A stretch of 64,000 nt of DNA from Isoetes taiwanensis (Eukaryota > Streptophyta > Lycopodiopsida > Isoetales > Isoetaceae), in the NCBI GenBank assembly GCA_021234155.1, contig JAJEKV010000027.1:5454623-5518622 (forward strand), read 5' to 3'. Positions 1 to 64,000 of this stretch are shown here, in pieces. A program made the translations under genes and the position numbers. A model generated the notes under the pieces. The model did no database searches and had not been told where the DNA came from. It saw only the letters and a list, made by a program, of their open reading frames with translations. The stretch's first letter is position 1, and each line of letters starts with the position of its first letter.

Positions 1-272
1 GAGAGAGGGTGCGACCTAGATGGGATTTGCCACCCTTGAAGTGATTACATTTATGTGAAGCCATAGAATCGTCGATTGAGGCAATGACATTCGAGTTTTT
101 AATTTTTATTTTCCTTGGAAGACTTCTAGGATGCTTTTTAAGAATTGAAGATATTTGGATATTGGATTTTGTTAAGTTGCAATGCGATCCTTATGACCTT
201 TACAAGTCAAAGATTCTGAAGATCTAATTTTGAAGAACTTGCCGGGACGTCGAGTAATTTGAGGGGGAATAA
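1..272 (+). mobile_element. 3' internal end of an LTR retrotransposon with polypurine tract
   Basis: This stretch is repeated at 24100-24368. It ends in a purine run (gagggggaataa, 261-272) directly before a TG that starts an LTR-like sequence, which is the expected order of polypurine tract then 3' LTR. No coding domain is legible in this short part. Assignment to Ty3 or Ty1 is not possible from it alone. Confidence 0.6.
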
Positions 273-375
273 TGTAGAAGATATAATTTGCTCATAATTG
301 TGCTGTTTGAGTCAAATTGTGCTTAAGGAAGCATTGTCATGCCATATTATTCTCTTAAGTTGTGTAAACACTTGG
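273..375 (+). mobile_element. LTR of copy A, left piece
   Basis: The LTR starts TGTAGAAGAT right after the polypurine tract. It is interrupted at about 375 by a LINE and resumes near 2200. The same sequence without the LINE is at 34287-34340, which defines the insertion point. Confidence 0.6.
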
Positions 376-2199
376 TGGCAGAAGAGAGGAATTTGCGGAA
401 TATGAAGGGTTTGCTAGATACTTTCTCCTTGGCTCGAGCATTCTTCTGAATTGGGTAAATGCTCCGCATTATGGGCCCAGCTGACTCCGCCTCCCCCTTG
501 TTTGGCTCTATTCCCTTGGAAGGTGCTTCCAGGTAATGTGTGTACTAAGCTGTTGGGTATTCTCTTTGGAGGGGATGTTTCCATAGGGAGGGTGTGGGAT
601 GAGATTTTGCAGGGGTTGCAGAAACACCTCAATTGGTGGAAGGGTAGCAAGTTGTCCATGGCAGGTAGGATCACTATTTGCCAAGTCAGTACTTTGTAGC
701 ACTCATGTGTATACAGCATCTGCGATGTTAGCTCCTGAGGGTAAGATACAGGCTTTGGATAAGATTGTTCGAAATTTTGTGTGGGGCGAGGATGATGAAG
801 GGGCGGTTGTTAAAGTGGCTTGGTGGAAGTGTCTCCGCCCGGGAGGATGGGGGCTTGGCCATTTTGGATTTGGCACCTTTGCATAGTAAGGTGTTGGTCT
901 CCAAGTTTGTTTGGAGCATTCTGCAGGATGGAGCATCTTCTCACAGTGCGGCATTGTTGTTGCCGATCTCTTCGCCATGCTTATGGCGTTTGGGAAGCCG
1001 TGCGTGCTTGTGGAGTTTGCCACAGGCAATTGTTATATGGTCTCCCGCCTTTCCCACATGCATCCCCTTTTCTCCGCGGGGGTGTTGCGGGGCTTGGGAT
1101 CATGTGCGTGTGCTCTTCCGGCTAGATTATGCCTCGGTTTATCACCACTCTTCTCCTTTCTTGTGGGTTCCTCTACCACTGCGCAAGATTGCCCTTGGTC
1201 GCCACCGCAGTGCATGCTCCGGACCTTGGCCCGTTGGAGGCGAAGCTCTTGGCTCACCTTGGAGGATTGGTATTGGGGTGGTCAGCTAGCTACGTGGGAG
1301 TTCTTTAGAGCTCACTTTCGCCTGAGGGGCAGTGACCGGGCTATCTGGGAACAAATGGCGGGGAGTATTCCGCTACACATACCTATAGTCCCTCAGGATG
1401 ATGTGGTGGTGCAGGTTTGGAAGGTTCATTCAGATGTTGTGTCTTCTTGTTTTGTGCGGTCTTGTTACCGGGTCGCGGCTATTCATGACACACTTGCCCC
1501 TTCGTGCAAGTGGTCTCTGCGGCTTCCGGGTTCTCGATGGCCTTTCGGTTTGGAAGTGGACATGGAGCTCACTTCCCCCATCGGGCGTTAGGTGCTTCAG
1601 GTGGCCGGGTGGTGCACCAACATCGGGGTGAATGCCATTGTGAGTCAGTTTAGGCCAGGTGTGAGCCCTCTCTGCCCTTGTTGTGGCTTTCATCGTGAGA
1701 CTGTGGAGCATTGTCTGGTTTTATGCCCTCACTTGCAGGCTACCTGGGATTGGGTTAGGGCTCTGTTTCAGGTGAGATTGACTAGCCGCCATTCTTTCGC
1801 TTCATGTGTATCCTGGTGCTTGGTCGCTCTTACGGCAGCAAGCCTTGCATCTGTGCGTGGCTTGGTTGGTGTGGCTGACTTGGAAGCGACGGCGGTTGTG
1901 GATCTTTCAGGGGATTTAGCAGCCTGCAGCCTCTCTGATTCCTCGACTCAGGTACAAGCTATTTCAAAGCTTTCTGGTGTTCCCGAGATTAGTAGAGCGA
2001 AAGTTTGCCATTTAGCGGGACTTCTTGGGTATTGTAGATGGTGATGGTCGGTTTGTACAACAGTAGAGTTGCAGTTTTTTTGTGAGTTTATTGTGGAGTG
2101 TCGAGGTATCGCTGTCTCTTTGGGGCAGTTCTCCTTCCTTCTCACTTGCTTTGTAACATTACCATTCTTTTAATATATTGATTACACAGTTCTTCAAAA
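376..2199 (+). mobile_element. 5'-truncated L1-type LINE (family 2) inserted in the LTR
   Basis: Broken frames encode the C-terminal half of a plant LINE ORF2: the region after the RT palm (about 451-700, with KLLGILFGG- and SMAGRI-like stretches), then a C-terminal zinc knuckle around 1672-1720 reading CPCC..H..C.LCPH (zf-RVT type). The element ends with an A-run at 2196-2202. Flanks AAACACTTGG (366-375) and AAACATTAGAG (2200-2210) are a plausible target-site duplication, because the uninterrupted copy reads AAACATTGGAG. ORF1, endonuclease and the RT catalytic motifs are missing through 5' truncation. Multiple stops make it inactive. Confidence 0.8.
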
Positions 2200-2690
2200 A
2201 AACATTAGAGTGTTGTCATTTTTTGGGTGTAGTTGAAGAAGCGTGATGTATATGGACTTGAAGGTGTATAAAAGTCCTTTTCAATGGTTAAAGCATGGGG
2301 TGATGTGGAAAAATCTTATGGAAGTAGAGTGGTAAAATGAGATCTAATGGTAGAGATTCTTTAAAGATTAATGGTCAAGATTTGTGGTGTAAGTTTTTTT
2401 TTTTTTTTGGGGGGACATCTCCTCATTCTCTCTCTCTTCCACTCTTGGAGTTTTCTTGAGGATCTATTGTAGAGTGCATCTTCTATGGAAGAAATAATAA
2501 TAGAAGAGGAGGATGAACCTCCAGACTTGTGTTATCTCTCTTCTTCATCATCTATAATACATTCTCCTTCATCTATGTTTTGTATTACATTGTCATGCTA
2601 GTAGAATGGGATAAAATCCATTGCATAGACTTTGCAGTTTGCTTGCCTAAGTTTCTGATTGTGATCTTGCACACGGAAATCTATTTACAG
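2200..2690 (+). mobile_element. LTR of copy A, right piece (end approximate)
   Basis: Continuation of the LTR after the LINE. It contains a TATA-like tgtataaaagtcc at about 2265 and matches 34336-34800. The 3' limit is uncertain: a CA that could close the LTR lies near 2690, but no target-site duplication could be confirmed. Confidence 0.5.
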
Positions 2691-3246
2691 GCTTTGATCT
2701 TCTAATTTGTAACTAGAACTAGAAACAGATGAAACGAAAGTTCCAGCTTCAATGGCATGATGGATTTCAGAAGACAACATTGGTTTAGGATATATTCTCA
2801 TGCCTGTAGGATGCCTGTAGGATGCCTGTTCTTGAAAATCATTGGTCCTACCTTGAATTTATAGTAGAAGCAAGGAGCTTCTAGTGGAAAGCCAAATCCT
2901 CGGTATTTTGCTAGCAAGGAGAACTGCATAACAGATTCGGTCCCCATTTTTTTTTTTTTTCATTTGCATAAATACCTTTCATTGGGCACGTTGGTACACC
3001 CACAAGACACTGGAATATAATATATTGATTAAGCGAATTTACATATATTCGAAAGGAAATACGACATTAAAATGGGTATTCCAAAGAGCTGGATAACCAC
3101 AAAACATTTGTCCGGATAGAAACTGACTTACCTAAATGTTTGCTGATGCCGTTGAGATGATCGATGGACTAATATATCTGCCATATCCAAATAGCCCTCG
3201 CAAGGTGCTTTGAGCGAGATGAAAGGAGTGGTTCGAGCATATTAAA
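2691..3246. other. Non-coding flank shared by both duplication copies
   Basis: No gene seen. The sequence matches 34800-35221 with small indels; about 110 bp near 3070-3225 is present only in copy A. It ends with ATATTAAA (3239-3246), the left target-site duplication of the following LINE. Confidence 0.6.
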
Positions 3247-6200
3247 GTAGGCTATATAATTATCTGTCTAAGTTTTCGATGGGTTTTTGTTGTCTTCAAG
3301 AGCACAAGTGCTGTAAAGTTGGGGTGCAGAAGCTGGCTGCAATTGTAAGTCCTAATTACAATGTCTTAGTTGCTGCTTCTAACTCAGCTAAGGCTGGAGT
3401 CTTCACTGCTTAGAAACCTTCCCTTAATGTTACTTTTACTCAAGTAGACAGATTTGGACGGTGGATAATAGTCAAATGGATGGATAAGGGATAAGAGTGG
3501 GGAATTGTGAATGTGTATACATCTACTCAGCCACGTCAGCGAGGCTCTCTGTGGGCCAATTTACGGACTAAGATTATGCGGCTCGGTCATAATGTAGCAT
3601 GGCTACTAGTTGGTGATTTTAATATGGTTGAGTTTGAAGCGGATAGATGTGGTAGAGGTACACAAATTATTCAGGGATTTGAACATGAGTAGTGGAGGCA
3701 GCTTGTGCTGGACTACAGAATGGTAAAGATTGGCGGAGACCAGTCTTTTACGTGGTGTAATGGCTGGACTGGACCAGGTAGAGCTTATGTCGGCACGATT
3801 GTGGGTATTATAATGTAATAGGTGCTGGCTTACTGGGTAACTTGCAAATGACAAATATGTTGGATAGTTCCATATTTGATCACAATCCACAATGGCTTTT
3901 TGGTTACAGCGCCAGTGCATAAACGAGCTACAAGAACCTATTTCAAGCTTAACACTCGATATTTGTCAGACCCTGAGTTTGCTGATGGTTGCAGGCATGC
4001 CTGGTCCTCTACATTTTCTCGTCTTCGAGGTATGTCTGGAGTTGTTGACACTTTGGCAGCAGTTAAATCCTTTGCTAAGCAGTGGGGACGTAGGAAGGCT
4101 CAGGCAACTAGAGGCCGACTACTAGCTTTGTATATGGAGCTTCAAATGTGTCGTTCGCAAGCCCCTTCATCAGGTATTTGAGAGAAAGAGTTATTGGCAG
4201 AAATAAGAAGCATTGAGTCTATACAGGCAACTCAAGCTCGCATTAAGGGCGACTTGGATTGGTTTAAATTGGAAGATAGGTGCTCTCACTTCTTCTTTAG
4301 GGCGGCAAGGAGAAGACATGTGTCAAGCTCCATATCTTCGCTACTTCTACCTGATGCCTCTGAAATTTCTGATGCTGCACAGTGGAAGCATTTTTCTACT
4401 TTTTTCGCTGATTAGTCTCTGCCATTCCAAGAGGACATGCAAGAGGTAGTTTTATCTAAGATCCATCCTATTATTTCCTCACAGCAGCGTGTTCAGTTGG
4501 AATCAAGTATTACTGTCGATGACTTGAATTTTGCTGTAGACTCTTTAAAAAAGATTAAGTGCCCAGGCTTGGATGGTTTTTCTATAGAGTTTTCTCAAGC
4601 TTATTGGAATTGGCTTGGTAATGATGTCTTCAATGCTTTCTCTGAGTTTCACCGCTTCAGGAGCTTGGATAAGGTCATCAACACTGGTTGCATTTCCCTT
4701 ATTCCTAAGTGCAAAGAGCCTAAAACCATTTTGGATTGGTGCCCTATAACTTTGCTATCTACGGTACAAGATCTTTGCTAAGGCCTTGGCAGAGAAAGAG
4801 AGGGATATCTTGGCAGAATCTACCTCCTTCTTGCTAATGTGGCCGCAGCTTATGAGGGGATGTATATTGGGCATGCCTAAAGAGTCAGCACATTGTATAT
4901 CTCAAATTGGATTTTGCTAAAGCCTATGACAGTATAGATTGGAATTTCCTACAAAAATGCCTTTTGGCATTGGGATTTGGAGAGTTGTTAACCAGAGATG
5001 TTATGAAGCTCCATCTTTCTGCTCGGTCTACTATACTTTTTCATGGAGAACCGTTGGTTGTGTTTCTTGTTGGTAGAGGAGTTCGACAAGGATGTCCCCT
5101 TGCCCTGTTATTGCTCACTATTGTGGTAGAGGTATTGTCCCAACTGTTCTCTTCGGCTATTCAAGATGGCATAATTCAAGGATTGACTATGGAGGATGGT
5201 TCTCAAGAAGTGTGTAATCAATATGCCGATGATACATTTCTCTTTCTAGTGGTTGAGGACGATAATCTTTAGAATGTTAAGCTCTTGCTTGACTCTTTCT
5301 CCCTGGCATCAGGGGTTCTTGTTGGGTGGCTAAAGTGCTCTGCTTTATGGACCTTGGATGTGGATGTTCCTCCCTGTGTTTATGTACCCATGGAAAGTGC
5401 TTCCTCAAGAGAAGACCACTAAACTCTTGAGCATTCTTGTAGGTATACATATCTCTACTTCAGATGCATGGGATGTTATAGTGGAAGGCCTGCGCAAGTA
5501 TATTTTTTGGTGGAATACAGCTAAGCTTTCTCTGGCAGGGAGGATAGTAGTTGCTAAGCTAGTTCTCAGCAACACTCATGTGTATATGGCATCTGCTGTG
5601 CTTGCCTCACAAATCAAAGTTTCAAGAGGTTGTCGCAATTGTCCGTAACTTCATTTGGGCGTGTACTGAGACAGGTGTAGTTCTGGAGGTTGCTTGGTCT
5701 ACATGTATCAAACCAAGATTTGCTAGAGATCTAGGTATGATTGACTTTTATTTACAGAGTAAAATTGTGATATCTATGTTCATTTGTCGCTACTTGGCGG
5801 GCATGATACATTCGCCTGGAATGAGATTGGTTGCGAAAGCACTTGCGCAGTGTATTCCTTTTGGGAAACTGGCACTTAGGGCAGTTCTTCCTTGGTGTCT
5901 CTTTAATCAGCTTCGTCATATCCGAATGCTTCCCCCTTCTTGAAGGGACTGCTTAATTCTTGGGAGATAGTTCGTGTGATGTTTAAGACTAATATAGGTG
6001 TGTGTCCACATGTAGGTTCTCTGTGTTAGTAGATCCCTCTGGATAATCACATGCCTCTGTGTGCTACGGTACATCCATTGACTCAGCGGCGTTAGTTGGT
6101 ACGACTGCTTCTTTCTATGTGACCAAGTTCAGCCAGTTTGGCAATGGTTACTATCTCTCTCCTATGTCACCTTGACTAGCCAACAGGTGCTTCTCGCCAT

Positions 6201-6556
6201 TTATCCTTCCACTTGGAACATCTTGCAGCAACAGGCTTTCCATTTAGCTTCACGCTGGTTGTTGTGGTCTGTTTGGAAAAGAAGGCGGTTGTGTATCTTC
6301 AAAGGCTTATCAATTAGTGTCGACCAACTTCTTCACGAGGCGCAAGACAGGTTAGTGAACCTATGTTCTCAGCTTGCTCCTGAAAAAAAACATTTGATTT
6401 TTGAGGAATATTTGGGTATCTTATCTTATGCATAGACATGTGGCTGCATTCAGCGGATTATCTTTGTCTGCTGAGTTATTCCTGTCTCTGCATCTATGTG
6501 TGTACTTCTTCTGGAATATTGAATAAGAGTTTGTCGTCCTTCAAAAAAAAAAAAGA
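3247..6556 (+). mobile_element. L1-type LINE (family 1), copy A, pseudogenised
   Basis: The element is bounded by ATATTAAA at 3239-3246 and 6557-6564 (target-site duplication) and ends in an A-run at 6543-6554. Plus-strand frames show, in order: an AP-endonuclease region (LQEHK near 3300, GDFN near 3615-3626); the RT fingers (4437-4781); palm motif A with LDFAKAYDSIDW (4907 on); motif B with GVRQGCPL; motif C with YADD (about 5221-5232); and the C-terminal region to 6435. Frame changes and in-frame stops occur throughout. No ORF1 precedes the endonuclease, so the copy is 5'-truncated. About 440 bp including most of the zinc knuckle is missing near 6095 compared with copy B. Confidence 0.9.
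4437..5272 (+). pseudogene. LINE reverse transcriptase remnant, copy A
   Basis: Two adjacent open stretches (4437-4781 and 4907-5272) cover the fingers and palm of a LINE RT. The catalytic aspartates of motif A (LDFAKAYD) and motif C (YADD) are still readable, and motif B has the RQGCPL signature. A frame break between 4781 and 4907 separates them, and a stop follows the palm at 5272. The upstream endonuclease lies in other frames. The product would not be functional, but the family is clear. Confidence 0.85.
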
Positions 6557-6564
6557 ATATTAAA

Positions 6565-7260
6565 ACAGACAGCCAAACTTTGAGCCAATAACTAATTTCA
6601 ATGATTGTACGATTCAAAAATTAAGAAATCAATCGGTGTGGATTAAAATTTGGCTGAGGTGTCATCCACATGGATAGACTAGAAATCCAAGAAATATTGT
6701 AGAGGGGGTTAGGCAAGCCTGCTAAAAAATGTAACAAAGCAAATGATTTATCCTCGACAAGACTTCGAACTGGGAAAACAAACAGATGAAAATGACAAAT
6801 AGCTGAGCCCAATTTTTTAATAATCGAATCAATAAAGATCGTTTTACAAATACAGGACTACTTGCTGTTCCTCCTTGGTCTTTCTGGATGAGAGGCCCAT
6901 CGTCTTCTCACCAAGCCCAATCTGCATTTGCTCGCTGCTACTAATGAAGTCTTGGTTGATTTTCCCTCCTTTAGGTACTTAGATGTTTCATTTCGCTCTA
7001 TGCTACGGCGTTGACTAGACCAAATAACTTTGAAGGGATAGTTCTTGTACTATTCTTAAGAAAAGAAACCCATAATGATTATTTCTTGAAGTATTGCTAT
7101 GGGGAAACATTCATCCATTTGTAGCATCCACATCAACAATGATTTCCAACCAAACAAAACCTTGCAATGTTGTAAACAAACATGTAAATAAATGAGGTTT
7201 CAACGCCATCCTACACTAGACAACAATGCAAAAAGTCTAAATGCATAGGTGCCTTACAAT
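6565..7260. other. Non-coding flank, partly duplicated
   Basis: 6565-6993 is repeated at 46819-47293. 6994-7260 is unique to copy A. No gene seen. Confidence 0.6.
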
Positions 7261-7675
7261 TTTTTTTTTTTTTTGAAGAACTGTGCCATCAATATATTAA
7301 AAGAATGGTAATGTTATAAAGCAAGTGAGGAGGAAGGAGAACTGCCCCAAAGAGACAGCGATACCTCGACACTCCACAACAAACTCACAGAAAAACTGCA
7401 ACTCTACTACTGTACAAACCGACCATCACCATCTACAACACCCAAGAAGTCCCGGCAAATGGCAAACTTCCGCTCTACTAATCCCGGGAACACCAGAAAG
7501 CTTTGAAATAGCTTGTACCTGAGTCGAGGAATCAGAGAGGCTGCAGGCTGCTGAATCCCCTGAAAGATCCACAACCGCCGCCGCTTCCAAATTAGTCACA
7601 CCAACCAAGCCACGCACAGATGCAAGGCTTGCTGCCACAAGAGCGGCCAAGCACCAGGATACATGAAGCAGCAAC
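7261..7675 (-). mobile_element. 3' end fragment of LINE family 2, minus orientation
   Basis: A T-run at 7261-7274 is followed by the reverse complement of about 1780-2199. The terminal coding part and the 3' untranslated end are shared, so this is a heavily 5'-truncated second copy of the same LINE. It sits exactly where copy A departs from copy B (junction at about 7690). Confidence 0.85.
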
Positions 7676-7690
7676 TGCTGGCTAACTGTT

Positions 7691-8130
7691 AGCCCGCAAC
7701 TAATCTTTATGACAATAATATTGTCTGCAATAGTAGCATTTTGGAGAAGATCCCAACTCTGGCCAAAACTCTGGGCGTTGTTCCATATCGGATCTGCAAC
7801 AAAAGGGGAAAACTGCCGGATTATTGAATCTCCACAAAAAAGAAAAAAAAGCAGAAACTGTCGGATTACTGAATCCTAAACTATCGGTAGTCAAACCACA
7901 ACAAGATCCAGATTTATACCTTAAAAGCGAGTTGATTCATAGGTGGAAGTTCCATTCAATGTCTTGTGACAGGATTAAAAAATAAATTATCTCCTTCTAA
8001 AACAAAGCACAGATTCAGAGGCCGCAGCGACGTGTATGGCTTCATAAGCAGGAAAGGCAGAAACGCAAAGGAAAGATTGACCCATCTATTGCGAACCTGT
8101 CAAAAACCTCTGCAGAGTCTGCTGTCATCT
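7691..8130. repeat. Duplicated block, colinear with 49935-50365
   Basis: The sequence starting ctgttagcccgcaac and ending cagagtctgctgtcatc is nearly identical to 49935-50365. In copy B one minus-strand frame stays open through it (49692-50081); in copy A that frame is broken. It may be part of an old host exon or of an unrecognised element. Confidence 0.75.
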
Positions 8131-8540
8131 TGCTTCAACATAAAGATCCATAAGATTCTTGGCAAAAAATCAGTATACAGAACAAGATTTTAGAGGATTG
8201 CACCATTTTTACAGACACACCACCGTAAACCTACAAAAAATCAAAGATATTAGAACCAGCTTCTTGGAACTTTGAGAACAGAAGAAAAATAGAAAAAAAC
8301 ATAAAATTTATCACAAAAGCTCCAAAACTCTCTCAAATCTAGTAAAAACTCGCTCAAACTAGAGCTCTGACCTCCAGGAGCTTAGAAAACATGACTTAGA
8401 AGCAAGCATCTCGCCGACGACAAAGATCGCTATCGCCAAAACTCCGGAAGCTCGCCATAGCTGAGGTAAAAAAAATGAAAGTAAAAAAAAAAAAAAAGAA
8501 AATATCTTTCTTTTTTCTTGCGGGAATTTTTTACGGTCGG
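8131..8540. other. Non-coding, no feature recognised
   Basis: Unique AT-rich DNA after the duplication ends, with homopolymer A-runs at 8470-8500. No open frame of note. Confidence 0.5.
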
Positions 8541-8558
8541 TGGCTTACGTGAGTTCTC

Positions 8559-8631
8559 GGGGTTTCCGGCGGGAAACCGGCAGCTGCGTAGCAAGCGGCG
8601 GCGCCGCTGCCAGTTTCCCGCCGGAAACCCC
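8559..8631. repeat. GC-rich 26-bp inverted repeat (foldback)
   Basis: Left arm 8559-8584 and right arm 8606-8631 are reverse complements with one mismatch. The 21-nt spacer (8585-8605) is itself rich in GCGGCGCCGC. The arms begin GGGGTTTCCGGCGGGAAA. The surrounding DNA is AT-rich, so the block stands out in composition. Confidence 0.85.
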
Positions 8632-8704
8632 TCCAGCCAGGCGGTTCCCTAGCACTTGATTTATATGCATTATGTGCATTCATTATTTACATGACTTCAT
8701 TTGG

Positions 8705-8930
8705 CTATGAATGTAAGACCCAATTTTGCACCGTAGCCATGGTGCGAAAAAGGGACTTCCAGCAATGTTAGAACATCCAGTTTTGTATCGTAGTCACGGT
8801 GCAAAAAAGGCACTTTCAGCAATATTGAAAGACCCAATTTTTCATTTTTCACTGTGGCCACAATGCCAAATAGACACCCCATAATCTTCGAGGAGCCAGT
8901 TTCGCACCATAGTCACGATGTGCAATAATC
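8705..8930. repeat. Degenerate tandem repeat, unit about 60-66 bp, about 4 copies
   Basis: Successive units share the pattern gacccaattttgcaccgtag, then a cATGGTGc-like core, then aaaaaggcacttycagcaat. Units start near 8712, 8772, 8830 and 8893. Within units, GCACC..GGTGC forms a short dyad. Confidence 0.7.
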
Positions 8931-10145
8931 ACCAAATAAGGTTAGAGCCATTTATTTAGAAGAGCCAATAAATGCACAGCCACAAACACAGAAGTGGCCG
9001 AAGGCTAGCCTAGGGGAGGGTGTCCACTAGCTGCGCACTTAAGGGAAAAACGATTGCAACCACCGCATAAACATGTTGCATGCCATGCACGCCACATGCC
9101 AACATGCCCAATATACTTGGCAAACTTTATTACATGCCAAACTGGTACTGCTAGTTTGATTTGTGATGTGCCAAAATGGTGGGGGTAAAGGTACCACCAA
9201 GGCTTAGGTAACGACCATATAGGCTACCAGAGTGCCCACTTAAGGCTGCCTTGCAAATTTACTAGGGGATGACAATTTTTATTTTCTATTCTTTAAGTAA
9301 CTTGAGAGCTCAAACAAAGATACCCGCTTGGGATACCCATATGGGCGAAATTTGCTCTGTGAATTGCGCCGTAACAGTGGCAGGGATCGAAAAGTGGGGG
9401 TTAGGCTAGAGGACTTCGGGTTGAAATTTTTATTTTCTGGTTGATGCTTTTGCACGCTGGGAAAAAAACTGGTAACAAAAATAAAGTTTATATGTAAAAT
9501 CCGGTACTCAAATATTTTTCAAACCCTGCATTGTGGCTATCTTGTGATTTCCAGAGGAAGTGATTAAATCCCAAGTTAACATAACGAACTATGTTGATAA
9601 GCATTGCTTGATTGATGCCCTCTCCTTGCACCTATAAATTCTATACAAACAAATTTCAAATCAAATCAAACATTCTATACAAACAAATTTCAAATCAAAT
9701 CAAACAAAGGTTCGACTCCCAAAGGTGTAACAAGGCAGCCCTAAATTCTTGTTTATAAATAGTACCATTCTTGTGAGGTAGGATACGGTTCAGTACACCA
9801 CCCCAGGCCCAGTAATTTGCAATGGGCTATAGCTGATCATCATCTCGGCAACATGTTTTCAAGTACGCTAATTATAACATTCATACTATTGAACCCACAA
9901 AGAACCAAAACGCCAACCATGAGACATCAATATTTGCAAACAAAAATGATTTGGGAATGGGATTTTTCATGGTATAGGGGCAATCAGTAGCGCCTTGGCA
10001 CCTTGTTTATATAATTTCCAAAGACCTTAATCATGAGCTCAAGATTATCATTCTGCTTCTTTTGTGCAGAATGCCTGCTTCTAATTGCAGGGAACCTCTA
10101 AGTTGGCAGACATGTCTGGTGGATAGAAGCAATTGGATTTCCATC
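8931..10145. other. Intergenic DNA downstream of the PPR gene
   Basis: No gene seen. A 34-bp perfect tandem duplication (attctatacaaacaaatttc...) lies at about 9637-9705. Confidence 0.6.
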
Positions 10146-12146
10146 CTATTCCAATTCTAGATCATCCAACACCAACGTTTTGTTAGGAACATAGCCTGCA
10201 TCTCTTAGCCGTGAATAAAGCTTCTCCAACTCAGCATATATCTCCATTGATTGTGGATGTGATCGGTCCCCTACTAAGAACTCGTGTATGACACAATTTA
10301 TCTCAATGGAGCTGCATCCCGGATTTTTTGTTATACCCTTGTCTGTCATCATTTTTCTCACCTTTGCTACATCATCCCACATGCCAGCCTCAGAATACAT
10401 GTTTGACAATAGTACATATGATGCATCTTGCAGTGGATCCAATTCAATTGCACGTTGTGCAGCATACTCTCCTTTTGGCACATTCCTCTGAATTTTACAA
10501 GCAGCTAAGAATATCTTCCATATTATGCTGTCAGCAATAAATGGCATCTCGTTGATAAGGTCCTCTGTTTCATCAAGCCAACCTGCGCGACCAAGAAGGT
10601 CAATCATACACCGGTTGTGTTCTAATCTTGGCATGACGCCATAATCAAATTGCATAGAAAGAAAGAGATGGCAACCATTGCCCACATATGGCGAATGACT
10701 GCATGCAGAGATGATACTAAGAAAGGTGATATCATCAGGATCCACACCATTGCTCTGCATCAATACAAATACTTTAAGGGCTTCGCCGCCATATCCATTT
10801 TGAGCATATGCTGCAATCATTGCATTCCATATAATCAAATCGCGATGCTGAACTTTATCAAAGATAGTCCTTGCTGTATGCAAACTTCCACACTTTGCAT
10901 ACGTATTGATAAGTGTGCTGCCAACAATAACGTCTGTCTCAAACCCCAGCTCAACAACATGAGCATGAATCAGTGACCCTTCATCCATAGCAGCTAAATC
11001 TGCACAAGCATCAAGAGCACTAACAAGCATGATCTTATCAGGCTTAATGCCCTCCAATTGGAGCTGTCGAAACAGTTGCAGACCTTTATCACCTCGTCCA
11101 TGATCAGTGTAAGCTGCAATCATTGAATTCCATGACACTATATCACGACGACGTATTTTTTTGAAGGCCTTTGATGCAAATTCTAGGCTTCCACACTTGC
11201 TGTACATATTGACTAGAGCAGTCCCAACAATAACATCCAGTTCAAATTTGTAGTCAAGAACATGAGCATGAAGCAACTTCCCTTCTGCTAGATCTCCTTT
11301 ACTGTTACAGATATTGAAAATGCTGGTAAAGGTAATCTTGTTTGGTGTTGTTTGCCCTTCCTGCATTTGACGAAATAATTCTATAGCCCTTTTGCCATCA
11401 TTGTGATGAACATATAAGGAAATCATTCCATTCCAGGTTACAATATTACGTTCCGGCATTTTTTTAAACATTTTCAAGGCACCATCTAGATTTCCACACT
11501 TACCATACATATTTACAAGAGCTGATCCAACAATTACGTGTTCCTCGTAACCAGCATCTAGAATTTGAGCATGAATTAGTTTCCCTTCTCCTAGAATATC
11601 AGGGCTACAGCAAGCAGTGAGAATTGTTACAAATGTGATTCTGTTTGGCAGCACATTAGCTTCTCTAGAATGGCGAAGAAGTTCAAGAGGCTTTTTGTGA
11701 TGTCCGCATTCAACGTATGCTCCTATCAATACATTCCATGTGATTATATTCCTGTTCTGCATTTTGTCAAACATGTTCTGTACATCTGTTAGGCTGCCAT
11801 ATTTAGCGTACATAATGAGCAGGTGATTTCCCAAAAATATATCCTGTTCAAGTTTGCTTCTTATAATTAGACGATGCACTCTTCTGCCTTCAGACACAGC
11901 CTTCGTGCCACCACATTCCTGCAATAGGTGCACCAAGACTTTTGAATCCACTTGCGCTGTCTGGTTTTCCAGAAAACCCAAGGCCTCCTTCAATCTTCCT
12001 TGTTCGCACAACAAAGCCACGTTGGTATTGAAAACAGCTGTTGCCCTTCCTTGCCCATTAGGCTTCTGGAAAGGCAGAGATTTTATAATCTCCTTCCGAG
12101 CTGAATTGCACACAATTGGATAAGGGTGGCTTATGTCTACCATCAT
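10146..12146 (-). CDS. PLS-class pentatricopeptide repeat protein, E subgroup
   Basis: A single uninterrupted ORF of 666 residues starts at tandem ATG codons. From about residue 60 to 565 it consists of PPR motifs in the P-L-S arrangement, with recurrent MYxKCGSL, NIVTWNxMI and AxExFxxM cores. The C terminus has an E1-like block (YVLLSNMYSEAGMWDDV, about 575-616) and an E2-like block (HEFLVGDRSHP to GYVP, about 617-660). It then stops at LELE with no DYW deaminase domain, and none is readable downstream. PLS/E proteins act in mitochondria or chloroplasts as RNA-binding factors, mostly specifying C-to-U editing sites, and recruit a deaminase in trans when DYW is absent. The N terminus is low in acidic residues but not a clear transit peptide. 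Lack of introns is usual for the family. The target RNA cannot be inferred. Confidence 0.93.
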   Translation of the reverse strand: MMVDISHPYPIVCNSARKEIIKSLPFQKPNGQGRATAVFNTNVALLCEQGRLKEALGFLENQTAQVDSKVLVHLLQECGGTKAVSEGRRVHRLIIRSKLEQDIFLGNHLLIMYAKYGSLTDVQNMFDKMQNRNIITWNVLIGAYVECGHHKKPLELLRHSREANVLPNRITFVTILTACCSPDILGEGKLIHAQILDAGYEEHVIVGSALVNMYGKCGNLDGALKMFKKMPERNIVTWNGMISLYVHHNDGKRAIELFRQMQEGQTTPNKITFTSIFNICNSKGDLAEGKLLHAHVLDYKFELDVIVGTALVNMYSKCGSLEFASKAFKKIRRRDIVSWNSMIAAYTDHGRGDKGLQLFRQLQLEGIKPDKIMLVSALDACADLAAMDEGSLIHAHVVELGFETDVIVGSTLINTYAKCGSLHTARTIFDKVQHRDLIIWNAMIAAYAQNGYGGEALKVFVLMQSNGVDPDDITFLSIISACSHSPYVGNGCHLFLSMQFDYGVMPRLEHNRCMIDLLGRAGWLDETEDLINEMPFIADSIIWKIFLAACKIQRNVPKGEYAAQRAIELDPLQDASYVLLSNMYSEAGMWDDVAKVRKMMTDKGITKNPGCSSIEINCVIHEFLVGDRSHPQSMEIYAELEKLYSRLRDAGYVPNKTLVLDDLELE

Positions 12147-12166
12147 TCTTCAAGGGAGATTTATGT

Positions 12167-12225
12167 TATTGACGTATTGTTATATGTGAGCTGATTCAGC
12201 TCACACATATAACAATACGTCAATA
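12167..12225. repeat. Near-perfect 28-bp palindrome in the PPR 5' leader
   Basis: 12167-12194 and 12196-12225 are inverted copies (tattgacgtattgttatatg and on) with a 2-nt insertion in one arm and essentially no loop. It lies 21-79 nt upstream of the PPR start codon on the coding strand, so a transcript starting further upstream would carry a long hairpin close to the start. Confidence 0.85.
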
Positions 12226-15200
12226 CAAAGTATAAGTCAAACAAGATTACAAATTTGAACTTGATAACAAAAGAAAACAAACCTCTTGTACAAGGCTTGG
12301 ACCAGATTCATAATTTGCAATGATTGGGACATTCATTAGAATTCCTAGCCCCTGAAATCTGCATATTACATAGAGAAGTCAGAGCTTTTTCATACTACAC
12401 TATTAAAAAAAATTGTATTCCATCATTTGCAAAATCAATAAGCCCTTGTTATATCTTTGACAGTCTAATCTTTATGCACCATTTAAAAACAGTCTAATCT
12501 TAAGTACCATTATAAGAAAGCATTCCAAGATGGACAGAATTTTACGATAATATCTATTACATATGGCTAAGGCTATTTCTATCACAGAACTACAGCAAAA
12601 AACGAAGTTACAAGTTACCTTCGCAGAAAAACAAGATGCCTAACCACCACAAGAGACAGGAAAGGAAAATAGAACTCAAAATAAAAAACAAGATGCATAA
12701 CCATCAGAAGAGACAGGAAAGGGAAATAGAATGTGGCAAATGGCAGGACAAAGAGATAAGATAAGAATTATGAGAGAAGAAGCCAAGTGTAGCATGATTA
12801 GTGTGTCAAAATCATAGGGCAGTATTGAACTAATGTGGAGAAAACATGGAAAACCAGATGGAATGACATAACACATAAATATGGCAGGCATAGAATGATA
12901 AAAGCAGACAAGGCAGAGGATTTCTAACTAAGCTACAGATTGTTAATCCTAATCCACTTTACTAAAGTCCATGAGTAATCCATGAAGAAAGTGAATATGA
13001 AAACTAATACCAGCTTATCTATTGCATTGCTAGAAGCAAAGATTTTTAACAGTAGGCACCTTGAGCAAACAAAAAATATTTTCTGTGGAGCAAGAATAGT
13101 GTATCAAAGATAAGCTATCAATCTATGTGAAGTTGCAATGAATACCTGTGCCAGAGCATGATTTATGAACTCCGATCATTTTGGCAGATTATAATGAGTC
13201 CATTCAAACAATTTCAGCTCCACATGCATTGATGAAATAGTGGCTGCGGCCGCCTGCTAGGGCTATGGCGGGAGTCCTCTGTGGACCGTCATCGGAGTCT
13301 CAAAACAAAAAATGAAATCCTTTCCCTCCTGTTTGGAAGCCCCCGCATGCTTTTGCCATGGCCACCCTCCCCTATCCACGTGTCAAAACATCTGAGTTGG
13401 TTATGGGTTAAGCCATTTGGTCATAATCTACAGTACCAGACAGTCCTTCAAAATTCGATGGCCGTTCTGGACCCTCGCCTAGGTTAGAGCAGAAGATGCT
13501 CCACAAAGGTATGGATCGACGCCTTATGATGCTCCACAAGGGTCAAGCAGGGCTTTGTTAGCTCCTATTTATCGTAGCTCTATTTCAGCCTTAATTAAGA
13601 TCATAGTTCCCGGCATCACAGGATAATCTGATTCGATCATGATCTAGAGTAGACTGTTTTCAAAATTCAATGGCCATTTTGGACCGTCGCCTAGGTTAGA
13701 TCAGAAGATGCTAACCTTCTGATCCCTTTGCTATGTAGGACAACAATGGTAGTCAATCCACATTTTGATCTATGTACCTTGCTGCTGATCTGTTGCTACT
13801 CATCGCTCCTTCAGCCTGCCATTTCCTTCCTAGGTTTATCTTAATCAATTATTATCAGCACATAATGTTGCAAACTGGTAAATAGCATATATGTGCTGGC
13901 ACAAGATCCATTCTTGGTTTGTTTTTGAGGTTATGACTCTGCATATTGCTTTGTAGGCCTATCTTTTCTTGGATTATAGGGTCTGTGATTATTCTCAGTA
14001 TAACAGGGTACCTCTGCATAGGCATCCCCTAAACTAGTGGCTAGACATAGGCACCCCCTAAACTAGTGGCTAGATGGAGGATTAAGTTTGGCAACTCCCA
14101 ATTCCAGGCAATTGCATCAGATTATATTTGTCATGTTTAGGGCTGTGTATATGTTCAGTATAATAGGATACCTCTGCATAGGGATCCTCTAAACTGTTGG
14201 CTAAGCTTCCCAAGGAGTATGGATGCAATAGAATTGACAACTCCTTTAACTATCCGTGTGGCGTTATTTAATTTGTTTGTTTGAAATTATTTTCTTGGTT
14301 TAGGCTTAGTGTCATTTAGCTGAATGATGTTGAAAATTATTTGCTTGTGTCCTTTCAAGAAAGTCTTGTCGCTTCCAACTTCAAAAAGTGCACGAATCCT
14401 GTAGTGGACCCTCAGCCTGCGTAACCTGCTGCAGTCTTGTCCGCTAACTTTCTTCGTATTTTGTTTGGTGGGTAATGCCTAAAGATACTTGTTTAAGGAT
14501 TTCTTATTATGCTTATAGATGATATCGCATTATGCATATGTAGGTTTTTGCAGGCAGCTCAATTGGGTGGAAGGATTATCTCTTAAGGGTCTTTATTCTG
14601 GTTTAAATGGAAACCTTGCTGGAGTCCTACAGTAAGTGCTTTCTTGTTTATTTACAAGTTATAAATTTCCATAAAAAACTCTATTTTACTTTGTATCAGA
14701 GGCATGACTGTATGAAGAATTATAATATTTTAGACAAACTTATGAAACAAAGAAAACAATTGTTAGGACTGCTAAGAACATCCGCATCTGCATGAATTTT
14801 TGGTGCTTATGACAAGAAGGTTTGCTAATGCACCATATTTTGCTCGAATGTTTAAGCATGAATGCAAGGGAAGGAGGCACAAAGAAGGACCTTAAGTGAA
14901 GTTATTTATGCCCTTCAGAACTTGGTAGGAAGTAAAGGATCATAGATGGCAGAGGGGAGTGCTATTCCATCAGGGGTTGAGAGGGGCCTTACATCCTATG
15001 CCTGGAGCAATTGAACTTGACTAACTAATTGGGTGTGTACGAACCTGTCAAGCAGAAGCTGCTCAAAATATTTCCAGAGAATTTTAGTTCAATTGCTGGT
15101 TCGAACCTATTGTGTTTTCCTGTCATTACATAGTTTAGCACATTTGTTGTTCTTACTTGGTAAAACAGGCCATTGAAACCAATACATGATTTAAAGTGAA

Positions 15201-15670
15201 ATTCTAGTAAGAAAAGAAACCACATCTACTAGCAGCTTTTACAAAATCCTGCTTTTAAATAACCATGATATATGATGAAAACAACAAAAATTGAGGGTCC
15301 AGTACAACTACATACAGTCCCAGATATGGTGATATGCTTGCACACACTGTTTACTGCGAGCAATGGTACAGATTTATGTAGATAATCAGATGCTGGTTTC
15401 TAGTGGGCAGAGAGGATAAGCAGCCACTCAATAGTACAGAAACGGTCGATAGAAATGGCGCCTCTCGGCCGTACAGTCCAACAATGCAATGAGAACATCA
15501 ATGCTTTGTGAGGGAGATGTCTAAAGATTATTTACATTTAACTTTAGCTTGTCTTGTTCGGAGTTATGACGATGCATATTGCTCTTTTTGCAGAACTTGA
15601 GCATGGAGCGACCTGCTATTGCTGGAAGTTTACGGAAACTTAAGAGTAAGAAGTAAGAATTCATTGTTGT
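12226..15670. other. Intergenic DNA with local duplications and exon-like relics
   Basis: No intact gene. A roughly 65-bp stretch near 13437-13500 recurs at about 13650-13713 (ttcaaaattcratggcc, ctaggttaga, cagaagatgct). Another pair lies at 13999-14080 and 14157-14210 (gtacctctgcatagg). Short open stretches near 14555-14633 and 15597-15650, each between an AG and a GTAAG-type donor, could be exon relics. I could not assign them. Confidence 0.5.
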
Positions 15671-15674
15671 AGGG

Positions 15675-15850
15675 GTTTAATTGATGAAGGTTATCATTGT
15701 TTTGATTCTATGTTACAAGATTATCTCTTTAGACCATTAGCAGATCATTGCAGATGCATGCTTTCACTTTTAAGCAGAGCATGGCAAATAGATGAAGTCG
15801 AGGATTTTTCTAATAAAATACCAATAGAGCCTGATTTTGGTGAGTTGGGC
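15675..15850 (+). pseudogene. PPR gene fragment
   Basis: The plus-strand frame reads GLIDEGYHCFDSML, then a CRCML..LLSRAWQIDEVEDF stretch and IPIEPDF. This is the recognisable end of the last PPR-S motif region of a PLS-type PPR protein (family pattern LVDEG, CMVDLLGRAG, DEAEDFI, MPIEPD). The frame stops soon after and nothing upstream continues it, so this is a decayed fragment. Confidence 0.75.
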
Positions 15851-18040
15851 TAAATGTGTGGCAAATAAGAACCTCCTTCCTTTTTAGAATTCTTCTTCAA
15901 GTATTCTCTTTTGACCTCTCATAACTTGGGCATTACGGTTTGATATTTAAATTTTTGGGATGTCAAATCATTTCATGAAATCATTACAAGAATCTTGTTG
16001 GAGACTTTAATGCTTGTATAGGTCGATCTAGAACTTGAAAGTTCTATTTTAAACAAGCCAAACACTCTTTTTGAAGGGAAATTTAGTGACTTCCTAGACG
16101 GAGGAGAAAATATGTCTTCTGGGCTGGAGTTCAATTCTCCAATCTCTTTTTTTAGGTGCCTTACTGCAGCTAACTAATCTAACTTTCACGAACAGCATAC
16201 ATAATGAATCTTTGCATAGTAAATTTTATGTTTATAGAATCAGGGCTTTTCTAATATGCACTTTCAAATGCCAAGTATAATGATTTCAGACTTCAGCTTT
16301 TCATATTTGGTGATTGTACTCAATTATCGGTCGTAGAACTCTTATATTTCACCAGGGAACTATAGGTCTTTTAACTTTGGAGTAATTAGCAGATTAAAAT
16401 CAAGGAACTGCGTACCTCTTATGTGGTGTAAGAGAATCTTATTCTCCACATGATGGTCTGATGGCACTTTGGTTACAAATGGGATGCAAGGACATCCCAT
16501 ATTTTGATATGCCACCATATCAGAACATAGTCTACTTGTCAGCGATTCATACATGGTTCTCCTTGCTCGAAACTTATTACGTAACTTAAATCCTAACATA
16601 TTGTATTGAACTTGAACTACATAAGAGAATAAGTATTGAGTCAACCTACCAGTAGAGCTTGACTTGACAGCTCTAGTATTCTAACATTCTTAACAATCAC
16701 CTCCGCAAAATGTGACTGAATACAATTGTTGCAAACAATGCTCTGTCATGATTACTACCATCTCAAATCATAACATAAGCATGTGCTTATATTAACAATT
16801 GTGTGTACCATGATGTAGCCTCTAAGGTAATAGGTTTGAAACACGAGAGTTGTTTTAATGCTAAAATTTGTATATGAATCGATATCTTCTTTTGCTCAAT
16901 GTTAATTTGAAGTTAAAGTTTGCATGTCAATTGACACCATTTGTAGGTTGTAGTGGATATAAGTTGTCATTTTACGTTGTATTATTATCATTTGGGGTGT
17001 ATTTAAAATTTTTGTGACCATTAGATGTTCGCATATCTTGCAGCATATTCCCTCTCATGGCCTGACAGCCCTCCAATGCAGGTCAAGATAGAGTCAAATC
17101 CCTGGTTTTTGACTTACCCCTCACAAATAAACTATTCTATGGTTTGGAGTGCACTACAGCAGCATACCAACGCCCATACCAATGCCGTATATACCGCCAG
17201 GAGCTTTCGTGTCTGCCAAGAAAACAGATCTTGCCTTCTAATGAAAACAATCACAAAAACTCCTGCAAGCACTACACTAGCAAGCACCGCACTACAAGTC
17301 CAACAACTCTGATGGCACCTATACATTACCCAAAACCAGATTCCAGCCTGATGGAACCAAAACCTTATGCTTGAATCCTTTATTCACAGAAGAACAGGCG
17401 CTCATGCTTGTTTAGCTCGACAGGATACTAGGTAAAAAAAAATAGATGATGGCCGAACACAGCCTAACACAACATGCTCCATGGCTCAGCGGCAAATCTG
17501 TCGGAATTAACAAGGCCGTGCCTTAACAGAGCTTTTCTGAAAACCCCAAGAGACCCCTTTGTGGCCTATATGGACGATTTCTCCCTTTGCAGACTCACAC
17601 ACCCCTGTGGCCGCTATGCCTTTGGAGCGTGGCTTCTAGCAGAAGCCTAGCTGCCGTCACAAACAACTCAAGAATAGGCTGCTGAAACTGAAGCTGGAGC
17701 CATGGCTTCCGGCAGCCATCTGCTTCCAACACCTGCACATGCCGAAAATAGAACAAAAACAAAATATGCTTCCGTTTCAAATCCAGCATGCCAGCATCAG
17801 CATTATACGTATTCGAATACGATCATGCTGAAAAACCTTCATAAATCATAGGATATAAATAGGGTATAAATATACCCTTTCTGATTTCGGGCACATTATT
17901 GGCCTTGTTTGGTTATCTTGCAATATTTGGCCTTAGTTGGTCCTGTTCAACAAGATATGCTAGTATGTTTTTATCTTGAGCAAATGCAACACGTATCCTT
18001 GAAACCCCTGCCCCCCTCCCCCCTTCCAAACAAAAAGAAA
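15851..18040. other. Intergenic, no gene recognised
   Basis: Only short chance ORFs are present. Nothing with domain-like content was seen. Confidence 0.5.
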
Positions 18041-18044
18041 AGGA

Positions 18045-18110
18045 GATAAGGAAGGAAGGAAGAAAATTTTAACGTCCACGGAACCCAATCGGGTTATGGG
18101 ACCAAGGGGA
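18045..18110 (-). repeat. SINE-like 3' tail with (TTCC)n
   Basis: On the minus strand the sequence reads gtggacgttaaaattttc followed by repeated ttcc. The same layout (gacgt-taaaat followed by a TTCC or TTC run) is seen on the minus strand at 40384-40450 and 47036-47096. A similar tail closes the LINE relic at about 26165-26200. This suggests one retroposon family with a simple-repeat tail. Its body was not delimited. Confidence 0.45.
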
Positions 18111-20167
18111 CTAGCAAAAAGGTGTAACATAAGGCTTGGACAATTTTAAGCTTAAATTCACTTATGCAAAATGGAAAAAAGGCAGTCACATCCATTAGAT
18201 ATAGTTTTATTATGCTTTTGGAATGGAATTGAATTGAATTTAAATAATATGATAATGCAAGGTACCGAAAAAGTGTGAAAGCACTACAGAGTGTTAGCTT
18301 CATAGAGCGTTGTTTTAAAAGATGTACCAAGACAACTAAAAAAAAAACACTGCCAGTTGCGTTTCTTTAGGTATAGCTTCTCACCCCACAAGCCTAAGCC
18401 TATGAGCCTAACCATCTTCCATGTCTAGACATAAGTCACCCCTCTACATGGCTTAGGGTAGGTTTTTCGCACATCAACTGTCCGCCGATCTTCAAGCTAC
18501 ACCCGCAAGACTCGGCTCGACTAAAGCAGTGTCGGCTCGGCTAAAGCAGTGTCGGCAAGACAACTGAAATTCACATGAATAATGTATGAAAAGGGCATAA
18601 GGGTTTATGAGATAAATAGGAATAGAATGAAATTTATGAATGAACTGAAGGAAATTTTGTGTAAACAAATCTAATAAGAAAACAAATATAGCGGAGCATA
18701 TATTGGTGACAACGATGTGAGTTAACTGTTCAAAATAAACAAAAGCACAAGGATTTGAAACCACGCGTGTAATTATCAAGCCTAACATGCGACCATTAGG
18801 TTACCACGTGCCACAATTCATAATGATTTTGAAGTTAAGTATAATATGAGAAAGAGAGGAGCAAATGATTATTAGAAACTTTTTGCAAATCAGATTAGCA
18901 CGAAGAAAAATAAAGTAGGACGAGAAATAGAGGAGCAAATGATTATTAGCAGTAGTGCACCGTGAATGGTGGACAACTTTTGCATGTTGACACACATATA
19001 GAATAGAATAGGATAGGTTTTTATATACACACATATAGAAGGATAGGGAGGAAAATTTCTAAGCATGAGATAGTTATTAGTGCTCATGGCCATTTAATTA
19101 TCTCAAAGCATTTAGCACAACGCATCAAACGGATAGTAATTGCAATACCCAAATCTCTTCATGCATCCTTGACATGTTTGGAACTTTTAACAAGTTTTGT
19201 TCTATACTTTGTTGTCTTCTAATTTTATTGTTTTGCCACGTAGCAGCCACATCAGCATTTTAAATAGCTGACATGGCATGTGTAAGCTTCACCGTGCTAT
19301 GCAAACCAAAAATTAATCCTTGCCACATCAGCAACGAGAAGGCAGAAAAAAAAAATCGTCCCATTCGAACTCAAATTTTGCTCGATTTTCTGCCATACTA
19401 CTATCATCGGTCATAAATTCCTGTACGCTCAAGGTTTTTGCAGCCCAATTTCTTCAGCTCAGTTTTCAGGCTCTGGCCCGGCAATAAATAAAGATGCAGG
19501 TTTAATTAGGAGGCATATATTACAGACCCCAATTAGTCAGCCTGTTTGTCCTTATCTCACGGCAGTTCTTGGTAAACATCTATTTTCGCTTCGCAATGTA
19601 TGTTATCATTTTGACTTTTGTAGCTTCGCTTCGAGACTTCTTGTTAATTCTCTTGTTTTGGTCTGTGTGGATGTTTGCATGGTCCATGTAGAGTATAGTA
19701 AGTTTGATTAACACGATTGTTTTTGTTGATTAAATAATGCTAATTTTCATGCTGTGGCTTCTCTCTTTGTTGGAATAGCATAAGAGTAGGAGAGCTATTC
19801 AAGAGCAAGATCGAAATGACGTTTTTTAGATCAATGTTATGTTGGTGTGGTGGGATCTTTGGTACAAAGAACTTTGATTCCAAGGCATAGATTTAGGATC
19901 AAGCCTTGTGTTTTTTATGTTGTAAACGTGGATTTTTGCAAAACCATTATGTTGTTGGATGTGTGGACTTGCTTATGTGTTGCCTTTGCTTGTGTTTCTA
20001 ATGTTGCCATGTTTTATTGTGTGAGCAGTGGAATTGCCAGAGGAGATAGTTAGATAGATAGAATTTCTACGCCTGCTGAGACCACCAAGTGCCATGAGAG
20101 GGGAAAGGAGTTGAGATGTCCTTCATCAGATGGAACACCTAGACCCGTTCCTTCTTCATCGTCTATA
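18111..20167. other. Intergenic, no gene recognised
   Basis: A 20-bp tandem pair (tcggctcgactaaagcagtg) is at 18514-18555. A repeated gaggagcaaatgattattag occurs at 18855 and 18931. An upstream exon of the next gene could lie near its 3' end but was not identified. Confidence 0.5.
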
Positions 20168-21640
20168 ATGACATTTGCAATGGTATCGTTTGATTGGATC
20201 CACCAGGCTACTGCATTTCTCTTCAATGATTACTTTGGGTAACTACTTTCTCCTTTAAGGGGATAAAACCACTTATTCTAATCATCACAACATACTTGTC
20301 ATTTATGAAAACATGCTCAAAACTGCAGGACTCCTCCAAGGAATTATTCACGCCATCGAGTTTATAGTCGAGCCATTATAAGTGCTTTGTTAACAATTTT
20401 TGCAATTGTTTATATGATATTTGGAAGAGTCCCACTTACTCAGACTACCACAATAAGGCGGTTGAAACAAAGGTGGTTTGAAAATAGGAACTTTGACAAA
20501 GATTACACTGGCATTCTTAATTGCCCTTGCAATACCAATTCAATGGACTACAATAACATCACCACCTTCGTGGCCATGTATGGTAATGGCACCAGAGTTA
20601 TAATGGATCCAAGCACCTTTCCCACCACATTCTGTAATCAAATTTGGAACTTGCCTGCAACTTGGCCTCCTTCGTATGCCTGTGTTCCTATTGTGCAGAA
20701 GTGTTCTAGTTTATATATTGGAAATACTGTGCCTACTCCGGATCTCCTCATGCCAAACGTTTTGACACAGACCATTGCTTCTATGATCATGAGTAAGAAG
20801 CTTCTTCTTTTTTGTTTGCTAGCAAAAAATAATTTGTTTACTATGATGATCATGGTGATGATATAAGTAGTATCATATAGCTAGCATCTCAGAGTTCATC
20901 TGAAAGTGATATGATCTATAAGATTAAGCATCATATACAAGAATGAATTATCATACAGTGATGACATAACAATAGAGTTGATCATTTAGGTTAGGCTTCC
21001 TTATGCAACCCAATAATATGTTGGCTGATTATGAGAGGCTTGTTGATTATGTTGACCAGATGTTCCATTCTGTTCCAAAACTAGATATTTCTTGCACCAA
21101 TAATTGACAAAATAATGGTATTTTGCAGAGACATGTCTGGAGCAACAAAGATATTATAGGCTCCTTCTTATAGCAATGAAGACAGCAGGGAAGGGAAATA
21201 AACAACCAGAGATAACTATGGTAGATGGAATAGCAAATTCCCTGATGGCAGCACTGATGGCCTTTTCAGAGAATCCAACTGAGGATTCAGAGGAGGCCTA
21301 TTACTGGAATGCACCAACAACATATTATCCGGCGGGTCCGAGCCTCTTAACATTGATGAACATTACATTTAAGATCGATTACTACTATTTAAACTACAGA
21401 AGATCCTGCAATCCACCGTTCTGTGATGAAAGAATTGTGCTGCAGACATGGTTCAGAGTATACCTAGGTCTCACTCAGGTTGGTGGCATAACTGCCATAA
21501 CGCTTCTCATAGCAAGAACAGGTTGGTCCCTTCTCGCGTATTTCCTTGGTAAAAGGCAAATGACTCCTCCACCCTCAATTGGTGGGTCTGGAAGACTGAG
21601 TCGCGGCCCACAGACCCCGTCTCCCATGCCTTACACATAA
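20168..21640 (+). CDS. Two-transmembrane protein with Cys-rich ectodomain, family unknown
   Basis: Three exons fit in frame: 20168-20238, 20329-20792 and 21129-21640, with GT-AG introns of 90 and 336 bp. They give 348 residues. The first in-frame ATG after a stop at 20051 was taken as start; a further upstream exon is possible. TM1 is at about residues 38-58 (IISALLTIFAIVYMIFG) and TM2 at about 295-318 (ITAITLLIARTGWSLLAYFLG). The roughly 235-residue loop between them has eight cysteines (CPC, FC, ACVPIVQKC, TC, CNPPFC) and N-glycosylation sequons (NIT, NGT, NIT), so it is probably extracellular. The tail is short and rich in Pro and Ser. An AATAAATAATAA run at 21717 may act in polyadenylation. 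Two-TM, large-ectodomain topology recalls trimeric channels, but no signature of ENaC/ASIC or P2X was seen. Confidence 0.7.
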
Positions 21641-23049
21641 TTACCACTTTTTTTTTTGCATGGTTCCTATTGCAGTTGTAAGTATTCTTTTTCATCACTC
21701 ATCCTTCCTTGTGTTTGAATAAATAATAACGTTTTCAAGGTACAAACAGTTTTCTTTTGAAACTCAAACTTGCTTAGCTGCTTAGCGATGTGAACAAACT
21801 CTTCAAGCTTAATAGAATCAATTATGCAGATGGGGAAGAATTAAATTGAATTGGTCCTTTGTCTACGAAGATTCTCTTATGGTTTTAAATATGCAATGTT
21901 AAGTCAAAAAGAAGTGATCTGATTGTTGATGGGGGAAGCAATTAACAATACTCAAGTGGGGAACACAAGATGGATGAAATTCTTTGTCCATTGTTGTATA
22001 ACGTTGCCAAAATCGTGGAAAACCATGGCCTCCAATCTTGAAGGAATTTTTACCAAAATTATTAATCCAGTCATAGGTGCCTCTACATAAAGCCGACCGA
22101 TTCGATTACCATGCCGATATCCATGCATTCATCTCGTGTTCACAATAACAACAAAATTAATTATCTCAAATACATTGCCTTTCTTTCTCAAAAAGAAACA
22201 ACGGGATAAGGAAATCTAATCCTTTAAAAAACACCGATATTTTCTCTCCAAAGGAAACAAATGGAAAAGCAAGCAGTAGGGGATATAAAATAAAAGGAAA
22301 TTGTTTGCTCCTTGTTGTTTGACCCCATTAATGATGCTAAAAGCTCCGCCCATAATGTTAGAAGAGGAAGACATATGATCAGTTGCTCAAAAACTTTATC
22401 ATATCAAGAAATCCAAGACTACCAAAGGTCTTTCTTTCACTACGAGGTTACGCTTTGTTGTGAAAATGGCCATGATCACTGTAAAATTAGTAGGAGAAGG
22501 ACCCACTTCCGCCATGTATAGTGGCAGGGACAAGTCCCATCTAGATGTGTTATGTCCCATAAGTTCCACGAGCTTCCACTGGATGTTATCTATCTACCTA
22601 CCTACCTAGAAATATTTTTGGGTTGCCATATAGGGGGCAAACCTTTGATTTGAGTTATTTTTTTGAAAGTTTACCAGACTCTGAAAAGTTCCCACATCGC
22701 TTTGTTTTTTGAAGGATGGAGTAAAACTGCAACATAGCTTCTTTGGACAACCAAGGGCTATCTTATAGTCATCTACTGGGATTTCACACTCTTGGAGGAG
22801 TAGGAGGAGGCAGAGGATCTAGTGGATTTGGAATAAAACTTGGAAATGTTTGAAAAGTACATTATGAATTGATTATATTGTAAATATGATATAGGAGATA
22901 CCGTGTATATTGAATGATATAATATGATTACGAGAAGTTAAGAAAAACTTTGTGGCGATTCCCTTTAAGGATATACTCTGCATGAGCAAGACTTTAATAG
23001 TGGTGGATGTAAGGACCCTATTAGTTTTGAGTTTCTCAACTTGGCATTA
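21641..23049. other. Intergenic, no gene recognised
   Basis: AT-rich; only short ORFs without recognisable content. (CTAC)n-like microsatellite at 22590-22607. Confidence 0.5.
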
Positions 23050-23450
23050 GTGCCTTAAAAATTGTTAAAGAAGGGTTTCAGACCTTCAATTTAATTTGCT
23101 TTCTGGAGGTTGGTGACATTGGGGACAAAGGTAGCTGCCCTAATTTATGACATTGGCTAGGGTTTCCATATGCTATGTTATGCATTTCTTTCTATCTTTA
23201 TTTTGTGGCCTTTGGACGATGGAAGATTCTTTGGAAAATTGTTAAAATTTTGTTAAATTGTTTTATGCCTTAAAAATTGTTAAAGAAGGGTTTCAACCCT
23301 TCAATTTAATTTGCTTTCTGGAGGTTGGTAGCATTGGGGACAAAGATAGCTGCCCTAATTTATGACCCTTGGCTAAAGTTTGCATATGCTACGTTATGCA
23401 TTTCTTTCTATCTTTATTTTGTGGCCTTTGAACGATGGAAGATTCTTTGG
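23050..23450. repeat. Tandem duplication, unit about 215 bp, two copies
   Basis: gtgccttaaaaattgttaaa and the following sequence to aagattctttgga (23051-23235) recur at 23265-23450 with about 10 differences. A frame with membrane-like residues across it is probably chance. Confidence 0.85.
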
Positions 23451-24096
23451 AATCTTTCACATCCAAGGTCATTGTCTTTTGTTATTAAAAACACAAGCCC
23501 ATATCAATGGCGCCAGACCACCATTACTTCAGTAATACCTGATGCAAACAACCAATGCTTTATCTCATTTCCTGAAAGAATAAAAAGTACGTTGGATTTA
23601 AAGGCCTAAGCTTCGAGCTTGCCACAAGAATGCTTTTTTTTCAAAGAAACCAAACATAGAAACTTCCTAGCCCACATGGTTTGCAACTTGCAAACTGGCC
23701 CATTTTGTCTTTGAGGGGTGAAAGTTACTATTGTTCCCTCAAAGTTATTTGAAGTTCAATTACTATATTCACGTCGAAGGTTTCAAATATGACGATTGCA
23801 TATCAATGGTCATATTATGTTTTTGTTATATGATGAAGACTATTTATCCTCTTATTCAAGTCAAACACCATATTATGAAGATCAAAAGTATGTGGTTAGT
23901 GCTTACGCATTTACAATTTGATTGGATTTAATTTCCAAGTTTTTTCAAGAATTCAAGCTATCAAAAGAAGTTGTACAAGATTTATATTTTTTATTTGGGG
24001 TTATGGATGACATGATGGATGTGACTGACCTTAAAAAAAAAAGGCGACACCACATGACCAATATAGAGAGGGGATTGAGCGCCATGCCAAGGCAGA

Positions 24097-24422
24097 AGAG
24101 CGAGGGTGCGACCTAGATGGGATTTGCCACCCTTGAAGTGATTACATTTATGTGAAGCCATAGAATCGCGGATTGAGGCAATGGTATTAGAGTTTTTAAT
24201 TTTTATTTTCCTTGGAAGACTTTTAGGATGCTTTTGAAGAATTGAAGATATTTGGATATTGGGTTTTGTTAAGTTGCAATGCTATCCTTATGACCTTTAC
24301 AAGTCAAAGATTCCGAAGCTCTAATTTTGAAGAACTCGTCGAGACGTCGAGTAATTTGAGGGGAATAATGTAGAAGATGTAATTTGCTCATAATTGTGTT
24401 GTTTGAGTCAAATTGTGCTTAA
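24097..24422 (+). mobile_element. LTR retrotransposon 3' end with polypurine tract and LTR start, copy B
   Basis: Same sequence as 1-330. The polypurine tract gaggggaataa precedes the LTR start TGTAGAAG at 24369. The LTR is cut after gtgcTTAA (24419-24422) by CACTA-1 and resumes at 34287. Confidence 0.65.
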
Positions 24423-24438
24423 CACTAGAGTTGTCCCA
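24423..24438 (+). repeat. CACTA-1 left terminal inverted repeat
   Basis: CACTAGAGTTGTCCCA, the inverse of 34271-34286. It is followed by tgatggacc and atggtcc subterminal motifs. Confidence 0.9.
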
Positions 24439-24599
24439 TGATGGACCAAAAATGGTCCATTTGCAGTGTTCACTTTAAAATTCGTATAAAATCAACGGCA
24501 CAAAATCTACTTGGACCCTTCCCCGGGAAAAGCTATGGGCTAGACTGCGTCAAGCTGGAAATTTGGCCACTTTGTCGAGAATGCCATATACTGAGGTTG

Positions 24600-26205
24600 T
24601 ATGAGAGTTGTTTTGGCGGGGATCGTACCCAGCCGGGCCGAGGCATTCACCCGATGGTATCGAGTGCAGCAGGGGCCTACCCCCTCTCACCAACACTTTT
24701 TGGCCTCTACATTGACGGTTAGAGCCGGCTTCTGCGGTATGGGGGATGGCATACGACTTTTGCACCGGGTCATCCGCCCGGCTCATCTATCGCGGGCGAT
24801 GTTGACCTTCGGCCCCACACCCGAAGCTATGCGGTCTCATCTGGATGCCCTAGACACGATACGCGGGCTTCTGAACATGCGGCGTGAATCGGCCAAGACG
24901 GGGAGTGGTTCTCATATCCTCTTCCGCCACCCCGCCTCACTCTCACATATCGGGGGGCGGCTGTGGAGGTCCGCCCACCTATAAGTACCTAGGGGTGGAG
25001 TTCCCCTCCTCGCTGTTGGGGCGTCCATCCGCTACTGGGTGGCAACAAAGCCGGGAAAGCGCTTTATGCCATCGCGAGAACAACAGATCACCGGCGAGCT
25101 CTATGATTGGGGCCATCGGTCACATCTGTTTTGGTGCCCGGTCGAGCCTGTCCCTTCATGCGAAGTCGAGGGGTTTGGGGCGGTCGTCTCTTTGGCGACA
25201 CGGAATGACTTGAGGTCAAAAGGGCATTTTTAACCGCACGGGCACTTGGGGTGAAACCTTGAGTCCCCTATCGGTCTGGCGCATGGCTGGATTCTTGCAA
25301 GCGTGAGGCAGCCCTGATAGACACATTGTCTATTTTCAAAAAGTGGTTAATATGGGTGATGCTTTCCGGCTCCCTTACGCTTCTGTGGGCAATGGGCCCT
25401 TGCGGCTCGGGGGCTTTATTGGAGGGGTAAGAGAGATCGATGGTTCGCCCGGATGGAACGTCAGGAGAACACGAGATCGTCGCAGTGGACCACCGAGGCG
25501 GTCGTGGCGACTGCAAGGAGTACTGGGCGCTTGCTTCCTTGGCAAGCTCACGGGATCCCGGCACTCTAGAGCGAGTCAAGGCGGCCCATTACAAGGAGCA
25601 CATCAACCCAGCGTTGGCGGGGCCCTTGACTCTACCTGCGTTCCCACCCACGTACCCCAGCGCGGACTCATTGCCTCCATTACGCCAGGTGCCCACCATC
25701 TTCGCGAGAGGCGAGGCGGTGGATTGGGGAGCCCCGCCGGGGCGGGCTCTGTCGATCTTTGTCGAGGCGGGTGCCATTGAGGATGAGTCTCACACTTTCG
25801 AGTTGCCCGGCATTCAGTCGGATCCGGGCGGATCGTTCCCTTAAATGCGGCCCGGACTTGCCCCTACATTTGCCGATGAACACCCGTCGATCGTGCTCTA
25901 GGGTCGTACATTCAGGAGGTACTGGATCTGCGAGCCCACCTTTGCCCCCCCGGCTGCCCGCTGATCAGGCACTACGGGTATGGTACATGAGTGTATATAT
26001 TTGTGTGTTTTTGCATTTCGTATATTGGAACAGTTTGTCAGCAGGCTGATTGCTGCCACGGTTTTTCCCTCGAAAACCCTTCGGGGCGAGGGTTTTTTAA
26101 TCCGGGTAGTAATCCGCTTGCTGCGCTTTTGTATTGGGTCCTATAGACCGATTGGTCTCCGTGCACGATAAAAATACCTTCCTTCCTTCCTTCCTTCCTA
26201 AGAGT
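24600..26205 (+). mobile_element. Decayed non-LTR retrotransposon (family 3) inside CACTA-1
   Basis: Broken plus-strand frames show the RT motif B region (PLSPTLFGLYIDG, about 24680-24720), a later YKYLGVEF stretch (about 24980-25005), and the C-terminal cysteine region (DESHT, then SCPAFSRIRADR, around 25780-25830). The 3' end is the simple tail aaaaatacCTTCCTTCC at 26170-26200. The GC content is far above the flanks. Many frameshifts and stops; long dead. It is a different clade from the two L1-type families in the window. Confidence 0.8.
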
Positions 26206-27817
26206 TCATATATGGCAGTCATACTCTACTAGAAAAAATATCTAAAAATATATACACCTCCATTCTTGTAAGTTATGCTCTAACAAACTCAAAAGGGTCA
26301 AGTACTAAAAGGTTCATGTTTAAATAAAGTCAAACTGTTTCGACAAAAAGATTTTTTCAAATTTTTTAATTGACATGATATTTTTCTACACGAGATAGAG
26401 AAAAAGATACAAAAATCCACATGTCAATCCGAAGTCTGTGAAGAAAGATAGGGCTATTCAAACATGACAGGGTCAAAATTGCTTTCTGCCTCCTCAGAAC
26501 CAATTATGGTTCCCAGAAGGCGGTTGTAGTTTAAATACAATAATTTTTACAAGGAAATGTGTTTTGAGCTAATATTTGATATATAAGCAATTGACAAGTT
26601 CCTTTATCCCATAAAAATATTGGCTGGCCTTGAATTTGATATTTGGGCTTTCATTTTTTATCTCAATTTTAGGGAACTTGTAATAATGATTAATATTTCC
26701 ATATATAGAGCAAAAATTAGTCTATGATGTCCTCCAAAAAATCATAGTATGAAAGTTCAAAATGATATTCACAAGAAATCAAGAAAGGTTTCTGTACCTG
26801 AGCCCATAGGTCCATTGAAAATAAATAACTTCCTTATGTTAATCGATCTCAAGTTGAATTTTGGGATATGAATAGCTTCTGATTTACTCAAGTAATTGAA
26901 AATAGGGAAAAACTCTGAAATACCCTTATGTTTTGCTAAAATTGACAAAACGCCCCTAGTTTTTAGGGTATTTTTATGAAAATGACTGTAACTTTTTTGA
27001 GCTAATCCAAATCAAAATGTGTTTTTCAGATATATTGTAGAAGAAAATGAGACCTTTCCATGAAAGTTAAGATCTCCTGAATCGGATTCCAAAATCTCAA
27101 GTTATGGTCTCGTAAATCCCTCTGAAATTTCTACAATTTTCTTGTGTATTAAAAATAACATAACTTGTGATTTAAGACTTGAGCATGACCTTGAGATTTG
27201 GATTTATCTTTATAGCATTAACTTCAAATATATCTTCTATGTTTATTCTAGATTTATGCCTCGAGATGTGACTTTGAAAAGTCACACTCTCAAAATGTCC
27301 CATTTTATAAAATCAATGCAAAAAAGTTCAAAGAACAAGGTGCTGCGCACGGAGGGTTGCCCTCCATAGCCGGAGGGTGAAGGGGCTTAAATCATAGTTC
27401 AAAGTCATGTTTTGACAATCAATTCAAACCCATAACCTCTGAACATTTGGAACAAAATCTATTTATATTTGCTTATTATTCGATCACACAAAAACCTCGT
27501 GTATCTTTTTTGGTTCCTACATGACCATGGTTTTTAAATAAGACGCTCGTAAGGGAGAGGGAGATTGTGTAGCTGATAAGAAAAAAATAGAAGGCATTAA
27601 AGACAACGAAATATGCTCCATATAACTAGAGTGAAATTTTTGCATGAAGAGCTTTTGACACATCATTCGAAATTCCATCCCCAATTAATTCCTGCATGGC
27701 CCTCATTAGACTGTGGTTCACAAACGCAAATTCTTAAAGGAATCAAACAATATTAGTCTTACAGTCTCCTTGGGACCCATAAGGAGCGCAACAAACTTAT
27801 TAGAATCATATAAAGAA
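26206..27817. other. Non-coding filler of CACTA-1
   Basis: AT-rich, no gene recognised. The part around 26900-27130 resembles transposon untranslated DNA in composition, but I could not assign it. Confidence 0.5.
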
Positions 27818-27845
27818 CTAGAAAAAGTGCCCAGCGTTGCTGGGC
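27818..27845 (-). mobile_element. Helitron 3' terminus
   Basis: On the minus strand a 7-bp stem, 3-nt loop hairpin (GCCCAGC aac GCTGGGC, 27829-27845) is followed by actttttCTAG and then T. This is the Helitron 3' signature (hairpin, short spacer, CTRR, insertion between A and T). The base before CTAG on the plus strand is A, as required. The 5' TC end would lie at a higher coordinate and was not found, so the element may include the gene pieces at 28660-31540. Confidence 0.65.
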
Positions 27846-28409
27846 TATTCGTCAAGCATAAGTTCACAAACTAATAAAGACTATTGGTGGATTTACATTG
27901 CACACTTAAAAGAAAAAACTTGTATAAGTGCAATATTCAATGCTTTTCTACGATGTTCTAATGCACAAAGGCAATTACGCATTTAACATGCAAAAAAAGC
28001 TAGATTTAGCATTGACAATGCAAAACATGCTATTCAATGCAAGTACAAAGGCCTAGCAGAAACCCAAAAAAAAAAAAAAAAGTCTTTCTTATAGCTACTT
28101 TTGAAGTATAGACAACAATTGACCCCTTTCTTGACATAGAAGCATTATTATGAACTTTCAACCTCTCCCACTCACAACACCCTTAATGTTCACATACTAA
28201 ATAGTCTAAAAAATGCCAATTGACTTTGCTCCGCTAGATTTTTTGGCGGCACCTAGAGTCTTGAAGTGTGCATTGATACCATGACTTCTAATTGTTTTGC
28301 ACGATAAGCACTTGTGATGGTTGCATTACTAAATATCACATACATAACTCCTTATGTGTACATTTTGTCTTCATATGGATGGTATTAACACAATCTTATT
28401 GCCTAGGAT

Positions 28410-28460
28410 AGACACACAAGAGCCTCCTAGGATAGACACACAAGAGCCTGTATAGGCAAA
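28410..28460. repeat. 25-bp tandem duplication
   Basis: cctaggatagacacacaagag occurs twice in a row. Confidence 0.8.
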
Positions 28461-28659
28461 CATCGGCAAACATCCCCTACGTCACTAATCCCTCAATTCC
28501 TCCCCCCTCGGTCAATTTTAATAAGGTATTGTACATATGTCTATAACTCCTAGAGTAAAATTGTATTTATGCCAGGCAACGTCGACAAAGCACATCCAAT
28601 TATCAAATTCCCCTCCTATCCATATAGCAAGATAACATCTGAATGCCATGAACGGAACA

Positions 28660-31540
28660 CTTTTGTCAAACTATGCAATTAGATGGATTGCTTCTGTCTG
28701 TTGTTGGTTTTGCATTAAATTGCTGGAAGCCCTTCTGCTACCAATGTCACAGTCATTCAAATTTCTGGAAAGCTGCAAAGAATTGGAAGGCAAGTGCCAT
28801 CGATGCAGGCACTGCACATTTTGGCATGATTGCATAGCTTCATCACCACCCTCTGCTCCTGAAAGGACGTTCACACGAGATGTTTTTTTCTCCCCATATC
28901 GATATGTATCTTCGACTATGGACCTGAAGATAGATTTTTTGGCTGAATTTGTTGCACCATCATTATCTTGTGCCCACGAGTCATTCATGGTCAAAAAATT
29001 GTTAGAAATATTATCCTTTCTATTCCATGTCTCCATACCAGCATGATAGCCTCTACCATGGAAAGCTGACCCAGGTTTATAGTGCTCATTGCACATATTC
29101 AATGCATGATTTCCTGTTTCCTGCACCCCATCACATTTATCAGATAACAGGTACAAATTTAACAAGATGATTTACACTATAGTTGCATCACAAAGTTCCA
29201 TTAGTGTCAAGCAAGAACAAGTTTATGTATGCTTTGCCGTGTTAAACCTCAGGGCCTCACAACAGATGCATTGATATGGTAAAGGCACATGTCCAGAGGC
29301 AACAAATCCAATCAAATCAATTAGAGTGCATTTTCATCTAACAAATGTCAGGCATGACAGAAATTTTGAAAAAAGCAAGAGAGGTGCTATCCTGGTACGT
29401 GCTCATTTGCTAAATGGTATGAAAGATAAGGTCATGGGACCCAGAGATAAGCTATATGATCATTGATTCTCAAGTAATTAAGCTGCTAAGCTTGTTAACT
29501 AAAATGACAGTCCTCCTATGATGGGAAGAAGCACACGTACCATAATCATTTTATCTTCCCGATGTTTAGATGTCTCTGATATGATGGGAAGAAGCACACG
29601 TACCATAATCATTTTATGTTCCCGATGTTGTTTGGATGTCTCTGTTCAAATCATCAGTACAAATCATCAGCCAAGATAATAGGACATTGGACTCAAATAT
29701 GCAAAAAAAACTAAACTTGAATATAACTTACAGAACTGAAGTAGTACCTTTTTCTATGCTGTTGGCTTGGCAAGGATTTAAACAGCCAGAATTGGAAGGA
29801 AAACTTGCTTCATCATTCATACCATCATCCTCATGTGAAGAAACACTACGGTGTTCCAAGCTTTGGGTGCATGATGAATCTTCTCTGCCTAACTTTCTGC
29901 TTGATACATCTACATCTTCATTTTTGTCATAATTATTGTGAACATATGGTGCCGTCTGAAGGCAAGCTCAAAGTGATCGATGTATTTGAATACTGCAGTA
30001 TCTCATCCATTGCAATTGAATTGCTAGAAAATACCACATTTACATCTCCAAATTGGTCATCAATGTTCCTTGGTAGAACCATATGTTCTGAACTTGTCTT
30101 CATGACATCCTATTCCAGCCTTGTAATGCCACCTGCCTGGGATTGACTTGGTGAAATGACTGGTCCAAAACCTGGACTGCAGATTGGTCTCAATCCTTGA
30201 GGCCTTTCTATACCTGGCCACTGTTCCCCATATTTCAGTGGACCAAAACACTGTGACAGTTCTCCTTTTTGGCACATGCAAAGCATATGGATTGAGTGTT
30301 GGTGTGCCAATGCCCCAGTGATCAGCACGTAAAGCAGCTACAGTGTCACCACTTGACTGCCTTATCCCAGTTTAGTAGGACACTACAACATGTTTGCCAT
30401 CTATCATGGGCTGTTCTGTTGTTTGACATGGCATACAAACAGAACTACGTGTTTTGAGACCAAATGAAACTGGCACAAGATTCCTTGCTAGTTCTCCTCG
30501 AGTGCCTTGTTGGTTGGTCTTTACAAGGTCTATCATTCTGGCACATGTCTTTTCTATCTCATTTGCAACTTCATCCCTAAAACTTCTCTTAGCTTTCAAG
30601 TTTGAGATCATGTCCCCATGCATAGCAAAAGAGGCCTTCAATTTTGCAACAGGAGATGCAGCTTGGGAGGAGGTTTCTCCCATCATATCCAAACTCATAG
30701 ATGTTCTTTGCACACCACCATAATCCGTGCAAGCAACTTTAGTATGGGCTCTAACCTTGCCATTTCTATTTGTAATACCAGAAAACTCTGTGTTTGATCC
30801 CAGTGCATCTGGACCTTCGGCTACAGCATGTGGATGCCATGTCTTTTGAAGCATAAAGTCGGCATTCATCCCTCAAACACATATGGCTTTATTTGTATCC
30901 ACATTTTTAATATGCAAATGGTCTTTTCCAAATGCATACAAAGGTAAATTAGAGCAATTTTTCACAGTTGAAGGTTCAACTCCATACCTAGAAAGACTAT
31001 GTCCCTTTTCTTGTTGTGCAGGTAAAGATGCTTCAGTCTGAGACAGAGAGGCAGGCCTCAAACGCCGGATCCACATGGACTGAAGAGGCTCTGCATAGGA
31101 TTGTAGCCTCTATCTTTGAAGTCCCATGCCATATATGAACAAATGTAAATCCGATTTTCTATCCTCCCAAGATGCATGCACCTTTCCATCTTTTTCGATT
31201 AAACCACCGCCGTAGTTCTCATTGATTAGATATGTGAGATCGATGGTAGGATCCTTATATGGAGTCCAGAGCTGATAAACGAAAAAAAAACATGCATCAG
31301 AGAAAAAAGAAAGGAAAGGGATGAAGGAAAAGATACAAGGTGATGAATTTCCTTACCTGTCTGTTGTATCGGATCGGAACGAGTATACCTGCGATAATAT
31401 TACAGACCCATCCTGTGCCACTGTCAATTCAAAAGCTCTGTTCTGTTGTGATACAATAACATGGGTGTTTTCATGTTTGGATACAATAACCGTGTTTCCA
31501 AACATTTTGCCAAGTTCGTGGCTTTTTCCATAGACCTGCA
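28660..31540 (-). CDS. Multi-exon gene or captured gene fragments, function unknown
   Basis: Several minus-strand stretches look coding and are framed by splice signals. 31358-31536 (VYGKSHELGKMFGN to SFRSDTTDR) lies between a TTGCAG acceptor and a CAG/GTAAGG donor. It is followed by an exon from about 31272 (LWTPYKDPTIDLTYLINENY) that runs with stops into 30873-31076 and 30372-30869 (a Lys/Arg-rich part with EVANEIEKTCARMIDLVKT). Further pieces are 29975-30330, 29745-29935 (Ser- and Asp-rich) and 28671-29143 (acceptor GGTGCAG). Intact exon edges together with stops at 31105 and 30870 suggest a recently captured or decaying host gene. I do not recognise the family. It lies wholly inside CACTA-1 and beside the Helitron end. 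Confidence 0.5.
29516..29645. repeat. 62-bp tandem duplication
   Basis: atgatgggaagaagcacacg and on to gatgtctctg is present twice (29518-29579, 29580-29643) with small differences. It lies in a presumed intron of the captured gene. Confidence 0.85.
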
Positions 31541-34270
31541 ACGTAAAATATATTTAGTAAAGTTAGATGCGTTAACTAACAAGCATCATATCGGTTAAAG
31601 GGATGCTTGCATTTGCAAATAAACTCAGTAGGAATAGCAAGATCATTCCTCCAGCCATAGCCATGGATTTCATCTTCTTCTGCTGCTTGATTTAGGTCTA
31701 AGATTTGTGTTGTTTTCTAGGCCCTGGTATATGGTGCACTGTAGCATTTCCGGCCCCGCAGTCTTATCCTCCTGGGCTTATAAATTCATTGTAGCATTTT
31801 CAATCCCTCTGTGGCATTTTTTCGTGTAACCTTCAGAGCTGCACAATGAGCATATCCTTTTCTTTCTGGCCTGCAATTAGACGTCGACCTATCACGCATG
31901 AAACGCCGGGCAAAACATGCAACATATAAAATGAGTTAACATCGCTGTTGAGAGCATAAACTGCCGAAAGACCCACTATATATGGAAAAGAAAAGCAAAA
32001 GCATTTCTTTGCAATTGTTTCCCCGATCATGTCATTCCGACATGTGACTCTTGGAACCGTAGCACAAACAACAATGAAAATGAAAAGCCAGATATAGGTA
32101 GCCACAAGGAATCGTGGCTCCAGAATCTTACACGCCTGTTTGGGGAAGCCACAAACAAACCAGCCACAGAAACCTCCTCCGATAAGTAAAAGAATTTGGT
32201 TGTGCATGCAAAACACAGAAGATAGTTCCGCTGAGAAAAAACAAAACCAGGCTTCTACATGCGTCTAATCAGAACAGATAATACGGTGAAGAAATGGCAG
32301 CACTCCACCACCTGTAAGAAGAAGAAACGTAAGATGAAAAAATAGCTCTGCAGATCTTCTTCAGGACTTCAGCTGATGGAAGAGAGCGGTCTGTAGAAGA
32401 ATATTGAGACGGCGATCTGTAGCCCGTTTCCTGCTGAAGCCATTCCAGATACTAAATCCCACACTCTTATGCCTGGTTGCCCAGAGCAGGCCTCTCCCGT
32501 TAGCCAGTTTCAAGAGAACGACCTAGCATTTACAGCCAATAAGGGGTTTTTAGCAGTCATAGGCATATTAAGCATATACTGGCATATACCTATAATATGC
32601 CACAAACCCACATAAACAAGGGTTTGCCCCCTTAGGGGCAACCCAAAAATATGAAAGTTTATGACCATAAAAAGTCAAGTTAGACTGCTATGTGCGGTTC
32701 CACTGCAGACCATTATTAGTCCACAGACTGGAAGTTAAAAATTAATAGAGGCAATATCTTAATCAAATTTCATCCCAACTTTGGAATAGAGATTATACGT
32801 ACAGTTCTCTATAGGATAAAATTGGTTGGTTAGATGAGCTTGCATAATTTGAGGGCAATGTTTAAGCACAAACAACTGTGAATTTATAGTGTACTTATTC
32901 ATCAATTGAATCTACATCCACTCACACCTTTAAAATTATATTATTAAATGTAAGAAACCATGGTATTATTATAGGGATAAAATGGATAGGGATAGAGAGA
33001 GATATATGCTCTATACAATTGGTCTAGTTATGAACCATAAGTGGTCCATGCTTAATTATATTCGTATCTTCCAAATAATACGTTATTTTACTATGAAAAT
33101 TGAGAGTTATATTGCAAAGGAAGGCCCGCATTCATGAAAAATATAGTGTACATGAAAGATGATCTACATGTAACATTATCCTACTAAAACTCCAATACTT
33201 TGTAGCAGCAATAGATATACCAGTTTTATACTAGTAAGAAATGACTATGTTTCTCCGTCTTTTTTTGCAAGAAGGCTACACAACCTATATAGTGGACCTA
33301 TATATATGTCCCTTGTCATATTATTGAACCATTTGGAAGGTGTATTTGGAGAATTATAGCGTGTTCTCTACAAAGCTGAGAAAGACGCATCAAAGGTCAT
33401 GTGGTCTAATTATTGATTCTCATAGTTAAACTTCAAGATATTCACTTTCATTCATCAATAAACATCACTAGCTATGTAAATGCTCAGTCTTCAGCCTATA
33501 ATTTTGGAATTAACTCAAATTTTTAACCTCTAATGTGTTAATCCTATGGCTGTACATCATCTTTAAATCTACTTAATTGCATGGTTAAACCCTAATTACA
33601 CTATATGCAAGTTGATAGAGTAATTTTCTATGTAGATATAAGTAGAATGCATCATTCATTACCCTCATGATACTTATAGATGGTGATTTTGGAGGATTTT
33701 AACATATAATTTTGTCAAAAATTCTGTATAAGAAATTCTCTATTAAATTTAGAAGTCGATATAACTTATGAACAGTCCAAAAAAACATGGCATTGTACTT
33801 CATATAGTTAACAACTCATGGCCACAAGAATTAAGCCAAAACTTGTAATAATAAGAGAGAAATAATTCCTAAACCGTAAGAAGCATTTTTGAACAAAATG
33901 GGGTTTGACGACTTCCACGGATGTTAGATGATAGCAACCAAAGCTGAAAACATACAAATCAATGTGTCCTATCATAGGTAGGAAAGCACTTCCAATTTTA
34001 ACAAGGTTTAGGTCTGCTTATGGTAGGAAAACTCAAGAATGTTGTTCTGGACTGTTGCAGAAACTGCCAAATTCTCAAAAATTTGGACAATCACCACAGC
34101 GTATAGGTGAGTTCATTGGTCGTGAGATTCTCCAAGATCATTAAAAATCAAGTAAAGATTGATATGGCAGTGATATATTGTGAAATTGAAACTTCTATTC
34201 TCATATATAATGGTTTAAGTGGCAGTGGGTCAACTAGATCAATTCTGGTCCATGGAGCAGGAATGGTCCC
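31541..34270. other. CACTA-1 right part, mostly non-coding
   Basis: On the minus strand a short ORF at about 31562-31662 begins MKSMAMAGGMILLFLLSLF, like a signal peptide, but another frame there (EEDEIHGYGW...) looks equally coding. It may be a 5' exon of the captured gene. The rest is AT-rich with no gene seen. Confidence 0.4.
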
Positions 34271-34286
34271 TGGGACAACTCTAGTG
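34271..34286 (-). repeat. CACTA-1 right terminal inverted repeat
   Basis: TGGGACAACTCTAGTG, the exact reverse complement of the left end. It is followed by TTAA and the resumed LTR. Confidence 0.9.
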
Positions 34287-34800
34287 TTAAGGAAGCATTG
34301 TCATGCCATATTATTCTTGTAAGTTGTGTAAACATTGGAGTGTTGTCATTTTTTGGGTGTAGTTGAAGAAGCGTGATGTATATGGACTTGAAGATGTATA
34401 AAAGTCCTTTTCAATGGTTAAATCATGGGGTGATGTGGCAAAATCTTATGGAAGTATAATGGTAGAGATTCTCTAAAGATTAATGGTCAAGATTTGTGGT
34501 GTAAGTTTTTTTTTGGGGGGGAGGGGGAGGGCGGGGACATCTCATTCTCTCTCTCTTCCACTCTTGGAGTTTTCTTCATGATCTATTGTAGAGTGCACCT
34601 TCTATGGAAGAAATAATAATAGAAGAGGAGGATGAACCTCCAGACTTGTGTTATCTCTCTTCTTCATCATCTATAATACATTCTCCTTCATCTGTGTTTT
34701 GTATTACATTGTCATGCTAGTAGAATGGGATGAAATCCATTGCATAAACTTTGCAGTTTGCTTGCCTGAGTTCTAATTGTGATCTTGCACACGAAAATCT
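34287..34800 (+). mobile_element. LTR of copy B, right piece
   Basis: Uninterrupted counterpart of 2200-2690; it lacks the LINE found in copy A. The TATA-like gtataaaagtcc is at about 34396. End approximate. Confidence 0.55.
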
Positions 34801-35221
34801 ATTTACAGGCTTTGATCTTCTAATTTGTAACTAGAACTAGAAACAGATGAAACGAAAGTTCCAGCTTCAATGGCATGATGGATTTCAGAAGACAACATTG
34901 GTTTAGGATATTTTCTCGTGCCTGTAGGATGCCTGTTCTTGAAAATCATTGGTCCTACCTTGAATTTATAGTAGAAGCAAGGAGCTTCTAGTGGAAAGCC
35001 AAATCCTCGGTATTTTGCTAGCAAGGAGAAGTGCATAACAGATTCGGTCCCCATTTCTTATTTTCATTTGTATAAATACCTTTCATTGGGCACGAGGAGC
35101 AACAACTCCAAGAGTTTTACAGAATTGGTAAACCCACAAGACACTGGAATATAATATATTGAATAAGCGAATTTACATAAATTCGAAAGGAAATACGACA
35201 TTATGGTTCGAGCATATTAAA

Positions 35222-36682
35222 GTAATTATCTGTCTAAGTTTTCGATGGGTTTTTGTTGTCTTCAAGAGCACAAGTGCTGTAACGTTGGGGTGCAGAAGCT
35301 GGCTGCAATTGTAAGTCCTAATTACAATGTCTTAGTTGCTGCTTCTAACTCAGCTAAGGCTGGAGTCCTCACTGCTTGGAAATCTTCCCTTAATGTTACT
35401 TTTACTCAAGTAGACAGATTTGGACGGTGGATAATAGTCAAATGGATGGATAAGGGATAAGAGTGGGGGATTGTGAATGTGTATGCACCTAATCAGCCAC
35501 GTCAGCGAGGCTCTCTGTGGGCCACTTTACGGACTAAGATTATGCGGCTCGGTCATAATGTAGCATGGCTACTAGTTGGTGATTTTAATATGGTTGAGTT
35601 TGAAGTGGATAGATGTGGTAGAGGTACACAAGTTATTCAGGGATTTGAACGTGAGTAGTGGAGGCAGCTTGTGCTGGACTATAGAATGGTAGAGATTGGC
35701 GGAGACCAGTCTTTTACGTGGTGTAATGGCTGGACTGGGACCAGGTAGAGCTTATGTCGGCACGATCGTGGGTATTATAATGTAATAGCTGGCTTACTGG
35801 GTAACTTGCAAAGGAAAAATATGTTGGATAGTTCCATATTTGATCACAATCCACAATGGCTTTTGGTTACAGCGCCAATGCATTATTTCAAGCTTAACAC
35901 TCGATATTTGTCAGAACCTGAGTTTGCTGATGGCTGCAAGCATGCCTGATCCTCTACTTTTCTCGTCTTCGAGGTATGTCTGGGGTTGTTGACACTTTGG
36001 CAGCAGTTAAATCCTTTGCTAAGCAGTGGGGACGTAGGAAGGCTCAGGCAACTAGAGGCCGGCTACTAGCTTTGTATATGGAGCTTCAAATGTGTCGTTC
36101 GCAAGCCCCTTCATCAGGTATTCGAGAGAAAGAGTTATTGGCAGAAATAAGAAGCATGCATTGAGTCTATACAAACAACTCAAGCTCGCATTAAGGCTGG
36201 TCTGGATTGGTTTAAATTGGGAGATAGGTGCTTTCACTTCTTCTTTGGGGCGGCAAGGAGAAGATGTGTGTCAAGCTCCATATCTTCGCTACTTCTACCT
36301 GATGGCTCTGAAATTTCTGATGCTGCACAGTGGAAGCAGTTTCTTTTTGATCATGTTTCTACTTTTTTCGCTGATTAGTCTCTGCCCTTCCAAGAGGACA
36401 TGCAAGAGGTAGTTTTATCTAAGATCCATCCTATTATTTCTCCACAGTAGCATGTTTAGTTAGAATCAAGTATTACTGTCGATGACTTGCATTTTACTGT
36501 AGATCTTTAAAAAAGATTAAGTGCCCAGGCTTGGATGGTTTTTCTGCAGAGTTTTCTCAAGCTTATTGGAATTGGCTTGCTAATGATGTCTTCAATGCTT
36601 TCTCTGAGTTTCGCCACTTCAGGAGCTTGGATAAGATCATCAACACTGGTGGCATTTCCCTTATTCCTAAGTGCAAAGAGCC
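35222..36682 (+). mobile_element. L1-type LINE (family 1), copy B, 5' part
   Basis: Endonuclease region (LQEHK at about 35262, GDFN near 35580) and the start of the RT fingers. Left target-site duplication ATATTAAA at 35214-35221. Cut by CACTA-2 after gagccTAA and resumed at 44540. Frames are broken by stops and small indels. Confidence 0.9.
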
Positions 36683-36685
36683 TAA

Positions 36686-36815
36686 CACAACAAGAGAATG
36701 GACATTTAGCGACGTGGGCTTGCGACGTCTGTGCGACGTGACGTCGCAAATAACGTGACCATGCGACGTCAATGCGACGTCACGTCGCGAACCGCCTCAT
36801 CACGGCGTGTGGTCG
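36686..36815. repeat. CACTA-2 left end: TIR and GACGT-rich subterminal repeats
   Basis: After the TIR, GCGACGT or its inverse recurs at least eight times in about 110 bp. This is the kind of repeated subterminal motif that CACTA elements use for binding their accessory protein (TnpA in En/Spm). The right end (about 44400-44539) has matching motifs. Confidence 0.8.
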
Positions 36816-37023
36816 ACGTCGACAATCGTGGCGTGGCGGATCATCCGCGCCAGGTGGGCGCTTGCGCGCCGGTGGGCGGCAGTGTCACGCCAGTGGGCGC
36901 TGCGGACGTCGCGTCGCATCACGGCGTCTGATGCTTGGCCCATCTGTGACGCCAGGTGGGCTTGGGCGCCTGGTGGACGACAGGTGTCTCGCCAGGTGGA
37001 TGTTTACGACGTGACGTCGCATG

Positions 37024-37155
37024 CGACGTCGTATATGTGACGTATGTGACATATGTGTCGTATATGACACGTCAGTACGTATATGTGACGTATGTGACGT
37101 ATATGACACGTCAGTACGTATATGTGACGTATGTGACGTAGGTGGTCGCATGTGA
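37024..37155. repeat. Tandem repeat of a TATGTGACGTATGTGACGTA motif
   Basis: A unit of about 45 bp (gtatatgtgacgtatgtgac, then gtatatgacacgtcagtac) is repeated nearly three times. It is built from the subterminal CACTA motif. Confidence 0.8.
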
Positions 37156-37178
37156 CGTATATTTTTTATACACGAAGG

Positions 37179-37421
37179 TTAATGGTTTTTTAGGATTACA
37201 AATTCAATACATTGCGATTGATACACGTCCCAAAAAGACTCGGCGACCAACCCGCAACAGCCTTCATTTAAGCGTGTTGCTGCGCATGCATCATCATCAC
37301 ATAGATGTGCTACCGCTATAAATTGTTCATTATAAAACTGACGTTGTTCTGTGTCAAAATCTAGTTGTTCCAAGTTTACAATCCTTGAAGGTAACTTGAC
37401 AATAGGCTTGTTGTCAATCAT
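37179..37421 (-). pseudogene. SNF2-helicase-like gene fragment captured in CACTA-2
   Basis: The minus-strand frame reads MIDNKPIVKLPSRIVNLEQL, then FDTEQRQFYNEQF. This resembles the segment of RAD16/HLTF-type SNF2 helicases between the two helicase lobes (pattern IDGxPIVxLPPK, then V.F...ER.FY). The continuation after about residue 35 does not fit, so either an exon end is crossed or the fragment is chimeric. No helicase motifs are present. It is a recognisable host-gene scrap at best. Confidence 0.45.
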
Positions 37422-37969
37422 TGTTCTTTGAGAGAGAAACGAGATAAAGCCTTAAAATTTGTGCAAGAATATAAGAAAAATCCCACACTTTTTACCTTTT
37501 GTCCGAAGCATTGCATTATAGTGTTTAATATGACTTGCGGTAAGCTTGTACCCCATAACATGGTTTCTTTGGATCTGATTCCTTATTTCATTGTTAAATA
37601 CAGTTCTGTCATCATAAGGATAATACCTTAAAAATCGAAAATAACTATAGAGATCGTCAATTTGGTTTTGAATTGGAAAAACAGACCTCTCTTCTGCTCC
37701 TACATGCCAAAATCAGATCCTTTGGTGCAGTTTTTTAACGCCATGCTCAGATTGTTTTCGCTTCATGACTCATGAACTTGTTCCGTTTGAGCGCCAAGAT
37801 TTTTATGGGTTGCTGCTGCATCGATTGTATGATCCGACAGTCACAACATACAGCAGCCAAAAATCATGCGCTTTTTTCGAGAAATCTCTTAACTGTCTTT
37901 TTTAATTTCTTCATTATGGCCATTCTGAGGTTGTCCTTTCAAATAACGTTTAATCATTCCCTATCTGCT

Positions 37970-38580
37970 TTAGATCATGCTAAAAAGTGGAGGCTGTTGC
38001 CTTCTTGGACAAGTTTGTTCATCGAAAATCAAGAGAATTGTGGAGTTGGTTGAACCAAAATATTTTAATTGGTCATCTAGCAAAATGCTTTGGGAAGAAA
38101 ATAAGTGTATTCTCTCGCAACATTCATTCTAGAACTTTCTACAACATTCAGAAAGACACCATCTTCGTTGTGCCCTTAAGCCCCAGCAAGCACGTGAACT
38201 TTTAGTGTGAGCATTTCTGATGGATTGAGCTTCATCCGGAATAATTCTCAGCTTGTAGCTGCGGCGAATGCATTCTTATCAAGTTCTGACCCTGCAAATA
38301 ATCTCCAGTGTGACGAAGATATTCGTAGTTTTCCTGATGGGGGTTGGCAAGGAGTATAGAAAATGATGCGCGTCATCTTTTCAGAGAGCTTGGATTCACG
38401 TTTGATACTGAGCCATGCGTGCCACAAAAGTTCAGCCTAGAGGATATTATGCTAGACACTCCACCAGATATTTCTGTGGTGGATCTAGTTGGCTCTCAAG
38501 ATAGTGTAGATTGGTTAGATAAGAAAGTCCTTGAGACTGGCATTTCATTTCGTGCTTGTGCAACCAAGTGGGCAGCTTGA
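37970..38580 (+). pseudogene. Unknown gene fragment captured in CACTA-2
   Basis: Coding-like plus-strand stretches: KVEAVAFLDKFVHRKSRELW (about 37985) continuing to 38205, then 38200-38330 and 38344-38580 (SIENDARHLFRELGFTFDTE to a stop). The frame changes between pieces and there is no start. Not recognised. The amino-acid mix is protein-like, and the position next to the SNF2-like piece suggests transduplicated host DNA. Confidence 0.35.
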
Positions 38581-38821
38581 TTTGATAACTGATTCTGCGT
38601 TGGATTTTTTGTTTCAGCTCGTCATTCCAAAAATTCTAGGTTTAGGGCGATGGCGATTGGCGGATTCTAGGTTTAGGGCGATGGCGAATTCTGAAACATA
38701 GCGTTAATTCTGAAACATCCCCGGCAAAAGGGATTTATTGATTATTGACTGATTGATCTGTCCATATCAATGCGGCTTCATTAGGTCTTTCTGGAAGTAA
38801 TCTTATCTCTAGATGTGAAAG

Positions 38822-38860
38822 AGAATGGTCATTTAGCGATGTGGGTTTGCGACGTCTGAA
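38822..38860 (+). repeat. Internal partial copy of the CACTA-2 left end
   Basis: gagaatggtcatttagcgat, then gtgggtttgcgacgtctg, repeats the 36697-36735 terminal sequence with few changes but without the outermost CACAACAA. It marks a nested or rearranged second element end. Confidence 0.8.
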
Positions 38861-39107
38861 TTACCTCCTTCATCTAGACTCTTCAGATAAATGATTACAG
38901 AAAAGCATCATAACTACCAGAATGAAGATAAATGATTACAGAAAAGCAAAAAACTAGTGCGGGTTGGGGGTTAGATTTGGTTGCTTGTGATGATGGTTGT
39001 GTTTCAGTATCAAGGCATATGGATAGAGAGAATGCCCTTGTTCAACGGACTGCTCCCTAAAGCTATTTGACATGGATGGCATAATTAACTTGTAATGAAC
39101 TCAATTG

Positions 39108-39605
39108 GGGCAAGCAACTTCCTGGGGAGTTTAGGGTCCCAGCTCAAGGCCAACACCCCCCACTCCATGTCAAGACACCTGCAAGGTCCCACCAAATCGA
39201 CAAAAGGAGAGGGCCTCCCAAACGTAAACCCCGTGACTTGCCCGGATTCTAGAAGGGTTTTTGTTTTGGGGGCCGAAGTTTTGGTCTTCGCCACGCAGAC
39301 TTAGTCCCTAGGGCAACGCCGACGCTTCGAGTCCATTGGCATAGCCAAATCGCAGTTCCGGAGAGGGGAGGTCGCCCGTCCGTCCCCAGGGCCTTGGGGA
39401 GAGGAAATTCGGGGCAAGCAGCTTCCGGGAGGATTTTAGGGTCCGTGCTCTGGCGTCAACACCCCCACTCCACGTCAAGTCACGGCGCAAGGTCCCGCCC
39501 GAATCTGACAAGGAGAGGGCCTCCAAAACGTAAACCCTGTGGGTTGCCAGGTTCTAGAAGGGTTTGCGTTTTGGGGGCCGAGACTTGGTCTGTTGCACTT
39601 GGGAC
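39108..39605. repeat. GC-rich tandem duplication, unit about 300 bp, two copies
   Basis: 39108-39290 and 39410-39600 share long blocks (caacaccccccactccaygt, ggagagggcctcc, aaacgtaaacccygtg, tctagaagggtttkygtttt). It is part of a GC-rich island (39100-40270) within AT-rich surroundings. No convincing protein is encoded. Confidence 0.8.
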
Positions 39606-40383
39606 CTGGCCGAGAAGCTGCAGCCGAGATTACGGAGCAAGGGGAACTGACGGAGCGGAGTTTGGGCCTGTCCTCCTCCCGATGTGGCAAGTAGAAGTCG
39701 GGGGGCGCTTTTTGCAGTGGCAAGACATTCATAAATTCGCAATTAATGCATTGTACGAAAATAAATTCTGATTTTTTGCCAGCTGGATTCCTAGGCCATC
39801 TCCAGCACACAGACCAATTTTCGAAATTTTCGGAGAAGGTCTAGGTCAAAGGGTTAGCATTAGAATGGTCGGGGCAGCCCGTTGCAGGGCAACCGAGCTG
39901 GCACCCTTCCCCAAGTCAAACGAGGCCAGGACCTTGCAGGGATCCCTCACAAGAGGGGAGAGTCCGGACCCCAAGAGGCGGGATTCAAAAAAGTTCCCGA
40001 GGCAGCCCTTCCTGGCAGCGCTCCCCCGGGGGGCCGCACGCTAATGACCACCCTCCCGGAGCCCGATTCCCCTATCCGACCGTTGGATCCTCCGTTCAGG
40101 GGCCCCTCTTCGGGAAGGCCCAAAAGATTCCAGATCGGTCCAGGAGAACTTGTCAAACCGCGGGGCGTCCTGAGGTCAGCCTTGTAGAAACCGTAGTGTC
40201 TTGTCGTTCGAGCACTGGGGAGGCTCCGGAATGGCAAATCGACCCTGCCAAATCGTCCGAAATGGCGAAATTACCCTAGGGAGCAAGTTACAAGGTCGGT
40301 TTTGCAAAAGAAAGAAACACGGCCCTCCGTTTTTTTTTGCAAGGAGCGAATGCCCAAATTGAAGAGCCGTTATACACTACAAG
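39606..40383. other. GC-rich non-coding stretch in CACTA-2
   Basis: Open frames on both strands reflect base composition; no domain recognised. Confidence 0.4.
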
Positions 40384-40450
40384 ATGGAAGGAAGGAAGGA
40401 AGGAAGTATATTTTTACGTCGCACCACAAAGGCAGCGTCACGAAGGACAT
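40384..40450 (-). repeat. SINE-like 3' tail with (TTCC)n
   Basis: On the minus strand tgacgctgcctttgtggtgc, then gacgtaaaaatatac, is followed by (TTCC)4. It shares the tgcctt-gtgg-gacgt-aaaat core with 47036-47096. Confidence 0.5.
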
Positions 40451-41040
40451 GCGACCACGAAGGACAAGATGGAACGGTGTGATATCCTTGGTGGGAGAAG
40501 AGAGTTTTTACATCATCATCAGATGACCAAGCATCATGGGGGCATGAGATATCTGACATATATTCCCTGGGCTACATTTACGAGATGCTCCTTCATTTTG
40601 TCCAGGCAATGCGGCTTATGGGGTTGTGTGTTGAGATAAACCCAACCGACCGATACTCTAGCACATTGGACATCATCCAACATATGAAGGTCCAAATGAT
40701 GATGGATAGAGAGCTGGTGCACATGGATCGCCCATCTATTGCTCGCGTCGTCGATGTGTTCAAAAACAGCAGGGGCTTTCTTATATATAGTTGTGAGAGA
40801 GAGACGACATATGAAGTGTGGTGATCCACTTGAGATGGCTAAGCTACTCTTGTTAAATGCTTGCAAGAAGTGATTAATATAATTTTGTCTTCCTATTTGA
40901 GGCTTGTTGCAACCAATAAATGTTTTTATTCAAAATTACTAATGAAAAAGTAATTTATTAATCAAAAAATTATTATTAATGGTAAATAAATTATTAATCA
41001 TAACTTGTAGATAAAGTGTCGCTTCTGAGACGTCAAACCC
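40451..41040. other. No gene recognised
   Basis: Overlapping ORFs on both strands at 40534-40866 have no recognisable domain; the remainder is AT-rich. Confidence 0.4.
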
Positions 41041-41310
41041 TAGGTTTTGTGTGCTACATCATCAAACCCTAGATTGTAAATGCCATGTGGCACAATCTAG
41101 GGTTTGATGATGTGGCACACGCAAGCTAGGGTTTGATGACATGGCACTTACTATGATGTGGCAATAGGAAGTCGCGACGTGACACAACCTAGGGTTTGAT
41201 GATGTGCCACACGCAACGTAGGCTTTCATGATGTGGCACTAAAAATGCCAATGGGATAATTTAGGGTTCGGTGTATGGCATGATACATGGCCTGATAATA
41301 TGGCAACCTA
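41030..41310. repeat. Repeats of TAGGGTTTGATGATGTGGCAC with a 27-bp foldback
   Basis: The motif and its inverse occur at least five times. The clearest pair is the hairpin 41051-41077 and 41092-41118 (one mismatch, 14-nt loop). The repeats include AAACCCTA, the plant telo-box core. Confidence 0.85.
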
Positions 41311-41728
41311 GAGTTCGATATGCACCCCATACATATATACGAGATACTTTTCTAATATAAATAAGAAGATAAGAATATAAATTTAGGTATTTATTCAAAG
41401 ACACTTGTTCAAAGCTTTTCTCTCGCTAATTCTCGTTATGTTCAAATTAATATATATAATTCTTAGCGGTTTTCCTCATTGTGGCCCTCTTTCTGCTGAT
41501 GCAATATTCATGGCGTTATGCGTCTCCCCCTCCGCCCCCGGTCAAGACGGTCAAGACTGCAGTAAGTCTGCCGGGGCTCATTAGTGGCACATTTCGAACC
41601 ATGAAAATACTATTTTTCATCTCTATGGTTTGTAAGTATCATTCTATTATTGCAACCAATATCATTCATGGTTATCAAATGTTTCTCTCACAATTTCTTT
41701 TGATCTAGGTGTGCTCTTTTTCTCGGCG

Positions 41729-43870
41729 ATGAATAGAGGTAATCGCAATCGTATGGAGAATGAGCAAGACAAAGGTAAGTATTTATATAGTTTTTATTAT
41801 ATGCTTTACCCTCTAATTAGGTATGTGAGTTTATGCATGGAGTTTTAATTTGTTGTCTAGAGGAAAGGGACGAGTTTAGAGAAAATAGGAGGAGGACTCC
41901 ACGAGGTAGGGGCAATCGTGCTGATGTTCCAAGACGCCAACCTCCACCTATCACTACACCAGCAGGTTTGGGTATTAAGATAGCTTTTTATAAAAATAAT
42001 AAATAAATGAATTGTTTTTTGCATGATATTTGTGCTTCTGCAGCTCCTCCGCCGCTCCCCGCCTTCCTCGCAAACATGTCTCCCGCCGAGAGAGACCAAA
42101 TTGCAGCATATTTTGCCTCTTTGACACCAACGCCAGTTAGGCAGCCTCCCGCTCCTATTCCCCAACGACATAGTGTTGATTATCGGCCTCCACGTTCTCG
42201 CGAGAATATTGAGAACGCTAGACGTAGTATGGACTCCCGTTCTAGGCAAGACACGGGAATAGATTTTTCTAATGCAAGGAACTTGGAGGAAGATTTCAAC
42301 AGGTAAATATATATCCACTACGTACCAAACATTTCTTTGGTTGCAGCATGTTAAAGATGCTCATTCTCTCATTACTTCCCAGGTCAAGAAGTAGTGGAGC
42401 AACAGACTCACAACGTTCAAGATCGCGACGATCATCACAGGGTTCGGGATCCGAAGAACATGGTCGCTCGCCTGACTTGGAGAGGGAAGGATCCCGACGA
42501 CGTCCACGTGTCACTGAAGAAGAGCGTCCATTTCGCTTTGTTTTAGACACGTAAGTCTGCGGGTGATTTGGCCCCGAATATACCCGACTATCATATTAAT
42601 AATAATTTTTTGATGTAAGTTATGTGAACATATTATTTAAGATATCAACCTTAAATATTAGTACTTTGTCATCTAAATTTGTTGTTTTGTTCATTCTCTT
42701 CACTTAGAATACATTGTAAAGTGCTCAAAAGGTTCTTAATCGGGACGGGATATGTATATTGACGGTAGACATAAACACGCTTTTATATACCCACCATTTA
42801 TGCTTCAGGGACGCTCTTCCTAAGAAGGATGATGAGGGAAGTGTCTTTTATACTACACTGAGGGACGCGGTCACAAATAATATCTCTCGTTTATGGCCTC
42901 CCCGCGGTATAGGGGAGTGGCCTGGCGCTTATGACCAACGCGAAATAGAGAGCGTCAAAAATAAAATGAAACAGAGTTTCCCAGAGATAGAAAAAGCAAA
43001 GGCGTTTAACTGGAAGAAGCTCACTTCGATGATGGGCGAGCTTATACGAAAAAGGAGGTACATGACCTAGTCATAGTCTTGTTTTTATTATTTTGATATT
43101 GCGTTGATCTATTGATTTATGTCAAAGGCACCATGTGGTCAAGGAACTGAAGCAGACTTGCAAAAAGAAGGAGGCGATTGGTCAAAAGTCCTAAACCACT
43201 TAATCTCCACAAGGAAGATATCAAGGTATTTCTTATTTTTTTTGTCATTCGTTCACTTTAACTTGTGATAATGTTGTGTGCCTTGCAATCAGATTGCATT
43301 CGAACGTGCAAAGGATCCAGAAAACAAACATAGAGCTCGGTCCGACAAAGCAACTAAAAACCGAGAAAAAAAGGCGTCTCATTTGGGCTCCGTGGTCATA
43401 AAAGGGTTTTTCCATAGATTAAGTAAGAGCTATATTAGTTCACATTAATTTTAATAAGAACTTTAAATGTCACTAGCTAATACTCGTTATATTGTCATAG
43501 GAACATCTATACGGGTTTGCCCCTAACAAGCAGCAGGTACAACTAGCCACGGAACGTGGAGCTGTTTATCTGTATCAACAGTTATACGACGAGGGACTTC
43601 TCCCACTTCGCGGGAATGTGAGGGTGCGTTGTAGAAAATTATTATAATTCTATGAACTACATTAACGCCATATTCTTTTGGTTTTTATAGGAAGCAATGG
43701 CGGATATGAATGAAGGTCTAGAGCATGACATGGGGCTCCGGGGCGAGAGAGGATGCGCAAAACATTGGCCGGAGAGCCATCCAATCGCAACCGCAGCGCG
43801 GTGACCAGTTCGAGGCGCCCCTAACTACGCACTTTCGGGATGACTACTCCACTGAATCTGAGAGAGATTA
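41729..43870 (+). CDS. Transposase_24-like (Ptta/En/Spm) accessory gene of CACTA-2
   Basis: Eight or so exons join in phase at first: 41729-41774, 41861-41965, 42044-42302, 42383-42550, 42809-43057, 43129-43225, about 43293-43423, about 43501-43625 and 43691-43870. All have GT-AG borders. The N-terminal half is Arg/Pro-rich and disordered. The middle (RDAVTNNISRLWPPRGIGEW, then ENKHRARSDKATKNREKKAS) resembles the plant Ptta/En/Spm transposase family, in which a variable body is followed by a K/NR.K..H.G-type stretch. Single-base frame breaks in exon 6 (about 43180) and the last exon (about 43735) suggest decay. In En/Spm such proteins bind subterminal repeats and cannot cut without TnpD. Assignment is by resemblance only. 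Confidence 0.55.
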
Positions 43871-44539
43871 GCTCTAGGCTAAAAGGGTGGATACTCCTCT
43901 TAACGAGTCTTTTGTGATTATTTAAAAATATAAATACAATTCACTTTTGTGATTATTTAAAAATATAAATATAAAAATAATTTTGTGACTATTTAAAAAT
44001 ATGAATATAAAAACACTTTTGTGATTATTTAAAAATATTCTTATATTTATATTTTTTATATAAATATATTTTTTATTTTTTATTTTATTTTTTTCCCCTA
44101 CACGTCGCATGCGACGTATCCACGTGGCTTTTTTTTTGCCACGTGGCTTTTCTATACGCGGATTTTCGAATTTTCCACGTGTATATTCCACGTGTATATT
44201 CCACGATAATGCGTTCCGCGTGTCACGCCGCATGCGGCGTATACCGCGGGCTTTTACCAACACGCCGTGGATTTTGTTGATGTTCCACGTATATTCCACG
44301 TGTATATTTCACGTGTATATTTCCGCGTGTCACGCGGGCATCACGGCGTCTGCCGCGGCGTCGTGTCACGTCTGTCGCGGCGTCTGGCGGCGCCGCCAAG
44401 CGTCGCATCGCGGCGCCGTCGCACGCGGCGATGCGACAGCGGCGTCTGGCAACGACGCGTCGGCGGCGTCGCCGCGACGTACGTCAGACGCCGCTGCACG
44501 CCGCTATTGACGTCGCTAAATGACCCTTTTCTTGTTGTG
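43871..44539. repeat. CACTA-2 right end: AT-rich block, then GACGTC-rich subterminal region and TIR
   Basis: 43915-44095 has four imperfect copies of ttttgtgattatttaaaaat. 44101-44539 is GC-rich with recurring CCACGTGTATATT and GCGACG/CGTCGC motifs. It ends with the right TIR (cttgttgtg). Confidence 0.8.
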
Positions 44540-44542
44540 TAA

Positions 44543-46810
44543 AACCATTTCAGATTGGTGCCCTATAACTTTGCTATCTAGGGTACAAGATCTTTGCTAA
44601 GGGCTTGGCAGAGAAAGAGAGGGATATCTTGGCAGAATCTACGTCCTTCTTGATAATGTGCCGCAGCTTATGAGGGGATGTATTGGGCACGCCTAAAGAG
44701 TCAGCACATTGTATATCTCAAATTGGATTTTGCTAAAGCCTATGACAGTATAGATTGGAATTTCCTACAAAAATGCCTTTTGGCATTGGGATTTGGAGAG
44801 TTGTTAACCAGAGATGTTATGAAGCTCCATCTTTCTGCTCGGTCTACTATGCTTTTTTAGGGAGAACCATTGGCTGTGTTTCCTGTTGGTAGAGGAGTTC
44901 GACAAGGATGTCCCCTTGCCCTGTTATTGCTCACTATTGTGGTAGAGGTATTGTCCCAACTATTCTCTTCGGCTATTCAAGATGGCGTAATTCAAGTATT
45001 GACTATGGAGGATGGTTCTCAAGAAGTGTGTAATCAGTATGATACATTTCTCTTTCTAGTGGTTGAGGACGATAATCTTTAGAATGTTAAGCTCTTGTTT
45101 GACTCTTTCTCCCTGGCATCAGGGGTTCTTGTTGGGTGGCTAAAGTGCTCTGCTTTATGGACCTTGGATGTGGATGTTCCTCCCTGTGTATACGTACCCG
45201 TGGAAAGAGCTTCCTCAAGAGAAGACCACTACACTCTTGGGCATTCCTGTAGGTATACATATCTCTACTTCAGATGCATGGGATGTTATAGTGGAAGGCC
45301 TGCATAAGTATATTTTTTTGTGGAATACAGCTAAGCTTTCTCTGACAGGGAGGATAGTAGTTGCTAAGCTGGTTCTCAGCAACACTCATATGTATATGGC
45401 ATCTGCTGTGCTTGCCTCACAAACAAAGTTTCAAGAGGTTGTTGCAATTGTCCGTAACTTCATTTGGGCATGTACTGAGACAGGTGTAGTTGTGGAGGTT
45501 GCTTGGTCCACATGTACCAAAACAAGATTTGCTGGAGGTCTAGGTATGATTGACTTTTATTTACAGAGTAAAATTGTGATATCTAAGTTCATTTGTCGCT
45601 ACTTGGCAGGCATGGTACATTCGCCTGGAATGAGATTGGTTGCGCAAGCACTTGGGCGTGTATTCCTTTTGGGAAACTGGCACTTAGGGCAGTTTTTCCT
45701 TGGTGTCTCTTTAATCAGCTTCGTCCATATCCGAATGCTTCCCCCTTCTTGAAGGGACTGCTTGATTCTTGAGAGACAGTTCGTGTTCTATTTAAGACTA
45801 ATCCAGGTGTGCGCCCACATGTAGATTCTCTGTGTTAGTAGATCCCTCTGGATAATCACATGCCCCTGTGTGCTACGGTACATCCATTGACTCCGTGGCG
45901 TTAGAGGCTTGCTGATATTCTCACAGTTGGTGCTTGGTATGAGGCTGGACATGCTTTTTAAAATAAGTTTATGTTATCTCGATGGGATAGAGCTCTGTGG
46001 CAAAAGCTGGCTGACATTCTGCCAGCCGCTCCTTCACAATCAGTTGATGTGCCTATTTGGACTGGTCTCCAAATTGTTAATGCACAACGTCTTGTGCATT
46101 CGTTATATCAAAAGCTGATTGAGATTGACATTATCCCCCCTCGGGCTGGTTGGCAGCTCCGCAGTCCCCCTCCTCAGTGGAAGCGTATATGGTCCTGGGT
46201 CTGAAATAAATTGCTTCATCCCAAAGTTTCTACCTTATTGTGGCAATTCTTTCACAGATGTCTGCGGGTTAATGTGCTGGTTCATAAGTTTTATCCCCGC
46301 ATTTTAGAACTCTGCCCACTGTGTAAGCGGCAAGTTGAGAGTCTCGAGCACTGCTTCTTTCTATGTGACCAAGTTCAACCAGTTTGGCCATGGTTACTAT
46401 CCCTCTCCCATGTGGCCTTGACTAGCCAGCAGGTGCTTCTCGCCATTTATCCTTCCACTTGGAACATCTTGCAGCAACAGGCTTTCCACTTAGCTTCAGG
46501 CTGGTTGTTGTGGTCTGTTTGGAAAAGAAGGCGGTTGTGTATCTTCAAAGGCTTATCAATTAGTGTCGACCAACTTCTTCACGAGGCGCAAAACAGATTA
46601 GTGAAGGCATACCTATGTTCTCAGCTTGCTCCTGAGAAAAAACATTTGATTTTTGAGGAATATTTGGGTATCTTATCTTATGCATAGACATGTGGCTGCA
46701 CTTAGTGGATTATCTTTGTCTGCTGAGATTTTTATTCCTGTCTCTGCATCTATGTGTGTACTTCTTCTGGAATATTGAATAAGAGTTTGTCGTCCTTAAA
46801 AAAAAAAAGA
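44543..46810 (+). mobile_element. L1-type LINE (family 1), copy B, 3' part
   Basis: Resumes right after the TAA target duplication. Contains RT motif A (LDFAKAYDSIDW, about 44720), motif B (RQGCPL) and a damaged motif C: a 6-bp deletion turns YADD into YD (about 45037). The C-terminal zinc knuckle is intact (CPLC...H..FLC in 46211-46687), where copy A has a deletion. A-run at 46798-46808; right target-site duplication ATATTAAA at 46811-46818. Confidence 0.9.
46211..46687 (+). pseudogene. LINE C-terminal zf-RVT domain
   Basis: Open for 158 residues. It has the spacing CPLCKRQVESLEHCFFLC typical of the zinc-binding region at the end of plant L1 ORF2, then a tryptophan-rich stretch. It is detached from the RT by stops. 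Confidence 0.8.
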
Positions 46811-46818
46811 ATATTAAA

Positions 46819-47293
46819 ACAGACAGCCAAACTTTGAGCCAATAACTAATTTCATTGATTGTACGATTCAAAAATTAAGAAATGAACGGTGTGGGTTAAA
46901 ATTTGGCTGAGGTGTCATCCACATGGATAGGTTAGAAATCCAAGAAATATTGTAGAGGGGGTTAGGCAAGCCTGCTAAAAAATGTAACAAAGCAAATGAT
47001 TTATCCTCGACAAGACTTCGAACTGGAAAAACAAACAGATGAAGAAGAAGAAGAAGAAGAAGAGATTTTAACGTCACGCCACAAGGCAACGTCCAATTTT
47101 TTAATAATCGAATCAATAAAGATCGTTTTACCTGTTCTCATAAATACAGGACTACTTGCTATTCCTCCTTGGTCTTTCTGGATGAGAGGCCCATCGTCTT
47201 CTCACCAAGCCCAATCTGCATTCGCGCGCTGCTACTAATGAAGTCTTGGCTGATTTTCCCTCCTTTAGGTACTTAGATATTTCATTTCGCTAA
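46819..47293. other. Flank shared with copy A, plus a SINE-like tail
   Basis: Matches 6565-6993. A minus-strand (TTC)n tail preceded by tgccttgtggcgtgacgtta (47036-47096) is an insertion absent from copy A, supporting a mobile short element. Confidence 0.6.
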
Positions 47294-49691
47294 GGTTGTT
47301 TGGCTGTCCTGAGGTAGCCAAATTCCTTGTCGCACACGTAACGATATGCACGAATGACGACTGCCCCACTGTCACTACCATGGCCTTAGCAAGATTGAGT
47401 TTTCCATCCCCTTATGAACCATTAATTTACTATTCCAAACCTCCTCATCTTGTGTGGATATGCCTTAATTATTTGAATTTAAAAGCACTTTGTTCTCAAC
47501 CATTATATAGTCAATATACCAACTAGATGTTTTTTTTCCCTACCAACTGTACATTGATGAACTCCCCTTTTTTATTTTTATTTTTTATATTGGAGGAGTG
47601 TGAGTTGAACCCAAGAAGATAAAATTTTCCAAATGTGGATTTTAGATGTGCCCTTCATCTAATCGCGAGTTGCATTTTGTCCCCTTTTTTGCAGTCTTAG
47701 ATGGCATACTGTAAATTAAATAGAATTATTGTACACTACTTGTTTTTCGAAGGCATCAATTGAGAACTTGATTTTAAATTTTGTGTCAAATGTGAACTTG
47801 AAGATTTAAAAAGTTGTCAAAAGAAAATTCCTTATTTTGCGAATTTGAGACTCTTCATGGAAGGAAGCAAAGGTCCCCTAGTCTATGCTATACTATAGCA
47901 TGAATGCTAAGATCTGAGAAGTTTATTTTGTTTAGTGCTTGGGTGCTACATCTAATAACGAACATATTAGCCAAGAACGAGACGAGGCGGCATGGCGCTT
48001 GACCCTCACCCCCTCACAAGCATCCATTAAAGATGTATGTTGCGTAATCTATGGGCTTTTTACAGTTGTTGTTCTTGTTCGTAAAGTGGGAAAAGAATGA
48101 GAAGGTTTTGGGATGACAAAAGCGATGCTAAGAAGCTAGATGAACTTCACGGCTCATCTAGGTAAACAGCAAATATGAATAAAGTTGGATAAGATGGAGC
48201 TCATCAAAGGTGAGAAATATGAAAGGTGTCCCTGACAGTAATGAATAGAGCATTATCAAGTTCTGATAGTGAAGGAGATAAATTCTCTGTTCAATCAGAG
48301 GATCACAATTTGTGGATAGGGATCTTTCAAGTGGCTAAAGAAAATCATGATGTTCTTTCCTCTGCTCTCCAAACTACTTGTTCCTTTTCCATCCTTATCT
48401 ACCATAGCATACAAACAATATGGTCATGCATGAGTAGTCTTACCAGATCCATGCTTCATGTTGTACATGCACTTGATTGTCTTCAAAGCAGCACCCACAT
48501 GCCATTCAAGCTTGTAATCACCATTGCCAAAAACATTAAACTTCTCTTCAACTCCATGATTCTCTGATATTGAACCAGCACGAGCTAAGGAAGATAAGGA
48601 ATTAATCCCCGTCCTTGGAATTCCTTTGAAGAGAGCACATATATGCACTCTGCATGCTTTTCTAAGAATAGCTGACAAGATGGTATACATGACTGTTCTC
48701 TTTGCTTGGAATAAGCCCCCTCAACTAGCCAGATAAAGTTGCATAAAAGATGTGGATAAACTACTTTCTGATGTTGGTCTCCATGGAGGTGATTACAAAA
48801 TACTTCAAGATCCAAAGAGGGGAGGTAAGATTCCATGCGAGCCGTCAATGGGTGGTGTGAAAGCAAAAAAGCTTCTATCATGCACTAATTTACGTAAGAA
48901 CGGATCCTTACCATCTGGAGTGTGGGAGGGGTATAAAGACCTATTTGCAGTTGAAGATGACCGGACTTCGCATGGGAAGGCAAAGATTAAAAAGATAAAG
49001 ACATAGAAGAGTGTTAGCATTCTTATAAATTTACTAGCAGAGAAGAAAATGTTGGTTGATAAGTTGGATATATTCAAAGCAGTAGTTGTTGATTTCACAG
49101 AGCTAATTTCTGGAAGCATGGGGAGAATGTAATGTTACTCATTACATCCATATAGTTAAAGCCCATAGCCTGTGGTTTGCAAAGGACTATGGGAGTTTGA
49201 AAATATGGAATACCCAAGGGATGGAAAAATCAAAGCTAAGAATGCTTTCTTTTTTTTAGGTTCACCCAACAATGAGGTTCGAGTGGTAACTCATGGCAAC
49301 AAATGTATCAATGATTCTACAAAAGGATTATGTGTAAGTTAGAAAAACAGGACAAGGCGAAACATGCGACGACTTTGGCCAAGGTGCTTAGAAAAAAGGC
49401 TCAACAGGATAAAACGAAACAAGCATGGTGCAACTCAAGGGCAGCTGCAAATTTGAGACAGTGGAAATCAACGAGGATCAGAAAAGGGAAATGATAAATA
49501 TGTATCCGTAATGTAACTTTCGATGTCAATGAATAAATGTATACATAAACCACCGGCAGTAAAAAATTCCTCAATTTTTGGCCATTTTTTTAAAATGGAT
49601 AATTTTTGCCCTGGGGTTTTTAGTCGGCGCTTCCAACGCCGCCACAAGTTTATAACAACATTAAAGTACACTTGCTCAATCATATTAAATT
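47294..49691. other. Copy-B-only segment with coding-like scraps
   Basis: No intact gene. Possible exon remnants: 48226-48400 plus (DSEGDKFSVQSEDHNLWIGI), 48424-48570 minus (EEKFNVFGNGDYKLEWHVGA) and 48780-49006 plus (YKILQDPKRGGKIPCEP to a stop). They lie on both strands and could not be assigned. They may be captured fragments. Confidence 0.35.
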
Positions 49692-50081
49692 TCAGTGTAA
49701 TAGACATTTCACTGTTCCAAATCGAAGATCATGATCAATGATCAGAATACACAGCTGGCTACTGTGGTCTTTTGTAAGATCATCTGCTTCATCTTCGGGC
49801 ATCCACACAGAGCAGAGCATGTACAGAATATAATGCCGCAGTAATTGAGCAAATCCACACCAGCATCGTCCTCCATTTTGAGGGATTAAATCGGCAGAAC
49901 CTAATGCAAGAGAAACTGGACTCCTTTCATCTGTTAGCCCGCAACTAATCTTTATGACAATAACATTGTCTGCAATAGTAGCATTTTGGAGAAGATCCCA
50001 ACTCTGGCCAAAACTCTGGGCGTTATTCCATATCGGATCTGCAACAAAAGGGGAAACTGCCGGATTATTGAAACTCCACAA
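49692..50081 (-). CDS. Possible exon of an unknown gene
   Basis: A minus-strand frame of 129 codons with protein-like content: NNPAVSPFVADPIWNNAQSF, then a Cys/Trp-containing part and an acidic MPEDEADDLTKDH. Its 5' half overlaps the block duplicated at 7691-8130, where the same frame is broken. No start or partner exon could be fixed and the family is not recognised. Confidence 0.3.
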   Translation of the reverse strand: MWSFNNPAVSPFVADPIWNNAQSFGQSWDLLQNATIADNVIVIKISCGLTDERSPVSLALGSADLIPQNGGRCWCGFAQLLRHYILYMLCSVWMPEDEADDLTKDHSSQLCILIIDHDLRFGTVKCLLH

Positions 50082-50365
50082 AAAAAGGGGAAACTGTCGG
50101 ATTACTGAATCCTAAATTATTGGTAGTCAAACCACAACAAGATCTAGATTTATACCTTAAAAGCGAGTTGATTCATAGGTGGAAGTTCCATTCAATGTCT
50201 TGTGACAGGATTATAAAATAAATTATCTCCCTCTAAAACAAAGCACAGATTCAGAAGCCGCAGCGACGTGTATGGCTTCACAAGCAGGAAAGGCAGAAAC
50301 GCAAAGGAAAGATTGACCCATCTATTGCGAACCTGTCAAAAACCTTTGCAGAGTCTGCTGTCATC

Positions 50366-52306
50366 GTGAATACATCCTGAAACTCCTTAATGAGCCTTGC
50401 TATCGGCCTTGGCAACTGATTTCACTTAGCTCACTTGCCTTGTCTTTACTTGGTTCAATTGCCTCTAGCCTTAAGATATAATCCATCTTGTTTCTTACTA
50501 TGCTTTTTCTCAGCTGCTTCATAGAAATACACTGGGAGAAGCTACCTTCTTATCTTTTACTATGAATTTGTTGCCGTCTGGTGCCGTCATGGAAATTTCG
50601 TTGCGCTCGCAATCTATCATCACTTTAGCTGGCCTTAGGAACTCCATTCCTACTATGAGATCATACCTTCCAATATCTATCACTTCTGCCCCCCATCGGC
50701 CACTTGCTTCCGCTAAGGTCTATGTCGAAAGTGATCCTCCTTCCCTTAATGTGGCGAATGGCGCCGCTTGCCATGCTAACTGGCCTTGGCTTGGACTTCA
50801 AAATCTTATTCTTCATAAGGGTTGCAAGCCTTGGAGAGGCAAAATTATGGGAACTACCTGTGTCTATCAGGACTATGTAAGGCTTGCTATCTATGATTCC
50901 TTCTGCTGAGATTACCGTGGACTGGTTCTTAATATCCCCTGACTCAATAGCTGCACAGATTTTGCACTCACCTTCTATGAAGTCCTGGGCTTCCTGTTGG
51001 TCGCCGTCTTCTTCATCCCCTTCGGTTGGAGATTCCCAATCTGCAAGTTCAGCTAGAGCCGCCTGCATGACGAAGGGACAATTGTGTGTTCTGTGCCCTG
51101 GCTGGAAGCAACGGAAACATAATTTCTTTTCTATGCATTCCTGCCTTTTCTCCTTTGGAATATTGTCTAGGAGAAATTTGATTGACTTGCCTCCCGATCC
51201 TTCCTGTGGCCTATGGTCTCCAAAGGATTTCCCTTGAGCTTTTCCTTGGTACTGGCCTCCTGCTGGCGTAGAGGCTGCTTACCTAGGTTGATACTGCCCT
51301 GTTGTCTTCCCTTTGAATGGTATCTGTTTCTGCCCTGGAGTTACTGGTGCCTCCTCCAAACTCAAAGCCTTATCCTCAGCCTCTTCGACTGTCCTTGGGT
51401 TGATTGCCCGAACCAACCTCTTAAAGTTGCTGTTCAGCCCTTCAATGTATCCATCCACTGCTTGCCTTTCTGTGATTCTAGGTACATTGAGTCTCAGCCT
51501 CATGAATTCTTCTGTGTACTTGGCTACTGATAAGTTGCCCTGATCCAGCCTGTAAAACTGATGTATCTGCCTGTTTGTGTGTGATCTCGGCACATAGTGC
51601 TTGCGAAACGCCTTGCTGAAGGTCCTGAACTTGCAATTGTTTCTTCTTAGCTTGTTGGACTTTGCGTATCCTTTCCACCATACTTTGGCTGGTCCTATCA
51701 AATTTGTCGTTGCCACTTTGCCTATGTCCTTGTCTTTCATTCCATAAGAGTTCCCGAATTCCTCCATCTCATCAAGCCATGCTTCTGCTTCCATGCCTGA
51801 CCTATCCTTACCCGAGAACTGACCCAGTTTCCTTGTCTTCCAGACATTGCTCATTGCACTATCTACCTTCTTTTGGTAGTCGTCTGTCCTTCTATTCTTG
51901 TTCCTGGCTTGTAATGCGTCTGACTCACTGTCGGAACTACTGTCTGATTCGCTATCTGGGGTCTCAGATCTGCTGGAACTAGAAGGTGACGGACTCCTTC
52001 TGTCTCTTCTTTTCCTCTTCCTTTCCCTGTCGGGCGCCTGATTTTCTTGTCTTTCGGGCTGAGGTGCTTCGTCAATACCTCCCACAGGTGGTGGAGGTGG
52101 TGGCGGCGGTCCGTACTCTTGCGCGTGCATAAGTGGTGTTGTCCACTATAGTAGTTGCTATATCTGATTCCTCATCTGGACCAACCTTGCATTCACTGTT
52201 TCAGATGCCATGTCTTGTTTGTCGTCATGTTCCCGACCGAATAGGTTCCTAGGTTGCCATTGGTGCTGCCGGCCTTGGCCTTGAGACCCTGAACCGGTGT
52301 TTTTGG
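50366..52306 (-). mobile_element. Ty3-type gag-protease segment, truncated before RT
   Basis: The minus strand carries gag, a CCHC knuckle and protease, then ends at 50366 within the linker before RT (IARLIKEFQDVF). At the other end the gag frame stays open to a CTTGCAG 3' splice site at 52307 with a TGACTAAT branch-point-like sequence 11 nt upstream. No LTR adjoins either end. It may be the middle of the retrotransposon whose LTR is at 60257-61907, with a Helitron insertion between. Confidence 0.8.
50661..52211 (-). pseudogene. Ty3-type gag-protease polyprotein, degraded
   Basis: From an ATG at 52211 the frame has two TAG stops within 22 codons, then is open from 52130 to 51279. It has a Pro-rich start, a Ser/Asp/Arg-rich stretch, and the retrotransposon gag domain (FSGKDRSGMEAEAWLDEMEE, then AKVWWKGYAK and the YTEEFMRL core). 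After a frame change there is a CCHC knuckle (CFRCFQPGHRTHNC, about 51070-51120) and then an aspartic protease with DTGSSHNF (about 50860-50890). The GMEFL..AKVMIDC flap-region sequence lies past 50661 in another frame. Gag forms the particle and the protease processes it. RT, RNase H and integrase are absent. Confidence 0.85.
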
Positions 52307-52502
52307 CTGCAAGTATTAGTCATCAGTGTTGTTACTTAGGTTATATTATTCAACCTTATTTACAAGTCAATTATTGTTAGGTATAAAAGAAATGATATCA
52401 ATTTTCAACTTGTAAGTTAACAATTGAGTTAAGACAATGAGTTATACTTTATAGAGAATTGTAGTAATACATAGGAATCTCAATATGTAACTTTAATAAC
52501 AA

Positions 52503-52530
52503 CTAGTTATGGTGCCCGGCGTTGCCGGGC
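52503..52530 (-). mobile_element. Helitron 3' terminus, second copy
   Basis: On the minus strand hairpin GCCCGGC aac GCCGGGC (52514-52530) then accataaCTAG and T; A precedes CTAG on the plus strand. The layout and stem are nearly the same as at 27818-27845, so the two ends belong to one family. The 5' end would lie to the right and was not located with confidence. Confidence 0.65.
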
Positions 52531-55500
52531 TTTAATAACAATTTGAAGAGGTGGTTGTTTCATTATTGGGCTAAACAAAAAGAAAAGGTTGCACAAAGGA
52601 AGAGTAATATAAAGCAATTGTTTAACATTCATTGATGAGGATAAAAAGCCATTGTATACAAAATTATGAATTTAACCTGAGATGTATGTTAGATCATGGG
52701 GCATAAATACGGTTCCATTGTAGGAATAGAACTTAGTTGCTTGCATTTATATATGACTTCCCTCTTATTGCATAATGTTATTTCTTCTTCTAGATGTCCA
52801 ATATGAATTTCTATGAGTTTCACTTTTGTATAAATATAGGGGTAGATAATAAAGTGAGATTCTCTAGCTTTACAAATGAGAGGATGTGTGTTAACTTTCG
52901 GGTAGTGTCATTGTTTTGTATTGCCCTATTTTGGCATTGGACGTGATACTAAAAGAGGGGTATCAATGTATATTTTGTGTTGACCTGCCCTAGAATTGGA
53001 CATTTGGAATATTGAAATTGTACTTATGCCAAATGTTTGTGATCTAACGGAACTGATCTCATCAAATGAAAAGCCAAAACCAAAGTTCTTGCAAGTTGCA
53101 AAGGAAGTAGAGCTATAGGTCCAGGCTTCTTAGTTATTTGATGAATAAATGGAGAAAATATAATGTATGATTACTGGGGCCTTTCCCTTTGTCAGGACTC
53201 CTTCCCTCCATTGAAGAATGGAGTCTAAATTACCTTACATCCATGCATAATAATCAGAGGATATAAGAACAAATGGAATTTCTAGTCAAGGTGTAGCAAC
53301 AATTGACTCAAAGTTTACGATGCTAAAACTTAGAATGTGGGTTAAAGCTTTGATTACTCTTTAACGTAATAGGACCACTATGTATGTACGGTTGCAATGG
53401 CTTACGTGCAATCGAAGATTCACTACGTGTGCATGCTTTCTTCTTATGATAATAAAGACCTTTGTCTCCAATGTCCTACGTGCAATTTAAGCTTATCGAT
53501 ACATTCATTCATTCCCTATGTCATTCTATGATCGTCAAAAGTTTCAATAATTTCGTCTAAGATTTTTATTAATTTCAAATATTATGTTCTTATGCCTGGG
53601 GATGAAAATTTCAAAATGTATTGCATGGACATCCAAGACATTTACCTCAAAAGATGATATGCATCTTAGAATACATATTGATCATATTTGTCCAGAGAAA
53701 TGGATGTTCTATCATGCGTATATGAGGATCCCATTGTAGTTTTTTCGCCAGCTATTAGTTCTATGGAAAACATTGTATCTTATCTTTAATATGTAGTAGT
53801 ATGCCATTGCCTACTACTCAAATAATATTCCTAAAGCATCTTTTAAGGCCTTGAACATACTCTAAAGCATCCCTCTGCATATATGACCTGCTTATCATTA
53901 TTCTTTAATTCGTAATAAGGCTTAAAATACAGAAAACATAAAGAAATAGAATAGAATGCACACCATAGAACCACAATAGCACAACACACAAATCATCTTC
54001 ACATACAATCATCTTCACATACAGAATAATCTAGCCAAGAATAGTGCCTACCTAGAGATTCCAAGGAACAAACATAATTATCTCAATGTCTTTAGAAACA
54101 TGGAGCTGTATTTATTGCCTGTAAAAAGGAAGTTGAAACTGCATTTGTTACCTCCGTCGTAATATCTACATAGGCAATTGATGACATGGTATGTATCCAT
54201 GGTGCAATCATGGATTGATTGTTTTCATCCTTTGAAGTGCAAGCTGCATTTGTTGCTGGCGAAAGGAAGTAACTTAGAACCACAATAGCACAATACACAA
54301 ATCGTCTTCACATACAAAACCATCTAGCCAAGAATCGTGCCTACCTAAACAATTCAACAAACAAAATATAATCTGAGCACATAACTAATTCATGAATCCA
54401 AAACCTATACGTGGCTCTTGTCAACAAAAGATTGAAGGAAACCCTACAAAAAATGATACACTGGTGGAAGCTCACCTGGAAGCTGATGTAATCCTTGCCA
54501 TAGTCTTCTGATGGCTCAAAATGTTGTAATATGTGGAGAGAAATTATAATCGATCATGGCTTCTTCCGCCATTTGCATCATTATTATGTAAATACCTCAA
54601 AACAGGGACAGAAGCAACTGTAGGGCATCGTGGAGAGCCCCAATTTTCAAATCGGCTCCCTATTTGCTATAAAATCATCATCATCTCTGCAATTATCAGG
54701 ATTGTTTGCGATTAGTTGTGGCAGCAGCTTGGCTGTAGATGGAGCCAGAATGTGCAGGTGAATGGAGATGCCTATCATTTAGAGAAATCAGTTGCATATG
54801 ATGTTTGTATAGACCTCCTTAGATTCAATTTTATGTAGACAGAGTATGGTAGAGAAGACAATCAAAATTCTACAGAAGTGGTAAATCATCTTATGAAAGC
54901 TCATTCCTACAACAAAAAATACAATCTCAACAACCATCTACAATCAACAATCTCATCAAACTAAAATAGCGTACTTGAAAACTCAGAAGTAGCAGATTTT
55001 GCAAGTATAACTGTATCTTAAAATGTCCTATATTGATGTGCAACATACCATCCCCATTACAGCATCCAGAAACTAAGCTTGACTTCCTTTTGCAACTATC
55101 CTCATCGTAAGGCATGCTACCTGGGAAGACAAAAGAAACCAAAATAGTACCAGTAAAAATTAAGTTGAACTCCATATCTATTGTTTCAACCCTCTGATAG
55201 GGTAGCCAGCTTAAAAAACAGTCCAGCAAAGAGCTGAGAAGGGCATAACACATAACTCGCATGCATGCAAACTACACAAATATAAAAGCAAAATGCATCA
55301 ACCGTGCCAAACTGTAGCAGATGTACTGCCAGATCCGAAAATTTAGGGTCACGTTCAGCAGCCCGGATAGAGGGGTTCAGGCCCTCGATTCCCCTGATTC
55401 AGGCCTGAATAGGCCCTCAAACCAGCAAAACGGCCCTTTGGGCCTGGATTCCGATCCCCTGGTACCAATTTCGGGTAGATGTGATGCAGTCTTTGCTGGG

Positions 55501-56100
55501 GTAGAGCCGCCTCCAACCTGTGATTATGGCAGTAAAACCTTCTCTGTATATGCTCACTGCCAAGCCAAGCAGGAAAGCAAGCAGTCCTAGCATGCACCTG
55601 GGATACAAAAAATATTGCTATATGACGGAGCACCGTAAAACTGCTGGAAAAACCAATTCTAATAGGAAATTGTGAATGGATTAAAAGCATACTACATACT
55701 TACAGAAAAACCTTGAACTTGGGCGTGACATGCATTCATAGCTGCAATCAGATAAGAAGAGGAATCCCATCGAAAATCGGGTAGAAGAAGATACGCCTGC
55801 CGGAATAGGAGAACGTAGCATCCATATGTCGACGAACTTTTACAATGAAACCCGCTTTTGACCCGCATGGTAACAAAGCATATAGCTAAAGCTTCAACTC
55901 AAAAATACGAATTTCCAACGAATTTTCAAATCATAGGAAAATGCACAAACCAATTTTTGGAATACTGGAAGTTTTTTCCGGCAGTTAAAAGCTTCAAAAC
56001 CTTAGGATATCAACCTGAAAGAAAAATCTGAAAAGTTTTTCACTTGTCGGAAAAACCAAATTTAAACAATAGGATACATAGATAGAAAAGCTATTTATCG
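52531..56100. other. AT-rich, gene-poor DNA, possibly Helitron body
   Basis: No gene recognised. Two copies of a roughly 100-bp stretch (accacaatagcacaayacac, then catctagccaagaatmgtgc) lie at 53970-54080 and 54275-54372, a duplication with about 305-bp period. A short plus-strand GC-richer piece at 55320-55590 has no recognisable product. Confidence 0.45.
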
Positions 56101-56601
56101 GCGAGGGCCTTTTCTTGAGCTAAAAGTTCTTCACGTCCTTGAGTCGGAGACCCTTGCCCATGTTGCGTAGAATATTTCTGGAGGATCCACCTTCGAGAGC
56201 TCGAGCCATTTGAGGTGGAGAGAGTGGAGGTGTTGTTGCTGCAACGACCGTCAATGGGGCATCGCTCAAGTGACCCCTTGCGAAGTCGAGGGCCACGGAT
56301 CTCTTGAAAAGGATGATGTGGTCCGTGTTGCTGCTCAGCTTGGCATGCTGTCCGAACCCCGAAAGCGCTATAAGGAGTGCCACGGATTCTTCTCCTTGTG
56401 GAAGACTATCATCTGCCCCTGACTAAGGACTGGAAGATAGTATCTAAGCGCCTTTGTCCTTCCTATGGTCTGAGTACCTGTACCCTTTTTTTGAGCCGCT
56501 CCACGGTAGACGTCCAATGCCAGGAGGTCTTCATGATCCCTCTACATGGTGATTGCACTCTCCAAGTTGATGCTGCTAGATGCTTCCCGCATGCTTCTTG
56601 A
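56101..56601. other. Unassigned retrotransposon-like internal DNA
   Basis: Short overlapping frames on both strands, GC content like the ORFs to the right. On the minus strand an ARALEGGSSRNILRNMGKG frame ends at 56120. Nothing recognised. Confidence 0.35.
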
Positions 56602-57539
56602 TCAAACCGTTCGGCTAGAGCTCGGGCCCCTCCCTGGTTTGTACAATCTGCTTTGGATTTCTTGGAACTCCTCCTCTGGGATGATTGGCTCCTGTTGACG
56701 ATATATCTCCCTTATTTGCTCATAGGCGGCGATGTCAGACATTGTCTCGCCGGCATAGGAGTGTCGCTCTGCTACTTCTCTTGGAATTTCTTGATAGGAG
56801 TAATCGATGAAGTCGCTCTGCTGCTCCTTTGCAATCAGGCCTAGAAGCTCATCAATTCTAAGCCCCTCTTCTTGGCAGTATGGGAGGTTGAGGATATCGT
56901 TTGCTAAAATATATTTTTCTCCATCAATTACTATCGGGGATAGAGCCGTGATGCCCATTGGAGGTTCAGTGGCGCGCCTTGCCTGGCTATGCGCCTTTCC
57001 ATTCTTGTTGCCTCCCTGTTCTCCCAATCCGGGTTTTCTTTCCCTAGCTGCTCATAATCCTGCTCGATTTGCAGTGCTGTTGCCCCTGATGTTATGCCAT
57101 GGTACACGTACTCTCCTGACTCAATCTCATGGATCTGGCCTTGCTCCCTTCTTGTGTTGAGTGGCGCCAGGTCCAAGAGTTGGATCGAGGGTTCCCCGAC
57201 CTTGTTGATGGCCCTGTACTTATACGTGCCTGTTGGCCTTGCAACTCATGTAATCTGGCATGCTCTTCGTCCTGTTCCACAGCTGCCCTTTGACTCTGGA
57301 TCCCCAATGACTTGGCTCCCCCGACTCTAAGGATACCCACTTCCCTCCCCTAGGTAGAAGGCTAACTTCTCATGGTAGTATCTGTTGGTCATACTGGCAA
57401 AATATATGTAGAAAGGGGTCCTAGTCAAGGTTGCATGGAGGTCGAAGAGATGATCAAACACATGGAAGGTCTCTTCGGCAGGGAGATTACGGATGTGGTT
57501 GGCACTGTTGTACCATTGAACAAAGTTTGTGGGCGCCAT
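56602..57539 (-). pseudogene. Second ORF of the H3-bearing retroelement, unknown function, degraded
   Basis: Starts with ATG at 57539 (MAPTNFVQWYNSANHIRN...), 70 codons to a TAG. Coding-like sequence then continues through changing frames: 57092-57327 (RVGGAKSLGIQSQ), 56931-57176 (VGEPSIQLLDLAPLNTRREQ, then EYVYHGITSGAT) and 56602-57027 (VIDGEKYILANDILNLPYCQ, then acidic helices to SSSRTV). The total would be roughly 300 residues, mostly helical and acidic toward the end. No domain is recognised. It could be a gag-like, accessory or captured protein. A TATAAAAGG at 57651-57659 (minus) lies 112 bp upstream of the ATG, so it seems to have its own promoter. Confidence 0.5.
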
Positions 57540-57650
57540 TGAGCAGAGATGGGTATAGAAGATGGCTTGGAAAAACTGGCAAAAGCTTGGAAAATCGCCT
57601 AAGGCACTAAGAGCACTTTTGGTGAAGGAAAAAAAATGGCAAATGAGGCC

Positions 57651-57659
57651 CCTTTTATA
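57651..57659 (-). promoter_or_regulatory. TATA box for the second ORF
   Basis: On the minus strand the context CTATAAAAGGGGCC is a strong TATA match, 112 bp before the ATG at 57539, giving a plausible leader of about 80 nt. The E2F-motif tandem units lie just upstream. Confidence 0.55.
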
Positions 57660-57836
57660 GACTATGGTCTGCCTCGGGTTCCATGCACAAGGGTTCTTGA
57701 TCGAACGGATCTCTGTTCTATGGCTATGGATGTCCAAATGAGCTACCATGAAGTGCAAATCTAAGCAAGACAAGGCAAGAAACTCTACATGGCAGTTTGT
57801 TGGGTCAATTTTGGACAATTTATGGTCAAACTATGT

Positions 57837-58315
57837 CGACTCAGGTCACTTCGCACGAAAGGGCTCTGCGTCGCGAACGCAGACGCGTTTGGCGCGGAGT
57901 GACCGGAGTGGGTTGATTTCTGGGTGAAAAGAACATTTCTAAAGGTTATAAGATACTAAAATGCTTATTTTGATCGATTCTAGGCTAGCTAGCAACTTAT
58001 TTCATGCTAATTGGACATCGAAAAAGTGTGATTTTGGCCGACTTGGGTCACTTCGCGCGAAAGGGTCTTGCGTCGCGAACGCAGACGCGTTTGGCGCGGA
58101 GTGGCCGAAGTGGCTTGATTTCAGCTACTTTTGGGTGTTTTTAGCAGAAATTAATTGCTACACTGCATTTCTAGATGAATTCTAAGCATTCTAACATCTT
58201 TTAGTGCTAAATTTGGGTCAATTTACCTTCAAATCAAGTGACTCGGGTCATTTTGCGCGAAAGGGCTCTGCGTCCCGAACGCAGACGCGTTTGGCGCGGA
58301 GTGACTAGAGTGGGT
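57837..58315. repeat. Three tandem units (about 200-bp period) with E2F-like sites
   Basis: Conserved cores of about 80 bp at 57837-57918, 58038-58120 and 58238-58315 are separated by diverged AT-rich spacers. Each core has a TTCGCGCGAA-type dyad (TTCGCACGAA in the first, TTTGCGCGAA in the third), then gcgtcgcgaacgcagacgcg and TTTGGCGCGGAGTG. TTTGGCGCG and TTTCGCGC are the E2F/DP binding consensus used by S-phase genes. The array sits between the H3-like ORF and the TATA box of the next ORF. Confidence 0.8.
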
Positions 58316-58437
58316 CAAATTTGACCTAATTTTTTATTTTTGAAGGAAATTTTCATAGGGATTAAGCAATTTAGGGGTTTCTAACTATGATACAAAAGAT
58401 TAATTCAAATTTCAATCCACATAAGTACATATTTATG

Positions 58438-59700
58438 CTAATAAGAAATTAATTTACAAAAACAAGCACTTTTATAGATAGTAAGTAAAATATACAGAAA
58501 CTTATTTTTATACAGATTATAAAATTGGAGGCCTTTAGGCCTCTCCTTGCGAATCCTCCTCGCCAGGTGCAGGTCCTTCGGCATAACTGTTACCCGCTTG
58601 GCGTGGATCGCACACAGGTTCCCTTCTTCAAAAAGTTGCGTCATCTTTGTCTCTGCTGCCTCCTGCAGTGCCCGGACGGTTAGGGGTATGACCCTATAGT
58701 CCATTCTGAACTCCTGCATGATCTCGCGAAGGAGCCGCTCGAACGGCGCCTTCCTGATTAGGAGATTAGTGCACTGCTGGAAGTGCCTAATCTCCCTGAA
58801 AACTCGAGCGCGCCTCAAATTAGGTCCATGATGGACCTTCTTATTGGCTTCACGTGCGGAATGGCGGCGGCTTGGGCTGGTTCTTTGGCGCCCACCCTTA
58901 ACTTTACTTACATGCGTTACGCGGCAATACCGGTCATTGTACCTCTTCCGGCCGACGAGGTACTCACGGTATCCGGCCGGCTGGGCTCCGCAGATCTTGC
59001 TTTAGCGTGAACTCCCGCTCGTCCACCTTCTGCTTCTTTACTACCTTTGGTGGCTTGGGCCACTTTGGGTAGGGTGGGCAGGCGTTGGGGTCGGAAGGCT
59101 CCCCAACGTCTTGCTCGGGCTCTTCTTCCTGCCCGGCTTCCTCCTCTACTTCTTCTTCCTCCTCCTCATCGGTGGGGGTCCAACGAGGCTCCTCTATATG
59201 GACCGTCCCCCTTGGGCGGTCCTGGTCCCTTTTGGACCTCTTTTCTCTCCTTCTTGCTTCTTTTTCGCTCTCCCTCTTCTTCCTGGTAGCCTTCTCTTCT
59301 GGCCACTCCACCACCTTCTCCTTCCCCTTCTTCTTCGTGGAGGTGCCCACCTCCTCTCTTGGCGTGGGTTTTCTTTTCTTCTTCTTCTTTGTTCTTCTTC
59401 TTGTTAGCTCTTCTTTGCTTGCTCTTGGTGCTCCTGTTGTTCCTCCTGCTCCTCCTCCTGTCCGGACAGAGTACCAACGTGCATGGTCTCATCTGTCCGC
59501 TTCGTCTCTACCGAAGAAGAGCTGCTCTGGGCCTCCTCCTGAGAGGCATGAAAGGTCTCGTCCGTTGAGCTGGACGATTCCTCTTGCTGCCCCGGCCGAA
59601 GGTGCTCGGGGATTTGCTTCTCTGGAGCTTCAGCTGCTGCTGCCATAGAAGGGGTCCGCTTTGGGCTGTACTTCCTCATGGTGCACTTGGTCCTCGCCAT
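58438..59700 (-). CDS. Histone H3-like ORF carried by an LTR retrotransposon; frame broken twice
   Basis: The ATG at 59700 begins [15 protein letters not shown], keeping A1, R2, T3, K4, T6, R8 and K9 of H3 (Q5 to C, A7 to M, S10 to Y). The frame runs to 59404 (Ser/Glu/Gln-rich). A second frame, open upstream of 59350, runs to 58964 (Lys/Glu-rich, then [18 protein letters not shown]). The first frame resumes after a TAA near 58998, giving [12 protein letters not shown], a basic stretch and then the histone fold. From REIRHFQ to IRKER (about 58547-58804) it aligns without gaps to H3 residues 49-134, about 55 of 86 identical by eye. DNA contacts R63, R69, R72 and R83 and the tetramer-interface C110, H113, R116 and D123 are kept; K56 and K79 are Q and R. 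Loop 1 has normal H3 length, unlike most CENH3. The 1-base shifts could be introns, decay or frameshifting. It is the first ORF after the PBS. Confidence 0.85.
58528..58543 (-). other. 6-bp stem, 4-nt loop just after the histone fold
   Basis: On the minus strand GAGGCC TAAA GGCCTC, spanning codons right after the RKERP end of the fold. The geometry equals the histone mRNA stem-loop (6-bp stem, 4-nt loop), but the loop and flanks differ from its consensus and land plants do not use that signal. Probably coincidence. Confidence 0.25.
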
Positions 59701-60243
59701 ATCTTACGGTTAATCAAACTGATTACGATAAGCTGATCAAGAGAGAGATGGTTTTAGGCAAGGTTAGGTGGCAAGAAGATATTTAAAAGGGAAGATACTC
59801 TAGGGAATATTCTTCTACCATTAATAGCCCTATTAATTAGCCTCCCTTATTAATTACCCCAGTATACCCAATTATTTGTATATGGTTAATGCTGTATTAT
59901 ACTGTAATTTCGAATTTTTCCTAATGGTTTGAAGTGTTAATTATGAATTTGCACCATTTTTCACTCGGATTTCGGATTGGGATGATTCTTCGACCCATTT
60001 TGGGTGAAATCTGATGCTGATACATAATTTTCACTCCAACTTTACTAGAATATTAATTGGACTCATTCTTTTTTCCCCATCTAACAACTTAGCCTATTCT
60101 TACGGACCCACTACCTAGGAGAAAAATTTTTCCCCTATTTTCGAGGTTCCATGGTGGAAATTTTCATTTCACACCCTATTAGGCCTGTTAGACTACTTAT
60201 TAGGGACATGGTCAGTGCTAGTTCCTGGTCAACCAAGAACATT
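59701..60243 (-). other. Leader between PBS and the H3-like ORF
   Basis: AT-rich, no long ORF. A TTTTAAATATC at about 59778-59788 on the minus strand is a weak TATA candidate 80-90 bp before the ATG. If translation is from the genomic RNA the leader would be about 545 nt. Confidence 0.5.
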
Positions 60244-60255
60244 GCTCTGGTACCA
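60244..60255 (-). other. Primer-binding site (initiator-Met tRNA type)
   Basis: TGGTACCAGAGC on the minus strand differs at one base from the common plant retroelement PBS TGGTATCAGAGC, complementary to the 3' end of initiator tRNA-Met. It begins one base after the LTR end at 60257, exactly where a PBS must be. Confidence 0.85.
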
Positions 60256-60256
60256 T

Positions 60257-61907
60257 TGTGACGCTCCCTGCAAAATATACGGCGCCAGGCCGTACACTCC
60301 GTAGGAAATCCCCCATCCGGTCCTCCGACCGCACGGGCCCTCCGTCTATCCCGCACTCCAGGGTATCCCTAGTGTGGGAAGGGGACACGAAGATGTCTTG
60401 CGTGCCCTTCCCCTATGGGCTCCTATCACAGCGGAAGCATAAACATCGCCAGAACTAGCAATAACAATGCATCACACTACCTCGAAGGGTAGCACATCCA
60501 TATATCCAGAGACACATCAGAGATAAACATATACTGTAAAACATGAGGAGCTCCTACCCAAGGCTCAAACTCTTGGGGAAAGTAGACTGACGGCGAGGTC
60601 TCAAGATAGAGCAGACCGAGTCATAACAATGGCGGGGCTGGCTATAGACAATGGCTAGGGTTGACCACTCCATCCGCTCCTCCTGTGCATACTTTGCAAA
60701 TGGGCTAGATCAGGCTCTGGCATGACTCTAGCCTTCCGGATACGCAATCCCATGGTATCACCCATCGGGACTACTCCAGGTTGCATCTCCCTGGTCCGTC
60801 GAGGCAGGAAGGGTTGCATCTCCCCTTCCCAGGGTCTAGAGGTTCCTCGGGCAGCTAGGGAATCGTGGCGACACACGATTCGTCCCCGACTTACCCCCCA
60901 AAACAAGAGCCAGGCCAACACCTGCAACTCTTGAGAGGCAGGGCAACACCATTGCCCCAGGAAGTGTCGGACCCATGCCCGGCCCACACGAAGTGACCGG
61001 CCATAAGCCTAGCCCGCTATGGGGTCTCCAGTAGCCGCGCTCAGCAGGGACCCTCCCTCCGCATCTCCTCTAGCCCTGTTGTGTAGTGCTGAGTCACATC
61101 ATAGCCCCCGTAGCCCAGTGGGTTCCTATGCACAGGCCGCAATAATAATAGGAACTAAAGGGTCTAACTAGAAGCATTACTAAGTAAGGCTACTAGGTCT
61201 CTACCCCCCTTCCCAATACAAGAGGAACAAACATGATCACCCAATCTTATATAACATCATATCATGATAATCATCATAAGAACATCTTAACCTAATCATA
61301 CATATCTAACTTACAGTTAGGGTTCCTTGATTAGGGTTCAAGATGTTGAATAAGGGTTCTAGGATGGCTCTACTCTAGATACAACATAACATACTGACCC
61401 ATCTGGAGTGCTAACTTCCAGATGAACTACTATGGACACTACTCCAAATACCTGCTCCCGAAGCGCTCCCTCCCATTCCTGGCGTCTCCATGCTCCTCGA
61501 AGTGGTCGAAGCCGTGCTCCCTCCAAGATCGTGCACACACTCTGGGGGCTGCTGCACTAGGCTATGCCACAGCAAACGGTGCTTGAAACGGGGTTTCGAG
61601 TGCGAAGAAGGTTCCCAGGGTGATAGGGCTAAGAAAAAAGGCCTAGGGTTAGGGTTTAGGTTAATATAGGCTAGGGTCCACATGGGATGACACGTGGCTC
61701 CAATGGGATATGGCCATGTGGCGGCTGCCCAATAGGATAAGGCCATATGGGACATGGGTCTTATCCTATGGTTATCTAAGTTACATATATAACTTAGATA
61801 TGCACCCATGGCACTTCCTAAGGTATACAAGGCTACGAAATAGACTTGTATAGTGACGGACCCGGAAATATACGTATTTATAGCGTATATTTCCCTGGAA
61901 CGTCACA
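60257..61907 (-). mobile_element. 5' LTR (1651 bp) of the H3-bearing retrotransposon
   Basis: On the minus strand it starts TGTGACGTTCCAGGGAAATA at 61907 and ends CGTCACA at 60257. The ends are inverted copies over about 24 bp (TGTGACG..TCC..G..AAA.TATACG), far longer than the usual TG..CA. A PBS follows immediately. Near its start on the minus strand lie ATATATGTAACTTAGATA and GACACGTGG (G-box core); AAACCCTAACCCTAGG (telo-box type) is at about 61645. A GC-rich stretch (60270-61090) has ORFs on both strands with no recognisable product. The matching 3' LTR was not found in the window. Confidence 0.8.
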
Positions 61908-62195
61908 GTCTTCGCATAGTGAATGGATCAACACATCCTAATCAATCCATAGCTGCTTCACCCCATTTTCAAGCTCGGGATAGCAGGCATAGTTCAGGAA
62001 GTCATATTATTCAAATCTATGCCATGTGAGGACCCGCTGATCTGCAGGCAATGTCATAAAGCTTTCTGATAGCCAAGTCTTTGAATGGGCACTCATAAAT
62101 AAAAGGCTGCAAATGGCTCCTCAGAATCGATGAAGTTTTAAGGTTCCATTTATGGGAAACATTGTACACACAAACACTAAATATGTGTAGATGCC
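61908..62195. other. Flank beyond the LTR, no gene recognised
   Basis: The first five bases after the LTR (gtctt) would be the target-site duplication; the other side is unavailable. Confidence 0.4.
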
Positions 62196-62890
62196 AGCGG
62201 TGGAATGGATAACAAATTATGCTTGTGGAATGCAAGGGTTGTAAGATATAGGAATCTGAATGCCCATTCTGTCTGGGTCTCTGATGTGAAAGTAGTCTAT
62301 GGTGGCTCATTTTTCGTAAGTTCTGGTTATGTGATAAAACACTGGGACATGAAGAATATACAAGGTAAGCCTTTTAGTTGCTTGAAAGGCAATAAAGAAG
62401 CTCTAATGGGTAGCAAAAGAGCAACACTTGTTAGCTTCAAGAGATGGCTCTATTATCTTGTGGAACATGGAAAGTCAATTGCCACTATTGCTTTAACAGA
62501 ATGCACATAAAGGCCATGTTACTGCATCGCATACTGTGCATGATCATGAGGACAGTGAGGCTATTTCTGGATATATTTTCCAAACTGGAAGTCAAGATGG
62601 TCAGATTGCTTTCTTTTCCCAGTTTTATTACTTGGTTATTTAGGTTTTTCCTCTTTAATGGTGCATGGTTTGCAGTTTGGTTGTAGATTAGAAAGGGAAA
62701 TGGTGCTTTTCCAGGAATTGGCGCTGTTGCAGTTGCACAAGACTGTAAGTGTTCCTTTATAGCAATAGCAGGTGCAGATAATATAAATACTGGATCAGAG
62801 ATCATCAGTTTAAGGCAGTTCGCACTCTTGTCGAGCATAGGGATTTTATCAACAGTTTATACATGTCAGGTATTAACTGTGGATACTGCT
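62196..62890 (+). pseudogene. WD40-repeat protein gene fragment
   Basis: 62199-62510 reads MDNKLCLWNARVVRYRNLNA, then HSVWVSDVKVVYGGSFFVSSG and IKHWDMKNIQGK. This is one and a half WD40 blades (DNTLCLWN...H.GWVSDV...D.TIK.WD pattern). Next come pieces in other frames: about 62510-62610 (HKGHVTASHTVHDHED, then YIFQTGSQDGQIAFF) and about 62800-62860 (FKAVRTLVEHRDFINSLY). The order is consistent with consecutive blades of one gene split by introns or decay. Frame changes and stops argue for a pseudogene, but a spliced gene is not excluded. Confidence 0.6.
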
Positions 62891-64000
62891 ACGACCCTTT
62901 TGTGCTTAAACATACTGGATGGCTTTCCTACATGATCATATCAATAAATATTGTTCCATGCAAGGGCACTCCCCCGAACACCATATCAATTCCTTCCCTT
63001 CTCAAAATTGATCGTCCTCGATCATCTGTCTTAAAGATTTCCATCCCTTCTCAAAGACTATCAACTCCTTCCATGCGAAGAAGCCACATTGTTTGGGGGA
63101 TAAATATCTTCATAGATAGATTGCTCTTGAGATAGGAAGAAACACCACCTAAATTCCCTCAAAGTTCTTCAGACTTCCTCAAAAATATTAGAGAATGACT
63201 TGATTTAACGCATAAAATATTAGAGAATGGCTTGATTTCCTCAAAAATATTAGAGAATGGCAATCATGTGCAAGTATGTGCTGCTAATAGGTACATTAGG
63301 TAGGGACTCTAGAATCAAATGACACATTTTCTACAAAGGGCAATATTCCTATAAAGCTATCTTGATTTAAAGTTTTCTCATTTGCTTTTGTTTTAGAGTA
63401 CATGCAACCATTCTAAGTATACTAGTTTCACAGAAATATCTTAAAACCTTCCAATGTAGTTTGGTTTTTTTCCCAATATTTTGTCAGTTTATGCCATTTA
63501 TATATACCATTCACCCTATCTTCTTGCATGCATAGAATAGATTGGCAGTGTAAAATCGAGATTTTTATAAGATCTGTTTCTTTGTGCCATAGGCAGCTTG
63601 TTCCGAGCTTCAAATGGCTGTAACATAAAAGACAGGAACATTTCTATATTGGAGCATGGTTTCATAAATATTGATATTATGTAAAATAACAAGATTTCCT
63701 CGAATATATAACATTTTATTCATATGCTTTGGGCTTGAAACAATTTTGAGCTATGGACGATGCAGCTATGGCACACAGATTGTCTAAGGGTTCCAACTAT
63801 GATAAAAACTGGGATAAGCTGGGTTCCTTTCAGGGATTTTACTCGTTTTTCACTTCTTACTTTAACAGTTTATTTGATGCTGATAACAGATTATCTGGTT
63901 AAGAAACATCACGAGGGAGGCCATGATGTCAGAGAAGTCCCGGAGAACACAAAGCCAATGTCGCATCAAGAGGTACTGGAAGCTCTCCTCTGGGTCAAAA
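62891..64000 (+). other. Right edge: mostly non-coding, possible exons at the end
   Basis: 62891-63740 is AT-rich with no gene. From 63753 a frame reads MDDAAMAHRLSKGSNYDKNW, then an aromatic stretch (FYSFFTSYFNSLFDADN), then after an AG near 63888 a frame DYLVKKHHEGGHDVREVPEN running off the window. Possible exons of an unrecognised gene continuing to the right. Confidence 0.35.

Follow-up and report, generated by a model that had tools for sequence, protein, structure and literature searches.

A chromovirus family of Isoetes taiwanensis predicted to encode a histone H3 with a replaced N-terminal tail

Introduction

Chromodomains let retroelements read host chromatin; a retroelement with a histone of its own would act on the chromatin itself. 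Does any element supply one? This question is raised by a 64,000-nucleotide stretch of the Isoetes taiwanensis genome (hereafter the window), in which an initial annotation, made from the sequence alone, described an LTR followed on the same strand by an initiator-Met (iMet) primer binding site (PBS) and by an open reading frame (ORF) that starts with the MARTK motif of H3 and ends with a gapless H3 fold. The ORF could belong to the element or could be a host H3 captured only once. If it serves the element, it becomes testable whether mobile DNA escapes or exploits silencing by altering the nucleosome, and a naturally selected H3 with a replaced tail would show which core positions matter without the tail. 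In addition, histone counts in such genomes may be inflated by mobile elements.

Materials and Methods

Histone matches were searched for in an Isoetes taiwanensis assembly of 1,658,258,908 bases, in which the window corresponds to C1031:5454623-5518622. The 8705 first-look candidates include every type of core histone and do not give the copy number of the element. From the 135 scored matches that are not canonical H3, 20 were fetched, chosen mainly for long frames, which favours intact copies. The 12-nt PBS of the window copy was compared with the iMet PBS motif TGGTATCAGAGC, and E2F-type sites were counted with the canonical E2F motif.

Results and Discussion

A damaged chromovirus with an H3-like first gene

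The window contains, on the minus strand from 61907 to about 50.6 kb, a damaged and diverged copy of a chromovirus (Ty3/gypsy; Table 1). The succession of LTR, iMet-type PBS and same-strand ORF (ORF1) with a MARTK start and a gapless H3 fold is borne out: 56 of the 87 residues of the fold (64%) are identical to plant H3, and the fold matches Pfam Histone (E=1e-28), H3 in the PDB (E=2.5e-30) and, among 157 window pieces, the family ORF1 profile (E=4.9e-40). Since gag lies further along the element, ORF1 and the broken ORF2 both precede it. A second (3') LTR was looked for within the window and not found.

Table 1. Features of the chromovirus copy in the window
Feature	Position	Strand	Remarks
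5' LTR, 1651 bp, TGTGACG...CGTCACA	60257..61907	-	in its 3' part, 0.6-1.06 kb are 62-71% identical to the LTR upstream of ORF1 in 19/20 other copies
Primer binding site, iMet type, 11/12	60244..60255	-	adjoins the LTR, one base between
ORF1, H3-like, with MARTK start, middle rich in Lys/Glu/Ser and H3 fold	58438..59700	-	changes of frame at two sites, near 59405 and near 58975
H3 histone fold of ORF1	about 58537..58803	-	matches Pfam, PDB and family ORF1 profile
Three ~200-bp tandem repeats, hairpin cores, E2F-type sites	57837..58322	.	window copy only
ORF2, broken, function without assignment; TATAAA 120 bp upstream	56123..57539	-	family ORF2 profile matches
gag (Retrotrans_gag, Ty3_capsid)	51282..52145	-	50-62% amino acid identity with the gag proteins of three other copies, a relation by which it is assigned to this element
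Aspartic protease region	50664..51278	-	matches just below curated cut-offs; element cut off just beyond

The ends of this LTR, like those of other LTRs of the family, are inverted repeats (TGTGACGTTCC.../...GGGAGCGTCACA), so that orientation is unreadable from the LTR ends alone. A DNA transposon, which such ends suggest, was rejected because the bases flanking 60257-61907 are not a duplication. Antisense placement of the kind seen in Retand elements is ruled out by the minus-strand PBS beside the LTR: the H3 ORF is sense and lies before gag.

The window copy had been judged to be damaged, and ORF1 indeed changes frame twice within 1176 nt, compared with an average of 8.8 changes in shuffled sequences; none of 2000 shuffles had two or fewer. 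ORF2 is more broken, with six frame changes against 12.3 in shuffles (P=0.005). A neutral-decay test on the window copy only yields P 0.16 for the lack of stops, P 0.06 for substitution quality and a joint P of about 0.01, a departure from neutrality that is only suggestive.

TATA-like boxes are present upstream of both ORFs of the window copy. Five of the eight canonical E2F-type sites of the window fall inside the three-repeat array, which is located upstream of the ORF2 TATA box and has hairpin cores with z of -2.6 to -3.7. No such cluster of repeats and E2F sites is found in the 20 other copies described below, and E2F-driven expression as a family trait was dropped because the array is present in the window copy only.

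A LINE-type element (RVT_1, zf-RVT) occurs twice in the same window (2200-8132 and 34330-50368), with pieces that are 88-95% identical. The second copy, on the plus strand, has large insertions and ends at 50368, near the cut end of the chromovirus. A long intron-free frame resembling pentatricopeptide-repeat proteins was recognised by eye on the minus strand (10149-12149).

Other copies in the genome

Canonical H3 (profile positions 2-122, 164 bits or more) accounts for 15 of the 150 scored histone matches; the remaining 135 reach 144-155 bits, with alignments that begin at profile positions 4-25. By a hand count, about 55 of the 150 are located in open frames of at least 300 aa. In each of the 20 fetched copies, a frame of 367-494 aa from stop to stop combines an N-terminal part specific to the element with a C-terminal H3 fold, which shares 58-66% identity with that of the window. 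In L025 the frame extends some 20 residues beyond the fold, and in L026 the start is missing.

As the initial annotation proposed to check, other copies with a related LTR do carry an H3 ORF in the same place, in 19 of the 20 by LTR similarity (L020 being the exception) and in 14 by the PBS (13 perfect, one with a single mismatch); a PBS with at most one mismatch was not found in L010, L011, L016, L019, L020 and L028. The LTR start TGTGACGTTCC is present in 17 copies (not in L021, L024 and L028), LTR, H3 and gag blocks follow one another in the window order by DNA in 14, and an unbroken ORF2 frame of at least 460 aa follows ORF1 in six. That LTR elements were inserted by chance alongside a family of host H3-variant genes, a view with which the TATA-like boxes of the window would agree, is extremely improbable given the conserved LTR-H3-gag order in these 14 copies and the enclosure of one copy by LTRs and a TSD.

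Two copies differ in layout. L015 (oriented, 3229-9996) has two LTRs enclosing ORF1 and ORF2 with no room for gag-pol; its TSD was looked for and not found, and it is likely a non-autonomous derivative that retains the H3 ORF. In L017 (oriented, 7126-9774), an 883-aa frame that matches the gag-protease DNA of the window lies directly 3' of ORF1, without ORF2 between.

The fold of the window copy is 60-65% identical to that of four other copies, and among 157 window pieces the family ORF2 profile recognises two from its ORF2, 56605-57051 with E=8.4e-11 and 56123-56422 with E=2.1e-4. In the tree, the window fold forms a long branch (0.93) outside the clade of the 20 copies, on the H3 side and apart from three plant CENH3s. 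The N-terminal part of its ORF1 has no match to the family N-domain. A separate origin of the window H3 appears unlikely, given the shared LTR, ORF2 and gag.

A complete copy and membership in the chromoviruses

One complete copy, read apart as L012 and L029, is 13.2 kb long and consists of a 5' LTR (1633 bp), PBS, ORF1, ORF2 (470 aa), gag, PR, RT, RNase H and integrase core, the last five in one frame, and then PPT and 3' LTR. The LTRs are 96.5% identical (K2P 0.035), and the TSD GTGGC is found on both sides. The integrase core matches rve with E=5e-7 but with 30.4 bits, below the cut-off of 32.6; the chromodomain that comes after the integrase (PF00385, E=1.2e-8) reaches 35.2 bits against a cut-off of 25.1. 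The SH3-like integrase end and the chromodomain are each in a frame other than that of the integrase core, so this copy is broken near the end of pol.

The LTRs with PBS, PPT and short TSD, the gag-PR-RT-RNase H-integrase order and the post-integrase chromodomain of this one copy identify it anatomically as a chromovirus in which gag is preceded by two additional sense ORFs. The 3' end (chromodomain, PPT, 3' LTR and TSD) was read in this copy only, and the window shows gag and PR only. The initial annotation had set the element-encoded H3 against the integrase chromodomain of chromoviruses. This contrast has to be revised, as the chromodomain is also there in the single copy followed as far as the 3' end, and the element therefore has both. 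Taken together, these sequences almost certainly represent a chromovirus family whose first gene is predicted to encode an H3 in which about 300-400 element-specific residues take the place of the N-terminal tail.

The replaced N-terminal part

The N-terminal region contains invariant positions such as IPYP (six aligned copies), and the linker between this domain and the fold is charged or Q-rich. L027 starts with MARTK, as does the window copy, and L023 with MANTK; these starts would fit an ancestor in which a domain was inserted into the H3 tail. The residues just before the window fold (58938-58990 region) resemble, by eye, RSGAQYKDQL of the family linker. No Pfam match was obtained for the N-domain in the four copies scanned, and a profile search detected no relative among PDB sequences. 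Two AlphaFold models are poor (pLDDT 49 and 44). In protein database searches with the window proteins, tandem host H3 dominate among 120 of 2530 matches listed and the other searches were empty; scans of viral and prokaryote contigs revealed no relative.

Selection and origin of the H3 ORF

The comparison of dN/dS across the 20 copies, suggested at the outset, indicates strong constraint on the fold (medians of 0.03-0.05). In particular, for pairs with dS of 0.05-1, the median is 0.047 for the H3 fold (57 pairs), 0.097 for the N-domain (34 pairs) and 0.182 for the linker (45 pairs), and over all usable pairs (76 of 190) the fold has a median of 0.033 and a maximum of 0.123. The choice of open frames alone should not produce such values. 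The 20 folds, of which 16 are distinct, group in a single clade with 99/97 support and differ from two host H3 genes with dN of 0.095-0.150, synonymous sites being saturated in all 40 comparisons; no match to a single host H3 gene is seen. The single clade, together with the saturated synonymous sites, points to one old capture for the H3 ORF of the 20 copies. The one-off capture of a host H3, which the initial annotation offered as an alternative, is rejected by the multi-copy family, the constraint and the clade. An origin from H3.3, considered because of H87 and L90, was dropped: L90 also occurs in three intron-free host H3s, and H87 is found in only eight of the 20 copies.

The same data bear on the view that the ORF is a host H3 gene carried as functionless passenger DNA. 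Captured host genes are reported to be numerous in LTR elements of rice and sorghum (the accessible text of PMC3726574), and the departure of the window copy, taken by itself, from neutral decay is only suggestive, but the low dN/dS of the fold, the saturation of synonymous sites between element and host and the same placement in the 20 chosen copies render this view highly improbable.

Residues kept and lost

At 54 of 82 fold positions all 20 copies are equal to host H3, and the window copy keeps 40 of these 54. The invariant positions include R49, R52, K56, R69, R72, R83, C110, H113, R116, T118 and D123, which we take to function in DNA contact and in the H3-H3 interface. Conversely, positions 86, 87, 105 and 107 differ from host H3 in every copy, and these changes might alter H4 or chaperone binding. 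Variation also affects residues on the DNA side: K64 is kept in nine copies (R in 10, Q in one), and R63 is replaced by C in one.

The ORF1 protein has the H3 fold with its conserved core and lacks the short N-terminal tail with K4, K9 and K27 sites. ARTK is missing in 19 of the 20 copies, as is ARKS, of which L023 has one. Other RKS or RKT contexts occur in five copies (L016, L019, L020, L022 and L027), so some methylatable sites may be retained.

A long divergent tail is also what a captured centromeric H3 (CENH3), aimed at centromeres, would show. The window fold contains RHFQxxTNLLI, which resembles Arabidopsis CENH3, and in one tree human CENP-A falls on the H3 side with the window fold. 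Such a capture is nevertheless very unlikely: loop 1 has no extension, the window fold is 65% identical to H3 but only 51% and 57% identical to two CENH3s of plants, and three plant CENH3s are set apart in two trees (97/97 and 99/96). Neither the longer loop 1 nor the placement in a CENH3 clade is observed with these few reference sequences.

Possible roles in chromatin

The probable overall explanation is a chromovirus-encoded, tail-replaced H3 that is built into nucleosomes and serves the element. Under this model, the ORF1 protein would enter the nucleus, pair with host H4 and take the place of host H3 in nucleosomes, so that the element N-terminal domain would project from chromatin at the position of the H3 tail. 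The projecting domain might tether the pre-integration complex to chromatin, and/or the ORF1 histone might first coat new cDNA with nucleosomes that have no K9 and K27 sites, which would delay silencing. Incorporation of the ORF1 H3 into nucleosomes has about an even chance. In the initial annotation, the protein was suggested to coat element DNA, to mark it as host-like chromatin or to guide integration, roles that are likewise tentative.

Alternatively, the H3 domain might act outside nucleosomes, either as a decoy that in solution binds H4 or the chaperones of H3, or as a structural component of the particle that binds nucleic acid beside Gag. The large N-terminal fusion with its charged or Q-rich linker, the placement of ORF1 and ORF2 before gag in the manner of structural genes and the loss of K64 in 11 of the 20 copies are compatible with such a role. 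However, most of the residues that presumably contact DNA or form the H3-H3 interface, beyond those that bind H4, are invariant in all 20 copies, and we consider a non-nucleosomal role possible but rather unlikely.

Returning to the nucleosomal H3, we tentatively envisage, as a doubtful but attractive extension, a retroelement that makes its own chromatin: H3 without K9 and K27 sites would coat its copies or landing sites, and the chromodomain would read chromatin. If so, a writer-proof histone and a chromatin reader would travel in one element.

Comparison with known systems

A histone encoded by an LTR retrotransposon does not appear among the listed matches in titles and abstract openings of the open literature. 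Histones are not mentioned in the accessible parts of PMC7264820, PMC3726574, PMC6431247 and PMC11963269, nor in those of the genome papers of Isoetes taiwanensis (PMC8566536, which gives an assembly of 1658.30 Mb) and Isoetes sinensis (PMC10541799).

The closest known systems are chromoviruses, such as the Tcn1-like elements of non-seed plants, which, as far as the available text describes them, have the same LTRs, PBS, PPT, TSD and gag-PR-RT-RH-INT-chromodomain order (PMC2864245). In contrast to these, the present family carries two further sense ORFs ahead of gag, of which the first is the predicted H3 fusion; the available part of that paper reports an additional ORF of unknown function and uses the word histone once, with regard to chromodomain targeting (PMC2864245). 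In orchids, Ty3/gypsy elements that captured an RNA demethylase of the AlkB type similarly carry a host domain that is kept across a lineage, whereas both the domain and its position differ here (PMC9289625, in the text available). In that work, 121 angiosperm genomes were screened and 15 extra domains reported, and no histone is among the nine that the available text names (PMC9289625). Retand and other elements with additional ORFs are likewise long, and some bear Smc, Mis12 or topoisomerase domains; in Retand-type elements, according to the accessible text, the ORFs are mostly antisense and located between pol and the 3' LTR, unlike the sense ORFs between PBS and gag found here (PMC11963269, PMC7264820). 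Finally, with host H3 and its variants the element protein shares the gapless fold and its invariant positions, and it differs from them in the replaced tail, the near-complete loss of ARKS and the four positions that are changed in all copies.
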